Source: Verrucomicrobiota bacterium
GTDB taxonomy: Bacteria; Verrucomicrobiota; Verrucomicrobiia; Opitutales; Opitutaceae
Direction: 5' to 3'
Assembly: GCA_016871755.1 (NCBI GenBank)
Contig: VHCJ01000015.1
Location: 1-64,000 of the forward strand
DNA length: 64,000 nt
Each line of letters opens with the position of its first letter. The stretch's first letter is position 1. The position numbers and the translations under genes were made by a program. Below, piece after piece: positions 1 to 64,000 of this stretch. The notes under the pieces were generated by a model that had not been told where the DNA came from, did not search any database, and was given only the letters and a program-made list of their open reading frames with translations.

Positions 1-124
1 GCTCCGGTCAGGCCCGCCGAGCCGGGCCTTCCCTCCGCCAGGGATGGACAACCAGCGTCAGTCGTATCAACCTCAACCCATCACCCAGACCGAACTTAGG
101 GGTGGCTCGAAAATCCGTACCCCG

Positions 125-775
125 TCAGAACCATGCCGTCCCGAACGCGCGGGTCTGCAGGCTGGCGATGTTCGGGAAAGAGAGGAGAAGCCGACCGCCG
201 GGGCGGAGCAGGCGGGCCAGACGCGGCAGGCTCGCCCCGGGCGCCGGCAGGTGCTCGAGGACGTGCACGAGGCAGATCAGGTCGAAATGGGCCTCCGGAT
301 AGGTCGCATCGTCGAGCGTGCCGCGATGGAGGTGGATGCCGGGGACGGCAGCTGCCCGGTCCGCGGCAGGGCCCGGAAGCTCAATTCCGTGGAGTTCGGT
401 CGCGGGCGCCCGCTGGCCGAGCAGTCGAAGGAGTCGCCCATCGCCGCAGCCGACGTCCAGGATTCGGGCATCGGTGGGGAGTCCGGCCAGCAACCGGCGG
501 GCGCGGCCCGCCGCGGCGGCCTCCCGGAGGCGTTCGATGGGGGCAGGGAACTTGGTGCTGCGGGTGCCGTAGTAGCTCGCGGCATACGCGCGGTCGAGTT
601 GAGCCGGGGTGGGAGCGGGATCGAGGAACGCGGTTCCGCACGAGGCGCAGGCGCGGCGGGGGAAGAGACACCCTTCCTCGTCAACCGCTGCCGGCAAGGC
701 GCGTGCCTCGCTGTGCCCGCAGAGCGGGCAGGCCCGTCCGGCAGCGACGGGGGCGGGGAGCGGGGGTGGCGGCAT
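125..775 (-). CDS. class I SAM-dependent methyltransferase, C-terminally short
   Basis: The protein (216 aa from the ATG at 775; a GTG at 841 would add 22 residues) begins with a zinc-ribbon-like block with CPLC near the start and CASC about 25 residues later. A Rossmann methyltransferase follows, with motif I 'ILDVGCGDGRLLRLLG', the acidic motif 'HGIELPG', 'DLICLVHVLEHL' and the post-motif 'LLRPGGRLLLSFPN'. This pattern fits methyltransferases of the Methyltransf_23 type often linked to glycan or lipid modification; the substrate cannot be read from sequence. The frame stops right after 'RAFGTAWF', where relatives usually continue through a 'GLDLPRHL' block and the last two strands. None of the three frames downstream (1-124) restores such a block, so the gene is truncated or has a replaced end. 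Nothing else coding was seen in 1-124. Confidence 0.75.
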   Translation of the reverse strand: MPPPPLPAPVAAGRACPLCGHSEARALPAAVDEEGCLFPRRACASCGTAFLDPAPTPAQLDRAYAASYYGTRSTKFPAPIERLREAAAAGRARRLLAGLPTDARILDVGCGDGRLLRLLGQRAPATELHGIELPGPAADRAAAVPGIHLHRGTLDDATYPEAHFDLICLVHVLEHLPAPGASLPRLARLLRPGGRLLLSFPNIASLQTRAFGTAWF

Positions 776-883
776 GGGAGGGAACGAATCGGGCGAGCGA
801 GACGCCGCAGGTCGCGGTTCGTGTCGGACCCTCGTGAGCACGCCAAGCGGCTAACGGGAAGTCAATGATCCGCGTTTTGCCCC

Positions 884-3391
884 GTGCGGCGTTGCGTCCG
901 CAGGGCAGGTTCGTACGGTGCAGGCGTGCGTATTACCCATCGCAGGTGGCTGGGTCGGATGGCTGGGTCGCTTCTCGGCGGCCTTTTGCTCGGAGTCTTG
1001 GTCTGGCGCGTGACTGCGCCGCCCGCTGTCCCACCGGCTGAGGTCATGAATCGGCCCTCGTCCGCGGTGGACGCACCCGGTGGGCTCACGGCGCGGTCCG
1101 CCCGCGCGGACCACGCGGCGGAAACGCCGGCGCTGGCTGAGCACGTGATCCGCGCGGAGGGCGCGACACGCTGGTCCACGCCGGATACGCTCTTCCGGGA
1201 CCGTCCGGCACCGGCGGATGCCGCCGAGATCGAGGCAAGGGCGGCGTTGCCGGCGGACTGGGTGCAGTATGTGGACGTGAATTTCGGGGTCTTCGGGGCC
1301 AAGGATTCGCCGCTCTGGCGGACGGACGGAAGCGGAACGCTGCGGTTCACGCTGCCCGGGCTCGGCGATCAGGTGGTGGAGCGTCTGAAGACGGAGATTC
1401 TGGGTCCGCAGCGGTACGTGGTGCAGGGCTCCCTGCGGGATCGTCCCGGGAGCCGGGTGCTGGTCAGCTTCAACCAAGACGCGGTCGCGGCGCAGGTCTA
1501 CGCGCCGGGCGCCGGGGAATTCCATCTTCGGGGGCTGGCGGCGGCGGAGGGACAGGTGTCGCAGCTCGTGAAGGTGGCCGTGGACCGCCTGCCGCCCTGT
1601 GGCGGGGCGCCTTCGCCGTCGCATTCCGCGGATGTGGCCGCAGTGCGGGCGGCGGCGTTATCGAAGTTCGCCGCCGAGGGCGGACTGGCGCGGGCGGCGG
1701 CCCGGAGGACCGCCGAGGCAGCCGGGCCGACGATGGTCGCACGGTTGCTCTTTCTCTACACGCAGGCGGTCCGCACCACGTACGGGTCCGTTGCCCAGGT
1801 CCAGACCGTGATCGATCTCGCGGTGGCGGCGGTCAACGCCGACTTCTCCAACAGCCAGATCCCGCTGCGCATCGAACTCGCGGCCGCGCAGGCCGTCACC
1901 TACAGCGAGTCCGGTCTGAACTACAGCCGACTCCTCGCATCGTTGCGAGGGGTCACGGACGGCGTGCTCGACACCGTGCACGCGGCCCGGGACGAGGCGT
2001 CGGCGGACCTGGTCACGATTGGCGTGATGGCCAATGACTCCGGCAACAGCCTCGGGATCGCCTACCTGCTCGATGAGCCGAGCGACTATGTCAATCCGTT
2101 CTACGCCTTCTCGGTCGTCCAGTTCACGGTGATGGCGACGGCGAGCGTCCTGTCGCACGAGTTGGGTCACAACCTCGGCTGCGCCCACGATCGCGAGAAC
2201 ACCAATGGCCCGGGCGCCTACTCGTTCAGCCATGGGTACCGCTTCAACGTGCAGGATACACGGGGCGGCACGCGGCAGTTCCGCGACATCATGGCCTACG
2301 CGCCGGGTACGCGGTTGCCCTACTTCTCGAATCCCCGAATCAAGATCACCCAAGCCGAGTCGGCGGGCTTGAACGTGGACTTCGCCGAAGCCACCGCGAT
2401 TGGCATTGCCGCGGGCCTGCCGGGAGAGTCAGACGGGGCGCGGACCATTACTGAGAATGCCTTCGAGGTCGCGAACTACCGCACGTCCCCCGAGCGTCCC
2501 TATGATGCCGGCACGCTGATCAACGTCTCCACCCGGGCCTTCGTGGGCACCGGCGCCCAGCAGCTGATCGGCGGCTTCATCGTGGAGGGAGCGGGCACGA
2601 AGCGCGTGCTGGTGCGCGCCGCCGGACCCGCGCTGGCGCAGTTCGGGGTCGCCGGCACGCTCGCGAATCCTCGCCTCCGGATCTTCCGCCTGCCGCAGGG
2701 AACGGTCGTGGGCGAGAACGACAACTGGGGCCTGCAGACGAATCCCCAGGAAACCACGGTACGCGGCTTCCCATTTCCGTCGGGCAGCCTCGACTCCGCG
2801 ATCGCACTCGCGCTCCCTGCCGGCAGCTACAGTGCCAACGTCGAGGGCGTGGGTGGTGCGACCGGCGTCGCGCTCGTCGAGGCCTACGAGTTGGACACCT
2901 CCGTCGGCCAGCGGCTCCTGAACCTTTCCACCCGCGCCTTCGCGGACCGCGGCGGCCGGGAGATGGTGGCGGGCTTCGTCATCGCCCCGGATCCCCAGCG
3001 GCCCAACGCGACCAAGCGCGTGCTCATCCGCGTGCTCGGTCCCACCCTGACGCAGTTCGGTGTGCCCGACGTCCTGGGTGACCCGCTCATGACTCTCTTC
3101 GACGGTTCGGGTCGGCGGCTGCTGGAAGTCGATGACTGGGATCCGCCGAGCACCTCGTTAGCGGGTGGCGCGCGGATCGTCCGCGGTACCGTGGACCAAC
3201 CGTCGGAGCGGGCCGTCTTCGACGCAATCAAGGCCCTGAATCTGCCGGCGATGACCCCCGTTGAGCCGGCGTTGGTGACCGACCTCCCGTCCGGCAGCTA
3301 CACCGTGGTGGTTCAACCGTTTGAGACCACGGGGCAACCGGCCCAGCCAGGGGTCGGGATCGTCGAGGTGTACGAGCTCCGGTCTCCCTAG
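884..3391 (+). CDS. reprolysin-like (M12B-type) zinc metallopeptidase with C-terminal repeat domain
   Basis: 835 aa from a GTG at 884; GTG 926 or a later ATG could be the true start. A hydrophobic stretch at about residues 28-45 looks like a signal anchor or signal peptide, so the enzyme is probably exported. The zinc site is explicit: HELGHNLGCAH at residues 425-435, with E426 as catalytic base and H425, H429 and H435 as ligands, followed by 'DIMAY' (Met-turn). This is the metzincin arrangement of adamalysin/reprolysin peptidases. After the catalytic domain come two copies of a beta-rich repeat, from about 546 ('LINVSTRAFVGTG', 'KRVLVRAAGPALAQFGV') and about 676 ('LLNLSTRAFADRGG', 'KRVLIRVLGPTLTQFGV'). 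I know this repeat from extracellular proteins of Opitutae-like bacteria; its function is not known to me. The gene is divergent from the methyltransferase gene and followed by a strong hairpin. Confidence 0.85.
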   Translation: MRRCVRRAGSYGAGVRITHRRWLGRMAGSLLGGLLLGVLVWRVTAPPAVPPAEVMNRPSSAVDAPGGLTARSARADHAAETPALAEHVIRAEGATRWSTPDTLFRDRPAPADAAEIEARAALPADWVQYVDVNFGVFGAKDSPLWRTDGSGTLRFTLPGLGDQVVERLKTEILGPQRYVVQGSLRDRPGSRVLVSFNQDAVAAQVYAPGAGEFHLRGLAAAEGQVSQLVKVAVDRLPPCGGAPSPSHSADVAAVRAAALSKFAAEGGLARAAARRTAEAAGPTMVARLLFLYTQAVRTTYGSVAQVQTVIDLAVAAVNADFSNSQIPLRIELAAAQAVTYSESGLNYSRLLASLRGVTDGVLDTVHAARDEASADLVTIGVMANDSGNSLGIAYLLDEPSDYVNPFYAFSVVQFTVMATASVLSHELGHNLGCAHDRENTNGPGAYSFSHGYRFNVQDTRGGTRQFRDIMAYAPGTRLPYFSNPRIKITQAESAGLNVDFAEATAIGIAAGLPGESDGARTITENAFEVANYRTSPERPYDAGTLINVSTRAFVGTGAQQLIGGFIVEGAGTKRVLVRAAGPALAQFGVAGTLANPRLRIFRLPQGTVVGENDNWGLQTNPQETTVRGFPFPSGSLDSAIALALPAGSYSANVEGVGGATGVALVEAYELDTSVGQRLLNLSTRAFADRGGREMVAGFVIAPDPQRPNATKRVLIRVLGPTLTQFGVPDVLGDPLMTLFDGSGRRLLEVDDWDPPSTSLAGGARIVRGTVDQPSERAVFDAIKALNLPAMTPVEPALVTDLPSGSYTVVVQPFETTGQPAQPGVGIVEVYELRSP

Positions 3392-3403
3392 GCGACCCGC
3401 CGA

Positions 3404-3450
3404 GGCGGCGACCGGGCCGGTCTGCGCCACCCCGGGCCCGGTCCGCCGCC
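3404..3450 (+). terminator. long GC-rich hairpin after the metallopeptidase gene
   Basis: Arms 3404-3418 and 3435-3450 pair over 15 bp with a single unpaired C at 3443; the loop is 16 nt. It lies 13 nt past the stop codon of the metallopeptidase gene. There is no T-tract, so termination by this hairpin alone is uncertain; it may instead protect the mRNA 3' end. Confidence 0.45.
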
Positions 3451-3511
3451 GAATTGACCCACGGTCGAGTCACTTTGCCCCGCCCGCCCCGCCCCTCCGC
3501 TGGGAAGCGGG

Positions 3512-3528
3512 TTGGAACGGCGCTTGCA
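3512..3528 (+). promoter_or_regulatory. possible sigma-54-type -24/-12 element before clpB
   Basis: The string TTGGAACGGCGCTTGCA matches the sigma-54 consensus TGGCACG-N4-TTGCA except one base. GG (3514-3515) and GC (3526-3527) are exactly 10 bp apart. The implied start would be near 3539, only about 3 nt before the clpB ATG, which would cut off the AGAGGA Shine-Dalgarno at 3528-3533. It may therefore be a chance match. Confidence 0.2.
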
Positions 3529-3541
3529 GAGGAAGTTTCCT

Positions 3542-6127
3542 ATGGATCCTTCGACCCTCACCACGATGTCCCGCCAGGCGATCACTGACGCTCAGGCGGA
3601 GGCCCGCCGCCGCTCGCACAACGAGGTCGATACGTGGCACCTGCTGCACGCTCTTCTCGCCCAGGAGAAGGGCATTGTCCCCAGCCTCGCCGAGAAGCTC
3701 GGCCTGACGGTCTCGGCCCTCTCGCTGGCCGCCGAACGTGAGCTTGAACGCCTGCCCAAGGTCACGGGCAGCGTCGACTCCTCCAAGGTCTACGTCACGC
3801 AGGCAGTAAACGAGGTCCTCACCCGGGCCGAGGCGGAGGCGAAGCAGTTGAAGGACGAGTACGTGTCCGTGGAACACCTGTTCCTCGGCCTGCTCGATGT
3901 CGCCAAGCCGGAGGCATTCGCGAAGTACCTGAAGTCGTTCGGCCTCGACCGCGCCCGCGTGCTGGAGACCCTCAAGGCCCTGCGCGGCAACCAGCGCGTG
4001 ACCAGCGACAACCCCGAATCCACCTATGCGGCCCTGGAGAAGTACGGCATCGACCTCGTGGCGCAGGCGCGCAAGGGGAAGCTCGACCCGGTGATCGGGC
4101 GCGACGACGAGATCCGCCGCACGGTCCGGATCCTGTCGCGCCGGACCAAGAACAATCCCGTCCTCATCGGCGAACCCGGCGTCGGCAAGACCGCCATCGT
4201 CGAGGGCCTCGCCCAGCGGATTGTCCGCGGCGACGTGCCGGAGGGACTGAAGGACAAGACGATCTTCTCCCTCGACATGGGTGCCCTCATCGCCGGCGCC
4301 AAGTACCGCGGTGAATTCGAGGAGCGCCTCAAGGCCGTGCTCAACGAGGTGCGCCAGGCCGAGGGACGGATCATCCTCTTCGTCGACGAGCTGCACACCA
4401 TCGTGGGCGCGGGCAAGACCGAGGGCGCCATGGACGCCGGGAACCTGCTCAAGCCCATGCTCGCGCGCGGTGAGCTCCACTGCATCGGCGCGACCACGCT
4501 CGACGAGTACCGCAAGCACATCGAGAAGGACGCCGCGCTGGAGCGCCGCTTCCAGCCCGTCCTCGTGGAGCCGCCGAGCGTCGAGGACGCCATCTCCATC
4601 CTCCGCGGCCTCCGCGAACGCTTCGAACTGCACCACGGCGTGCGCATCCAGGACAACGCCCTCGTTGCTGCCGTCACGCTTTCGAACCGCTACATCTCCG
4701 ACCGTTTCCTTCCGGACAAGGCGATCGACCTCGTTGACGAGGCCTGCGCGATGATCCGGACCGAGATGGACAGCGCGCCCCAGGAGCTCGATGCCCTGCA
4801 GCGTCGCGTTCTCCAACTGGAGATCGAGGAGGCTGCGCTGCGTCTTGAGAAGGACGACGCCTCGCGCCAGCGCCTCGAAACGCTGCGCAAGGAATTGGGC
4901 GATGCCCGCACCGAGGCGACGGCCCTGCGCGCGAAGTGGGAAAAGGAGAAGTCCTCCGTCGACCGCGTCCGCAAGGTCCGCGAGGAGCTCGAGTCCGCCC
5001 GCGTCGCGATGGAGCGCGCGGAGCGCGCCTACGACCTCAACGCCCTCGCCGAGCTGCGGCACGGCAAGATCCCGCAACTCGAGGCCGAGCTGAAGCGCCT
5101 CGAGCGCGCCGAGGCCAAGACCGAACTTTTCAAGGAAGAGGTCTCCGCCGAGGAAGTCGCCGAAATCGTCGCAAAGTGGTCCGGCGTGCCGGTGACGCGT
5201 CTCGTCGAGGGCGAGCGCGAGAAGCTGCTCCGCCTCGGCGAGCAATTGCACCAGCGTGTGATTGGCCAGGACGAAGCGGTGCGGCTCACGGGCGACGCCA
5301 TCCTGCGCGCCCGCGCCGGCATCAAGGATCCCCGCCGGCCCGTCGGCAGCTTCCTCTTCCTCGGTCCCACCGGCGTCGGCAAGACTGAGCTCGCGAAGAC
5401 CCTCGCGGAGACGCTCTTCGACACCGAGGCCGCGCTCATCCGCATCGACATGTCCGAGTACATGGAGAAGCACAGCGTCGCGCGCATGATCGGCGCGCCC
5501 CCGGGCTACGTCGGCTACGATGAGGGTGGTCAGCTCACCGAGGCCGTTCGGCGCAAGCCCTATGCCGTCGTTCTCTTCGACGAGATCGAGAAGGCTCACC
5601 CCGACGTCTTCAACGTGCTCCTGCAGGTCCTCGACGACGGGCGGATCACCGATTCGCAGGGACGCACGATCGACTTCAAGAACGTGATCGTGATCATGAC
5701 CTCGAACCTCGGCGGCCGCCATCTGCTTGAAGGCGTCACGGGAGAGGAGATCCCCGAGAGCGTCCGCGAGTCGGTGCTCGCCGAGGTCCGCCGCGCGTTC
5801 CGTCCGGAATTCCTCAACCGCATCGACGAGATGATCCTCTTCAAGCCGCTGACGCTTGAGGAAATCGGCCGGATCGTGGACCTGCTGCTCGCCGACCTCA
5901 ACCGCCGCCTCGCGGATCGCCGCGTGACCGTGGTGCTCGATGCGGCGGCGAAGACCTGGGCCGCCGAGAAGGGCTACGACCCCGTGTTCGGAGCGCGTCC
6001 GCTGAAGCGCTTCCTCCAGCGCCAGGTCGAAACCCAGCTCGCCCGGGCGTTGATCTCCGGGGAAATTCCGGAGGGATCGACCGTGACCTTCGGAGTCGAG
6101 AACGAGACGCTCGTGATCCGTCGCTAA
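3542..6127 (+). CDS. clpB: ATP-dependent disaggregase ClpB
   Basis: 861 aa, the usual ClpB length. The start at ATG 3542 gives [14 protein letters not shown] and has a Shine-Dalgarno (AGAGGA, 3528-3533). Domains in order: Clp N-terminal repeat domain (about 1-145); first AAA+ module with Walker A GEPGVGKT (210-217) and Walker B D282-E283; the long middle coiled coil (about 405-525) that marks ClpB and docks DnaK; second AAA+ module with GPTGVGKT (608-615), the pore loop 'GYVGYDEGG' and Walker B D680-E681; C-terminal D2-small domain. The hexamer threads aggregated proteins through its pore together with DnaK/DnaJ/GrpE in the cytoplasm. No CIRCE-like inverted repeat is visible upstream. The stop codon overlaps that of the convergent TatD-family gene. 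Confidence 0.97.
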
Positions 6128-6969
6128 CGGACCACGCCGAAGAGGCGGGCGTGATTCGCGGCCACGGTGGCGGCCAGCGCGGGGAGATCGGTCCCCCGCT
6201 CGGCCGCCAGCGCGGCGTAGGCGACGCGCAGGTTGCCGGGGTGGTTCACGTCTCCGTGCCCATCCGCCGGCAGCGTGAACTGCTGCCGGTCCCGCGGCAG
6301 CGGCATCGCTGGCGCGTCGGTTTCCACAAGGATCCGGTCCTCCGGGAGGTGAGCGAAAATCCCCGAAGCGGCCGCGCCGGGGCGGAGCGCCAGCGCGGCG
6401 TTGTACGAGAAGTATGCGCCGAGATCGAGCAGGGCGGGCACGAGGGTTTCCGGTCCCGAATAGGCGTGGACGAGAAACCCCCGCGGCAGGCGTGGGACCT
6501 CGCGCAGCAGCGCCAGCAGTTCGGGCCAGACCCGGAGACCGTGGAGCGTGACGGGACGATCGAGCCGCGCGGCGAGAGCGAGTTGGGTTTGCAGCACCTC
6601 TGCCTGGTCCGTGAGCGGAGCCGGCGGCCCGGGCAGTCGCGCGGCGGGGGCGGTGAGGATCCAACGGTCGAGCCCCACCTCACCCACGGCGGCGAGCGGG
6701 TGCGCGAGGAGCGCCTGCTCCAACCTCTCCGCCCAGTCGCGCGGACGCTGGGAGACCCACCACGGGTGGAGTCCGAAGCTCGGGATGATCCACCGGTGCG
6801 AAGACGCCAGGGCCGCGACCGCCGGCCAGTCGCCGACATGCGTGCCGTTGGTCACGACGGAACGGATGCCCAAGGCCGGCAGATCATCGAGCAACGTCGC
6901 GAGGGAGCCCTCGAGGCGCGGATCCTGCAGGTGGAGATGAGCGTCGTGGAGCGGAAGGGAGACGGCCAT
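6124..6969 (-). CDS. TatD-family metal-dependent hydrolase
   Basis: 281 aa. The TIM-barrel metal ligands of the TatD family are visible: H11 and H13 in 'HDAHLHLQ', E97 in 'GEVGLD', H143 in 'TLHGLR', H168 in 'LVHAYSG' and D218 in 'LVETDAP'. TatD proteins are cytoplasmic 3'-5' DNA/RNA exonucleases or related phosphoesterases; the exact substrate here is inferred only from family. The gene lies 124 bp downstream of sufE on the same strand and converges on clpB, with stop codons overlapping at 6124-6127. It is divergent from classic TatD, with a Pro/Ala-rich stretch around 105-120. Confidence 0.88.
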
Positions 6970-7093
6970 GGCGGCGGCGGTGACGGGTGGCCGCAGGGAG
7001 TTCGCGCGGGCACGCCTGCGACGGAGAACGTTGGCGCCCTGGGCGTGGCGCGGGATTCGGGACGAAGGGATGTGGACGGCGCGGGTCGGTGAC

Positions 7094-7504
7094 TCAGGCG
7101 GCGGAGGAAAGCGCGCGCAGCCGGGCGCGGACAGCCGCGAGCCCGACCCGTCGCGTGCCGGTGAGATGGGAGTCGAGTCCCAGCAAGGCCACCGGGTCGG
7201 CGTCGGCGCGGAGACTCGCGATCGCGGCGGGGTCGGGATCGCTGAAGAAGTCGCAGGTCAGCAGGACCAGAGCGCGCACCAGCGGAGAGTCGCTGTCGCC
7301 GTGGAAGACGGACGGTGATGACGGGGAGCGGACGACCCAGACGCGGGACTGGCAGCCGAGGACGCGGTTTTCCTCGGTACGGAAACGCTCCTCGAGGGGA
7401 GGCGTGGGCCGGGCGCGCTCGACGACGGCGGTGAGCCGTTCCTGGGCGTCCTCGATGAACTGCAGTCCATCGATCAAATCCTGCTGGCGGGTCGACAGCG
7501 TCAT
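7094..7504 (-). CDS. sufE: SufE-type cysteine desulfuration protein
   Basis: 136 aa from ATG 7504. The hallmark 'LGCQSRVWV' places the active-site cysteine at C51, the same number as in Escherichia coli SufE. SufE takes persulfide sulfur from the desulfurase SufS and passes it to the SufBCD scaffold for Fe-S cluster assembly in the cytoplasm. No other suf gene is next to it. It is divergent from the TPR-ExbB-ExbD operon, with 99 bp between start codons, and probably co-transcribed with the TatD-family gene. A TTGCCG-N17-TACCTG-like promoter lies close upstream on its strand but is weakly supported. No clear Shine-Dalgarno is visible. Confidence 0.92.
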   Translation of the reverse strand: MTLSTRQQDLIDGLQFIEDAQERLTAVVERARPTPPLEERFRTEENRVLGCQSRVWVVRSPSSPSVFHGDSDSPLVRALVLLTCDFFSDPDPAAIASLRADADPVALLGLDSHLTGTRRVGLAAVRARLRALSSAA

Positions 7505-7561
7505 GGCGGGACACAGGTAGGTGCCGGAGGCGGCGGCGGCAAGCGTGGCCGAGTGGCGGGC

Positions 7562-7589
7562 TTGCCTCCGGCCGGTGGCGCCGTAGGGT
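7562..7589 (+). promoter_or_regulatory. candidate promoter TTGCCT-N16-TAGGGT
   Basis: A -35-like TTGCCT (7562-7567) and a -10-like TAGGGT (7584-7589) with a 16-bp spacer precede the TPR gene by 14 bp. The same TAGGGT box with a TTGCnn partner occurs before the nfeD gene at 57710-57738, which gives this pair some mutual support. The Shine-Dalgarno GGAGG (7590-7594) follows directly, so the leader would be very short. Confidence 0.35.
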
Positions 7590-7603
7590 GGAGGTCCTTC
7601 GTG

Positions 7604-10252
7604 ATGCGTCGCTCGTTGATCTGCGTCGGTGTGCTCTGGGCAGTGCTGGCTGGCCCGGCCCTGCAGGCCCAGGGCGTGAGCCTGCCGCAGGCTCCCTTGG
7701 TCGAGGCCACGGTGCGACCATCGGTGTCGGTGGCGGAGCGGTTCCTGGAGCGTGAGGCGGCGCAGCGGGCGCTGGAGCTCGGATTTCCCTCGGTGGCGGC
7801 GGGCCTCCTCCGGGCGCAACTCGCGGCGGTGCCGGTGGCGGAGACGGCGGAGCGGAACCGCTTGGTGCTGGACCTCGCCACGGCGCTGCTGGATGACGGG
7901 CGCGCGGGCGAGGTGGAGGACGTGCTGCGCCAGTATGCCGGGCTGCCCGGTGCCCGGTACCGGCTGCGGGCGGCGCTGGCGGCGGTGCGCCTGCGCCGGT
8001 GGGACCTCGCGCGGGCGGAGATCGCCGCGGTTCCGGTGGGAGACCTTCCGGCAGCGGAGCGCGGCTGGCATTTCTACGCGCAAGGACAATTGGCGGACTC
8101 CGGTCGGGAATTTTCCAAGGCATCGGCGTTGTACGAACAGGCACTGGAGGCAGCGGCCACGGAGTTGCAGCGGGCGCGGTTCGTTCTCGCCCGGGAGGAG
8201 GCGAGGCTGTTGTCGGGCGACTTCAGCGAAGCCCAACTGGCGACCCTGCGGGCGTTTCTCGAGCGCAACTCGGGTCGGACGGCGGTGTACGAGGCGATCA
8301 GCCAACTCGCCCTCTCGCTGAACGGCCTCGGCCGGCGCGGCGAGGCGATGGAGACCCTGCGCCGGCAGTTGCAGGCCCTGCCGCCCGAGCAGAAGGCGAC
8401 TGTGGACGAGTGGCAGCTCCTGCTCGGACTGATTGCCGGGCCGGCGGATCCGGTGGGCCGGAATGCACTCGGCCAGATTCTCAGCGCCTCGGCGGATCGC
8501 GACAAACAGCGCGTCGCGCTGGTGGTGCTCGCCCGCGGTGCTCCGCCGGCGGTGTTCCGGGCGGAACTGGATCGCTTGATCGATGCCCCTGCGCCGCACC
8601 CGATCCTTGAGGATCTTCTCCTCCAGCGGGCGGAACTCGGGTTGGCGGCGAAGGCGTTTGCCGAAGCGGATCGCGATGCGGTCCGTTTGTTGGAGCTTTT
8701 TCCCGGATCGCGCCTGAAACCGCAGGCTTTGGGGGTGCGCGTGCGGGCGGCATGGGAGACCCTGCGGTACCGACGGGCGGCGGACTACGCGGTGCAGACC
8801 CGAGCCTCGCTCGGCGCCGACCAATCCCGGCTCGCGGCCGAACTCGGCGTGCTGGTGGCGGAGGCTTACTTCCGGGCGGGTGACTATCTGCTCGCGTCCG
8901 ATGCCTACGCCTCGGCGATCGCAGCACCGCCCGAAGGCGTGCCGGCGGGCGACCTAATCTTCCAGCGCGTCCTGTGCGAAGTGGAGGCCGCGCGGGCGGA
9001 TCCGGCCCGGCTGACGATTGCGGAGACCCTCCTCGACGAAGGAGGACGGGATCCCCGGCTCGATCCGGCGAACCGCTGGCAGGCGGAGTGGAACCTGGCG
9101 CGGGCGCTGCAGGTGGCGGGCCCGGAGACCACCCAGCGGGCGTTTGCGCGGATCGACCGGCTCCTCGCCCAGCCCGGAGCGGCGGGAGCGGTCGCGCTGA
9201 CCCCCGACCTCCGCGTGCGGATGGCCTGGCTGCACGCCCGGCTCTCTCTGGAAGTGGGGCGGCCTGAATTCACACTCACCCTCGTGGAGCGCCTCGTGGC
9301 ATCCCTTGACGCGGTCGAGCCGAGGCTTCGGGTGGAACTCGCGAGCAGCGGGCGCCTGCTGGAGGCCGATGCCTACCTTGCGATTCCCGGCCGGGAGGAT
9401 GCGGGCCTCGACGTGCTGCGTCGGCTGCGGACGGAGTTTCCCCAGAGCAACGCCGCAGTGTACTCGTTCATCAAGGAAGCAGGCGTGGCGGCGGGGCAGA
9501 ACCGTTTCGTCGAGGCGCAGAGCCTGCTGGTGCGGTTGGCGGATGAGTTTGGGCGGCATGCCTACGCCCCGTTTGCGCTGTACCAAGCGGCGCTGAATGC
9601 GGAGCGCCGCGGTCAGGACCCCTTCTATCGCGACGCGAACCGCATCATTGAGCGGCTGGTGCAGGAGTATCCCAAGAGCGACCTGGTGTTCTATGCGCGG
9701 CTCAAGCAGGGGGATCTCCTGCGTCGATTGAACGAATTTTCGTTCGCCCAGCAGGCGTACGAGGAACTCATCAATGCCTTCCCGAAACACCCCGACGTGC
9801 TCTACGCGCACCTTGCGCGGGCCGCCTGCCATGCGGCGCAGGCCGGGGCGGGCGGGTCCGGCCAGATGACGGCGCACGCCGAGTCGGCGCTGGGCATCTA
9901 CGAGCGTTTGGTTGATCAGGCGGATGCGGCCCCGGACATCCGGATCGAGGCCGGCTACAACCTCGGACTCCTTCTCTCGCGCAAAGGCCGGGCGGAAGGG
10001 CGCAAGCGGGCGGAGACCGTGTGGTGGCAGCAGGTGGTGACGCCCTTCCTGCTTGATGCCGCGCAGGAGGGAAAGCTCAGCGCGCGGGGCCGCTACTGGC
10101 TGTCGCGGACCCTGCTCGGCCTTGGGGAACTGCTGGAGGCGCAGGACCGGCGGGATCAGGCGACGGATGCCTACCAACTGCTTCTGCGCAAAGGTCTGCC
10201 CGGGGCCTCGCTGGCGCAGGCTCGCCTGAACCGCCTCGGCGTGAAACCATGA
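7604..10252 (+). CDS. exported tetratricopeptide-repeat protein
   Basis: 882 aa from ATG 7604, chosen because it has a Shine-Dalgarno (GGAGG, 7590-7594) and starts directly with a signal peptide ('MRRSLICVGVLWAVLAGP', cleavage likely near 'LQAQG'). The rest is almost wholly helical TPR-like repeats, e.g. 'YPKSDLVFYARLKQGDLLRR' and 'AYEELINAFPKHPDVLYAH' near the C-terminus. This C-terminal part resembles the TPR modules of YbgF/CpoB and BamD type envelope proteins. It heads an operon with exbB-, exbD- and tonB-like genes, so it is probably a periplasmic scaffold of an energised envelope system. The precise role is not known. A strong coding match on the opposite strand was examined and judged a shadow. 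Confidence 0.85.
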   Translation: MRRSLICVGVLWAVLAGPALQAQGVSLPQAPLVEATVRPSVSVAERFLEREAAQRALELGFPSVAAGLLRAQLAAVPVAETAERNRLVLDLATALLDDGRAGEVEDVLRQYAGLPGARYRLRAALAAVRLRRWDLARAEIAAVPVGDLPAAERGWHFYAQGQLADSGREFSKASALYEQALEAAATELQRARFVLAREEARLLSGDFSEAQLATLRAFLERNSGRTAVYEAISQLALSLNGLGRRGEAMETLRRQLQALPPEQKATVDEWQLLLGLIAGPADPVGRNALGQILSASADRDKQRVALVVLARGAPPAVFRAELDRLIDAPAPHPILEDLLLQRAELGLAAKAFAEADRDAVRLLELFPGSRLKPQALGVRVRAAWETLRYRRAADYAVQTRASLGADQSRLAAELGVLVAEAYFRAGDYLLASDAYASAIAAPPEGVPAGDLIFQRVLCEVEAARADPARLTIAETLLDEGGRDPRLDPANRWQAEWNLARALQVAGPETTQRAFARIDRLLAQPGAAGAVALTPDLRVRMAWLHARLSLEVGRPEFTLTLVERLVASLDAVEPRLRVELASSGRLLEADAYLAIPGREDAGLDVLRRLRTEFPQSNAAVYSFIKEAGVAAGQNRFVEAQSLLVRLADEFGRHAYAPFALYQAALNAERRGQDPFYRDANRIIERLVQEYPKSDLVFYARLKQGDLLRRLNEFSFAQQAYEELINAFPKHPDVLYAHLARAACHAAQAGAGGSGQMTAHAESALGIYERLVDQADAAPDIRIEAGYNLGLLLSRKGRAEGRKRAETVWWQQVVTPFLLDAAQEGKLSARGRYWLSRTLLGLGELLEAQDRRDQATDAYQLLLRKGLPGASLAQARLNRLGVKP

Positions 10253-10367
10253 AACCCACGCCAATGAGACGGGGTCGGACGCTCGGGGTGGTGATTTGCC
10301 GATTGCTGGAGAGCGCCCCAGCGCCAACGACTCTGGATCACCGGTGTCACCGCATCCCCCTTTCGCA

Positions 10368-11033
10368 ATGACTGGCCCTGACCTCAGCCTCCTGACCCAG
10401 GGAGGCCCCATGATGTACGTGGTCCTTGTGATGGCCATCGTCGGCGCGGTGCTCTTCGTGGAGCGCACCCTCTTCCTGCACCGCAGCCAGATCCGTTCGG
10501 CCGCCTTTGTGGACGGCGTGAAGAACATTCTCGCGAAGCGCCGGTTGGTGGAGGCCCTGACGGTGTGCGAGGAGACGCCCGGACCGGTGGCGGCGGTGGT
10601 GAAGACGGCCCTTTTGAAGGCGGGAAGCGACGAGGTGGCGATGCGTTACGCGGTGCAGGAGGCGGCCCTGATCGAGTTGCCGAGCCTGGAGCGACGCATG
10701 GGGTTCCTTGCGGCGATCGCGCAGGTGGCGCCCCTCGTCGGCGTGCTGGGCACGGTGCTGGGGATGATTTCGACCTTTGGAGCCTTCATGACCGGCCCGC
10801 AGTACGTTCCGGCTCAGACCATCGCGGCGGGGATGTGGCAGGCCCTGTTGTGCGCGGCGGGCAGTCTGATGGTCGGGATCCCGGCGCACCTGGCCCATCA
10901 CTTTCTCGCGGGCCGAGTGCGCTCGATCGTCCGGGATGTGGAGTGGGCGGCGAACGAGATCATGCGCTACCTTCTGGGCGAATACCGGACGCGGGCGGCG
11001 GATGATGGCGCGGGCAAGGACCCGGCAGCCTGA
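10368..11033 (+). CDS. exbB: ExbB/TolQ/MotA-family proton channel protein
   Basis: 221 aa from ATG 10368; earlier in-frame starts lack homology. Three membrane segments are visible: about 16-36 ('MYVVLVMAIVGAVLFVERTL'), then the family signature 'RMGFLAAIAQVAPLVGVLG' leading into 'TVLGMISTFGAF', and a third near 'MWQALLCAAGSLMVGIPAHL'. ExbB/TolQ proteins form the pentameric inner-membrane channel that uses the proton gradient to drive ExbD/TolR and TonB/TolA. The gene sits 115 bp after the TPR gene, and its stop overlaps the Shine-Dalgarno (GAGGAG) of the exbD-like gene. The neighbours suggest one envelope energy-transduction complex. Confidence 0.9.
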   Translation: MTGPDLSLLTQGGPMMYVVLVMAIVGAVLFVERTLFLHRSQIRSAAFVDGVKNILAKRRLVEALTVCEETPGPVAAVVKTALLKAGSDEVAMRYAVQEAALIELPSLERRMGFLAAIAQVAPLVGVLGTVLGMISTFGAFMTGPQYVPAQTIAAGMWQALLCAAGSLMVGIPAHLAHHFLAGRVRSIVRDVEWAANEIMRYLLGEYRTRAADDGAGKDPAA

Positions 11034-11042
11034 GGAGCGACC

Positions 11043-11501
11043 ATGGTGACGCGACCCCTGGATCTGGCCTCGCGGCTGCGGCGCCCCTTTGCGCCGTGGG
11101 ATTGGCTGCACGTCGTCAACGCCGGGTTGATCGCCCTGTTCTTCGTCCTCTTTCAGTCGAAGCACGTTATCGCCCCGGGTATCGTGATCACGGAGAATCG
11201 AGGCGCAGCGAGGGCGTTGCGACTGCCGGCGGTGCCGGGCGCGGTGGAACTCGGCGGCACGGTGGCGTTGGTGGTGAGCGTGATGGGCCGGGACCTCGTC
11301 TTTACGGAGGACGGAAAGTATACCTTCGCGGAGTTCGCGCGCTGGCTGAAGGCGCGCAGTGTCCCCGGTGGGTCCGCGCGCCTCCTCGTGAGGGCGGACG
11401 ATGCGGTGTCCCTGAACGATTTCTCCGCGATCTTCGATGCCGCGAGTGCGGCAGGATTCACGGTGCAACTGGCGGCTGAGCCGGCCCCGGAGCGCCCCTG
11501 A
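11043..11501 (+). CDS. divergent ExbD/TolR-family protein
   Basis: 152 aa, ATG 11043, 9 nt after exbB. The layout is that of ExbD: short cytoplasmic tail, one membrane segment (about 20-38) and a periplasmic domain with a beta-strand/helix pattern and 'YTFAEFARWLKARS'. Identification depends largely on position after exbB. The channel aspartate of ExbD (consensus PLxDVxLxLL) is not plainly conserved: the segment reads 'APWDWLHVVNAGLIALFF', so either D19 at the membrane edge serves or the residue is replaced by Asn25. Function as proton-driven partner of ExbB is therefore an inference. Confidence 0.65.
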   Translation: MVTRPLDLASRLRRPFAPWDWLHVVNAGLIALFFVLFQSKHVIAPGIVITENRGAARALRLPAVPGAVELGGTVALVVSVMGRDLVFTEDGKYTFAEFARWLKARSVPGGSARLLVRADDAVSLNDFSAIFDAASAAGFTVQLAAEPAPERP

Positions 11502-11519
11502 CCGGAAGGCGGGTTACCG

Positions 11520-12314
11520 ATGACGCCGAACGACGGGAACGGAACGACGGAGCCCGGTGCGCCGCGTCGGGAGGGTGAGGGTCGACGGCGGACTGAACCG
11601 GCCTTCCCGTGGCTTTGGACCACCGTGGCGGTGATTGTCGTCTTGGTCGCGGCCGTGTCACTCGTACGGACGCCCGAACCTCCGCCCGTGAGGCGGGCGG
11701 AGACCTCACCGCTGCGGGGGCAGGTCGGCCTGACCCGGCTGGACGAGACGTCGGGCGATGTCGTGACGCGGGAGGAGGCGACCTTCCGTGATCCGACCCC
11801 GCTGTTCCTTCCGACCCCTTGGAATGCGGGGGCGGACGTCGGGCCGCCGGTGCCGACGACGGGGCCCGAGGGGCGCTTTGCTGACTATGCGGCCAAGCTC
11901 ACGAACCCGGCGGCCGAATTGCCGGTCTGGTTCGCGCCGACCGCGGCTCCCGAAGCCCCGGCGGCGGGTCTGCGGGTCGGCGAGCGGAGCGATCCCTTTG
12001 GATCGGTGGGGCGGCGAGAGACGGCGATCGAAGCGCTGCCCGAGCGCCTCGGCTTCATCGACGTGTTGCAGGCCGCGACGGGTCGCCGGGTGCTCGCGAC
12101 CTCCCTCGCACCGACGGCGACTGCTCCCCGCGAGGACTGGCAGCCCATGGAAATGCTCGTCGGGGTGGATCGGGCGGGGTGGGTACAGGCAGCGGTCACC
12201 GCTGGATCCGGGGTGGACGAATGGGATCGTTTCCTACTGCAGTTTATTGAAAAAGATTTTCGTTTAGCTGAACGCGTTACGCCTGGATTTTATCGGGTGG
12301 TGGTGGGTCCGTGA
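11520..12314 (+). CDS. single-pass membrane protein, TonB-like energy transducer candidate
   Basis: 264 aa, ATG 11520, 18 nt after the exbD-like gene. A charged cytoplasmic N-terminus is followed by one membrane segment (about 29-50), a Pro-rich linker ('PEPPPVRR') and a low-complexity region. The last 60 residues look like a TonB C-terminal fold: 'VGVDRAGWVQAAV', then 'WDRFL' and the ending 'PGFYRVVVGP'. With exbB and exbD just upstream the natural reading is a TonB/TolA-type rod, but similarity is weak and judged by eye. The last 22 or so codons are strikingly AT-rich (TTA, GAA, AAA, GAT, TTT, TAT), unlike the rest of the gene; see findings. Confidence 0.55.
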   Translation: MTPNDGNGTTEPGAPRREGEGRRRTEPAFPWLWTTVAVIVVLVAAVSLVRTPEPPPVRRAETSPLRGQVGLTRLDETSGDVVTREEATFRDPTPLFLPTPWNAGADVGPPVPTTGPEGRFADYAAKLTNPAAELPVWFAPTAAPEAPAAGLRVGERSDPFGSVGRRETAIEALPERLGFIDVLQAATGRRVLATSLAPTATAPREDWQPMEMLVGVDRAGWVQAAVTAGSGVDEWDRFLLQFIEKDFRLAERVTPGFYRVVVGP

Positions 12315-12325
12315 GGCGGTCGGCA

Positions 12326-12341
12326 CGAATTTGAGAATTCG
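12326..12341. repeat. perfect 6-bp inverted repeat upstream of tRNA-Thr/tuf
   Basis: CGAATT (12326-12331) and AATTCG (12336-12341) are perfectly inverted around TGAG. It lies 12 nt after the stop of the TonB-like gene and just before the candidate tRNA-tuf promoter, so it might be an operator or part of an AT-rich upstream element. No protein can be assigned. Confidence 0.3.
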
Positions 12342-12353
12342 CGAAGATTGCAG

Positions 12354-12382
12354 TTGACGGTGTCTTCTGCGGGGAGCAGGGT
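12354..12382 (+). promoter_or_regulatory. candidate promoter of the tRNA-Thr-tuf transcript
   Basis: TTGACG (12354-12359), a 17-bp spacer and CAGGGT (12377-12382). The -35 is close to consensus; the -10 resembles the TAGGGT box seen at 7584 and 57733. It would start transcription about 30 nt before the tRNA. The -10 overlaps the loop of the terminator of the upstream operon. Confidence 0.35.
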
Positions 12383-12402
12383 CCCCGCTCTTTTCGTTTT
12401 TT
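12369..12402 (+). terminator. rho-independent terminator of the TPR-exbBD operon
   Basis: A 7-bp stem (GCGGGGA 12369-12375, TCCCCGC 12382-12388) with a 6-nt loop is followed by a T-rich tract ending in six Ts (12389-12402). It separates the envelope operon from the translation genes. Confidence 0.75.
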
Positions 12403-12422
12403 GACCCTCAGTCTCTTGGTCT

Positions 12423-12498
12423 GCCCAGATAGCTCAGTTGGCAGAGCACGTCCTTGGTAAGGACGAGGTCGCCGGTTCAAATCCGGTTCTGGGCTCCA
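12423..12498 (+). tRNA. tRNA-Thr (GGT anticodon)
   Basis: 76 nt with an encoded CCA. Acceptor arms are GCCCAGA (12423-12429) and TCTGGGC (12488-12494), with discriminator T495 and CCA 496-498. The anticodon arm CGTCC-TTGGTAA-GGACG gives anticodon GGT, reading ACC/ACT threonine codons. The D-arm AGCTCAGTTGGCAGAGC and T-arm GTTCAAATC are canonical. It precedes tuf, as in many bacteria. Confidence 0.97.
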
Positions 12499-12591
12499 GG
12501 TCAATGACTCGAAAACGTCGCACGACTTCCGCGACGCAAAACCCCGAGGTCAAAACAGTTAAACTTCCAACAACCCAACCCGTTCCATTCC

Positions 12592-13782
<1,191 letters not shown>

Positions 13783-13808
13783 TTTCCAACACCGGGTTCG
13801 ACGCCTTC

Positions 13809-13835
13809 GCCGAGGTCCCGCTCCGGGGCCTCGGC
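13809..13835 (+). other. hairpin between tuf and tRNA-Trp
   Basis: GCCGAGG (13809-13815) pairs with CCTCGGC (13829-13835); the inside can form a short CCG/CGG helix. There is no T-tract, so it is more likely an RNA-processing or mRNA-end structure than a full terminator. Confidence 0.4.
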
Positions 13836-13863
13836 TGTGTCGTCTAAAAACCTTCTGATCCAC

Positions 13864-13939
13864 AGGGGTGTAGCTCAATCGGTAGAGTAGCGGTCTCCAA
13901 AACCGTTGGTTGGGGGTTCGATTCCCTCCGCCCCTGCCA
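13864..13939 (+). tRNA. tRNA-Trp (CCA anticodon)
   Basis: 76 nt with encoded CCA. Acceptor arms are AGGGGTG (13864-13870) and CGCCCCT (13929-13935), with discriminator G936. The anticodon loop CTCCAAA gives CCA, reading UGG. It lies between tuf and secE, a conserved placement in bacteria. Confidence 0.97.
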
Positions 13940-13949
13940 CTTTCCCACC

Positions 13950-14153
13950 ATGAAAAACCCTTTCCGCAGCACGCGCATCTTCTTCGGGGAAATGCTCGAT
14001 GAGCTGAAGAAGGCCACGTGGCCGACGAAGTCCGAACTGCGCGACTCGACCATCGTCGTCATCGTGGCTTCCGTGCTGCTCGGGGTCTTCACCAGCATCA
14101 GCGACTTCGCGCTGTACCAAGTCGTCGATCTGTTCACGTCCTGGGTTGGCTGA
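13950..14153 (+). CDS. secE: preprotein translocase subunit SecE
   Basis: 67 aa, the short single-span form of SecE. The amphipathic helix 'FFGEMLDELKKATWPTKSEL' with the conserved WPT motif precedes one membrane segment 'STIVVIVASVLLGVFTSIS'. SecE clamps SecY in the translocation channel. It starts 10 nt after tRNA-Trp and is followed at once by nusG, the standard bacterial order. Confidence 0.96.
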   Translation: MKNPFRSTRIFFGEMLDELKKATWPTKSELRDSTIVVIVASVLLGVFTSISDFALYQVVDLFTSWVG

Positions 14154-14163
14154 GCCCCCCGCC

Positions 14164-14742
14164 ATGTCCACCCCGACGTCCGCGCCTCCCGGCGCCCAGT
14201 GGTTCGCGTTGCACACCCTCTCCGGTCAGGAGGGCAAGGTGAAAACGTACATCGAGAAGTTCAAGAAAGCGGAGGAGCTGGACGACAGCATCTTCGAGGT
14301 CCTTCTTCCCACCGAGGTCGTGTCGGAGGTCAAGGGCGGCAAGAAGACCACCAAGACGCGCAAGCTTTATCCCGGCTACGTGTTCATCCACATGCGCCTC
14401 TACGACGAGGACGGCAAGGTGATCAACCGCCCGTGGTACTTCGTCAAGGAGGTCGCCGGGGTCATCGGCTTCGTCGGCGGCGAGCGTCCAGCTGCCCTGC
14501 GCCAGTCCGAGATCGACGAGATCCGCGCCCGCATCGAGGCTGCTTCCGGCAAGGAAGTGCCGAAGGTGCAGTATGAGGTCGGTGAAGAGGTCAAGGTGAG
14601 CGATGGCGCCTTCGCCAACCTGACCGGCCGCATCGACGAGATCGATCCCGACCGCGGCAAGCTCAAGATTTCCGTCTCCATCTTCGGTCGCTTCACCCCC
14701 GTCGAACTCGAGTACTGGCAGGTCCAGCGCATCACCGAGTAA
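14164..14742 (+). CDS. nusG: transcription antitermination/termination factor NusG
   Basis: 192 aa from ATG 14164; a TTG at 14146 would overlap secE and is less likely. The NGN domain begins 'WFALHTLSGQEGKVKTYIE' and contains 'LYPGYVFIHM'; the KOW domain is at the C-terminus ('GEEVKVSDGAFANLTGRIDE'). NusG binds the RNA polymerase clamp and links it to Rho or ribosomal S10. A short acidic-to-basic insertion ('SEVKGGKKTTKTRKL') lies in the NGN loop. Confidence 0.97.
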   Translation: MSTPTSAPPGAQWFALHTLSGQEGKVKTYIEKFKKAEELDDSIFEVLLPTEVVSEVKGGKKTTKTRKLYPGYVFIHMRLYDEDGKVINRPWYFVKEVAGVIGFVGGERPAALRQSEIDEIRARIEAASGKEVPKVQYEVGEEVKVSDGAFANLTGRIDEIDPDRGKLKISVSIFGRFTPVELEYWQVQRITE

Positions 14743-14792
14743 TCTCCCGGGCCGGTCCGCGTCCGCTCCCACATCCCTGATTTTTTACATCC

Positions 14793-15218
14793 ATGGCCAA
14801 GAAGATCCAAGGCTACGTCCGCCTCCAACTGCCCGCCGGGGCCGCTAATCCCGCCCCGCCCGTCGGCCCGGCCCTCGGTGCCCAAGGCGTGAACATCATG
14901 GCGTTCTGTAAGGAGTTCAACGCTCGGACCAAGGACCAGAACGGCATGATTCTGCCGGTCGTCATCACGGTCTACTCGGACAAGAGCTTCACGTTCATCC
15001 TCAAGTCCCCGCCGGCCTCCGTCCTCCTCAAGAAGGCCGCGAACGTCGCCTCCGGTTCCGCCAAGCCCAACCAGGACAAGGTCGGGAAGGTGACCCGCAA
15101 GCAGCTCGCCGAGATCTGGAAGATCAAGGCCAAGGACATGAATGCCAAGGACGAGGCTGCCGGCATCAAGGTCATCGCCGGCACGGCCCGCAACATGGGC
15201 ATCGAGGTCGTCGACTAG
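14793..15218 (+). CDS. rplK: 50S ribosomal protein L11
   Basis: 141 aa, normal length. It starts with '[20 protein letters not shown]', the N-terminal proline-rich domain where thiostrepton-type drugs bind, and ends in the rRNA-binding domain ('[14 protein letters not shown]'). L11 forms the GTPase-associated stalk base. It follows nusG by 50 nt and starts the L11-L1-L10-L12 group. Confidence 0.98.
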
Positions 15219-15232
15219 TCTTTCCCTTTTCC

Positions 15233-15254
15233 GGGCCGGACCTGTGTCCGGTCC
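15233..15254 (+). other. hairpin between rplK and rplA
   Basis: A 9-bp stem (15233-15241 with 15246-15254, one G-U pair) closes a CTGT loop. In other bacteria L1 controls its own operon by binding an mRNA copy of its 23S site; whether this hairpin is such a site cannot be told by eye. Confidence 0.35.
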
Positions 15255-15314
15255 TCCTCCAACACCCACTCAACGCGGGAGTCCCCCCGGACGTTCGCAC
15301 CGCAAGGAGTCCAC

Positions 15315-16013
15315 ATGGCAGCCAAGAAACAGACCAAGAGATACCGGAGCGCCCTCACGGTCGCTGACCTCAGCAAGGATTACCCGCTCAAGGATGCGGT
15401 TGAGATCCTCGCCAAGTTCCCCAAGGCCAAGTTCGACGAAACCGTCGAGCTTTCCTTCCGCCTCGGCGTGGACGCCACGGCGGGCGACCAGATGGTCCGC
15501 GGCACCACGCCGCTGCCCAATGGTTCGGGCAAGAAGGTCCGGGTCCTCGTCTTCACCGACAATCCGAAGGCGGCTTTGGATGCTGGAGCCGACCATGCCG
15601 GCCTCCAGGACATCATGGCCAAGATCAACGAGGGCTGGCTCGACTTCGACGTCGCCATCGCCACGACCGACGCGATGAAGGTCGTGCGCTCGATCGCCCG
15701 CGTCCTCGGTCCGAAGGGCCTCATGCCGAACCCGAAGTCCGGCACCGTCACCGACGATATCGTTGCCGGCATCAAGGCCGTGAAGGCCGGCCGCGTCGAA
15801 TTCAAGATGGACAAGGCCGCCAACATCGGGGTTGGCATCGGCAAGCGTTCGTTCACCGCCGCCCAGATCATTGAGAACGCGGCGGCCGTCCTCGACGCCG
15901 TGGGCAAGGCCAAGCCGGCCTCGTTCAAGGGCACGTACATCCGTACGGCCGCCCTTTCCTCCTCCCAGAGCCCGGCGGTGCAGATCGCATCGTCCGAGTA
16001 CTCGAAGTTCTAA
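15315..16013 (+). CDS. rplA: 50S ribosomal protein L1
   Basis: 232 aa. The two-domain L1 fold is recognisable from 'RGTTPLPNGSGKKVRVLVF', 'LGPKGLMPNPKSGTVTDDI' and 'GRVEFKMDKAANIGVGIGK'. L1 forms the mobile stalk that guides deacylated tRNA from the E site, and is commonly a translational repressor of its own operon. It has a clear Shine-Dalgarno (AAGGAG, 15303-15308) before ATG 15315. Confidence 0.98.
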   Translation: MAAKKQTKRYRSALTVADLSKDYPLKDAVEILAKFPKAKFDETVELSFRLGVDATAGDQMVRGTTPLPNGSGKKVRVLVFTDNPKAALDAGADHAGLQDIMAKINEGWLDFDVAIATTDAMKVVRSIARVLGPKGLMPNPKSGTVTDDIVAGIKAVKAGRVEFKMDKAANIGVGIGKRSFTAAQIIENAAAVLDAVGKAKPASFKGTYIRTAALSSSQSPAVQIASSEYSKF

Positions 16014-16030
16014 CCGGAGCCTCGTCACCC

Positions 16031-16519
16031 ATGAGAGCCGAAAAGAAGTACCTCGTTTCCGAGGTCGAAACCCATCTCAAGAAGAGCGACTACGTCATCC
16101 TCGCGAATTTCGCGACGCTGAGCGTGGCCGACGTGGCCGAACTCCGTTCCCGCCTCGCCGGGGAGAGCGCCGAGTACCACGTGGTCAAGAACAGCTCCCT
16201 GCGCGTCGCCGCCAAGGTGCTGGGCCTGCCCGATGTTGACTCCGGCCTGACCGGTCCGACCGCGATCGTGGTCGGTGGCAAGAACCCCGCGGGCGTCGCC
16301 AAGATCCTCAAGACCTTCATCGAAGAGAAGAAGAAGCTCGAGGTGAAGACGGGCATCCTCGACCGCAAGCTGATGAGCGCGGCGGAGTGGGCGCAGATCG
16401 CCGACCTTCCGTCCTTCGGCGCCCTTCGCTCGCAGTTCCTCGGCCTGCTCACCAGCGCCGGCGGCGCCTTCGTCCGCGTCCTCGACGCCAAGGTCAAGAA
16501 GGAGACCCCGGCCGCCTGA
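16031..16519 (+). CDS. rplJ: 50S ribosomal protein L10
   Basis: 162 aa. It begins 'MRAEKKYLVSEVETHLKKSD' and has the L10 body followed by a C-terminal helix ('SQFLGLLTSAGGAFVRVLDA') that carries L7/L12 dimers. L10 anchors the L12 stalk on 23S rRNA. The gene is 17 nt after rplA, so there is no room for a classical L10 leader before it; the structured spacer instead lies after it, before rplL. Confidence 0.96.
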   Translation: MRAEKKYLVSEVETHLKKSDYVILANFATLSVADVAELRSRLAGESAEYHVVKNSSLRVAAKVLGLPDVDSGLTGPTAIVVGGKNPAGVAKILKTFIEEKKKLEVKTGILDRKLMSAAEWAQIADLPSFGALRSQFLGLLTSAGGAFVRVLDAKVKKETPAA

Positions 16520-16597
16520 TCCGGCCTTTTCCGCATCCGCAACATCCCTTTTCGGGCGGCTGAACCTTCGGGTCCGGACCCCCGGGAAACAACCCAA

Positions 16598-16661
16598 GAG
16601 ACAGCCTAGGAGATACGTCTCTTAAACGCGATCGTCCCCGGTCCGCTAGGCGTCTCAGGAG
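16598..16661 (+). promoter_or_regulatory. structured leader of rplL with two alternative pairings
   Basis: GAGAC-A-GCCTAG (16598-16609) can pair with CTAGGCGTCTC (16646-16656), an 11-bp stem with one bulged A. That stem ends directly at the Shine-Dalgarno AGGAG (16657-16661) of rplL. The same GAGAC can instead pair with GTCTC at 16617-16621, and GAGA(16610-16613)/TCTC(16618-16621) forms a small hairpin. The helices exclude each other, so a switch controlling rplL translation is plausible but untested. Confidence 0.45.
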
Positions 16662-16667
16662 TACACC

Positions 16668-17051
16668 ATGAGCAACATCACCAAAGACCAAGTCATCGAG
16701 TGGCTCTCCGGCCAGTCGATTCTCGAACTCGCGGCCCTCGTCAAGGACCTCGAGGCCAAGTGGGGCGTGTCGGCCGCAGCGGCCGTTGCCGCTGCTCCGG
16801 CTGCTGGCGGCGCCGCTCCGGCGGCCGCGGCGGTCGAGCAGACCGAGTTCATCGTCGTCCTCGCGGAAGCCGGTGCCAACAAGATCGGCGTCATCAAGGA
16901 AGTGCGCGCGATCACCGGCCTCGGCCTCAAGGAGGCCAAGGATCTCGTCGACGGCGCCCCGAAGCCCGTCAAGGAGAACGTTCCGAAGGCCGAAGCCGAG
17001 GAGATCAAGAAGAAGCTCGAGGCGGCCGGCGCGAAGGTTCAGCTCAAGTAA
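16668..17051 (+). CDS. rplL: 50S ribosomal protein L7/L12
   Basis: 127 aa. It shows the N-terminal dimerisation helices ('[20 protein letters not shown]'), an Ala-rich hinge (about 38-57) and the C-terminal factor-binding domain ('[20 protein letters not shown]'). It is the multi-copy stalk protein that recruits EF-Tu and EF-G. The 148-nt spacer before it contains a stem that ends at the Shine-Dalgarno, which may serve the higher output L12 needs relative to L10. Confidence 0.98.
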
Positions 17052-17096
17052 TCCGCCGCTTGGCTCCCTGTTTCCTCCAGGCGCCAGATTCCTCTG

Positions 17097-17125
17097 GACA
17101 GGCTGCGTTTCGGCGCAGCCTGTCT
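17097..17125 (+). terminator. attenuator-like hairpin between rplL and rpoB
   Basis: A perfect 11-bp stem (17097-17107 with 17114-17124) closes a 6-nt TTTCGG loop. A pyrimidine-rich tail with runs of T (17125-17154) follows. In Escherichia coli the rplL-rpoB spacer holds an attenuator and an RNase III site that lower rpoBC relative to ribosomal proteins; this hairpin is in the same place. Confidence 0.6.
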
Positions 17126-17263
17126 TCTGCCTTTGATTTTTCCGTTCTTTTTTCGTTGAGGGCGAGCCCGGCCTCCCGCCGGGTCCGTCCGTCCGTCCTA
17201 GTCTCCGGGCGAAGCCCCGCCCGTTGACCGTCCAGCCGTTTTGTCACACCTCCGGGAACTCCC

Positions 17264-20200
17264 ATGGCCGACCGTAGTAACCACTCAGATCGCATCAACT
17301 TCGGCAAGCTCCGCGAAGTCATCCAGCCGCCGAACCTGATCGAGCTCCAGATCAGCTCGTATCTCGATTACCTGCAGAAGGGAATCCCCGAGAAGCAGCG
17401 CAAGAATCAGGGCCTTGAGGCCGTCTTCCGCGAGGTCTTCCCGATCGAGTCCTACGACGGTCGGCTCGTGCTCGAATACGTCTCGTACACCATCGGAGAA
17501 CCCAAGAACACCGAGATCGAGTGCATCCGCGACGGCATCACTTACTCGGTGCCGCTGTATGTGAAGCTGCGCCTCCGCGAGGAGGACTTCATCAAGGACG
17601 AGGAGATCTACATGGGCGAGATTCCGATGGTGACCGAGCGCGGCTCGTTCATCATCAATGGCGCCGAGCGCGTCGTGGTCTCCCAGCTCCACCGCTCTCC
17701 GGGCATCGCCTTCGAGGTCGCTCCGCACCCGAACGGCAAGCTCCTCCACTCTTTCCGGATCATTCCGGACCGCGGCACGTGGCTGGAGGTCCAGTTCGAC
17801 AACAACGACCTGCTCTACGTCTACCTCGACCGCCGCCGCCGCCGCCGGAAGTTCCTCATCACGACGCTGCTTCGTTCGATCGGCTTCAGCGCCGACATCG
17901 ACATCCTCAACCTCTTCTACGAGATCCGCGATCTCAAGGTCTCGAAGGCCCTCAACCTCGAAAACGTCAGCACGCTCGTCCTCGTCGAGGACGCCATCGA
18001 CGCCCAGCAGGGTGTAGTGCTCGCCCGCGCCTTCGAACCGCTCACCAAGGCCATCGTCCGTACGTTCGAGAAGCACGATATCTCCTCCATCCGCGTCATC
18101 GACACCGCCGCCGATGAGGGTGCGATCATCCGCGCGCTCAAGAAGGACCCGACCCGCAATGAGGAGGAGGCCCTCAAGGAAATCTACAAGCGTCTCCGTC
18201 CGGGCGAGCCGCCGACCACGGCCAACGCCAAGGCCCTGCTCAAGCGTCTCTTCTTCGACCCGAAACGCTACGACCTCGGCCGCGTCGGCCGCTACAAGGT
18301 CAACCAGAAGCTCGGCCTCAAGGTCGACCTCGAGCAGCGCATCCTGGAGTCCGGCGATGTCGTCGCCGCCACGAAATACTTGGTCCGCCTCAAGCGGGGC
18401 GAGGGCGTCGTTGACGATATCGATCACCTGGGCTCGCGCCGTGTCCGCACCGTCGGTGAACTTCTCGCCAACCAGTGCCGCGTTGGCTTGGCCCGCACCG
18501 AGCGCCTGGTCCGCGAGCGCATGACGATGTACGACCAGAGCGTCGACTCGATCACGCCGCAAAAGCTGATCAATCCGAAGGCACTCACCACGGTCATTCG
18601 CGACTTCTTCGCCCGGTCCCAGCTGTCCCAGTTCATGGACCAGATCAATCCGCTCGCGGAGGTGACGCACAAGCGCCGCCTCTCTGCGCTCGGACCCGGT
18701 GGTCTGAACCGCGACCGCGCCGGCTTCGAGGTGCGCGACGTGCATCCGTCCCACTACGGCCGCATCTGCCCGATCGAGACTCCCGAAGGTCCGAACATCG
18801 GTCTGATCAACTCCCTCTCGACCTACGCCCGCGTGAACGAGTTCGGCTTCATCGAGTCGCCTTACCGCGTGGTCAAGGACGGTCGCGTGACCGACAAGAT
18901 CGATTACCTCACCGCCGACCAGGAGGAGGGCAAGGTCATCGCCCAGGCGAACGCCGAGATCGATGATCGTGGCAACTTCGTCGGCAAGGTCACCGTCCGC
19001 CAGGACGGGAACTTCCTCGAGGTGCCTGCCAGCGAGGTCCACCTCATGGACGTCTCGCCGAAGCAGGTCATCTCGATCGCGGCCGGCATGATCCCCTTCC
19101 TTGAGCACGACGACGCGAATCGCGCGCTGATGGGCGCGAACATGCAACGCCAGGGCGTGCCGCTGCTCCAAGCCGAGTCGCCGTTCGTCGGCACCGGCAT
19201 CGAGGAACGCGTCGCCCGCGACTCCAAGATTGTCGTCGTCGCCCAGGAGCCGGGCGTCGTTGCCGCCGTCGATGCCCGCCGCATCGTCACGACGCGCGAC
19301 GGCGAACTGCCGCGGAACTTCGACAAGAGCCCGAAGAGCGATCCCAAGAACGGGGTCCTGGTCTACGAGCTGCGGAAGTTCATGCGCTCGAACGCCGGCA
19401 CGTGCTTCAACCAGAAGCCGATCGTCAAGAAGGGCCAGAAGGTCCGCGTCGGAGACGTCATCGCCGACGGCCCGTCCACTGACCGCGGCGAGATGGCCTT
19501 GGGCCGCAACGTCCTCGTGGCGTTCATGCCGTGGAACGGTTACAACTTCGAGGACGCGATCCTGATCTCTGAGAAGGTGCTCAAGGAAGACGTCTTCACG
19601 TCCATCCACATCCAGGAGTTCGAGGTCACCGCACGTGACACGAAGCTCGGGCCTGAGGAAATCACCCGCGACATCCCGAACGTCGGCGAGGAGGCCCTCA
19701 AGAACCTCGATCACAACGGCGTCATTCGCATCGGCGCCGAGGTCAAGCCGGGCGACATCCTCGTCGGCAAGATCACGCCGAAGTCCGAGACCGAACTTGC
19801 ACCGGAGGAAAAGCTCCTCCGCGCCATCTTCGGCGAGAAGGCTGCAGACGTGAAGGACACCTCCCTCGTGGTGCCCTCCGGCGTCGGTGGCATCATCATG
19901 GACGTCAAGGTCTCCTCCCGCATCGACAACCAGCAGGAGAAGCTGTCCCCGTCCGACCGTCGTCGCCAGATCAAGCAGATCCAGGAAGACTACAAGACGG
20001 AGATGGACAAGCTGCGCGAGTCCCTGACCGAGGCGCTGTCCAACATTCTGCTCGGCGAGAAGATCCCGCTCGATGTGGTCAATGGCCAGACGGGCGAGAT
20101 CATCATCCCCGCCAACCGCAAGATCACGAAGACCCTGCTGCGCAAGCTCGCGGCGGTTTCCAAGCACGTCGAGATCGATCCCTCCCCGGTCCGCATCAAG

Positions 20201-21058
20201 ATCATGGAGATCATCGGCTCCTACCAAGGGAAGTTCGATGAGCTCGAGGGCGATCGCGAACGCAAGATCCAGAGCGTCGAGGCGGGCGAAGATGCCGGCA
20301 CCGGCGCGATCAAGCAGGTCAAGGTCTACATCGCCACGAAGCAGAAGCTCGAGGTCGGAGACAAGATGGCCGGCCGCCACGGCAACAAGGGCGTCGTCGC
20401 CAAGATCGTCCCCGAGGAAGACATGCCGTTCCTTCCGGACGGCACCTCGGTCGAGATCTGCCTGAATCCGCTGGGCGTGCCTTCGCGCATGAACGTCGGT
20501 CAGGTGCTCGAGACGCACCTGGGCTGGGCGTGCAAGAAGCTCGGCATCAAGGTGGCCACGCCCGTCTTCGACGGTATCCCCGAGAAGAAGGTCCGTGAGT
20601 ACCTCAAGCAGGCGGGGCTCCCGAACTCGGGCAAGAGCGCGCTGTTCGATGGCCGCACCGGCGAGAAGATCGATCAGGAGGTCGTCGTTGGCTACATCTA
20701 CATGATGAAGCTGAACCACTTGGTCTCCCACAAGATCCACGCCCGGGCGGTGGGTCCGTACTCGCTCGTCACCCAGCAACCGCTGGGCGGCAAGGCGCAG
20801 TACGGCGGCCAGCGCTTCGGCGAAATGGAGGTGTGGGCGCTCGAGGCCTATGGCGCGGCGCACACGCTGCAGGAACTGCTCACCGTCAAATCCGATGACG
20901 TGCAGGGCCGCACCAAGATCTACGAGTCGCTCGTCAAGGGCGACAACACGCTCGTCGCCGGCACGCCGGAGTCGTTCAACGTGCTCATCAAGGAAATCCA
21001 GTCCCTCGGCCTCGACATCAAGCTCTCCAAGGGAGACGCGCTCAGCCTCGGAGCCTGA
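17264..21058 (+). CDS. rpoB: DNA-directed RNA polymerase subunit beta
   Basis: 1264 aa. Recognisable beta blocks run throughout: '[20 protein letters not shown]' near 120, the rifampicin region '[20 protein letters not shown]' with '[20 protein letters not shown]', '[18 protein letters not shown]', and the C-terminal '[20 protein letters not shown]'. The protein forms one half of the active-centre cleft. The rifampicin-contact residues visible are of the sensitive type (e.g. '[13 protein letters not shown]'). A 212-nt spacer with an attenuator-like hairpin separates it from rplL; rpoC follows after 56 nt. Confidence 0.99.
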
Positions 21059-21114
21059 GCCGTCCGCCTTTCGCCCGCATCCGTTCCGCATCCTTTCACG
21101 CCAGCGTCCCTCCC

Positions 21115-25263
<4,149 letters not shown>

Positions 25264-25299
25264 GGAACGACGGCGCGAGCGCGCGCGACGTCCCAACCG

Positions 25300-25339
25300 A
25301 CCGGCCGCATCCGCCAAGGATGCGGCCGGTTTGCGTTTA
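25300..25339 (+). terminator. rho-independent terminator after rpoC
   Basis: A perfect 13-bp stem (25300-25312 with 25318-25330) closes a GCCAA loop and is followed by TTGCGTTT. This ends the secE/nusG-rplKAJL-rpoBC transcription unit. Confidence 0.85.
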
Positions 25340-25591
25340 ACGGCGCGGGCAGGCAAACTGCCGGCGGGTCGGCAAGGCGGGGGAGGAGTCAGGAGAGCAG
25401 CGCGGCCGGGGTTGCGTACCGGTGATGCGAGGGAGGGTGGGGAGAGGGTTCGCGGGCCGGGGAAGAAGCGCGGCCAGGAATTTACCGGGCGAGCTCGACC
25501 GGATGCGCAGTTCCGGGAAAGTGAATTTCGTCGCGAGAAAGCGCTTGCCTCAGGCGGCGGCATCTCCTTTGCTCGCTTTCCCTCCCGCCAA
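25340..25591. other. non-coding spacer, no gene recognised
   Basis: Between the rpoC terminator and the tandem hairpins I see no gene. Short open frames exist on the + strand, but their composition is low-complexity (Gly/Arg-rich) and matches nothing I know. A purine-rich stretch (GGGAGGAGTCAGGAGAGCAG, about 25380-25400) does not form a recognisable structured RNA. If the following terminator ends a small transcript, its promoter should be here; TTGCCT (25546-25551) with TTTGCT 17 nt later is a weak candidate. Confidence 0.4.
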
Positions 25592-25622
25592 AACGACTTG
25601 TCGAGCTTAGCTCCAAGTCGTT
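25592..25622 (+). ncRNA. hairpin directly upstream of a terminator (possible leader or small RNA)
   Basis: AACGACTTG (25592-25600) is perfectly inverted by CAAGTCGTT (25614-25622); inside, GAGC/GCTC (25603-25606, 25610-25613) extends the helix past a 2-nt bulge to a TTA loop. It is 2 nt before an intrinsic terminator. Tandem hairpin plus terminator suggests the 3' end of a small RNA or an attenuated leader of the rpsL operon. Confidence 0.45.
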
Positions 25623-25624
25623 AT

Positions 25625-25656
25625 TCGCCCGGCCCTCAAAAGCCGGGCGATTTTTT
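25625..25656 (+). terminator. rho-independent terminator between rpoC and rpsL
   Basis: A 9-bp stem (TCGCCCGGC 25625-25633, GCCGGGCGA 25642-25650) with an 8-nt loop is followed by six Ts. It is a textbook intrinsic terminator on the + strand, yet the rpoBC transcript is already terminated at 25300-25330. Confidence 0.85.
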
Positions 25657-25785
25657 GCCAGGGTCTGGCTCGTCCTCCGGGGTATCGATTCTCCCTGAGT
25701 TAGGCGTCGCTCCGCGGTTTTCCACCGTGGAAATGCCTCGGCTCCGGGAAATAACGGGTTCCCGCGATAATCTTCGAGTTTCTGC

Positions 25786-25813
25786 TTGCCGAGGGGGAGC
25801 CCGTTGCTAGTTT
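25786..25813 (+). promoter_or_regulatory. rpsL: candidate promoter of the rpsL operon
   Basis: TTGCCG (25786-25791), a 16-bp spacer and TAGTTT (25808-25813) lie 38 nt before the rpsL ATG. A GATAAT at 25766-25771 is a second possible -10 but lacks a -35. A promoter is required here because two terminators precede the operon. Confidence 0.35.
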
Positions 25814-25851
25814 CCGCGTCTTTTCGCCACTTCCGAGACACACCATTTCGT

Positions 25852-26235
25852 ATGCCGACCATCAACCAACTTGTGCGCAAGGGCCGCCGCAGCATCCGCA
25901 CAAAGTCCAAGTCACCGGCGCTCGCGGGCAACCCCTTTCGCCGCGGCGTCTGCGTGCAGGTCATGACCCGCACGCCGAAGAAGCCCAATTCCGCGATCCG
26001 CAAGGTTGCCAAGGTGCGCCTGACCAATGGCAACGAAGTCATTTCCTACATTCCTGACGAGGGTCACAACCTTCAGGAGCACTCGATCGTGCTCGTTCGC
26101 GGTGGCCGCGTGAAGGACCTTCCTGGCGTCCGCTACCACATCGTGCGCGGCACGCTCGACGCGACGGGCGTGGAGAAACGCCGCCGCAGCCGCTCGAAGT
26201 ACGGCGTCAAGCGCCCGAAGGCCGCCAAGGCCTGA
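25852..26235 (+). CDS. rpsL: 30S ribosomal protein S12
   Basis: 127 aa from ATG 25852, which gives the canonical '[13 protein letters not shown]'. The decoding-centre loops '[20 protein letters not shown]' and '[13 protein letters not shown]' are intact, with the lysines that mark streptomycin sensitivity (K in 'TPKKPNS' and 'GRVKDLPG'). It is the first gene of the str operon. Confidence 0.98.
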
Positions 26236-26263
26236 GTAACCCCAGGAACGACGCACTCCTACC

Positions 26264-26737
26264 ATGTCACGCCGTCACAGAGCCGACAAACGCACGATTG
26301 AACCAGACATTCGCTACCAGAGTCCGCTGGTGGCGCACTTGGTCCATGTGGTGATGAAGAGCGGAAAGAAGAATCTCGCGGAGCGCATCGTCTACGGTGC
26401 GTTTGCCAAGGTGTCCGAGAAGCTGGAGAAGGGCGATCCGGTCGATCTGCTGATCGGCGCGATGGAAAACGCTCGCCCGCGCCTTGAGGTGAAGAGCCGC
26501 CGCGTCGGTGGCGCCACCTACCAGGTTCCGGTGGAAATTTCGTTTGAACGTCAGGAGAGCCTGGCCCTCCGCTGGATCGTCACCGCCGCCGGCACCCGCA
26601 AGGGCGTGCCGATGCGTGACGCGCTCGCGGCCGAGATCGTCGATGCCTACAACAACACCGGTTCGGTCGTGAAGAAGAAGGAAGACACGCACAAGATGGC
26701 CCAGGCCAACCGCGCCTTCGCCCACCTTCGCTGGTAA
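26264..26737 (+). CDS. rpsG: 30S ribosomal protein S7
   Basis: 157 aa, normal for S7. It begins 'MSRRHRADKRTIEPDIRYQS' and contains 'KSRRVGGATYQVPVEI' and the C-terminal 'ANRAFAHLRW'. S7 nucleates assembly of the 30S head and in other bacteria represses the str operon. It lies 28 nt after rpsL and 19 nt before fusA. Confidence 0.98.
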   Translation: MSRRHRADKRTIEPDIRYQSPLVAHLVHVVMKSGKKNLAERIVYGAFAKVSEKLEKGDPVDLLIGAMENARPRLEVKSRRVGGATYQVPVEISFERQESLALRWIVTAAGTRKGVPMRDALAAEIVDAYNNTGSVVKKKEDTHKMAQANRAFAHLRW

Positions 26738-26756
26738 TACTTTCCGACGCGTCACC

Positions 26757-28943
26757 ATGTCCGCTTCCATCGATCTCAAGATCGTCACTGAAAAGTCCCA
26801 GTTTGCTCCGGTGAACTCGCCGACTCGGCCGTTCCCGCTGGAGTGGACCCGGAACATCGGCATTGCCGCGCACATTGATGCGGGCAAGACGACGACCACG
26901 GAGCGCATCCTCTTCTACTCGGGCGCCGTCCACAAGATGGGCGAGGTGCACGAGGGATCGACCGTGACCGACTGGATGGAGCAGGAGCGTGAGCGTGGCA
27001 TCACCATCACGGCCGCCGCCATCTCCTGTGCTTGGAATGCCTCCTGCGGCCCGTGGAAGGGCATCAAGCAGCGCATCAACATCATCGACACCCCCGGCCA
27101 CGTGGACTTCACCGCCGAGGTTGAGCGCTCCCTCCGCGTGCTCGATGGTGCCGTCGCCGTTTTCTGTGCCGTCGCCGGAGTCCAGCCGCAGTCCGAGACG
27201 GTGTGGCGCCAAGCCAACAAGTACCGCGTTCCGCGCGTCGCGTTCATCAACAAGATGGACCGCACCGGTGCCGATTTCTTCCGTGCGATCTCCGAGATGC
27301 GCGAGAAGCTCAAGGCCAACGCCCACCCGCTCTTCATCCCGATCGGCAAGGAAGAGAATTTCAGCGGGGTCATCGACCTCGTCCAGCAGATCGCCTACAT
27401 CTTCGACGAAACGACGGACCCGCTCGGCCTGAGTCCGATCACCAGCGCCATTCCGGCGGAGTATGTCGAACAGACGAAGGAATACCGCGATCGCCTGATC
27501 GAGGCGGTTTCCGATTTCGACGACGTCATCGCCGAGAAGTACCTCGGTGGCGAGGAGATCTCCGTAGACGAGCTGATGCTCGGCGTGCGCAAGGCGACGA
27601 TCTCGCTCCAATTCACCGGCGTCATCCCGGGCTCCGCCTTCAAGAAAAAGGGCGTGCAGCGCCTCCTCGACTGCGTCGTCAATTACCTCCCGAGTCCGAT
27701 CGACGTCCCGCCCATGAAGGGCCAGGACTCCGATGGCACCGAGGTCGAAGCCAAGGTTGACGACAAGGCCAGGCTCGCCGGTCTCGCGTTCAAGCTCTGG
27801 AGCGATCCGTTCGTCGGCAAGCTGGTCTTCTTCCGCGTCTACACCGGCACGCTGACCAAGGGCATGTCCCTCTACAACCCGCGCACGCGGCGTTCGGAGC
27901 GGGTCTCGCGTCTCGTGCTGATGCGCGCCATTGAGCGCGAGGAAATCGACATGGCCTACGCGGGTGACATTTGTGCCCTCGTGGGCGTCAAGGACGTGAT
28001 CACCGGCGACACGCTGTCCCACGAGGACAACGACATTCGTCTGGAACCGCCGTCCTTCCCGGATCCGGTGATCGCGATGTCGATCGAACCCAATTCCAAG
28101 GCCGACCAGGAGAAGATGGGCACCGCTCTGCAGCGGCTGGTGGCCGAGGATCCTACCCTCCGCGTCTCAACCGATCCGGACACGGGTCAGGTCATCCTCG
28201 CGGGCATGGGTGAGCTCCACCTCGACATCATCCGCGACCGCATGAAGCGCGAGTTCAAGGTCGAGGCGACCGCGGGCAAGCCGCAGATCGCCTATCGCGA
28301 GACGGTCACCGCCGCTGCCGAAGCCGAGGGCAAGTTCATCCGCCAGTCGGGTGGCAAGGGCCAGTACGGCCACGTCGTGGTCAAGATCGAACCCAACGAG
28401 AAGGGCAAGGGCATCGAGGTCGTTAACGAGATCGTTGGCGGCGCGATTCCGAAGGAGTTCATCAAGCCGGCGACGGACGGCATCCTTGAGGGATCGAATA
28501 ACGGCGTCATTGCCGGGTACCCGACGGTCGATGCGATCGTCCGCATCACCGACGGTTCCTTCCACGAAGTCGACTCCTCCGAGCTGGCGTTCAAGATGGC
28601 GGGCATCTTCGCCTTCAAGGAGGCGATGAAGAAGGCCAAGCCCATCCTCCTCGAGCCGATCATGGCGGTGGAGCTGACGACCCCGGAGGACTACCAAGGC
28701 GACCTCATGGGCGACATCAATCGTCGCCGCGGCACCATTCAGGGCATGGAGAACAAGGCGGGCGCGTGCATTGTCACGGCCGCCGTGCCGCTCGAGACCC
28801 TGTTCGGCTACGTCACCGACATCCGATCCCTCTCCAAGGGGCGCGCAAGCGCTTCCATCACGCCCTCACACTTCGAGCAGGTGCCCAACGCCCAGCTGCA
28901 GAAGATCGTCGAGGCTTCCCCCAAGGCGCCGGCGCGCACGTAA
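26757..28943 (+). CDS. fusA: elongation factor G
   Basis: 728 aa, slightly long because of an N-terminal extension of about 21 residues before 'RNIGIAAHIDAGKT' (G1 at 38-45). Switch II 'DTPGHVDFT', 'NKMD' and the five-domain EF-G layout follow, with domain IV 'GKGQYGHVVVKIEPNEKG'. EF-G translocates tRNA and mRNA and, with RRF, recycles ribosomes. In many bacteria tuf comes next; here rpsJ follows after 15 nt, joining the str and S10 operons. Confidence 0.98.
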   Translation: MSASIDLKIVTEKSQFAPVNSPTRPFPLEWTRNIGIAAHIDAGKTTTTERILFYSGAVHKMGEVHEGSTVTDWMEQERERGITITAAAISCAWNASCGPWKGIKQRINIIDTPGHVDFTAEVERSLRVLDGAVAVFCAVAGVQPQSETVWRQANKYRVPRVAFINKMDRTGADFFRAISEMREKLKANAHPLFIPIGKEENFSGVIDLVQQIAYIFDETTDPLGLSPITSAIPAEYVEQTKEYRDRLIEAVSDFDDVIAEKYLGGEEISVDELMLGVRKATISLQFTGVIPGSAFKKKGVQRLLDCVVNYLPSPIDVPPMKGQDSDGTEVEAKVDDKARLAGLAFKLWSDPFVGKLVFFRVYTGTLTKGMSLYNPRTRRSERVSRLVLMRAIEREEIDMAYAGDICALVGVKDVITGDTLSHEDNDIRLEPPSFPDPVIAMSIEPNSKADQEKMGTALQRLVAEDPTLRVSTDPDTGQVILAGMGELHLDIIRDRMKREFKVEATAGKPQIAYRETVTAAAEAEGKFIRQSGGKGQYGHVVVKIEPNEKGKGIEVVNEIVGGAIPKEFIKPATDGILEGSNNGVIAGYPTVDAIVRITDGSFHEVDSSELAFKMAGIFAFKEAMKKAKPILLEPIMAVELTTPEDYQGDLMGDINRRRGTIQGMENKAGACIVTAAVPLETLFGYVTDIRSLSKGRASASITPSHFEQVPNAQLQKIVEASPKAPART

Positions 28944-28958
28944 CCACTCACTTTCGCC

Positions 28959-29267
28959 ATGAAAGGCCAACGCATTCGCATCAAGCTCCAGGGCTTCGAC
29001 TACCGGGTCATCGACCAGTCCGCCCTCGAGATCGTCGAGACCGCCAAACGCTCGGGTGCCCGCGTGTCGGGTCCGATCCCGCTGCCGACGCGCATCGACA
29101 AGCTCTCCGTCAATCGCTCCCCGCACGTCGACAAGAAGTCGATGGAGCAGTTCGAGACCCGGACGCACAAGCGCCTCATCGACATCATCGAGCCGACCGC
29201 GCAAACGGTCGACGAGCTCAAGAAGCTCAATCTCCCCTCGGGCGTCGACATCACCATCAACGTCTGA
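28959..29267 (+). CDS. rpsJ: 30S ribosomal protein S10 (NusE)
   Basis: 102 aa. '[19 protein letters not shown]' and '[20 protein letters not shown]' identify S10, which also works with NusG/NusB in antitermination. Only 15 nt separate it from fusA, with no room for the usual S10-operon leader; instead a structured 106-nt gap follows before rplC. Confidence 0.98.
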
Positions 29268-29294
29268 GCACCCGGAAATCCTTCACCCACAGTC

Positions 29295-29330
29295 TAGCGG
29301 CCACTCTCCCCGGCGAGGGGAGAATCGCTA
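29295..29330 (+). promoter_or_regulatory. hairpin in the rpsJ-rplC spacer
   Basis: An upper stem TCTCCCC/GGGGAGA (29305-29311, 29317-29323) closes a GGCGA loop; a lower stem TAGCG/CGCTA (29295-29299, 29326-29330) lies across an internal loop. It ends 43 nt before the rplC ATG. Possible autoregulatory site or processing structure; no T-tract. Confidence 0.4.
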
Positions 29331-29373
29331 ATGTAGGTCTCCAAACGGAAACCCTCCACCTACCACTTAGCCC

Positions 29374-30027
29374 ATGTCAATCAGCACACTCATTGGCACC
29401 AAACTCGGAATGACGCAGGTCTACGACGCGCAAAACGTCTTGGTCCCCGTCACCGTTGTCGAAGCCGGACCCTGCTCAGTCGTCCAGGTCAAGACCGCCG
29501 CGAACGACGGCTATGACGCCGTTCAGATCGGCTTTGCGAAGAAGAAGGACAAGAACGCCTCTAAGGGCGAGTCCGCTCACGCGAAGAAGGCCGGTCTCGA
29601 TTCCACGCCGCGCGTGCTGTCCGAGGTCCGCCTCGACGGCGCGTCCGCCCTCAAGCAGGGCGACGTGGTCACCGTTGAGACCTTCAAGGAAGGCCAGCTC
29701 GTGGATGTCATCGGCATCACGAAGGGCAAGGGCTTCCAGGGAGTCGTGCGCCGCTTCCGCGTCGCGGGCGGCCCTGCCTCCCACGGCTCCATGTTCCATC
29801 GCCGCATCGGCTCGATCGGCATGCGCCAGACGCCGGGCCGTTCGTGGAAGAACCAAGCCATGCCTGGTCACATGGGCGGCGACCGCCGCACCGTGCAGAA
29901 CCTGCGTGTGGTGAAGATTCTCCCCGAGAAGAACCTGCTGCTCGTGAAGGGCGCCATCCCCGGCGCCAACGGGGACGACGTGATCGTCCGCACCGCGATC
30001 AAGGGCCAGCCCAAGGCCACCGCCTAA
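29374..30027 (+). CDS. rplC: 50S ribosomal protein L3
   Basis: 217 aa. 'LIGTKLGMTQVYD' at the N-terminus, the long loop 'GPASHGSMFHRRIGSIGMRQ' and 'PGRSWKNQAMPGHMGG' that reaches the peptidyl-transferase centre are all typical. L3 initiates 50S assembly. An in-frame Lys/Ala-rich stretch ('KKKDKNASKGESAHAKKAG') is common in L3. Confidence 0.98.
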   Translation: MSISTLIGTKLGMTQVYDAQNVLVPVTVVEAGPCSVVQVKTAANDGYDAVQIGFAKKKDKNASKGESAHAKKAGLDSTPRVLSEVRLDGASALKQGDVVTVETFKEGQLVDVIGITKGKGFQGVVRRFRVAGGPASHGSMFHRRIGSIGMRQTPGRSWKNQAMPGHMGGDRRTVQNLRVVKILPEKNLLLVKGAIPGANGDDVIVRTAIKGQPKATA

Positions 30028-30045
30028 GCGAGAGGATCCCCAGCC

Positions 30046-30681
30046 ATGAAGCTCAAAGTTTACAGTCCCGACGCCTCGTCGAGCCGCGATGAGGATTTCC
30101 CGAACCTGCCCGTCTTCGAGGGCGACAAGGGCCTGCAGGCGCTCAAGGAAGTGATCGTCGCCATCCGCGCCAACCAGCGCCAGGGCACGCGCTCCACCAA
30201 GACGCGTGGCGAGGTCTCTGGCGGCGGCAAGAAGCCGTGGCGCCAGAAGGGTACCGGTCGCGCCCGCGCCGGCTCCATCCGCTCGCCCCTCTGGGTTGGC
30301 GGTGGCGTGGTCTTCGGTCCGCGTCCGCGCGACTTCTCCAAGAAGATCAACCAGAAGGTCAGTTCGCTCGCCTTCAGCCGGGCGCTGTTTGACCGCGCGT
30401 CGGCCGGCGAACTCGTCGTGATCGAGAGCGTGTCCCTGCCCAAGGCGAAGACCCGCGAGGTCAACGCGATCGTGAATCGCATCGAGCCGAAGGGCAAGTT
30501 GCTCCTCGTCGACGCTCCGTTCACGAGCGAGTCGGCCCGCGCCGCCCGCAACCTCGCCCGCGTCTCCCTCCAGGAGGCCGCCAAGCTCAACGCGCTCGAT
30601 CTCGCGCAGTACCGCAAGATCATCGTCAGCTCGGCCGCCCTCACGGCCATCCTCGCCCGCGTCAACGGAGCCCAGAACTAA
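30046..30681 (+). CDS. rplD: 50S ribosomal protein L4
   Basis: 211 aa. The L4 loop 'RQGTRSTKTRGEVSGGGKKP' with 'WRQKGTGRARAGSIRSPLW' lines the exit tunnel. L4 is the autogenous repressor of the S10 operon in gamma-proteobacteria; whether it acts so here is unknown. Only 1 nt separates its stop from the rplW start, implying coupling. Confidence 0.98.
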   Translation: MKLKVYSPDASSSRDEDFPNLPVFEGDKGLQALKEVIVAIRANQRQGTRSTKTRGEVSGGGKKPWRQKGTGRARAGSIRSPLWVGGGVVFGPRPRDFSKKINQKVSSLAFSRALFDRASAGELVVIESVSLPKAKTREVNAIVNRIEPKGKLLLVDAPFTSESARAARNLARVSLQEAAKLNALDLAQYRKIIVSSAALTAILARVNGAQN

Positions 30682-30682
30682 G

Positions 30683-30964
30683 ATGAACGCCCTCCAGACT
30701 CTCAAACTCCTCCGCCTGACCGAAAAGGCGACGCAGGCTTCAGCGGACCTCGGCCAATACACGTTCGAGGTCGCGCCCGGCGCGACCAAGGGCGCCGTGC
30801 GCCAAGCCGTTGAGCAGACCTTCAAAGTCAAGGTCACGCGCGTGAACGTCCAAAACTACCGCGGCAAGAACAAGCGCAGCCGCACCGGCCGCCCGAGCAC
30901 GACCTCCGACTTCAAGAAGGCGATCGTGACCCTCAAGGCGGGCGACAAGATCGAGCTCGTCTAG
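30683..30964 (+). CDS. rplW: 50S ribosomal protein L23
   Basis: 93 aa. 'LRLTEKATQASADLGQYTFE' and 'VNVQNYRGKNKRSRTGR' identify L23, the docking site for signal recognition particle and trigger factor at the tunnel exit. The start ATG (30683) is separated by one base from the rplD stop. Confidence 0.96.
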   Translation: MNALQTLKLLRLTEKATQASADLGQYTFEVAPGATKGAVRQAVEQTFKVKVTRVNVQNYRGKNKRSRTGRPSTTSDFKKAIVTLKAGDKIELV

Positions 30965-30995
30965 GCGCGCTCGCCGAATCCCGGAGAACACCACC

Positions 30996-31871
30996 ATGGC
31001 TCTCAAACCTTTCCGTCCCCTGACCCCCGCCCAGCGCTTCACGCTGCTCAACAGCCCTCAGGGCCTGAGCAAGAAGCGTCCGGAGCGCGCCCTGACCGAG
31101 CCGAAGCCGAAGACCGGCGGACGCAACGTCTATGGCCGCGTGACGTCGCGCCGCCGCGGCGGTGGTCACAAGCAGCTTTACCGCATCATTGACTTCAAGC
31201 GCGCCGACAAACTCGACGTGCCGGCGAAGGTCATCGCGCTGGAGTATGATCCGAACCGCACGGCGCACATCGCCCTGATCCAGTATCAGGACGCGACGGC
31301 CGAGAAGCGCTACATCATCGCTCCCAAGGGGCTTGCGGTCGGCGCAACGATCGTTGCCTCGGACAAGGCGACGACCAACGACTTCCTCGTCGGCAACAAC
31401 TTCCCGCTGAGCCTGATCCCGCCCTCGACCGCGCTGCATTGCGTCGAACTGGTGCCGGGCCGCGGCGCGAAGCTCGGCCGCACCGCCGGTACGTCGATCG
31501 TGCTTGTGGCGGTTGAGAACGGCGTCGCCCAGCTGAAGATGCCGTCCGGTGAGGTTCGCCTCCTCAGCCCGAACTGCCGCGCCACGATCGGCGAGGTGGG
31601 CAATGGAGACCACGCCAACGAGTCGCTTGGCAAGGCCGGGCGCAACCGCTGGCTCGGTCGTCGTCCGCGCGTGCGCGGTATGGCAATGAACCCCGTCGAT
31701 CACCCCAACGGCGGTGGTCAGGGCAAGTCCAAGGGCGGTGGCGGTCGCCAGCAACTGGTGTCGCCGTGGGGTCAGCTCGCCAAGGGCTTCCCGACCCGCC
31801 GCCGGTCCAAGACCTCCAGCAGCCAGATCCTGGTCCGCCACAACGGCCGTCCGCCCCGCAACCGGAAGTAA
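30996..31871 (+). CDS. rplB: 50S ribosomal protein L2
   Basis: 291 aa, a little longer than the usual 275. 'GGRNVYGRVTSRRRGGGHKQ', 'IALIQYQDATAEKRYIIAPK' and the C-terminal 'GMAMNPVDHPNGGGQGKSKG' with the conserved histidine near the peptidyl-transferase centre are present. L2 is needed for subunit joining. The extra length is mostly at the N-terminus ('ALKPFRPLTPAQRFTLLN'). Confidence 0.98.
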   Translation: MALKPFRPLTPAQRFTLLNSPQGLSKKRPERALTEPKPKTGGRNVYGRVTSRRRGGGHKQLYRIIDFKRADKLDVPAKVIALEYDPNRTAHIALIQYQDATAEKRYIIAPKGLAVGATIVASDKATTNDFLVGNNFPLSLIPPSTALHCVELVPGRGAKLGRTAGTSIVLVAVENGVAQLKMPSGEVRLLSPNCRATIGEVGNGDHANESLGKAGRNRWLGRRPRVRGMAMNPVDHPNGGGQGKSKGGGGRQQLVSPWGQLAKGFPTRRRSKTSSSQILVRHNGRPPRNRK

Positions 31872-31886
31872 TCGCTCTCTCCCACC

Positions 31887-32165
31887 ATGGCCCGCTCCAT
31901 TAAAAAAGGCTTTTTCGTCGACTACCACCTGCTCGAGAAGATCGAGAAGGCAACCAAGTCCGGCGGTGCGAAGAAGCCCATCCAGACGTGGTCCCGCCGT
32001 TCGACGATCACGCCCGACTTCATCGGCCTCACGTTCAACGTCCACAACGGCAAGGCGTTCGTGGCGGTGTACGTGACGGAGAACATGGTCGGTCACAAGC
32101 TCGGTGAGTTTGCCCCAACGCGCGTCTTCAAGGCGCACGGCGGCATGACCCGCAAGGAGATCTGA
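31887..32165 (+). CDS. rpsS: 30S ribosomal protein S19
   Basis: 92 aa. '[20 protein letters not shown]', '[16 protein letters not shown]' and '[15 protein letters not shown]' are S19 hallmarks; it forms the A-site finger contact in the 30S head. It follows rplB by 15 nt. A 123-nt spacer, unusual inside this operon, follows. Confidence 0.98.
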
Positions 32166-32230
32166 GCGCCCCGCGTCCCGCGTTTTTCAACCGTTCCAAC
32201 CGACCCGTCCCATCCCATCAAAAGGGCAGG

Positions 32231-32252
32231 GCGGCCACCGCTCCGGTGCCGC
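32231..32252 (+). other. hairpin in the rpsS-rplV spacer
   Basis: CACCG/CGGTG (32236-32240, 32244-32248) closes a CTC loop, and GCGG/CCGC extends it with one bulged C. The 123-nt spacer otherwise shows nothing; the hairpin ends 36 nt before rplV. Confidence 0.3.
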
Positions 32253-32288
32253 TGCTGTCGCCCCTCCCGGGGAATCCCTCCCGTCACC

Positions 32289-32630
32289 ATGGAAGTCCAA
32301 GCCATCACCCGCTACGCTCGCATGTCACCGAAGAAGGTGCGCGAGGTGGCCCGTACGATTCAGGGCCGCAAGGCCCCCGATGCCGTCGATCTTCTCGGGG
32401 TCATCCCGCGGAAGAGCGCGCAGCTCATCGCCAAGACGCTGAAGAGCGCGATCGCGAATGCCGAGAACAACAACAACCTCTCGGCCGACGCCCTCACCGT
32501 GAAGTCCGCCATCGTGGACCAAGGCCCGGTGCTGAAGCGTTTCAAGGCCGGAGCCCGTGGCACCGCCATGCCCCGCCGGAAGAAGATGTCCCACATCACG
32601 ATCGTCCTGACGGACGGCAACTCCAACTGA
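32289..32630 (+). CDS. rplV: 50S ribosomal protein L22
   Basis: 113 aa. '[20 protein letters not shown]', '[10 protein letters not shown]' and the beta-hairpin tip '[20 protein letters not shown]' that lines the exit tunnel near the macrolide site identify L22. rpsC starts 8 nt after the stop. Confidence 0.98.
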
Positions 32631-32638
32631 TCCTCACC

Positions 32639-33274
32639 ATGGGCCAAAAGACCAATCCCACTGGCTTCCGCCTCGCCGTCCGCCGGGACTGGCAGTCCCG
32701 CTGGTTCGCGACGAAGAAGGATTTCCCGAAGCTTCTCCTCGAGGATCAGATCATCCGCGAGAAGCTGATGGAGAAGCTGAAACTCGCCTCCGTGCCGCGC
32801 ATCTTCATTGAGCGCGCCTCCAACCGCGTGCGCGTCAAGATCTACACCGCCCGTCCGGGCGTGGTGATCGGCCGCAAGGGTCAGGAGGTCGAAAAGATCA
32901 GGGACGATCTCGCCAAGCTCACCGGCAAGGAAATCCTCCTCGATATTCAGGAGGTCAAGAAGCCCGAGATCGAGGCGCAGCTTGTCGCCGAGAACGTCGC
33001 CCTCCAGCTGGAGCGCCGCATCGCGTTCCGCCGGGCCATGAAGAAGGCGGTCGAAATGTCCATGGCGCTCGGCGCCGAGGGCGTTCGTATCCAGTGCTCG
33101 GGCCGCCTGGGCGGCGCCGACATCGCCCGCCGTGAGTGGCAGCGCAAGGGCCGCGTCCCGTTGCACACCCTCCGCGAGCACATCGACTATGGCTTCTCCG
33201 AGGCCCAGACCGTGTACGGCAAGATCGGCGTGAAGTGCTGGATCTGCAAAAAGGAAGCCGACGCCAACGCCTAA
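32639..33274 (+). CDS. rpsC: 30S ribosomal protein S3
   Basis: 211 aa from ATG 32639 ('[20 protein letters not shown]'); the frame is open far upstream but that part is a shadow of rplV. The KH domain contains '[18 protein letters not shown]' and the C-terminal half '[17 protein letters not shown]'-like block reads '[19 protein letters not shown]'. S3 lines the mRNA entry channel and has helicase activity with S4 and S5. Confidence 0.97.
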
Positions 33275-33336
33275 GCTGGTCGCTCCCGCAGCGCTCCGCG
33301 CCGCGGGTCTGAACCAAAAAACTCCGGACATCTCCC

Positions 33337-33759
33337 ATGGCTCTCGCACCCTCCCGCACCAAGTTCCGCAAGTCCCAGAAGGGCTCGCGCGCCGGCAACG
33401 CCAAGCGCGGCAACACGCTGGCCTTCGGCGAGTTTGGTCTTCAATCCCTCTCCCGCGGCCCGATGACGGGCCAGCAGATCGAGGCCGCCCGCGTCACGAT
33501 CTCCCGCCACCTCAAGCGCAAGGGCAAGCTCTGGATCCGCATCTTCCCGCACAAGCCCGTGACGAAGAAGCCGGCCGAGACCCGCATGGGTCAGGGCAAG
33601 GGCCCGGTCGAGTTCTACGTGGCCGTGATCAAGCCCGGCGCCGTGCTCTTCGAGCTCTCCGGCGTTCCGGCCTCGATCGCCAAGGAAGCCTTCCGCCTCG
33701 CCGACGCCAAACTGCCGTTCCGTTGCCGCTTCATCGTGCGCGCCGGAGCCGCCGCCTAA
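33337..33759 (+). CDS. rplP: 50S ribosomal protein L16
   Basis: 140 aa. It begins '[20 protein letters not shown]' and contains '[20 protein letters not shown]' and '[19 protein letters not shown]', including the arginine-rich loop contacting A-site tRNA. It is 62 nt after rpsC. Confidence 0.98.
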
Positions 33760-33790
33760 CCTGCGGGTTAAACCGACACCCCCGACTGAC

Positions 33791-33991
33791 ATGACTGCCA
33801 AAGAAATTCGTGAACTGACGCCCGCCGAGATCGACTCCAAGGTCCGCGAGGCCCGCGAGCGTCTCCTCCAACTGCGTCTCCGCAAGCACACCGGCCAGGT
33901 CGAGAAGACCCACGAGGTCCGCGCCCTGCGCAAGGACATCGCCCGGCTCCTCGCCGGGGCCAACGCGAAGAAGTCCGCCCAAGCCGCCTAA
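33791..33991 (+). CDS. rpmC: 50S ribosomal protein L29
   Basis: 66 aa. '[20 protein letters not shown]' and '[18 protein letters not shown]' form the two-helix hairpin of L29, located near the tunnel exit. rpsQ begins 5 nt after its stop. Confidence 0.95.
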
Positions 33992-33996
33992 CCGCC

Positions 33997-34341
33997 ATGT
34001 CCACGCGCAATTCCCGCAAGACCCTCACCGGGTTCGTCACCACCCGCTCCGGCGACAAGTCGGTCAAGGTCACGATCCCCTACAAGACGCCGCATCCGCG
34101 TTACCATAAGGTCATCAATCGTCAGACCGTGCTCCATGTGCACGACGAGAAGAATGAGACCAAGGCTGGCGACAAGGTCGAGGTCATGGAGACCCGCCCT
34201 CTCAGTCGGCTCAAGCGCTGGCGCGTCATCCGCGTCGTGGAGCGCGCCGTCGTTTCCGATGCCGTGGCGATCAGCGAGACCGATGTCGCCGCCGCCGTCC
34301 CCACCAAGACCACCGCGCCGAAGTCGCCCGGTACGGCCTGA
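33997..34341 (+). CDS. rpsQ: 30S ribosomal protein S17 with C-terminal extension
   Basis: 114 aa against about 85 for typical S17. The core (about 1-83) shows '[20 protein letters not shown]' and '[20 protein letters not shown]'. Residues after about 84 are an extra tail ('[20 protein letters not shown]') rich in Ala, Thr and Pro. S17 binds the 5' domain of 16S rRNA. Similar low-complexity tails occur in S5, S11 and L17 of this locus. Confidence 0.97.
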
Positions 34342-34382
34342 GGCCGGACCGAGCGCACCCGCTGCAGACTGAAAGGAATCCC

Positions 34383-34748
34383 ATGATCCAGCTTCGTTCC
34401 ATCGTAGAGGTCGCCGACAATACCGGCGCCCGCAAGGCCGCCTTCATCTCCCGCAAGGGTCAAAACACCGACACCGCCGGCGTGGGTGATATCGTGACCG
34501 TGCACATCAAGGAGAGCACCACCGACGCTACCGTGAAGAAGGGCGAGGTCGCCAAGGCCGTCGTCGTTCGCACGCGCGCCCCGGTGCGCCGCGCCGACGG
34601 CAGTTACCTGCGCTTCGACGCCAACGCGATCGTCATCATCGGTGCCGACGGCAATCCGCGCGGCACCCGCATCTTCGGGCCCGTCGCCCGCGAGCTGCGC
34701 GCCAAGAACTTCATGAAGATCATCTCGCTCGCCCCCGAGGTGCTGTAA
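34383..34748 (+). CDS. rplN: 50S ribosomal protein L14
   Basis: 121 aa. '[20 protein letters not shown]' and '[20 protein letters not shown]' followed by '[20 protein letters not shown]' are near-invariant L14 blocks. L14 bridges to helix 14 of 16S rRNA and binds the silencing factor RsfS. Shine-Dalgarno GAAAGGAA (34371-34378). Confidence 0.98.
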
Positions 34749-34759
34749 AGGAGCCGACC

Positions 34760-35035
34760 ATGCCGACATTTCACATCAAACGCGGCGACGAAGTCGTCGT
34801 CCTCGCCGGTGCCCATCGCGGCAAGTCCGGCAAGATTCTCGAGATCCTTGCCGGATCGCAGCGCGCCCGCGTCGAGGGCGTCGCGATGATCAAGCGCCAC
34901 CTCAAGAAGTCTCAGGAGCATCCCAACGGCACCATCGCCGAGCGCGAAGGCTCCATCCACGTGTCCAACTTGCAGCTCAAGAGCCGCTACGACGCCAGCA
35001 AGCGCCGCCCGGCAAAGGCTGTCGCTGGCGCCTGA
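34760..35035 (+). CDS. rplX: 50S ribosomal protein L24
   Basis: 91 aa. 'KRGDEVVVLAGAHRGKSGKI' is the KOW motif, followed by 'VEGVAMIKRHLKKSQEHPNG' and 'IHVSNLQLKSRYDA'. L24 is an early 50S assembly protein. It follows rplN by 11 nt. The 110-nt spacer after it holds a weak terminator-like element. Confidence 0.97.
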   Translation: MPTFHIKRGDEVVVLAGAHRGKSGKILEILAGSQRARVEGVAMIKRHLKKSQEHPNGTIAEREGSIHVSNLQLKSRYDASKRRPAKAVAGA

Positions 35036-35068
35036 CCTTTCCGGCGATCTTCCTTGCCCCGGTTCCGG

Positions 35069-35092
35069 GGTTGGGGGATGCTCAACCTTTTT
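35069..35092 (+). terminator. weak attenuator-like element between rplX and rplE
   Basis: GGTTG (35069-35073) pairs with CAACC (35083-35087), followed by five Ts. The stem is short, so at most partial termination is expected. A CCCC-GGTTCC-GGGG hairpin overlaps it at 35057-35070. Confidence 0.3.
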
Positions 35093-35145
35093 CCCTTTCC
35101 ACGTAACTCCCTCCGCCTCCGGCTTGGAAACCCGGGGCATTCTCC

Positions 35146-35709
35146 ATGAGTACCGTACCCTCCCTCAAGAAACTGTATGCCGAGCAGGTCGTGCCCGAGC
35201 TGACCAAACTGCGCGGCTACAAGAACGTGCACCAGGTGCCGCGGATCACGAAGATCGTGATCAACACCGGCATCGACTCGGAAGCCGACAAGAATCAGAT
35301 CGCCGACATCGCCCGTGATCTCGGCCTGATCGCCGGCCAGAAGCCCGTGCTCGCCAAGTCCCGCAAGGCGATCGCCAACTTCAAGCTCCGCGCCGGCCAG
35401 GTCGTCGGCGCGCACGTCACGCTGCGCGGCGCGAACATGTGGGAATTCCTGTACCGCCTGCTGGCGGTCGCCATCCCGACGATCCGCGACTTCCGCGGCG
35501 TTTCCCCGAAGCTGGACGGACAGGGGAATTACAACCTGGGCGTCACCGACTTCACCATCTTCCCGGAGATCACCGTTGAGAACGTCAAGAAGACGATGGG
35601 CCTCGACATCACGATCGTTACGACCGCGAAGTCGGACGACGAGGGTCGCGACCTCCTCCGTCTGATGGGTATGCCGTTCCGTCGTTCGGAGAGCCAAAAG
35701 GCCGCCTAA
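35146..35709 (+). CDS. rplE: 50S ribosomal protein L5
   Basis: 187 aa. '[20 protein letters not shown]', '[20 protein letters not shown]' and '[16 protein letters not shown]' identify L5, which binds 5S rRNA. It starts the part of the spc genes after the 110-nt gap and is followed by rpsN after 14 nt. Confidence 0.98.
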
Positions 35710-35723
35710 CCTTCACTTTCGCC

Positions 35724-36029
35724 ATGCCCAAGACATCCGCCATTCAGCGCAACGACAAGCGCAAGAAGCTCACGGCGAAGTTCGCCGCCAAGCGCGCCGA
35801 ACTCAAGGCTCTGCTCGCCAATCCTGCGACCACCGACGAGGAGTTCTTCGCCGCCCAGAAGAAGCTGCAGAAGCTTCCCCGCAACTCCTCCGCCGTGCGT
35901 GTCCGCAACCGTTGCTCGATGAGCGGTCGCCCGCGGGCCTACATCGGCAGGTTCGGTGTTTCCCGTATCCAGTTCCGTGAACTTGCGCTCGCCGGCAAGA
36001 TCCCCGGCGTGACCAAGTCCTCCTGGTAA
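35724..36029 (+). CDS. rpsN: 30S ribosomal protein S14, zinc-free long form
   Basis: 101 aa, the long C-minus type. It has '[20 protein letters not shown]' and ends '[15 protein letters not shown]', with no CxxC pairs, so it does not bind zinc. S14 is in the 30S head. It follows rplE by 14 nt. Confidence 0.97.
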
Positions 36030-36111
36030 ATCCTTTTCCCCGACGGGAGTGCGTGCACCTCTGGTGCCCGGGATATGACCCGTCGGATTCACCCAAGCAG
36101 CATCCACGACC

Positions 36112-36504
36112 ATGACTGATCCCATCAGCGATTTCCTGACGCGTCTTCGGAACGCGTCGCAAGCGCGAAGGGCGGAGACCGCCTCGCCCCATTCCCAGAT
36201 GAAGGAGGCCATCGCGGCCATCCTCAAGGAAGACGGCTTCATCTCCGACTACTCGCACGGCACCGACGAGTGCGGTCACAAGACCCTCGTCGTCAAGTTG
36301 AAGTACGTGAACGAGGCGCCCGCGATCACCCAGGTGAACCGCGTGTCGACCCCGGGTCGCCGTCTCTATTTCGGCTACCAGGAGATTCCGCGGGTCCTCA
36401 ACGGCCTCGGCATCAGCATTCTTTCCACGTCCCGCGGCCTGATGAACAACCAGAACTGCCTCCGCCACAAGGTCGGTGGCGAGTTGGTGTGCACGGTCTG
36501 GTAA
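36112..36504 (+). CDS. rpsH: 30S ribosomal protein S8
   Basis: 130 aa. 'MTDPISDFLTRLRNASQARR' and the C-terminal 'LGISILSTSRGLMNNQNCLR' are typical. S8 binds helix 21 of 16S rRNA and represses the spc operon in enterobacteria by binding near rplE; I did not detect a clear copy of that site. An 82-nt spacer precedes it. Confidence 0.98.
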   Translation: MTDPISDFLTRLRNASQARRAETASPHSQMKEAIAAILKEDGFISDYSHGTDECGHKTLVVKLKYVNEAPAITQVNRVSTPGRRLYFGYQEIPRVLNGLGISILSTSRGLMNNQNCLRHKVGGELVCTVW

Positions 36505-36521
36505 CCCAAGGAGACATACCC

Positions 36522-37064
36522 ATGAGCCGCATTGGAAAGCAGCCCGTTGTCATTCCCGAGAAGGTGAAGGTCGCCGTGAACGCGGCCAGCAACTCCGTCT
36601 TGGTCGAGGGACCCAAGGGCAAGGTCCAGAAGTCGTTTGCGCCGGTCGTGAAGATCGATGTCGCGGACAAGAAGGTCACGTTCGCCCCCACCGAGGACAC
36701 CCGTTTCTCGCGGGCGATGTACGGTACGGCGCGGTCGGTCGTCGCCGGCATGGTCAAGGGAGTGACCGAGGGCTACACCAAGGAGCTTGAGATCCAGGGC
36801 GTCGGCTTCAAGGCCGTGCTCAAGGGCAAGCAACTCGACCTCGCGCTCGGCTACTCGCATCCGATTCTTTTCGACATTCCAGAGGGCATCAAGGTCACGG
36901 TCACGGACCAGACCAAGCTCAAGGTTGAGGGTGTGGACAAGCAGTTGGTCGGCGCGGTGACGGCGGAGATCCGCAGTTACTACCCGCCGGAGCCGTACAA
37001 GGGCAAGGGTGTCCGCATCGTCGGCGAGCGCGTTCGCCGCAAGGAAGGCAAGACGGTCGCCTAA
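36522..37064 (+). CDS. rplF: 50S ribosomal protein L6
   Basis: 180 aa from ATG 36522 ('MSRIGKQPVVIPEKVKVAVN'), with Shine-Dalgarno AAGGAG (36508-36513). The frame is open upstream but that part is a shadow of rpsH. The C-terminal 'SYYPPEPYKGKGVRIVGERV' block is conserved. L6 sits near the GTPase-factor binding site. Confidence 0.98.
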   Translation: MSRIGKQPVVIPEKVKVAVNAASNSVLVEGPKGKVQKSFAPVVKIDVADKKVTFAPTEDTRFSRAMYGTARSVVAGMVKGVTEGYTKELEIQGVGFKAVLKGKQLDLALGYSHPILFDIPEGIKVTVTDQTKLKVEGVDKQLVGAVTAEIRSYYPPEPYKGKGVRIVGERVRRKEGKTVA

Positions 37065-37099
37065 CGCCCGTCGCAACCCGCATCCGAAGGAATTACTTC

Positions 37100-37462
37100 A
37101 TGAATACCATCAAGAAGGCCGACCTGCTGCAAAAGCGCCGCTGGCGCATCCGCAAGAAGGTCGTGGGCACCGCCGCCCGGCCGCGTCTGAGCGTCAAGTT
37201 CAGCACCAAGCACATTTATGCTCAGGCGATCGACGACGCCGCGGGCTCCACGCTCGTGTTCGTCTCGAGCCTCGATCCGGCCCTGCGCAAGGAGGGCCTC
37301 AAGGCCAACCTCGCGGGCGCCAAGCGCCTCGGCGAGGCCTTCGTGGCCAAGGCCAAGACGGCCGGTCTCAGCGCGGTCGTGTTCGACCGCAGCGGCGCCC
37401 GCTACCATGGCAAGGTGAAGAGCTTTGCCGAAGCTGCCCGCGAGGGTGGTCTGATTTTCTAA
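37100..37462 (+). CDS. rplR: 50S ribosomal protein L18
   Basis: 120 aa. '[20 protein letters not shown]', '[20 protein letters not shown]' and '[20 protein letters not shown]' identify L18, a 5S rRNA-binding protein. It lies 35 nt after rplF and 12 nt before rpsE. Confidence 0.98.
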
Positions 37463-37474
37463 CCGCTGTTGCCC

Positions 37475-38104
37475 ATGAGCACTGAATCTGTTCCTTCCCC
37501 CGTGGCTGACAGCGGCTCCGAAAGCCGTCCGGCTGCACCCAAGAATCGCTCCTTCGGCGGCCCCGGCGGCCCCGGTGGTGGTCGTCGTGGCCCCGGTGGT
37601 CGCGATGGCCGCGGCCCGCGCCGCGACGCGCCGGCGAAGTCCGATGGTCCTGAGATGATCGAGAAGGTCGTCTTCATCAACCGCTGCGCCAAGGTCGTCA
37701 AGGGCGGCCGGCGCTTCAGCTTCTCAGCCCTCGCCGTGGTTGGCGACGGGAAGGGGAGCATCGGCGTGGGTCTGGGCAAGGCCAACGAGGTCCCGGATGC
37801 GATCCGCAAGAGCACCGAGCACGCCAAGAAGCGGCTCATCAAGGTCAAGATCAAGGGTGACACGATTCCCCACGAGGTCTTCGGGGTGTTCGACGGAGGC
37901 AAGGTGCTCCTGAAGCCGGCGTCCACCGGCACCGGCCTGATCGCTGGTGGCGGCGTCCGTGCGGTGCTCGAGGCGGCGGGCGTCAAGAACGTGCTCACCA
38001 AGTCCATGGGCTCGAACAATCACATCGCGGTCGTCAATGCGACGATCGCCGCCCTGCGCCAACTGCGCCTGTCGGACGATATCGCGGCCATCCGCAAGGC
38101 CTGA
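37475..38104 (+). CDS. rpsE: 30S ribosomal protein S5 with Gly/Arg-rich N-terminal extension
   Basis: 209 aa against about 167 for typical S5. After '[19 protein letters not shown]' comes a Gly/Pro/Arg-rich segment ('[20 protein letters not shown]', about 25-50), then the conserved core '[20 protein letters not shown]' and '[16 protein letters not shown]'. S5 affects decoding fidelity. rpmD (L30), normally next, is absent; rplO follows after 73 nt. Confidence 0.97.
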
Positions 38105-38177
38105 TCCTCCCCTCAACGTCTCTCATCCGAGTCGCGCCGACTCCTGCAGCCGGCGCGGCGACCCAACTAGGAATCCC

Positions 38178-38624
38178 ATGAAACTTCACGAACTCAAGAA
38201 TGTCCCCGGAGCCGTCCACCGCCGCAAGCGCGTGGGCTGTGGCGAGGGAAGCGGCCATGGCAAGACGTCCGGTCGCGGTGGCAAGGGCCAGACGGCCCGC
38301 TCTGGCGGCAGCATCCGCCCGGGCTTCGAAGGCGGTCAGATGCCCCTGTACCGCAAGCTCCCGCACCGCGGTTTCAATCAGGCGGCGTTCCGGACCGAAC
38401 CGGCCGTGGTGAACGTCGGCGATCTCACCGGCCTCCCCGATGCCGCGACCGAGGTCAACGCGCAGGTCTTGGCCGATCATGGCCTGATCCGCGCCGGCGA
38501 GTCGTTCGTCAAGGTGCTTGGCGATGGCGAGTTGAAGCGCGCCCTCCGCGTCACCGCCGCTAAGTTCTCGGCTTCCGCCAAGGCGAAGATCGAGGCCGCT
38601 GGCGGCCAGGCGATCGTCGCCTGA
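38178..38624 (+). CDS. rplO: 50S ribosomal protein L15
   Basis: 148 aa from ATG 38178 ('MKLHELKNVPGAVHRRKRVG'). The glycine-rich N-terminal region 'GRGGKGQTARSGGSIRPGFE' with 'GGQMPLYRKLPHRGF' is typical of L15, a late assembly protein. A Shine-Dalgarno-like AGGAA (38169-38173) precedes it. Confidence 0.98.
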   Translation: MKLHELKNVPGAVHRRKRVGCGEGSGHGKTSGRGGKGQTARSGGSIRPGFEGGQMPLYRKLPHRGFNQAAFRTEPAVVNVGDLTGLPDAATEVNAQVLADHGLIRAGESFVKVLGDGELKRALRVTAAKFSASAKAKIEAAGGQAIVA

Positions 38625-38640
38625 CGCCGACGGCGACGTC

Positions 38641-38660
38641 GCGGGGGCTTCGGCCCCCGC
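38641..38660 (+). other. very stable UUCG-loop hairpin before secY
   Basis: GCGGGGGC (38641-38648) and GCCCCCGC (38653-38660) are perfectly inverted around TTCG, giving a C(UUCG)G tetraloop. It lies between rplO and secY, 52 nt before the secY GTG. Without a T-tract it may tune secY output or mark an RNA end. Confidence 0.5.
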
Positions 38661-38712
38661 TGCCTTCCCGGCCCGTCCGGCCCTCCGTACCTCGGTTCCT
38701 GCTTTCCCACCC

Positions 38713-40215
38713 GTGTTTTCCGCCTTCACCAACTCCCTGAAGATCCCGGAGCTCCGCTCCCGCATCTTCTACACGCTGGCGCTGCTCTTCGTGGCGCGCG
38801 TGGGCGCGCACATCCCCCTGCCGGGCCTCGATCCGAAGCCGCTGCAGGCCTTCTTCGCCGACCAGACGGCTGGCGGAGCCAGCGCCCTCGTCGGTCTCTA
38901 CAATATGTTCACGGGCGGTGCGCTCGTGAAGGGCGCTGTCTTCGCCTTGGGCATCATGCCCTACATCAGTGCCTCGATCATCTTCCAGCTGATGACCGCA
39001 GTGGTTCCGGCCCTCAGCCGTCTGCAGCAGGAGGGTGATGTCGGGCGGCAAAAGCTTACCCAGTACACGCGCTATGCGACGGTGGCGATCTGCCTGATCC
39101 AAGGCACGTTGCTCATCCTTGCCTTGGAGAATCCGGGGCGTCTCTTTCCCGGATACGACATCAATCAGTACGGTTCGATCGTCATCGTCAGCAAGGGCTG
39201 GTTCCTGATCACCTCGGTCATCTTTATGACCGCGGGCACGCTGATGCTCATGTGGCTCGGTGAGCAGATCACTCAGCGAGGCATTGGCAACGGCGTCTCT
39301 CTGCTCATCACCGTGGGCATCCTCGCCGACATTCCCGGTGCGGCCGCTGCGACCTACCAACTGTTCTTCGCCCCGGTCGGAGTCGCCCGGCTCGGCCTGC
39401 CGCAGGCGATCGTCATGGTGGGATTGTTCGTCACCGTCACGATGGGCATCATCATGGTGGTGCAGGGCCAGCGGAAGATCCCGGTCCAGTACGCCAAGCG
39501 CGTCGTGGGCAACAAGGTCATGGGGGGCCAGAGCTCCTTCCTGCCGCTCAAGGTCAACTATTCCGGCGTCATGCCCGTCATCTTTGCCAGCGCGATCCTG
39601 CTCTTCCCGCAGCAGATCTTTGCCCAACTCGGCGCCGCGATGAACTGGAAGTGGATGATCGAGTTCTCCAACAACCTGCTCCGCGGACACTGGTCGTATT
39701 ACACGGTCATGGTCTTCCTGATCCTGTTCTTCAGCTACTTCTGGGTGTCGGTGATGTTCAAGCCGATCCAGATCGCCGATGACCTGAAGAAGTACGGCGG
39801 CTACATCCCCGGCGTGCGTCCCGGCGATCCGACGGCGCAGTTCCTCGACTTCATCATGACGCGTCTGACGCTGGCCGGAGCGATCTTCCTGACGGTGATC
39901 GCGGTCATGCCCGACGTGCTCTTGTTCGAGTTGAACGTCCCGCAGCGCATCGCGATTTTCTTCGGCGGCACGGGCATGTTGATCACCGTCGGCGTCGTTC
40001 TCGACACGATGCGGCAGATCGAGACGTTCCTCCTCCAGCGCCACTACGACGGCTTCCTCAAGAAGGGTCGTATCCGGGCGCGCAACCCCGGCATGCAGAG
40101 TCCGACCTCCGAGGCGCTTAGCTCGGAAGCCGTCATGAAGTTGGTGCTCCCTCTGTCCGGTCTCTTCCTGCTCGGATTGTCCATCTGGGCGTACCGGCAG
40201 TTCATGGGAAATTAG
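38713..40215 (+). CDS. secY: preprotein translocase subunit SecY
   Basis: 500 aa, GTG start at 38713 ('MFSAFTNSLKIPELRSRIFY'). Ten membrane segments are expected; recognisable blocks include 'FTGGALVKGAVFALGIMPYI' (plug/TM2), 'GNGVSLLITVGILADIPGAA' and the cytoplasmic loop 'GQRKIPVQYAKRV'. SecY with SecE and SecG forms the Sec channel. It is longer than the 443-aa Escherichia coli protein, mainly in the loop around 'NWKWMIEFSNNLLRGHWSYY' and at the C-terminus. The position in the spc cluster is standard. Confidence 0.98.
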   Translation: MFSAFTNSLKIPELRSRIFYTLALLFVARVGAHIPLPGLDPKPLQAFFADQTAGGASALVGLYNMFTGGALVKGAVFALGIMPYISASIIFQLMTAVVPALSRLQQEGDVGRQKLTQYTRYATVAICLIQGTLLILALENPGRLFPGYDINQYGSIVIVSKGWFLITSVIFMTAGTLMLMWLGEQITQRGIGNGVSLLITVGILADIPGAAAATYQLFFAPVGVARLGLPQAIVMVGLFVTVTMGIIMVVQGQRKIPVQYAKRVVGNKVMGGQSSFLPLKVNYSGVMPVIFASAILLFPQQIFAQLGAAMNWKWMIEFSNNLLRGHWSYYTVMVFLILFFSYFWVSVMFKPIQIADDLKKYGGYIPGVRPGDPTAQFLDFIMTRLTLAGAIFLTVIAVMPDVLLFELNVPQRIAIFFGGTGMLITVGVVLDTMRQIETFLLQRHYDGFLKKGRIRARNPGMQSPTSEALSSEAVMKLVLPLSGLFLLGLSIWAYRQFMGN

Positions 40216-40255
40216 GCTTTACTCGGCGGTCCGGGCGCCTACGTTCTTCCCTCTT

Positions 40256-40669
40256 GTGGTCTCGGAGTTCGGTGCCAAGTCGAAGCTAGTGATCCTTGGC
40301 CCGGTCTCTGGTGACCGCGATTTCAGCTTCCGTTCTTTGAATTTTATTGAGCACGTCTCTCCGGCCTCGTTGCTGAGTCCGGGGATTTCGCGATCCACGT
40401 CCCGCGGCCCATCGGCCGGCAAAGTGGACCCGGTCGCCGCGATGCGGCGCTGGTTTTGGTCGCGCAAACCCGATGCGGGATTCCTGTTGCAGGGATTCCC
40501 GGCTACGTTGCTCCAGGCAATGATCCTTGATGAGTGGCTGGCCGCGCGCGATGAAGCGCTCGACGCCGTCATCCTCGGTGATGAGACCTCCTTTGGGAGC
40601 GACCTCGCCGGGCACTACCGTCGCATGGGAATTCCGCTGGTGGCTCCGGCCACTGACCTTTCGCGATGA
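40256..40669 (+). CDS. degenerate adenylate-kinase-like protein lacking P-loop and LID
   Basis: 137 aa, GTG start at 40256, at the canonical adk position between secY and map. By eye it aligns to adenylate kinase in pieces: 'KLVILGPVSGD' (10-20) for the first strand and loop; 'FIEHVSPASLL' (30-40) for 'xIPHISTGDLL'; 'GFLLQGFPATLLQAMILDEW' (75-94) for 'GFLLDGFPRTxxQAxxLD'; 'LDAVI' (102-106); and 'YRRMGIPLVA' (121-130) for the C-terminal 'Y...TAPLI'. Catalytic features are missing: no GxxGxGK lysine, DGFPR is changed to QGFPA, and no LID segment remains between 110 and 118. The frame is intact and its stop overlaps the map ATG, so it seems to be expressed. It is probably not a kinase; a structural or regulatory role is unknown. 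Confidence 0.6.
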   Translation: MVSEFGAKSKLVILGPVSGDRDFSFRSLNFIEHVSPASLLSPGISRSTSRGPSAGKVDPVAAMRRWFWSRKPDAGFLLQGFPATLLQAMILDEWLAARDEALDAVILGDETSFGSDLAGHYRRMGIPLVAPATDLSR

Positions 40670-41454
40670 TCCCGATCAAGAACGAGCGCCAGATCGCGCG
40701 CATGCGGGAAGCATGCGCGATTGCAGCCGATGTGCTGCAGGAGTTGAGGGCGCTTGTCCGGCCTGGAATCAGCACGCAGGATCTGGAGGAGGCGGGTCGC
40801 GATGCGATCGCGAAGCACGGCGCCAAGAGCGCCTGTTACGGATATCAGGTGGGAGCCCGGCGTTACCCGGCGCACACCTGCATCTCGGTGAACGAGGAGG
40901 TGGTGCACGGCATCCCTTCATTTCGGCGCATCCTGCGCGATGGCGATGTCGTCGCGATCGATGTGGTCGTCTCCCATCAGGGCTTCGTCGGCGACAATGC
41001 CGCGACCTATGCGGTGGGTGCGGTGTCTCCGCGGGTTCAGCAACTTCTGGCTGTGACCGAGCAGTCCCTGCGCCTTGCGATTGAGCAGGCGAGGGTGGGG
41101 AACCGGATCGCCGATATTTCCCAGGCGGTGCAACGCCACGTCGAGGCCAACGGTTTCAGCGTGGTGCGCGACATGGTTGGCCACGGGGTCGGCCTCGCGA
41201 TGCACGAGGAACCGCAGATCCCGAACTTCGGCCGAGAGGTCCGCGACCGGATCCTCCCCGGCATGACGCTGGCGATCGAGCCCATGGTGAATTTGGGCGG
41301 CCATCGCACCCGGGTGCTCGCGGATGGGTGGACGATCGTCACGGCTGACGGATCGCCCTCCGCCCACTTCGAACACACCGTGCTCACGACCGAGGCCGGT
41401 CCGGAGATCCTGACCCGCCCGACCAACCTGCTCTTTCCGTTGCACGCCGCCTGA
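40666..41454 (+). CDS. map: type I methionine aminopeptidase
   Basis: 262 aa. It removes the initiator methionine from nascent proteins. All five metal ligands of the pita-bread fold are present: D99, D110, H173, E205 and E236, plus H81. The start ATG overlaps the stop of the upstream adenylate-kinase-like gene (ATGA), implying translational coupling. infA and rpmJ, often found between map and rpsM, are missing in the 78-nt spacer that follows. Confidence 0.97.
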   Translation: MIPIKNERQIARMREACAIAADVLQELRALVRPGISTQDLEEAGRDAIAKHGAKSACYGYQVGARRYPAHTCISVNEEVVHGIPSFRRILRDGDVVAIDVVVSHQGFVGDNAATYAVGAVSPRVQQLLAVTEQSLRLAIEQARVGNRIADISQAVQRHVEANGFSVVRDMVGHGVGLAMHEEPQIPNFGREVRDRILPGMTLAIEPMVNLGGHRTRVLADGWTIVTADGSPSAHFEHTVLTTEAGPEILTRPTNLLFPLHAA

Positions 41455-41532
41455 GGCGCTGCACCCCTTCACTTTCGTTCGTTTCCCTCCCTTTCGTCTC
41501 CAACCTTTTCCCACCAAACCCTCCCGTCCATC

Positions 41533-41910
41533 ATGCCTCGTCTCCTTGGCGTTGAAATCCCCGCGAAGAAGAAAGTTTCTTACTCGCTTCGTTACATTTA
41601 CGGCATCGGCCCGGTGCGTGCCGACCAGATCCTGCAGGAAGCAGGCATCGATCCGAACCTGCGGGCGCAGGAGCTGACCGAGGAGCACCTCAACAAGATC
41701 CTGCACATCATCACCGAGCACAAGTGGGTGGTGGAGGGCGACCTGCGCCGCGAGATCGCGGCGAATCTGAAGCGCCTGCAGGCGATCAACTGCTATCGTG
41801 GCATCCGCCACCGCCGCAGCCTCCCGGTGCGCGGCCAGCGCACGAGCACGAATGCCCGTACCCGCAAGGGCCCGCGCAAGACCGTGGGTGTCACCACAGC
41901 CAAGGAATAA
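41533..41910 (+). CDS. rpsM: 30S ribosomal protein S13
   Basis: 125 aa. '[20 protein letters not shown]', '[20 protein letters not shown]' and '[20 protein letters not shown]' are S13 blocks; its C-terminal tail contacts P-site tRNA. It opens the alpha operon group (rpsM-rpsK-rpsD-rpoA-rplQ). Confidence 0.98.
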
Positions 41911-41919
41911 TTTACCGTC

Positions 41920-42552
41920 ATGGCCGAAGAAAAGTCAGCCCCCGCCAAGGAGAAGTCTGCGAAGTCCCCCGCCCCCGAGGGCGCCGCTCCCGCCGAGAAG
42001 AAGCCCGCCAAGGGCCCGAAGGCGGCCGCCCCGGCTGCCGATGCCGCCGCCCCGGCCACCGCTCCCGCCGGTGATGCCGCCGCAGCCGCCGCGCCCGCCA
42101 AGCCCGTGGAACTGGTGGGCGGGGTCGCCCGGCAACCGACCGCCGAGGAACTCCTCAAGGAGGAACTCGGAGCGATCAAGATCCGCAAGGCCAAGGGCTC
42201 GAAGAACGTCACTACGGGCTTCGTCAACGTCCTTGCCTCCTTCAACAACACCATCGTCTCGATCACCGACCTCAAGGGGCACGTGATCGCGTGGTCGAGC
42301 GCCGGCAAGTGCAACTTCCGCGGTTCACGCAAGTCCACCGCCTACGCCGCCCAGGTCGTCGCTCAGGATGCCGCCCGCAATGCGATGTCCCACGGCCTCA
42401 AGGACGTCGTCATCCGCGTCTCCGGTCCCGGCCTCGGCCGTGACAGCGCCGTCCGCGCCCTGCAGGCGATCGGACTTGAGATCACGTCGATCGTCGATGT
42501 CACTCCGATCCCGCACAACGGCTGCCGTCCGCGCAAGCGCCGCCGCGTCTAA
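41920..42552 (+). CDS. rpsK: 30S ribosomal protein S11 with long Ala/Pro/Lys-rich N-terminal extension
   Basis: 210 aa against about 129 for typical S11. The normal protein starts near residue 86 ('[20 protein letters not shown]') and ends '[16 protein letters not shown]'. Residues 1-60 are low complexity (e.g. '[20 protein letters not shown]'); residues 61-85 ('[20 protein letters not shown]' and following) look ordered. S11 sits on the platform near the mRNA exit, so the extension would project there. The start ATG is 9 nt after rpsM and no internal ATG with a Shine-Dalgarno was found near residue 86. Confidence 0.96.
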
Positions 42553-42601
42553 TCGGGCGGATCCACCTTCCTCTTCACCCTCTTAACCGCACAGGTTCAT
42601 C

Positions 42602-43213
42602 ATGGCCCGCTACACAGGTCCTACCACCCGCATGAGTCGTCGTTTCGGTCAGCCGATCTTCGGCGCGACCAAGGCGTACGAGCGTCGTCCCTTTCCCCCG
42701 GGCCAGCACGGCCCCAAGAACCGCCGCAAGCTGTCCGAATACGCCGTCGGCCTGAACGAAAAGCAAAAGCTCCGTTACATCTACGGGCTGCTGGAGCGCC
42801 AGTTCCGTCGCGTGTTCGAGATCGCCAAGAGCGAGCGCGGCGTCACCGGCGAGCGCTTCCTGCAGCTGCTCGAAACCCGCCTCGACAGCGTCGTCTACCT
42901 GCTCGGCTTCGCCAAGAGCCGCGCCGCCGCCCGCCAAATGGTCAATCACGGCCATGTCCGCGTGAACGGTCACAAGGTCGACATCGCCAGCTACAACGTC
43001 CGCGCCGGCGAGGAGATCGAGATCAAGAACACGCCGAGCTCCCGCCAGATCGCCACCCGCAATCTTGAGGAGAACCGGATGCGCAACGTTCCCGGCTGGC
43101 TCACGCTCAATGCCGAGAACTTCAAGGCGGTGGTCAACCGCCTGCCGACCCGCGAGGAGATGGATCCCACGATCAACGAACAGCTGATCGTCGAGTTCTA
43201 CTCCCGCTTCTGA
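42602..43213 (+). CDS. rpsD: 30S ribosomal protein S4
   Basis: 203 aa. 'MARYTGPTTRMSRRFGQPIF' is followed by 'KSRAAARQMVNHGHVRVNGH', the S4 RNA-binding domain. It has no cysteine ligands, so it is the zinc-free form. S4 is a primary 16S binder and represses the alpha operon in enterobacteria; regulation here is unknown. Confidence 0.98.
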   Translation: MARYTGPTTRMSRRFGQPIFGATKAYERRPFPPGQHGPKNRRKLSEYAVGLNEKQKLRYIYGLLERQFRRVFEIAKSERGVTGERFLQLLETRLDSVVYLLGFAKSRAAARQMVNHGHVRVNGHKVDIASYNVRAGEEIEIKNTPSSRQIATRNLEENRMRNVPGWLTLNAENFKAVVNRLPTREEMDPTINEQLIVEFYSRF

Positions 43214-43298
43214 TCCGGTCCCGGTCCGGGGCGCCCAGGGTCCGCCGCCCGCCCCGCCTCCGGCCCGACAACCTCCACTTACTCATCCGCTCCCCGCC

Positions 43299-44300
43299 AT
43301 GCCCAAACGCCTTGGAAAGTTCGAACTCCCGAACAAGCTCACCAAAGTCGAGGAAGGCGCCACCGCCACCTACGCCAAGTTCATCGCCGAGCCGTTCGAA
43401 GCCGGCTACGGACACACCGTCGGTAACTCCCTCCGCCGCGTTCTCCTGAGCTCCATCGAGGGCTCCGCCATCTCCTCCATCCGCATCGACGGTGTGAACC
43501 ACGAGTTCCAGAGCGTCGATGGCGTGGTCGAGGACGTCACCGACATCGTCCTCAACCTGAAGAAGGTCCTCGTCGTCTCGCAGAAACGCGATCCTGTCAC
43601 CCTCCAGATCAAGGTGAACCGCGACGGTCCGGTCACCGCCGCCGATATCCAGCCGGACTCGAACATTACGATCATCAATCCGGGTCAGGTCATCTGCACC
43701 CTCGATAAGCCTCGTTCGTTCTCCGCCGAAATCGAGATCAAGACGGGCCGTGGCTACTATCCCGGCGAGCAGAACAAGAAGGAAGACCAGGCGATCGGCG
43801 TCATCCCGATCGACTCTCTGTTCTCCCCGGTCAAGCTCGTCAAGTACTCGGTCGAAAACACCCGCGTGGGCCAGATCACCGACTACGACAAGCTCATCCT
43901 CGAGGTCTGGACCGACGGCCGCATCGCGCCCGATGAGGCGCTCAAGCAGTCCGCGTCGATCCTCAAGCACCACCTCGATGTCTTCGACCGCGTCAGCGAT
44001 GAGGCCTACGAGTTCGAGAACCAGCAGTCCGAGGTCAGCGAGGAGCAGAACAAGCTCCGCAAGCTGCTCAACATGTCGGTCAACGAAATCGAGCTCTCCG
44101 TCCGCGCGGCAAACTGCCTCAACAACGCGAACATCACCACCGTCGGCGAACTCGCCATGAAGACGGAGCAGGAGATGCTCAAGTACCGCAACTTCGGCAA
44201 GAAGTCGCTCAACGAAATCAAGGAGAAGCTCGAGGCCCTCGGCCTGTCGCTCGGCATGAAGTTCGACGAGCGTCTCCTCGACACCAAGAAGGAAGCCTGA
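43299..44300 (+). CDS. rpoA: DNA-directed RNA polymerase subunit alpha
   Basis: 333 aa. The N-terminal domain has 'EPFEAGYGHTVGNSLRRVLL' (dimer and assembly site); the C-terminal domain has 'ELSVRAANCLNNANITTVGE' with the arginine that binds UP-element DNA, then 'NFGKKSLNEIKEKLEALGLS'. The protein scaffolds RNA polymerase assembly. An intact DNA-binding CTD agrees with AT-rich upstream elements such as that proposed before tRNA-Thr/tuf. Confidence 0.99.
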   Translation: MPKRLGKFELPNKLTKVEEGATATYAKFIAEPFEAGYGHTVGNSLRRVLLSSIEGSAISSIRIDGVNHEFQSVDGVVEDVTDIVLNLKKVLVVSQKRDPVTLQIKVNRDGPVTAADIQPDSNITIINPGQVICTLDKPRSFSAEIEIKTGRGYYPGEQNKKEDQAIGVIPIDSLFSPVKLVKYSVENTRVGQITDYDKLILEVWTDGRIAPDEALKQSASILKHHLDVFDRVSDEAYEFENQQSEVSEEQNKLRKLLNMSVNEIELSVRAANCLNNANITTVGELAMKTEQEMLKYRNFGKKSLNEIKEKLEALGLSLGMKFDERLLDTKKEA

Positions 44301-44433
44301 GTCCCGCCGCCGCCCGGTCGTCCTCGCGACTCCCGGAGCGGCGGAATCCTCCCTTTCCGGCCCTCGCGCCGCCCGCCGTCGCCCCACGCTGCGACCGGGT
44401 TGCCGATCGGGGGCCGAAACACCCACCACACCC

Positions 44434-44925
44434 ATGCGTCATAACAAGCACCACGCTTCGCTCGGCGTCACGCGGGAACACCGCGCCGCCATGCTCTCCA
44501 ATCTCGCGGTCTCCCTGATCGAGCACGGTCGGATCAAGACCACGCTGACCAAGGCGAAGGCCCTCCGTCCCTTCGTCGAGAAGGTCATCACCAAGGCCAA
44601 GAAGGCCGCGGTCGCCACCGAGAAGAAGGACAAGCTGCATCTCCGCCGCCTTGCCCTCCGCGATGTGCGTGACGAAGCCGCGATCGCCTCGCTCTTCGAC
44701 GAGAAGTGCAAGGAGTTTGCCAATCGTCCGGGTGGCTACACCCGCATCTACAAGCTGAGCCAGCAGCGCCGCGGCGACGCCGCCGAGATGGCGCTGATCG
44801 AGGTCATCAAGGCGGACGACGTCGGTTACAAGAAGTCCAAGGGTCGCAAGGCCGCCAAGCCGGCCAAGGCCAGCGCGCCCGCCGAGGAGGCTCCTGCGGC
44901 CGCCGCGCCGGCTGCCTCCGCCTGA
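44434..44925 (+). CDS. rplQ: 50S ribosomal protein L17 with C-terminal tail
   Basis: 163 aa. The core starts 'MRHNKHHASLGVTREHRAAM' and includes 'GGYTRIYKLSQQRRGDAAEM'. After about residue 130 there is an Ala/Lys/Pro tail ('KAAKPAKASAPAEEAPAAAA'), absent in short L17. L17 lies near the tunnel exit. A 133-nt spacer without a terminator separates it from rpoA; the operon ends with the terminator after it. Confidence 0.97.
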   Translation: MRHNKHHASLGVTREHRAAMLSNLAVSLIEHGRIKTTLTKAKALRPFVEKVITKAKKAAVATEKKDKLHLRRLALRDVRDEAAIASLFDEKCKEFANRPGGYTRIYKLSQQRRGDAAEMALIEVIKADDVGYKKSKGRKAAKPAKASAPAEEAPAAAAPAASA

Positions 44926-44959
44926 GCCCGTCAGGGTCCGGAGCGGTCGTCCGCGTTCA

Positions 44960-44990
44960 AGCGCCGAACCAAGGTTCGGCGCTTTTTGTT
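44960..44990 (+). terminator. rho-independent terminator of the ribosomal protein superoperon
   Basis: AGCGCCGAA (44960-44968) pairs with TTCGGCGCT (44975-44983) around CCAAGG (CC/GG can pair further), followed by TTTTGTT. It ends the rpsL-to-rplQ run. Confidence 0.85.
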
Positions 44991-45050
44991 CCCCTCGCGC
45001 GCCGCGCTCCGGCTTGAGCCGGGCCGTGGCGCAAGTCATGCTCTCCCGCC

Positions 45051-45278
45051 GTGCTTGATTTCACCCATGCCGCCGTCGCCTACTGCCTCGCGGTCGCGCT
45101 CCTTTACCTGGGGCTTTGGGTGTACTACGACCGAATCCGGCCGCGTCGGCTCGCCCGGCCCGGTCGGCGGCATGCGTTCTTCTGCTCGCGCTGCCAGCGG
45201 CCCTACGAGGGTCCGCCCGGTGCCGAGACCGCTCCGTGCCCAACCTGCGGGAAGCCGCAGGGACGCCTGCGCTTCTAG
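45051..45278 (+). CDS. small membrane protein with cytoplasmic zinc ribbon
   Basis: 75 aa, GTG start at 45051. One membrane segment (about 8-25, 'AVAYCLAVALLYLGLWVYY') is followed by a basic stretch and a zinc-ribbon pattern: CSRC at about 45-48 and CPTC at about 63-66, 14 residues apart. I do not recognise the family. It lies between the rplQ terminator and guaA, with 58 nt to guaA, so it may share the guaA transcript. Two clean CxxC pairs in a strongly coding-biased frame argue that it is real. Confidence 0.65.
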   Translation: MLDFTHAAVAYCLAVALLYLGLWVYYDRIRPRRLARPGRRHAFFCSRCQRPYEGPPGAETAPCPTCGKPQGRLRF

Positions 45279-45336
45279 GCGCTTGCCTCCGCCAGCACCC
45301 GGGTCACTCGTTCCTTAGCCCTGTCCGCCCCGCTCC

Positions 45337-46875
45337 ATGAACCAGACGATCGCCGTCCTCGATTTCGGCTCCCAATACACGCAGGTCATCGCCCGCCGGA
45401 TCCGCGAGTGCAACGTGTACTCCAAGATCTACCCGTACGGCACGTCCGCCGCCGCCCTTCGCGCCGACGGCGTCATTGGCATCATCCTGTCCGGGGGACC
45501 GAGCAGCGTGTTCGCCAAAGGGGCCCCGATGCCGGACCGCGGGATCTTCGAACTCGGGGTCCCGGTTCTCGGCATCTGCTACGGCATCCAGCTCATGGGC
45601 CGCCTGCTCGGCGGCACCGTGGCGCGGGGCGAGCGGCGCGAGTACGGCAACGGCACGCTGCGGATTCAGCGCCCGGGCCGGCTCTTCGCCGCGCTGCCGC
45701 GACAGCTCACGGTCTGGAATTCCCACGGCGACAAACTCACCGCGCTGCCGCCGGGCTTTGTCGCGATCGGCACCACCGAGAATTCCCCGTTCGCCGCGAT
45801 CGAGGATCGCCGCCGCAATTTCTTCGGCATCCAGTTCCACCCCGAGGTCTCGCACTCCGAGCGCGGCGTCGACGTGCTCCGCAACTTCCTCGTCGGGGTC
45901 TGCGGTGCCCGGCAGGACTGGACCACCAAGGACTTCATCAAGCATTCCGTCGCCGACATCCGGGCTGCGGTGGGCAAGTCCCGCGTTCTCCTCGGCCTGT
46001 CCGGCGGAGTCGATTCCTCCGTTGCCGCCGCGCTGATCCACGAGGCCATCGGCCGCCGGCTCACCTGCGTGTTCGTGGACAATGGGCTGCTGCGGAAGGG
46101 CGAGCGCGAGGCCGTCGAGGAACTGTACCGGAAGCATTTCCACATCGACGTGCGCGTCGTGGATGCATCCACGCTCTTCCTCCGCCGCCTGAAGGGCGTC
46201 ACGGACCCGGAGCGCAAGCGCAAGATCATCGGCAACACGTTCGTCGAGGTGTTTGAACGCTCGCTGCGCAGCGTGGGTCCGGCCGAGTTCCTCGCCCAGG
46301 GCACGTTGTACCCGGATGTCATCGAGTCCGTCGCCATCGCCGGTAACCCGGCCGCCCTCATCAAGTCGCACCACAATGTCGGCGGCTTGCCCGAGCGCAT
46401 GAAGCTCAAGTTGCTCGAACCGCTGCGCGAACTCTTCAAGGACGAGGTCCGCGCCGTCGGCTCCGCCCTCGGTCTGCCGCGCGAGGTGGTCTGGCGCCAG
46501 CCGTTCCCCGGCCCTGGGCTCGGGGTGCGCGTGGCCGGCGATATCACGCGCCAGCGCCTTGACGTGCTGCGCGAGGCGGATGCGATCGTGCAGGAGGAAA
46601 TGATGGCCAGCGAGTGGTACTGGAAGGTCTGGCAGTCGTTCGCCGTCTACCTGCCGGTGAAGTCCGTCGGGGTCGTAGGGGATGAACGGAACTACGCCGA
46701 CGTGATCGGCCTCCGCATCGTGGAGTCCCGCGATGCCATGACCGCCGACTGGAGCCGCCTTCCGGACGACCTCCTCCAGAAGATCTCCTCCCGCATCACC
46801 AACGAGGTTCGCGGGGTCTCACGCGTCGTCCTGGACATCAGCTCCAAGCCGCCCGCGACGATTGAGTGGGAGTGA
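45337..46875 (+). CDS. guaA: GMP synthase (glutamine-hydrolysing)
   Basis: 512 aa. It converts XMP to GMP with glutamine and ATP. The glutamine amidotransferase domain has catalytic C81 ('[10 protein letters not shown]'), H167 and E169 ('FHPEVS'). The ATP pyrophosphatase domain has the PP-loop SGGVDSS (221-227), and the dimerisation domain contains '[16 protein letters not shown]' and ends 'KPPATIEWE'. Length and order are standard for bacterial single-chain GuaA. Confidence 0.98.
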
Positions 46876-46883
46876 GCGACGTC

Positions 46884-46917
46884 GCCGCCGAGTGTTCGTC
46901 GTTGCCGCGTCGGCGGC
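46884..46917 (+). terminator. hairpin between guaA and hisD
   Basis: GCCGCCGA (46884-46891) and TCGGCGGC (46910-46917) pair perfectly around an 18-nt loop, 8 nt after the guaA stop. No T-tract follows. Confidence 0.35.
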
Positions 46918-46935
46918 ACCCCGCTTGGATGGTGA

Positions 46936-48255
46936 TTGATCGTTACCTTCCGTCCTGCCGTGCGCGTTCTCACTTACAACAACCGGACCTTCGCGTCGCA
47001 GCTGCGGGCCTTTGCCGACCCGGGCTCGACCTCCGCCACCGTCTCCACCTCCGTCGCCGCGATCCTCGCCGATGTGCGGCAGCGCGGCGATGAGGCGATC
47101 GTGGAGTATGTCGCGCGGTTCGACCGCGCCCGGCTGACGCCGACGGATTTCCGGGTCCCCGAAGCCGAACTACAGGCCTCCGTCGCGCGGCTGCCCGCCG
47201 CCGACCGCCGGGCGATCCGGGCAGCGTTGGCAGCGGTTATGGCGTTCAACCGCCGGAGTCTCCCGAAGGGCTGGACGGCTCGGAACCTGCATGGGGCGCG
47301 CGTGGGGGAACGTCACTTCCCGCTCCAGCGCGTGGGGATTTACGTTCCGGGTGGACAGGTGCCGCTGGTGTCGACGGTGCTGATGACCGTGCCCTTGGCG
47401 AAGATCGCGGGCTGTCCGGAGATCGCCGCGTTCACGCCGTCGAATGCTGAGGGGAAGGTCTCCGAGCACCTGCTCGCGGCTCTGGCCCTCGCCGGCGTGC
47501 GCGAGGTCTACCGGATTGGCGGGGTGCAGGCCGTGGCGGCGATGGCCTACGGCACCGCCACGATCCGACCGGTCGACAAGGTGTTCGGACCGGGCAACGC
47601 CTACGTCTGCGAGGCCAAGCGTCAGGTCTTCGGCACCATCGGGGTTGATTCACTCCCGGGCCCAAGCGAGGTGATGGTGATTGCCGATGACTCCGCGGTG
47701 CCCCACTACGCAGCCGCGGACCTGCTGGCGCAGGCCGAGCACGGGAGCGGCCGGGAAAAGATCTACCTTGTTGCCCCGTCGCGTCGCGTGATCGCGCGCA
47801 TCGCCGCCGAGGTGGAGGAGCAACTGAAGACCCTGCCGCGGGCGGATCGCATCCGACCCGTGCTGGCGGAGGGATTTCTCGCCGTCGTCGTCCGTTCGCT
47901 TGATGACGCGGTGAAGGTCGCGAACCAGGTTGCGCCGGAGCATTTGGAACTCCTCGTGCGTCCCGACGCGCAGGTGCGTTTGACGCGGTCGATCACGACG
48001 GCGGGGGCGATCATGCGCGGCAACTTCACGCCCACGGCGGTGGGGGATTTCGCCGCGGGTCCGAGTCATGTTCTTCCCACTGGCGGCGCCGGGCGCTTCC
48101 TGAGCGGGCTGCGTGTCGCCGACTTCATGCGCCGGACGAGCATCTTGGCGTACGACCGGCGGAGCCTGCGCAAGGCGGCACCGGTGGTGGCCGCCTTCGC
48201 GGCGATGGAACAACTCGCGGCGCACGGCCGCTCGGTCGCCATCCGCGGCGAGTGA
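46936..48255 (+). CDS. hisD: histidinol dehydrogenase
   Basis: 439 aa from TTG 46936; GTG 46960 ('VRVLTYNNRTF') is an alternative start with no clear preference. It performs the last two oxidation steps of histidine synthesis. Visible blocks are 'GIYVPGGQVPLVSTVLM', 'KVFGPGNAYVCEAKRQVFG', 'GPSEVMVIADDSAVPHYAAA' and 'LAQAEHGSGREKIYLV' with the catalytic Glu-His pair, then 'VAPEHLELL'. hisC follows with overlap (GTGA) or 23 nt spacing. Confidence 0.97.
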   Translation: MIVTFRPAVRVLTYNNRTFASQLRAFADPGSTSATVSTSVAAILADVRQRGDEAIVEYVARFDRARLTPTDFRVPEAELQASVARLPAADRRAIRAALAAVMAFNRRSLPKGWTARNLHGARVGERHFPLQRVGIYVPGGQVPLVSTVLMTVPLAKIAGCPEIAAFTPSNAEGKVSEHLLAALALAGVREVYRIGGVQAVAAMAYGTATIRPVDKVFGPGNAYVCEAKRQVFGTIGVDSLPGPSEVMVIADDSAVPHYAAADLLAQAEHGSGREKIYLVAPSRRVIARIAAEVEEQLKTLPRADRIRPVLAEGFLAVVVRSLDDAVKVANQVAPEHLELLVRPDAQVRLTRSITTAGAIMRGNFTPTAVGDFAAGPSHVLPTGGAGRFLSGLRVADFMRRTSILAYDRRSLRKAAPVVAAFAAMEQLAAHGRSVAIRGE

Positions 48256-48278
48256 GCCGCACCGACTTCGGGTCTCCC

Positions 48279-49388
48279 ATGTCCTCGCTCTCCGACCTCG
48301 TCCTCCCGCACATTGCGCGGCTCCACGCGTACACCCCGGGCCAGCAGCCGACGGAGTCCGGGTGGGTGAAGCTCAACACGAACGAGTCCGGCTACCCGCC
48401 CAGCCCCCGGGTGGCGGAGGCGATCCAGCGTGAGTTGGCGGAGGGCGGAGCGCGGCTGCGGCTGTACCCGAATCCCACCAGCGCGCCGGTGCGCGCGGCG
48501 GTCGCTGCCCATCACGGTCACGGTCTCAGTGCCGCGAATGTGCTTGTCGGCAATGGATCTGACGACGTGTTGAACCTGCTCGTCCGCTGTTTCGGGGGAG
48601 TGGCGGCGGCCACCGGGTTCACTTTTCCAAGCTATTCGCTCTACCCGGTGCTCGTCGGCATCCAGGACGGCCGGTCGGAGACCATTCCCTTTGATCGCAG
48701 CATGCGCCTGCCGGTGGCGCAGATCGCGGCCTCGACCGCGCGCGCGTTCTTCCTCACTTCTCCGAACGCACCCACCGGCGTTGCCTTCAGCCCGGCGGAC
48801 GTCGAGGAACTGCTCGCCGCCTATCCGGGCGTGCTCGTCCTCGACGAGGCCTACGCGCCCTTCGCCCGTCACGACGGCGTGCCGCTGCTGGCTCGTCATC
48901 CGCGACTGGTGATCGTGCGGACCCTGTCGAAGGCCCATGCCCTGGCTGGGCTCCGAGTTGGCTACGCCTTGGCCCATCCGGAGATGATCGTCTTCCTGGA
49001 CCGCGTACGCGACAGCTACAACGTGAACCGGCTCTCGCAGGCGGGGGCGATCGCGGCGCTGGAGGACACGGTCTACTACACGGAGTTGATCGCGCGGGTC
49101 CGGGCGACCCGCGACCGTTGCTGGCGGGCTTGGACGGAAGGGTTCGGCTGGTTTGCTTACCCGTCGGAGGCCAACTTCATCTTTGTCGAACCGCGCAACG
49201 CACGGGGCGAGACCGGCGTTGCGGTGGCGCGCTCCCTCGATGAAGCGCTGCGAGCCCGGCGCATCCTCGTCCGCTCCTTCCCGAACCATCCCTTGACCGC
49301 CTCCTTCCTCCGCATCAGCGTTGGAACGGATGCGGACATGGCTGCCGTGGACGACGTCCTTCTCGCATGGCAAAAGCACGCTCACTGA
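48279..49388 (+). CDS. hisC: histidinol-phosphate aminotransferase
   Basis: 369 aa from ATG 48279; a GTG at 48252 overlapping the hisD stop would add 9 residues. It is a fold-type I PLP enzyme: '[12 protein letters not shown]' (substrate arm), '[13 protein letters not shown]', '[10 protein letters not shown]', 'VLDEAYAPF', and the PLP lysine in '[16 protein letters not shown]'. It makes histidinol phosphate from imidazole-acetol phosphate and glutamate. Its end overlaps hisB by 22 nt. Confidence 0.95.
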
Positions 49389-49963
49389 CCCTCTCGCGGA
49401 AGACTGCGGAGACCAATATCGCGTTGACCCTCTCGGTTGACGGCACCGGAGCGTCGTCGATCGACACGGGCATTCCCTTCTTCGATCACATGCTCACGCT
49501 GTTCGCGAAGCACGGCTTGTTCGACCTCGACCTGCGCTGCCGGGGCGACGTGGCGGTGGACTACCATCACACGGTCGAGGACGTGGGCTTGGTCCTAGGC
49601 GATGCCTTCCGTCAGGCCCTGGGCGACAAGCGCGGCATCCGGCGTTATGGGTTCTTCCTGCTCCCGATGGACGAGGCGCTCGCCCGGGTGGTGGTGGACC
49701 TCAGCGGGCGGGCCTGCCTCGTGTACGACGCCACGGTGCCGAATCCCTTCGTTCGCGACTTCAATCTCGTGCTGGTGAAGGAATTTGCGCGGGCGTTCAG
49801 CAATGCGCTGGCCTGCAACCTGCACGTGAAGCTCGAGTACGGTGAGGAGCCGCATCATGCCGCGGAGGCGATCTTCAAGGGACTGGCCAAGGCGCTGGAC
49901 GTGGCGACCCAGATCGACCCTCGCGTGGCGGATCAGTTGCCCTCGACCAAGGGCACGCTCTAA
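49367..49963 (+). CDS. hisB: imidazoleglycerol-phosphate dehydratase
   Basis: 198 aa, the single-function form without a phosphatase domain. Metal-binding motifs are '[10 protein letters not shown]' and '[13 protein letters not shown]', plus 'GIPFFDHML'. It dehydrates imidazoleglycerol phosphate in histidine synthesis using Mn clusters. It overlaps hisC by 22 nt and precedes hisH by 45 nt. Confidence 0.97.
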
Positions 49964-50008
49964 GCCGCCCGGCTGGAGCGACGAGGAACGTCGGAACGAC
50001 CCTGTCCC

Positions 50009-50632
50009 GTGATCGCGGTCATTGATACAGGCATTTGCAACCTGCGCAGCGTGACGAAGGCGCTGGAGGCGGCGGGGGGCCGGGTGACGGTCCTGCGGAG
50101 CCGCGCTGAGTTGGAGTCGACCGCGTGGCGCGGGTTGGTGCTGCCGGGGGTCGGCGCGTTGCGCGACTGTGTCGCCTCGCTCCGGCAGAGCGGGCTGGAC
50201 GAAGGGGTGCGGCGCTGGATTGCGGCGGACCGATCCTTTCTTGGGGTTTGCCTCGGCATGCAGGCGCTCTTTGAGCGTTCGGAGGAGGGGGACACGCTGG
50301 GGCTGGGAGTCTTCGCCGGGGACGTAGTCCGGTTCCGTCTGCCGCCGGAGTTCAAGATCCCACACATGGGGTGGAATGCCGTGCGCTTCCTGCAGCCCGG
50401 GTCTCCCCTGGCGGCGGGATTACCGGAAGCGGGTGAGTCGTTCTACTTCGTCCACAGCTACCATTGCCGTCCCGTGGACCGCTCGCTGATCCTCGCTGAG
50501 TGCGACTACGGCGGCCCCTTCTGCGCTGCCATTGGACGCGGGAGGGTGTTCGCGACCCAGTTTCACCCGGAGAAGAGCCAGACGGCGGGTCTGAGGATTT
50601 ACGGGAATTTCGTGCGGCTGGTCGGCTCCTGA
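50009..50632 (+). CDS. hisH: imidazole glycerol phosphate synthase, glutaminase subunit
   Basis: 207 aa, GTG start at 50009. The class I amidotransferase triad is visible: C81 ('LGVCLGMQ'), H186 and E188 ('FHPEKS'). It supplies ammonia to HisF. The usual 'DYGxGNLRSV' start reads '[10 protein letters not shown]' here, a modest change in the loop near the active site. hisF and hisA do not follow; the partner must be encoded elsewhere. Confidence 0.95.
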
Positions 50633-50675
50633 CGCGGCCCAACATCCGCTAAAGCGCGGCGTGTCTCCCGCTTCT

Positions 50676-50714
50676 GTCTCCCCGGCATGTTACGCAGCGG
50701 GGAGACTTTGCTTT
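50676..50714 (+). terminator. terminator after hisH
   Basis: GTCTCCCC (50676-50683) pairs with GGGGAGAC (50699-50706) around a 15-nt loop, followed by TTTGCTTT. It separates the his genes from citrate synthase. Confidence 0.55.
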
Positions 50715-50747
50715 GCAAGCGGTGCGGATTTTGCTTCGGTCATCTGT

Positions 50748-52046
50748 ATGCCCAAGACCGCCACACTGAAAATCGACGACAAGGAGCTCAGCCTGCCCAT
50801 CATTACCGGGGCGGAGAATGAGCGGGCGGTGGACATCTCGAAGCTCCGGGCGGAGACGGGCTACATCACGTTCGACGACGGCTTCGCCAATACCGGCTCG
50901 GCGCAGAGCACGATCACCTACATTGACGGCGAGCAGGGAATCCTGCGGTACCGCGGTTACCCGATCGAGCAACTCGCGGAGAAATCCAACTTCATCGAGA
51001 CCGCGTGGCTGGTGATCCACGGTGAGTTGCCCACCCCGGAGCAGCGGACTCACTTCTCGTCGCTGCTCACGCAGCATGCGCCCCTGCATCAGGGCATGAC
51101 GCGGCTTTTTCAGGGTTTTCCCCCGTCCGCGCATCCGATGGCGGTGTTGTCCGCGCTGATGAACGCGCTGGGTTGCTATTCTCCGCACCTTGCGACCAAC
51201 AACCACCAGCGCGATCTGGAGCACTTCGAGGAAGCGGTGGCGATCGCGATTTCTAAGGTGCGCACGATCGCCGCGCATTCGTACCGCATCAGCCGCGGCC
51301 TGCCGCTCAATCACCCGAAGCGGTCGCTCAGTTACTGCGACAACTTCCTCCACCTGATGTTCTCGGAGCCGTACAACGACTACGTTGCGACGCCCGAGGT
51401 GGCCTCGGCTCTCAACCTCTTCCTCCTGCTCCACGCGGACCACGAGCAGAACTGCTCCACGTCCACGGTGCGCATGGTGGCGTCGGCGGGCGCGAACCTC
51501 TTCGCCTCCGTCTCGGCCGGCGTCAATGCGCTCTGGGGCCCGCTGCACGGCGGCGCGAACATGGCGGTGATCGAGATGCTCAAGGCGATCCACGCCGAGG
51601 GCGACGACGGCACCAAGTTCATCGCGGCCGCCAAGTCCGGCAAGGGCGAGCGCCTGATGGGCTTCGGTCACCGCGTGTATAAGAACTACGATCCGCGCGC
51701 GAAGATCATCAAGACCAGCTTCTACAAGGCCCTTGCCTCCCTCGGCATCAAGGATGACCCGCTGCTCAACATCGCGATGAAGCTCGAGGAGGTGGCGCTG
51801 AGCGACGACTACTTCATTTCGCGGAAGCTCTACCCGAACGTCGACTTCTACTCGGGTCTGATCATGCGCGCCCTCGGCATCCCCGAGGAGATGTTCACGG
51901 TGATGTTCGCGATCGGCCGCATGCCGGGCTGGATCGCCCAGTGGCACGAGGTGGCTCGCAATCCCAAGCTCAAGATCTATCGCCCGCGGCAGATCTACGC
52001 GGGACATCCGCAGCGGAACTACGTGCCGACCAATCTGCGCGGCTGA
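50748..52046 (+). CDS. gltA: citrate synthase
   Basis: 432 aa from ATG 50748 ('[19 protein letters not shown]'), the normal start of hexameric type II citrate synthases. Catalytic residues align with Escherichia coli GltA: H267 ('GPLHGGAN'), H308 ('GFGHRVYK') and D366 ('VDFYSG'). It condenses acetyl-CoA with oxaloacetate, the entry to the TCA cycle. The allosteric-type N-terminal domain is present, so NADH control is possible. It stands alone between terminators. Confidence 0.98.
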
Positions 52047-52053
52047 GCACGCC

Positions 52054-52076
52054 GACGCCGCGTCCGTCGCGGCGTC
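52054..52076 (+). terminator. hairpin after gltA
   Basis: A perfect 9-bp stem GACGCCGCG/CGCGGCGTC (52054-52062, 52068-52076) with a TCCGT loop lies 7 nt after the gltA stop. It lacks a T-tract but is the only plausible stop for gltA transcripts before the convergent gene. Confidence 0.5.
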
Positions 52077-52106
52077 ACTCATTCGCAGACGGGTTGTGCA
52101 CGTGCC

Positions 52107-52128
52107 CGCCGCCCACGGAGTGGCGGCG
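52107..52128 (-). terminator. hairpin after the VC0807-like gene
   Basis: CGCCGCC (52107-52113) pairs with GGCGGCG (52122-52128) around an 8-nt loop, 6 nt past the stop of the minus-strand gene. No T-tract on either strand. Confidence 0.3.
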
Positions 52129-52134
52129 CCCGGG

Positions 52135-52848
52135 TTAGCGCTGCGCCTCCGTCGACTTTTGCCGGAAGATCGCGTCCTGGGAAAGACCGGTCAGGTCCGT
52201 GATCGCCCGCACGAGCCGCCAGAGCGTGAACATCGTGATCGCCACGCTGGGGACGACGATCACGGGCCAGCTCCAGAGGTTCATCTGGGCCAGTTCCTCG
52301 TTGAAGGCCGAGGTCCCGCTGTCGCTGCGGATGAGGTGGCGGGCGAGGGCGAAATTGAGCGCCGCACTGAGGGCGAAGCTGCCGGCCAGCCAGAATCCGG
52401 CCCGCCGCAGCGCACGGTCGAGCGGCTCGCGCGTGCCGCGGGCCGCCAGGGCCGCCTCAACCTGCTCCACGTCGATCACCTGGTCGTTGTAGAGCAATTG
52501 ACGCACGAGGGGCACCTTGGAGCGCATCGACGCGAGGACGGAGACCCCAATGATGGCTGGAAGGGAGGCCTCCTTGACCGCGAACCAGAAACGGTCCAGC
52601 CGGATCAGGGCGAAGATGCCGGTGAGCAGGATGCTGAGAAATCCGATGATCGAAATGAAGTTGGCCTGCCGGCGGCGGACAAAGTCAGCGATCCCGTAGC
52701 CGATGGGAAACGCCAGTGCGATCAGCAGGCCCCAGACCGGGCCCAGACGCTCGGGCTTGCTCAGGGTCGAGAGCAGGATCGAGGGAAGGGCGACGTTGCA
52801 GACGAGGTTGAGGAGCAGGTTCTCCCGGGAAGGGCGCGGTCCGGACAT
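52135..52848 (-). CDS. VC0807-like multi-pass membrane protein
   Basis: 237 aa. About six hydrophobic segments are visible, e.g. 'LGPVWGLLIALAFPIGYGIA' and 'ANFISIIGFLSILLTGIFAL'. The 'LLLNLVCNVALPSILLSTLS' start and the 'LALAFPIGYG'-type motif resemble the VC0807 family, whose function is unknown. The gene is convergent with gltA and divergent from pdxJ (93 nt between starts). There is no substrate clue. Confidence 0.7.
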   Translation of the reverse strand: MSGPRPSRENLLLNLVCNVALPSILLSTLSKPERLGPVWGLLIALAFPIGYGIADFVRRRQANFISIIGFLSILLTGIFALIRLDRFWFAVKEASLPAIIGVSVLASMRSKVPLVRQLLYNDQVIDVEQVEAALAARGTREPLDRALRRAGFWLAGSFALSAALNFALARHLIRSDSGTSAFNEELAQMNLWSWPVIVVPSVAITMFTLWRLVRAITDLTGLSQDAIFRQKSTEAQR

Positions 52849-52941
52849 GGACCCATGAAGGCGGAACGACTCGTCGCGGAAAGTGAAATCGGGGCACAGG
52901 GCTCTTTACCCTCCCGCGTTCTCCCGCCATAGTGCCGCCTG

Positions 52942-53703
52942 ATGATTCTCCTCGGCGTCAACATCGACCACGCCGCCACCGTCCGGCAGGCGCGCTATCG
53001 GCAGCATTCCGCCACGGCGGGCGGGGCGGTGGAACCGGACCCGGTGGCTCTGGCGCTTGTCGCGGAGCGGGCCGGGGCCGACGGCATCACCGTGCACCTG
53101 CGCGAGGATCGCCGTCACATCCAGGAGCGGGACGTCTGGCGGCTGCGCGAGTGCATGGCCACCCGACTCAACCTCGAAATGGCCTGCACGCCGGCGATGA
53201 CCGAATTCGCCCTGCGCCTGAAGCCGGACAGCGTCTGTCTCGTGCCGGAGAGCCGGGAGGAGGTCACGACCGAGGGCGGGCTCGATGTTGTGGGGCAGCG
53301 CGCCAAGGTCCAGGAGGTCGTCGAGGCCATGCGGGGTGCCGGCATCACGACGAGCCTCTTCATCGACCCGGACGCGTCGCAGATCGTCGCGGCGGCGGAG
53401 CTCCGTTCGCCTTGGATCGAGCTGCATACGGGCTCCTACGCGAACGCCTACCCGGCGGACCCTGCCGGGCGGGTTCGAGAGTGGCGGCGGCTCTGCGCGG
53501 GTGCGGATCGCGCGCACGGGCTCGGGCTGGTCGTCAACGCAGGCCACGGGATCAACTACGTCAACGTCACCGAGGTGCGCGGCCTGCCCCACCTGCACGA
53601 GTGCAACATCGGCCACAGCATCATCAGCCGTGCCCTCTACTTGGGCCTCGCCGAGGCGGTGGCGGAGATGCGCCGCCGCCTCAACGACGGGCTCCGCCCA
53701 TGA
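52942..53703 (+). CDS. pdxJ: pyridoxine 5'-phosphate synthase
   Basis: 253 aa. It condenses 1-deoxyxylulose 5-phosphate with 3-amino-2-oxopropyl phosphate to make pyridoxine phosphate. Blocks are '[16 protein letters not shown]', '[20 protein letters not shown]', 'LNLEMA', '[18 protein letters not shown]' and '[11 protein letters not shown]'. It is followed by acpS with an ATGA overlap, the same pairing as in Escherichia coli. Confidence 0.98.
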
Positions 53704-54122
53704 ACCTCGACCTCGTCCCCGGCGGCGTGCTGGTCGGCCTCGGCTCGGACCTCGTCGATGTCGACCGCATCCGCGGCGTCTGGGAACGTCAGGGGGAGCG
53801 CTTTCTCGAGCGCGTCTTCACCGCGGAGGAGCGTCAGTACTGTCTCAGGATGAAGTTCCCGCACAAGCACCTCGCGGCCCGGTTTGCCGCCAAGGAGGCG
53901 GTCTCCAAGGCCTTCTCGACCGGGATCGGTCCGCTCCTCTCGTGGAAGTCCGTGTCGGTGTACCATGGCGAACGGATGGACCCGCGCGTGCGCCTCGATG
54001 AGAAAGGTGAGGCCCTGCTGCGCGCCGCCGGTGCCACGCATGTGCTCCTCACGCTCGCGCACACCGATGGACAGGCGCTCGCGGTCGCGGCTCTGGTCCG
54101 CGCGGAGGGAGGACGGACATGA
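53700..54122 (+). CDS. acpS: holo-[acyl-carrier-protein] synthase
   Basis: 140 aa from ATG 53700, which overlaps the pdxJ stop. Conserved blocks are '[15 protein letters not shown]' and '[19 protein letters not shown]' with the Mg-binding Asp and Glu. It transfers 4'-phosphopantetheine from CoA to apo-ACP for fatty acid synthesis. Its stop overlaps the next start, continuing a tightly coupled operon. Confidence 0.95.
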
Positions 54123-54595
54123 GCGTCGACGCCCCGTCCGAGCGTCCGTCGCGGACCGAGCTGTCGCGGGCTCCGTCGTGGATCCTGCTTGGGTTCGTGA
54201 TCGGGGCGGTGTTCGTCCTCCTGCTCCGGCGCCAGTACCTGGTCGAGGAGGCGATGTTGAATCCCCCGGTTGCGGGAGCGGCGGCGATCGACGCGGCGGA
54301 TGCCGAGGCCGCCTCACCCACGGCCGCTCGGGCGGGGGAACCGACCGCGCTGGCGTTCGACGCGGTCTGGCGGGCGTGGGGGCATCACGCCGTGTGGGTC
54401 GATGATTCCACGCAGGTGGCGTTGTGGAACGCCCAAAGCGGCGATTACCGCGACGCCTTCGAGGTCATAAGGAAAGGAGACGAGTTCTACTTCCGGCCCC
54501 TGTCCCGGTTGACGCGCCCCGTGGTGGATCGGGGCTTGGGCGTCGCCGCGCCCCTGCAGTTCACGGGTCCTCCCGTGGTTTCGCGCCGGCCATGA
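54119..54595 (+). CDS. single-pass membrane protein of unknown function
   Basis: 158 aa, start overlapping the acpS stop (ATGA). One membrane segment ('WILLGFVIGAVFVLLLRRQY', about 21-40) is followed by an Ala-rich linker and a compact C-terminal domain with 'AFDAVWRAWGHHAVWVDDST' and 'NAQSGDYRDAFEVIRKGDEF'. I do not recognise the domain. Its end overlaps the nnr start, so all four genes of this operon are translationally coupled; it probably acts at the inner membrane, facing the periplasm. Confidence 0.75.
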   Translation: MSVDAPSERPSRTELSRAPSWILLGFVIGAVFVLLLRRQYLVEEAMLNPPVAGAAAIDAADAEAASPTAARAGEPTALAFDAVWRAWGHHAVWVDDSTQVALWNAQSGDYRDAFEVIRKGDEFYFRPLSRLTRPVVDRGLGVAAPLQFTGPPVVSRRP

Positions 54596-56109
54596 GTCCC
54601 CTGCCTTATTCCGAATCGGCTCCGGTCTTCTCCGCCGCGGAGGCGCAGGCGTGGGAGCAGGTGCGCTTCGCCGGTCCGGGCGGAGAGTCGGCGGAGTGGG
54701 AGGCGATGCAGGCGGCGGGAGCCGGGGTCGCGGCGGGCGTGCAGCGCGACCTCCGCGCGTGCGTCGGCGCCGGGTCGGGCGCGGGGGCGCGGATCCTCGT
54801 GCTGGTGGGCAAAGGGCACAACGGTGGCGACGCCTTGATCGCGGCGCAGTTGCTCCTTGCGGCGGTGAAGGGTGCGACGGCGGAGGTGTGCCTCGTCTTC
54901 GGTGAGCGGTCGCTTCGCCCGTTGGCCGCTCGTGCCTGGCGGGAGTTGCAATCGGCCGCTCCCGGCCGCGTGGTACTTCGCGCGGCGGGTGCAGAGTGGA
55001 GCGGTACCTTCGCGGTCTGTCTCGATGGGGTGTTCGGTTTCTCCTTCCGTCCCCCGCTTCCGGCGGTGGCCCGTGAAGTCCTGATGCGGGCGAATGCGCT
55101 CCCCGTAGGGTTGCGCGCGGCGGTGGACCTGCCGAGCGGCTTGGGCGAACCCGGCGCGTTCCAGGCCGATGTCACGTACGCCACTGGCACCGTGAAGGAA
55201 CCGGTGCTTTCCCTGCCCAACGCCGGCCGGGTGCGCTGGGTGGATCTCGACTGGAACCTCGCTGCGGCGGTGGTTTCCAGCACGACCCGTGTGCTTCGTC
55301 CGGCCGTCCTCGCACCGCTGACCCGGCTGCGCCCGGCGGCCGTCGATAAACGGTCGTTTGGTCACGTGGGCATCATTGCCGGCTCCCGCCTCTATCCCGG
55401 CGCGGCCTTGCTCGCGGTGCGGGCGGCGCTGCGCAGCGGGGTCGGACTCGTCTCCGCCTTCGTGCCGGAGTCGCTGGTGCCCGCATTCGCGGCGGCGGCG
55501 CCCGAGGCGATCTGGGTCGGTTGGCCGGAGACGCCGGAGGGGGGTCTCGCGTTGGAGGGGCTTCACCTGATCGCCCGGCGCGGCGAGCGGATCGACGCCT
55601 GGGTCGTCGGTCCAGGTCTGGGCCGGGAAGTGGAAACCCTGGCCGCCGTCGGGGAGTTTCTGGTCGCGGAGGTCCGACCGACGGTAATCGACGCGGACGC
55701 GCTGCAGGCTGATCTCGCCCGGGCCGGCAAGGGTGTCCGCATCCTGACGCCGCATGCCGGAGAATGGCAGCGGATCGCCGCCGGCTCCACCCCGGAGTCG
55801 TTCACGCGGTCCACTCCCCACGTGGTGGTGGCCAAGGGGCCCCTGACCCGTGTAGTCGCGGGTGGCGTGGCGCACGCCGTTCTGGCGGGAGGCCCCGTTC
55901 TTTCCCGCGGTGGCAGCGGCGATCTCCTTGCCGGGCTGATCGGCGGACTGCTCGCGCAGAGCCCGGACGACCCGCGGCGCGCGGCGGCGCGCGGAGCCCT
56001 CTGGCACGCCTTGGCGGCGGATCAACTCGCTCAAGACCGCGGCGAGGTGGCCGTAGCGACCGGCGACCTTCTCTCCTACCTCTCCCCGGCGTTACGGGCC
56101 CTTGGGTGA
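54592..56109 (+). CDS. nnr: bifunctional NAD(P)H-hydrate epimerase / ADP-dependent NAD(P)H-hydrate dehydratase
   Basis: 505 aa from ATG 54592, overlapping the previous stop. The N-terminal YjeF domain (about 1-220) has 'LVLVGKGHNGGDALIAAQLL'; the C-terminal ribokinase-like domain (about 240-505) has 'GHVGIIAGSRLYPGAALLAV', 'VIDADAL', 'LTPHAGEW', 'VVAKGPLTRV' and the catalytic 'GGSGDLLAGLIGG' with D444. The enzyme repairs hydrated NADH and NADPH. Its last 18 nt overlap the convergent tatA gene. Confidence 0.95.
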   Translation: MSPLPYSESAPVFSAAEAQAWEQVRFAGPGGESAEWEAMQAAGAGVAAGVQRDLRACVGAGSGAGARILVLVGKGHNGGDALIAAQLLLAAVKGATAEVCLVFGERSLRPLAARAWRELQSAAPGRVVLRAAGAEWSGTFAVCLDGVFGFSFRPPLPAVAREVLMRANALPVGLRAAVDLPSGLGEPGAFQADVTYATGTVKEPVLSLPNAGRVRWVDLDWNLAAAVVSSTTRVLRPAVLAPLTRLRPAAVDKRSFGHVGIIAGSRLYPGAALLAVRAALRSGVGLVSAFVPESLVPAFAAAAPEAIWVGWPETPEGGLALEGLHLIARRGERIDAWVVGPGLGREVETLAAVGEFLVAEVRPTVIDADALQADLARAGKGVRILTPHAGEWQRIAAGSTPESFTRSTPHVVVAKGPLTRVVAGGVAHAVLAGGPVLSRGGSGDLLAGLIGGLLAQSPDDPRRAAARGALWHALAADQLAQDRGEVAVATGDLLSYLSPALRALG

Positions 56110-56622
56110 GGTTGCAGACGGTGTTTCCCCGGTCGAGGCCGGCGCGGCGGTGGACACGGATGCTCCGCCGGACTCCGGCGAGGCAGCGGCCGGAAGGGAG
56201 GAGGGGACGTCCGTGACCGTGGCCGTCGGAGCCGCGGGCTCGCTGGGCGGCGGTAAGGACGAAGGCGGGACGGAGTGATCGATTTCGTGCCCGGACGGTC
56301 CAGCGGGATGGTCGCCGCTGTGATTGTCATGGTGGTAGTCGTGGTACGAGTCGTGCGCCGCCGCCTGACCACCCTGGTCGAAGGCGGGAGGAGGCGGGGG
56401 GGCGGGCAGCGGGCGGCGCGGCGGCGGAGGTTCCTCCATGGCCCGCTTGATCTCCTCCTCCACGCCGCTGGTCGCCTTTTTGAACTCTCGAATGGAGCGG
56501 GCGAGCCCGCGGGCGAAATCCGGCAGGCTCTTGCCCCCGAAGAGCAGCAGCACGAGGACGAAGATCAGCAGCAGTTCCGGGCCGCCGATATCTCCGATGA
56601 GTGCGAATGCAGAGAGAAACAT
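56092..56622 (-). CDS. tatA: TatA/E-family twin-arginine translocase protein with His-rich tail
   Basis: 176 aa against about 60-90 for ordinary TatA. Residues 1-62 are classic: membrane segment 'GGPELLLIFVLVLLLFGGKS', hinge 'LPDFARGLARSI' and amphipathic helix 'REFKKATSGVEEEIKR'. After a Pro-rich linker (64-80) comes a histidine/aspartate-rich block (residues 90-116, eight His, e.g. 'HDSYHDYHHDN'), then a Ser/Ala/Pro tail. TatA forms the pore of the Tat system for folded, cofactor-containing proteins. The tail could bind metal ions; that is an inference. No tatC is nearby. It overlaps nnr convergently by 18 nt. Confidence 0.9.
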   Translation of the reverse strand: MFLSAFALIGDIGGPELLLIFVLVLLLFGGKSLPDFARGLARSIREFKKATSGVEEEIKRAMEEPPPPRRPLPAPPPPPAFDQGGQAAAHDSYHDYHHDNHSGDHPAGPSGHEIDHSVPPSSLPPPSEPAAPTATVTDVPSSLPAAASPESGGASVSTAAPASTGETPSATSPKGP

Positions 56623-56708
56623 GGATGCGAGCGCCTGCGCGTGGGGAAAAGAATCTGCGCGGGACTTTTACGGCAGGCAAGTCTTTGGGCGGCCAACCCT
56701 GCGGGAGG

Positions 56709-57629
56709 TCAGGCGATCTCGACGGCGACGCTGAACGTGCCGGTTTGGCGGGGCTGCACCCAGTGGAGACCGACGCCGTGCTCGGCCGCATTGGGCGGCC
56801 CCATCCAAGGCTCCACGCAGAAGTAGGGCGCGTCCGGTGCTCCGGACCAAGTCACGACGGCGGCGTCCGGAGGTGGCGCTGGCTCGGTGCCGAGTTGCAC
56901 GCGGACCTCGCCTGATGCGCTGCGGGGGCCAAACACCACGGTGCTCTGGCGAAGGCCGAGATGAATCGCGTCGATCAACTCGGGGCGATCCATCGGCTCC
57001 TCGGCCGCGAACGCCGGACCTGGGGTCAGCTGGCCCGAGCTATCCTGCCGGACCGATCGGTTGGCCGGGATCCGGATGCCGTAGTCACCGCGCGTCAGAC
57101 CCTCCTCCCATGGCACCGTGAAATAGAAGTGGTGGCCGGCGCTCCATGGGATCGGTCGGCGGTCGTGATTCTCGAGCGACAGCTCGCAGGTCAGGCGCGT
57201 GGGCGAGAAGCGGTAGGTGACCGCGAATTCGTAGGCGAACGGGTAGGCCTCGCGAGCGGCCTCGTCGGGCTCAAGCACTGCGGTAAATCCCAACTCGTGG
57301 CGGTGGGACACCTTGAACCGCCCCTGCCGCGCGATCCCGTGCATGGGCATGGGGCGCACCCGGCCCTCGGGATCCTTCCACTGATGGATGGCACCTTGGT
57401 GGAACGTGCGCGCGTTGAACGGGAAGAGGATGGGATTGCCGCCGCGGACCCGGGCCACGTCATCGAGCGAGGAAAGCTCCGGCCAGTAAATGACGTCGCG
57501 GATCGTACCGTCCGGGAGCGTGACGTTCCAGTTCAGCAGGCGGGCCCCAAGTTCGGGAAGAACAAGGAACGTCGACGTACCGACCGTCCAACGGCTGAGT
57601 GTGTGGCCGAAGTAGGGCACCGATTCCAT
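56709..57629 (-). CDS. aldose 1-epimerase-family (galactose mutarotase-like) protein
   Basis: 306 aa. The beta-sandwich fold is suggested by 'LPELGARLLNWNVTLPDG', 'GGNPILFPFNARTF', 'MPMHGIARQGRF' (conserved His) and 'WSAGHHFYFTVP' with the second conserved His, and 'YFCVEPWMGPPNA' with the catalytic-type Glu. It may interconvert anomers of a hexose or hexose-6-phosphate; the true sugar is not determined. It is 86 nt upstream of tatA on the same strand and has a hairpin in its leader. Confidence 0.85.
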   Translation of the reverse strand: MESVPYFGHTLSRWTVGTSTFLVLPELGARLLNWNVTLPDGTIRDVIYWPELSSLDDVARVRGGNPILFPFNARTFHQGAIHQWKDPEGRVRPMPMHGIARQGRFKVSHRHELGFTAVLEPDEAAREAYPFAYEFAVTYRFSPTRLTCELSLENHDRRPIPWSAGHHFYFTVPWEEGLTRGDYGIRIPANRSVRQDSSGQLTPGPAFAAEEPMDRPELIDAIHLGLRQSTVVFGPRSASGEVRVQLGTEPAPPPDAAVVTWSGAPDAPYFCVEPWMGPPNAAEHGVGLHWVQPRQTGTFSVAVEIA

Positions 57630-57642
57630 GACGATGGGAATA

Positions 57643-57664
57643 GGCGCCCGCTGCGGCGGGCGCC
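57643..57664 (-). other. hairpin in the leader of the aldose-epimerase-like gene
   Basis: GGCGCCCG (57643-57650) and CGGGCGCC (57657-57664) form a perfect 8-bp stem with a 6-nt loop, 13 nt before the start codon at 57629 on the minus strand. It would sit in the ribosome loading zone if transcribed. Confidence 0.35.
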
Positions 57665-57709
57665 ATGGGATTCATCGGAAAGATCGGACCTTTTTGGAGT
57701 TCCGGATGC

Positions 57710-57738
57710 TTGCGCGGGGGAGAAACCGCAAATAGGGT
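57710..57738 (+). promoter_or_regulatory. candidate promoter TTGCGC-N17-TAGGGT
   Basis: TTGCGC (57710-57715) and TAGGGT (57733-57738) with a 17-bp spacer. The expected start point is at about 57745, the first base of the nfeD ATG, so the message would be leaderless or nearly so. The same TAGGGT box precedes the TPR gene at 7584. Confidence 0.4.
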
Positions 57739-57744
57739 CGTCTT

Positions 57745-59238
57745 ATGTCTGCTCGTTCCATCACGGCGCGCATCGTCGCCGGTTGGTTATTGACCGTTGT
57801 CCTTTGCGCCTTCGCGCGGGCCGGAGAGGCCCCGCCGTCCGGTGCCCCGGTCGCTGCGACGCAGCCACCCGCCGCTCCTGCAGCCGCAGGGGCGTCACTT
57901 GCCGCGACACCAACCCGGGTCATGGTGATCCCGGTCAGGGAAGAGATCGCTTCGCCAGTTCTTTACATTATCCGTCGTGGGTTGAAGGAAGCGATTGACC
58001 AGAAGGCGGATGTGGTGGTGCTTGACATGAAGACTCCCGGCGGGGCGCTGGACGTCACCTTCGAGATCATGGAGGCGCTGGGTCGTTTTCCGGGGAAAAC
58101 CGTGACCTACGTCAACACGGAGGCCATTTCTGCGGGTGCGTTCATTTCGGCGATGACGACGGAAATTTGGTTTGCGCCGACCGGCGTGATCGGGGCCGCT
58201 GCTCCCGTGCTCGCCGCGGGGGGGGAGATTGATGCGTCGATGAAGCAGAAGATCGTCAGCTACCTCCGTGCCCGCGTTCGCGCCGTCTCGGAGGGCAAGG
58301 GCTACCGCGGGGAGGTGATCTCCGCGATGATCGATGCCAACTATGAACTCAAGGTGGGCGACAAGGTCATCAAGCCCAAGGGCGAACTCCTGTCCCTGAC
58401 TGCTTCGGAGGCCAACGAGCTCCATGGAGACCCGGCGCGACCGCTGCTCGGGGCCGGGACAGCGGCGACCTTGGACGAGTTGCTTACCCGGAAGCTCGGG
58501 GCAACGGAAGCAACGATCCGGCGGCTGGAGATAACGTGGTCCGAAGACGTTGCGGTTTTCCTGAACTCGATTCGTCCCTTGCTTCTTGGCTTGGGACTCC
58601 TGCTTGCGTTCATTGAATTCAAGACTGCGGGCTTTGGGGTGTTTGGGGTTTCCGCTGCGGTGTTGCTGGCGGCCGTGTTCTTCGGCCACTATATCGCAGG
58701 TTTCTCCGGGCACGAGCCGGTCCTGATCTTCGTGCTTGGCCTGCTCGCCGTGATGGTGGAGTTGATCTTCTTCCCCGGTATCGTCGTTCTGGCTGCCGGC
58801 GGACTGCTCCTCATGCTCGGCTCCCTCGTCTGGTCGATGGCCGATATCTGGCCCAACGAACCGATTACCTTCTCGGGGGAACTCTTCCTCGAGCCCATCG
58901 CGAACCTCGTCGCGGCCCTCGGCGTAGCCATGGTGCTCGGCCTGCTCCTGGCGCGGTTTCTGCCGCGCGGATGGATCTGGGACCGCATGGTGCTGGCGGC
59001 GAGCGTGGCGGGGGCCGCGCAGACGGCGGGTGGGGGGATCGCGACGTTGGAGGCTGCGAATAGCCTCATCGGTGCCAAGGGCGTGGCGGTGACGGCCCTT
59101 TACCCGAGCGGCCAGGTTGAAATCGAGGGTCAGCGCTACGAAGCACGCCTCGCGGTGGGCTCGGTGGAGCGCGGGGCGCCGGTGATCGTACGGGCGAGAT
59201 CCGAGTTTGGACTTGTGGTGGAGGCGATTGAGTCATGA
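57745..59238 (+). CDS. nfeD: NfeD1b-type membrane-bound serine protease (ClpP-class)
   Basis: 497 aa. A signal peptide ('ARIVAGWLLTVVLCAFARAG') precedes a ClpP/crotonase-like domain (about 55-230) with 'ADVVVLDMKTPGGALDVTFE' and 'YVNTEAISAGAFISAMTTEI', where the Ser of 'AISAGAF' is the catalytic candidate. Four membrane segments (about 275-405) and a C-terminal OB-fold NfeD domain ('GAKGVAVTALYPSGQVEIEG') follow. NfeD proteins work with flotillin-like proteins in membrane organisation or quality control. The next gene overlaps by ATGA. Confidence 0.93.
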   Translation: MSARSITARIVAGWLLTVVLCAFARAGEAPPSGAPVAATQPPAAPAAAGASLAATPTRVMVIPVREEIASPVLYIIRRGLKEAIDQKADVVVLDMKTPGGALDVTFEIMEALGRFPGKTVTYVNTEAISAGAFISAMTTEIWFAPTGVIGAAAPVLAAGGEIDASMKQKIVSYLRARVRAVSEGKGYRGEVISAMIDANYELKVGDKVIKPKGELLSLTASEANELHGDPARPLLGAGTAATLDELLTRKLGATEATIRRLEITWSEDVAVFLNSIRPLLLGLGLLLAFIEFKTAGFGVFGVSAAVLLAAVFFGHYIAGFSGHEPVLIFVLGLLAVMVELIFFPGIVVLAAGGLLLMLGSLVWSMADIWPNEPITFSGELFLEPIANLVAALGVAMVLGLLLARFLPRGWIWDRMVLAASVAGAAQTAGGGIATLEAANSLIGAKGVAVTALYPSGQVEIEGQRYEARLAVGSVERGAPVIVRARSEFGLVVEAIES

Positions 59239-59699
59239 ACGCTATCACCCTCCTCTTCACCGCCGGGATCCTGCTTCTCGCGTTCGAGGTCTTCGTCCCG
59301 GGGGCGATCCTTGGCATCCTTGGGGCGATCGCCCTCTTTGCCGGCGTCGTGATTGCCTTTGTCACTTACGGAGTGAGCGGCGGACTGGCGGCTGCCGCGA
59401 TCGCGGTGGCGCTGATCGGCCTCATGCTCTTCATCGAATTCGTCGTCCTGCCCCGCACCAAATGGGGCCGGAGGATGTTCCTCGAGACGGCCATCACCGC
59501 GAACAGCCAGACGGCACCGAGCGAGGCGGACCTCGTCGGCCGCGCCGCCAAGGCCCTCACACCGCTCGTGCCCTCCGGCTTCGTCGAGGTGCACGGCCGC
59601 CGCTACGATGCCTTCTGCCGATCCGGGCCGGTGGCGAAGGGTGATCCGCTGCGCGTGGTCGCCGTCGAAAGTTTCCGTATCATCGTAACCAAAAACTAA
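59235..59699 (+). CDS. short NfeD-like membrane protein
   Basis: 154 aa. Two to three membrane segments ('[20 protein letters not shown]', '[19 protein letters not shown]') are followed by an OB-fold domain ('[20 protein letters not shown]', '[10 protein letters not shown]'). It lacks the protease domain and resembles the second half of the upstream NfeD. It overlaps that gene by ATGA and precedes floA by 5 nt, so the three form one operon. Confidence 0.88.
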
Positions 59700-59704
59700 C
59701 TCCC

Positions 59705-60715
59705 ATGGAAGTCCTCCGTTCCTCGTTCTTCTGGTTGGTGCTGATCCTCATCCCGGCACTGATCATCCTGTTCATCATCCTGTCGTTCTTCAGCGTGTGG
59801 CTGCGCGCCTGGCTCGCGGGTGCCTACGTGAGCTTCATCGATCTCGTCGCCATGCGGCTCCGGCAGGTGCCCTATGGGCTCGTGGTGGACGCCCGCATCA
59901 CGGCGAAGAAGGCCGGGATCGACGTCGGCATCGATGCGATCGAGGCGCACTACCTCGCCGGAGGCAACGTGGTGCCGACGGTCCACGCGATCATCGCGGC
60001 CCAGAAGGCCGGCATCGAGTTGAGCTGGCAACGGGCCTGCGCAATCGACCTCGCCACCAAGGGCTCGGGAAAGAGCGTGGCCGAAGCGGTGCGGACCTCC
60101 GTTGATCCCAAGGTGATCGACTGCCCAAATCCCGAGGGCGGACGCTCCACGATTGATGGCGTGGCCAAGGACGGCATTCAGGTGAAGGTCAAGGCGCGCG
60201 TCACCGTGCGCACGAACCTCGATCGCTTCGTCGGCGGCGCCAAGGAGGATACCATCATCGCTCGCGTCGGCGAAGGCATCGTCACGACGATCGGCTCCGC
60301 CGAGAGTTACAAGACGGTGCTCGAACTGCCGGACAGCATTTCGAAGACGGTGCTTTCCCGCGGCCTCGATGTGGGCTCCGCGTTCGAGATTCTCTCCATC
60401 GACATCGCGGACGTGGACGTCGGCGAGAATGTCGGCGCCAAGCTGCAGGTCGCGCAGGCCGAGGCCAACAAGAACATGGCGCAGGCTCAGGCGGAAATCC
60501 GACGCGCCGCTGCGGTGGCGCTCGAGCAGGAAATGAAGGCCCGCATCCAAGAGATGCAGGCCAAGGTCGTCGAAGCGCAGGCGCAGGTTCCGCTCGCGAT
60601 CGCCGAGGCTTTCCGGACCGGCAAGCTCGGGGTGATGGACTATTTCAAGATGGAGAACGTGCAGGCTGACACCGCGATGCGCCAGACGATCGCGCAGCCG
60701 GAGGCCAAGAAGTAA
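59705..60715 (+). CDS. floA: flotillin-like protein FloA
   Basis: 336 aa. An N-terminal hairpin-like membrane segment ('[20 protein letters not shown]') is followed by '[20 protein letters not shown]', the PHB/SPFH-related domain ('[20 protein letters not shown]', '[20 protein letters not shown]') and a C-terminal coiled coil rich in Ala/Gln/Glu (about 245-300). FloA scaffolds functional membrane microdomains. Its place after two nfeD genes is the common pattern. Confidence 0.96.
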
Positions 60716-60759
60716 GGTCGGCCCCCCGCAACGCCGGCCCGTCCGGGCCGGCAGTCTCC

Positions 60760-61437
60760 ATGGACTGGATCTTCGACAACTTTCAAATCCTCATCGCGGT
60801 CGCCGGAGGCATCGCGTACTGGCTCAACCAGCGTCGCCGGGAGCGTGCCGGTGAGTCGGCGGACTACGACGGCGATGGGATTCCGGAGACGCCACCAACC
60901 GTGCGGCGTCTGGATCCGAACGAACCCGATCCGGTCGAGGTTGAACGCACCCGCCAGATTCAAGAGGAGATCCGGCGGAAGATCCTCGACCGGCGTGCAG
61001 GCGGCGACCCAGCCGACTTTGCTCCTCCCCCTCTGCCGACCGCCCCCGCTTCTCCGCGGATGCCCGAGTTGGTTCCTGCCGGCGAGTCGCCGCGGGCTCC
61101 TCGGCCCGTGGCGACTGAGCCGGTAGGGGAATTGCTCCGGCGCATGCTCGATCCTGAGGCTGAAGCCCGCGCGGAGGAGGAGAGACGGAGCCGGGAGCGG
61201 CAGCTTGCCCTGCAGGAACAGCTTCGCGCGATGGAGGAACAGAGCCGTCTCGAGCGCGAGAAGCTCGCGAGCCTGACCTCGACGCTGCGGAGTCCCCCAG
61301 CGGTGGACCGTTCCGTCGGGCCCGCTGGTGAACGCTCACGCGAGTCTTCCGTGGGCGAGGTGCTAAGGGATCCGCGCGGGCTGCGACGTGCCGTCCTTCT
61401 GCGCGAGGTGCTCGGCGTCCCCGTCGGTCTGCGCTGA
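60760..61437 (+). CDS. membrane-anchored coiled-coil protein of unknown function
   Basis: 225 aa. A short membrane segment (about 5-22, 'FDNFQILIAVAGGIAYWLN') is followed by a charged/Pro-rich region, a predicted coiled coil (about 125-170, 'EAEARAEEERRSRERQLALQ') and a conserved-looking tail 'LRDPRGLRRAVLLREVLG' at the extreme C-terminus. I have seen this tail on unrelated small membrane proteins of Verrucomicrobia-like genomes, but the function is unknown to me. It follows floA by 44 nt and is probably the fourth gene of that operon. Confidence 0.78.
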   Translation: MDWIFDNFQILIAVAGGIAYWLNQRRRERAGESADYDGDGIPETPPTVRRLDPNEPDPVEVERTRQIQEEIRRKILDRRAGGDPADFAPPPLPTAPASPRMPELVPAGESPRAPRPVATEPVGELLRRMLDPEAEARAEEERRSRERQLALQEQLRAMEEQSRLEREKLASLTSTLRSPPAVDRSVGPAGERSRESSVGEVLRDPRGLRRAVLLREVLGVPVGLR

Positions 61438-61609
61438 TCCGGATTGGGTCGGATCCGCCACCCGAGGTCCACCGTCCGGCTGGAGGGCTCGGCCTTCGCT
61501 GACCTGAGCCCTGCCGTCCGGCTTCGGATCGTGGCCTTGAGTCGCGGCCCGAGGTCGTGTCCGGAGCGGCCCAATCGCCCACTCAACGAACCTGCGATCC
61601 GGGTCGGGC

Positions 61610-62464
61610 TTATGGGCCCTTGATGACGGCCGATCGCACCGGCAGCCCATCCTTGCCCGGCGGCATCGGGTGGCGACGTTTTGCGATCTCCAACTGCACC
61701 GCTTCGGGCGGGTTGGCCTCGATCCGAAGCTGGCCCCGGTGGGGGATGGTGCGCTGTTCGCCGGCCGCCAGGCGGACGCGGAGCAAGACTTGACCATCGG
61801 TCGCTTGCGCGTCGGCAACCTGCGTCACCGTCACGGCCACCGGAGCGGAGGCAAACACGGTCAGGGTCGGCTCGCCCGCAAGCGGCTCCGTCACGATGCT
61901 GGGCGGTGCGGGTGCGGCGGCCGGGTTGCGCGGCGGTGCGTCTGAAGTAAGGAAGGAAATCCCGAAGATGAGCAGGATGACGACGCCGGCGAGGACGATG
62001 AGGGCGAGGACCGCCTTGATCACGAGGGTTCGATCAATCTGGGGCGCAGCGCCGGCGCGGGGACGGAATGTGGCGGGATTGTTCTCCGGCCCGCCAGCAG
62101 CGGCGGGCGCAGCCGAATCGCCGCCGGCGGCGGCACCGCTCACTTCGTCCCGGGCAGCCGGCTTCGCGGTCGCGACCGAGAGGTCCATCCGTCCCAGACT
62201 CTCCCGCTGGAGGTTGCGGCTCTTGGGCTCGTTCAGGCCGAGCCCCTTGAAATCGTTGACGATCCGGTCCGCCGGAAGTTTGAGGAACAGCGCGTAGGTC
62301 TTGAGAAATCCCCGCACGTAGATCTCCGGCAGCCGCAGATCGAACTGGTTGCTCTCGAACTTGTGCAGGTATTCGCCGCGAACCTTCGTCGCCTCCGACG
62401 CCTCGCGGATCGACACGCCCTTCCGCTTGCGGGCTTCCTCAAGGCGTTCGCCGATCGTCTGCAT
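61610..62464 (-). CDS. RodZ-like helix-turn-helix membrane protein
   Basis: 284 aa. An N-terminal HTH_25-type domain (about 1-75: 'TIGERLEEARKRKGVSIREA', 'RLPEIYVRGFLKTYALFLKL') is followed by an Ala/Pro linker, one membrane segment (about 148-172, 'LALIVLAGVVILLIFGISFL') and a periplasmic domain resembling the RodZ C-terminal domain ('PTLTVFASAPVAVTVTQVAD'). RodZ links MreB to the envelope in rod-shaped cells. The gene lies downstream of ftsK on the same strand with a 227-nt gap. The 172-nt gap to the convergent upstream gene (61438-61609) shows nothing clear. Confidence 0.85.
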   Translation of the reverse strand: MQTIGERLEEARKRKGVSIREASEATKVRGEYLHKFESNQFDLRLPEIYVRGFLKTYALFLKLPADRIVNDFKGLGLNEPKSRNLQRESLGRMDLSVATAKPAARDEVSGAAAGGDSAAPAAAGGPENNPATFRPRAGAAPQIDRTLVIKAVLALIVLAGVVILLIFGISFLTSDAPPRNPAAAPAPPSIVTEPLAGEPTLTVFASAPVAVTVTQVADAQATDGQVLLRVRLAAGEQRTIPHRGQLRIEANPPEAVQLEIAKRRHPMPPGKDGLPVRSAVIKGP

Positions 62465-62634
62465 GGGCTTCAGTAAGGGGAATTGCGGTCAGGAGGAAAG
62501 GCGGAAGTCGAGGCCCCCGGGCGGAGGCCCGCCGTCAGCGGAGGAAGCAATCGGCGCCGGATAACCGATGACGACGATCGGGCCACGGGTGGTAGGGAAC
62601 GGGTAAGGGGTGACAGGTGATGGCCGAAGGCGGA

Positions 62635-62663
62635 GGGCGAAAGGGCGAAAGGGCGAAAGGGCG
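62635..62663. repeat. 8-bp tandem repeat in the ftsK-rodZ-like spacer
   Basis: GGGCGAAA occurs three times in direct tandem, with a partial fourth copy (GGGCG). The 227-nt spacer 62465-62691 has no other feature; no terminator was seen after ftsK. Confidence 0.8.
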
Positions 62664-62691
62664 GACGCAGGGTTGGAAGATGGGCGTAATG

Positions 62692-64000
<1,309 letters not shown>

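Follow-up and report, generated by a model that had tools for sequence, protein, structure and literature searches.

The degenerate adenylate kinase gene between secY and map in the window (the whole analysed stretch of DNA, 64,000 nt) holds two layers of information: the same stretch also carries a nucleotide-level element, which was not noticed in the first-pass annotation. Nucleotides are frozen across Opitutaceae, and the conservation of a secondary structure beyond the coding constraint is strongly supported. The element is probably a cis-regulatory RNA, perhaps a ribosomal-protein leader, located in the ORF of a dead enzyme upstream of map-rpsM-rpsK-rpsD-rpoA. We give this reading a probability of about 60%; its strand, ligand and mechanism we infer. 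If it is true, a dead enzyme gene became a regulatory RNA while it was still translated.

The adenylate kinase relic

The ORF is intact and flanked by secY (38713-40215) and map (40666-41454). Map and the genes behind it are named by eye from their sequences.

40256..40669, + strand: pseudo-adenylate kinase ORF, 137 aa, GTG start; its stop and the map start share 4 nt (ATGA)
40666..41454, + strand: map (methionine aminopeptidase), first gene 3' of the RNA element
41533 rpsM, 41920 rpsK, 42602 rpsD, 43299 rpoA, 44434 rplQ, + strand: genes after map, from the ORF list

The start codon of the relic is uncertain, it is a GTG in the window and the nearest relatives begin 8 codons further upstream. 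Pfam ADK matches the protein with E=9e-4 and 19.8 bits, which is under the 26.8-bit cut-off, and the best NCBIfam adk model reaches E=7e-6; both matches are limited to residues 71-106. The profile of the relic family finds solved adenylate kinases at E=2e-6 and adenylate kinases of other orders with E down to 4e-17. A structure predicted by AlphaFold from 60 members (mean pLDDT 75.7) is similar to adenylate kinases: in a Foldseek search the best E is 1.2e-3 and nothing lies under E 0.001, and in VIA-align comparisons the best alignment has Z 8.1 and rmsd 4.0 over 124 residues. By profiles, slot and structure comparison the relic and adenylate kinase share common descent and fold. The first-pass annotation had described a pseudo-adenylate kinase in the adk slot that matches the enzyme only in segments, and had proposed a profile search against the nucleoside monophosphate kinases; the relation found in this way is partial yet significant.

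Common to the relic and to adenylate kinase are the secY-adk-map slot and the alignable segments, whereas the P-loop, the LID and the catalytic arginines are gone. Residues R88, R119, R123, R156 and R167 (E. coli numbering) are the AMP/phosphate arginines of adenylate kinase. Among 94 distinct relic members R88 and R123 are kept in two each and R119, R156 (a gap in all) and R167 in none; R36 is retained in 61. K13 and the P-loop motif GxxxxGK[ST] are each found in 0/94. The relic family thus shows neither the P-loop with K13 nor the AMP/phosphate arginines of a functional adenylate kinase, and the absence of the P-loop lysine, the DGFPR arginine and the LID, noted earlier for the single sequence, extends with these few exceptions to the family.

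For a full-length adk elsewhere in the genome, for which the first-pass annotation had advised to look, a candidate could be identified. The genome of the window has a single ADK match over the cut-off; it lies in a protein of 407 aa that carries an intact P-loop (GGAPGAGKGT), DGFPRT and a long C-terminal region.

Contig 8 of the window's genome (G000), 118472-118738 (L001 718-1941), - strand: 407-aa Adk candidate, ADK match over cut-off

This protein presumably provides the adenylate kinase activity. An ADK match over the cut-off exists in 37 of 38 relatives (the window's genome counted), mostly in frames of about 400 aa or more. In four family members (G012, G015, G021, G022) two adjacent ADK matches lie in a single open frame of 418-504 aa, as if there were tandem adenylate kinase domains.

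Distribution and fate of the adk slot

A scan of genome contigs found 167 relatives, of which the best 80 were retained; these are Opitutaceae, Opitutae or Verrucomicrobia records and a few less specific ones. Among these best 80 of 167, secY precedes the relic in all 80 loci, and in all 79 loci with readable downstream DNA map follows, with a distance of at most 11 nt between the relic stop and the map start. The frame is complete and open in 79 of them, the remaining one is cut by a contig end and none is broken; since only the best 80 were kept, this count leans towards intact copies. The claim that the frame is maintained and tied to the map start holds in these loci, and the stop codons and frameshifts of a simple pseudogene were not seen in any of them.

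When 38 relatives were searched with the protein, 19 of the 25 that belong to the same family had strong matches (E up to 4e-9), and none of the 13 outside it had one. Of the 30 family members in a class sample of 286 genomes, 24 carry the relic. Outside the family, the six best matches come from other orders of the class; they are intact adenylate kinases that have P-loop and DGFPR in frames of 219-235 aa, and in all six loci that were read the intact adk sits between secY and map. In 20 secY gaps from other families of the same order the gene next to secY is map (19) or rpsM (1) and starts after 8-232 nt, so that there is no room for the relic ORF. Because adk is intact in the slot in other orders (6/6) and none fits into the gaps of the same order, the slot probably held a true adk originally. 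In Opitutaceae a degenerate copy probably survived, and in the other sampled families of the order adk probably disappeared from the slot.

Selection on the protein and frozen synonymous codons

The dN/dS analysis across relatives, which had been suggested earlier, indicates purifying selection on part of the protein. The ten closest pairs have values of 0.25-0.46 (one of them 0.38). Pooled over 37 independent pairs, with G018 and G021 omitted, dN/dS is 0.46 for the 5' part, 0.38 for the RNA part and 0.27 for the C-terminal part (codons 88-127). For comparison, map has a value of 0.14 (32 pairs).

A codon was called frozen if one codon is used in 97% or more of the sequences, scored at conserved-residue columns. 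In the same 54 loci the relic has 17 frozen codons at 54 conserved columns, in contrast to 0/87 for map and 0/101 for secY. If only residues with four or six codons are counted, the numbers are 10/36, 0/58 and 0/63. In 68 representatives the invariant synonymous positions form five blocks, CGTTCTTTG, GAGCACGTCTCT, GAGATTTCG, CGCAAACCYGATGCG and TTCCCGGCTACGYTGCTC, and at residues 88-126 most synonymous sites show the expected variation. Of 99 loci (100 less G021, which has no second block), 96 have an exact GAGCACGTCTCT and 92 an exact fifth block. In the class search 30 loci were fetched, and four tested blocks occur in 27, 29, 30 and 30 of them, which is no independent test since these loci were found by the model. 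The peptides RSL, EHVS, EIS, RKPDAG and FPATLL are conserved jointly with their synonymous sites, which argues that the nucleotides are what is being maintained. Since the protein is constrained as well, we regard the stretch as a structured RNA together with a translated, partly constrained ORF.

These numbers bear on two other explanations. It is quite unlikely that the gene is a maintained pseudoenzyme, nucleotide-binding or scaffold-like, whose conservation serves the amino acids: the open frames in 79/79 complete loci (best 80 of 167 relatives), the dN/dS of 0.27 over codons 88-127 and the adenylate kinase-like model (mean pLDDT 75.7, best Z 8.1) would fit, but such a protein leaves the frozen synonymous codons unexplained, the tested ATP-site residues are gone, and one genome (G229) kept the nucleotide blocks and lost the protein core. 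A nucleotide sensor had been among the earlier suggestions. It fares badly, as the best-conserved residues are frozen at their synonymous sites too, and two members (G018 and G021) keep FPR without having the full element. A sensor or scaffold as the sole function was rejected on the frozen synonymous sites and on G229, where the RNA blocks are kept and the protein core is gone. More generally, amino-acid conservation in pseudoenzymes can be the shadow of an RNA constraint. The second explanation, a neutral relic that is kept open solely for translational coupling to map, we consider hardly credible; the stop-start distance within 11 nt in 79/79 loci (best 80 of 167 relatives) speaks for it, yet a neutral interior would diverge, and here there are 17 frozen codons and dN/dS values of 0.27-0.46. 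From the earlier proposal of a remnant kept for coupling the ORF ends stand, with the stop-start arrangement at map, whereas the frozen interior fits a structured RNA better. Finally, an overlapping protein on the minus strand was tried and rejected: of 98 loci, 71, 0 and 53 have an open frame across the blocks in the three minus registers, so that none is maintained throughout.

A probable four-way junction inside the open reading frame

Pairing between the frozen blocks yields a compact four-way junction (40349-40513), which lies 3' of a boxA-like sequence, GTTCTTTGAA.

40331..40515, + strand: whole element as modelled (R1, 182 positions, 28 pairs), 159.4 bits in the window, which is part of the training set
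40332..40341, + strand: boxA-like GTTCTTTGAA, candidate NusB/S10 site; GTTCTTTG present in 93/99 scored loci
40349..40356, + strand: P1 5' strand GAGCACGU, invariant in 61/61 aligned sequences; partner 40505-40513
40358..40385, + strand: P2 hairpin UCUCC...GGAGA (window: GGGGA), two scored parts with 98.8% and 93.4% of cells paired, two-sided changes
40386..40392, + strand: P3 5' strand UUUCGCG, partner 40461-40468, 94.8% of cells paired
40461..40468, + strand: P3 3' strand CGCG-c-AAA with a single bulged C
40469..40474, + strand: junction strand J3/4, CCYGAU; block CGCAAACCYGATGCGGG exact in 85/99 scored loci
40475..40503, + strand: P4 hairpin GCGGG...CCCgGC; base 100% paired, variable apical stem 84.7%
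40505..40513, + strand: P1 3' strand ACG-Y-UGCUC with a single bulged Y, invariant except Y in 61/61

Over 61 sequences 96.7% of the 1708 cells of the hand-drawn structure are paired, the structure having been drawn from the same sequences as those scored. Cells changed on both sides number 19 as compared to 6.1 in shuffles (0/500 as high). None of 500 shuffles reaches two of the measures that count covariation, and two of the five shuffle measures are modest (two-sided pairs reached by 32/500, pair types by 18/500). If the partners are slid by 1-3 columns, pairing falls to 29-54%. The alignment fold of the + strand has -97.2 versus a mean of -48.9 for column shuffles (lowest -59.7 of 20). Synonymous-codon shuffles that preserve the protein and the codon usage give a mean z of -2.36, which is negative in 61/61 sequences.

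All four helices recur in the free MFE structure of the window RNA, except that the three U-A pairs of P3 are missing and the P4 foot is shifted by one base; the dinucleotide z of this RNA is -1.61 and 14 of 200 shuffles fold as well. For the inner part of P2 the mean z against shuffles is -1.5 (below -1 in 38/61; -1.65 on the minus strand). The P4 apical pair 209/218 is UA in 37, UG in 13, CG in 10 and otherwise in 1 sequence, and 22/61 sequences have no pairing at the outer apical positions 208/219. On a secY+map tree with 77 rows the best covarying pair co-changes in 2-4 of 5 independent comparisons (median p 0.125), or in 3-4 of 9 if counted from the other side (median p 0.25). Covariation is thin because most pairs never vary. 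An extra hairpin within P3 (about positions 104-119 of the element) was suspected by eye and rejected, as pair counts do not support it; two terminator-like stems on the + strand overlap this stretch.

The boxA-like site and the strand of the element

The candidate boxA can be compared to the consensus GYTCTTTAANA of gammaproteobacteria (PMC5725501). With GTTCTTTGAAT it fits this gammaproteobacterial consensus at 9 of 11 positions including N and has two mismatches. The boxA copy of the E. coli rrn leader is GCTCTTTAACAAT. Sites of boxA type that bind NusB/S10 are located in the leaders of ribosomal RNA and also before other genes such as suhB; for suhB of E. coli this control of a non-rRNA gene has been demonstrated, and for further genes it is predicted (PMC5725501). 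In contrast to these sites, the candidate described here lies inside an ORF, beside a junction RNA. The octamer GTTCTTTG is also present in 4 of the 20 secY gaps from other families of the order, as compared to 0.11 expected. These are the short secY-map gaps of G034, G210, G068 and G311 (L070, L220, L221, L227). This suggests that map and the alpha operon may have been under boxA control before the junction RNA arose.

A second sequence that recurs in these loci lies just behind secY.

40217..40222, + strand: CTTTAC hexamer, with a presumed -35-like role, just 3' of the secY stop codon

CTTTAC is found 40-220 nt upstream of P1 in 93 of 98 element-bearing loci, and in 40 of these 93 a CAT follows at +18. 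A promoter scan of both strands revealed no consensus sigma-70 promoter. The idea that CTTTAC is the standard -35 of this genome was dropped: in the 90 nt before 30 of 45 tRNA matches (some loci are cut by contig ends) GTTGAC (7/30) and TTGACA (5/30) are favoured instead. Elsewhere in the window, at 52904-52933, CTTTAC, 18 nt and CATAGT precede an ATG shortly downstream, which is promoter-like and resembles the CTTTAC-N18-CAT behind secY.

The same structure could be formed by an RNA from the other strand, for instance an antisense or trans-acting small RNA. Folding energies are indeed equally compatible with it: the alignment fold is -100.4 on the minus and -97.2 on the + strand, and the codon-shuffle z is -2.41 versus -2.36 (for the window alone -3.17 versus -1.91). 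The per-sequence MFE is lower on the + strand in 26/61, and the free + folds reproduce 1073 of the 1708 hand-drawn pairs, the minus folds 995. A choice of strand by energy was tried and given up. The initial alignment fold had given -18.5 (+) versus -93.7 (-), and over the longer region, with columns under half filled removed, the two strands are nearly equal; therefore energy was not used.

Base changes point in both directions. A-C cells occur as well as G-U cells (20 versus 34), which weighs against the + strand; the seven at the P3 pair 61/132 and the eight at the outer apical P4 pair (with 2 G-U) would be G-U on the minus strand and favour it. On the other hand, the two best apical pairs show 23 U-G versus 1 C-A. 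The boxA-like sequence and CTTTAC suggest the + direction, and G229 keeps both of them and has, by eye, nothing recognisable where a minus promoter would sit. No minus promoter or terminator was found in the scan, but a + promoter is likewise absent. We favour the + strand because of the boxA-like GTTCTTTGAA, the recurrence of the octamer in 4/20 gaps and the tolerance of U-G where C-A is not tolerated; the reading direction was counted as well. An RNA of the minus strand is thus unlikely, though it deserves some weight.

Occurrence of the RNA element

A covariance model detects the cis-regulatory candidate in 32 of 38 family genomes, each with a single strong match, and a further match in one of the genomes has E 0.14; no match was obtained for G023, G239, G272, G292, G020 and G348. 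In 346 other genomes of the class, where stricter filters were used, nothing was found below E 0.13. The element adjoins secY and map in 30/30 loci fetched by the covariance-model search.

Two kinds of genomes are telling. In G229 the map start lies 357 nt behind the secY stop, and the protein has lost its W/F core and its C-terminal motifs, with the W-F-W and DEWLDAR parts gone. What this locus retains is CTTTAC, an ATG, GTTCTTTG, the full set of five blocks with a single change in the last one, a frame that is open over 114 codons and the ATGA at map; it scores 89.8 bits (G229 is in the training set). Judged from its sequence, it is the nucleotides that survive in G229 and not the protein core. 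The two most divergent members, G018 and G021, have a protein with FPR instead of FPAT and score 31 and 26 bits, with the later blocks missing. To judge from these three genomes, the order of events was probably the dead enzyme first and the full element later.

In the window (30000-50000) no Rfam 15 family reaches its gathering score; with E up to 10 four matches appear, all far below it. An exact two-block pattern has no match in IMG/VR. In the literature searched no description of the element was found, and we claim no absence from print beyond that; the main text of PMC7247131 contains neither 'Verrucomicrobia' nor 'Opitut', and that of PMC2864571 does not contain 'Opitut'. As the element lies inside an ORF, searches confined to intergenic DNA would miss it, and RNA finders restricted to gaps between genes can overlook such elements in general.

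Proposed function

The following scheme would agree with the position and the conservation of the element. The adk of the secY-adk-map cluster died as an enzyme in Opitutaceae, as the sequences show. Its frame stayed open, and the mRNA acquired the boxA-like sequence and the compact four-way junction of about 165 nt. To judge from its position, the element would act in cis on the + transcript that runs into map, rpsM, rpsK, rpsD, rpoA and rplQ. It lies upstream of rpsD in the same direction, with map, rpsM, rpsK and rpsD in this order on the + strand. Feedback is the most likely mode: a ribosomal protein of the operon, with S4 as the best guess, might bind the junction and lower translation or transcription of the pseudo-adk/map mRNA. 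The boxA-like site, whose role is presumed, could recruit NusB/S10 and so let the polymerase continue into the operon. The signal would be relayed by translation of the short ORF and by its stop-start coupling to map. Some selection also acts at the protein level on the C-terminal third, so that either the peptide or the act of translating it is of importance too. The element is a concrete candidate for the control of the ribosomal alpha operon in Opitutaceae.

A bolder form of this scheme is possible and we put it forward tentatively. It holds that the element is a new Opitutaceae-wide class of structured RNA, exapted in a dying adk ORF, and that its frozen bases imposed the change from FPR to FPA and now set the apparent conservation of the protein. 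By sensing a ribosomal protein, this RNA would couple boxA antitermination to the translation of map and the alpha operon via a translated pseudogene.

The compactness of the junction and its frozen single-stranded linkers would also suit a metabolite riboswitch, for example one that controls map rather than the ribosomal genes. Five family genomes lack the element, the ORF and the in-slot map together and still have rpsM there, which would also fit a map-specific switch. Against a riboswitch, each genome has one strong match only, located beside secY and map in 30/30 fetched loci, and the element stands behind a boxA-like site within a ribosomal operon; we therefore regard it as very unlikely. 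In G016, G020, G239, G292 and G272 (L062, L064, L215, L216, L218) the stretch between secY and rpsM is without relic and map, and CTTTAC is kept behind secY.

Likeness to known RNA sites

S4 leaders are known in Gammaproteobacteria and Firmicutes, with candidates in Clostridia, Fusobacteriales, Bacteroidia and Flavobacteria; the candidates in Clostridia and Fusobacteriales precede rpsM, rpsK, rpsD, rpoA and rplQ (PMC7247131). As in these two lineages, the cis-regulatory candidate in Opitutaceae is a structured RNA before rpsM-rpsK-rpsD-rpoA-rplQ. It differs in being a four-way junction inside an open frame ahead of map, and its binding of S4 is putative. The frozen-block consensus matches E. 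coli 16S 378-392 at 14 of 15 positions (0/200 shuffles). The whole element of the window is no better than shuffles (181/200), and therefore no 16S mimicry is claimed.

A regulatory RNA structure that shares its bases with codons has a precedent. In E. coli the S8 binding site at the start of rplE overlaps the coding sequence. The relic resembles sites of this type in the double use of its bases and differs in the host ORF, which is a dead enzyme unrelated to ribosomes.
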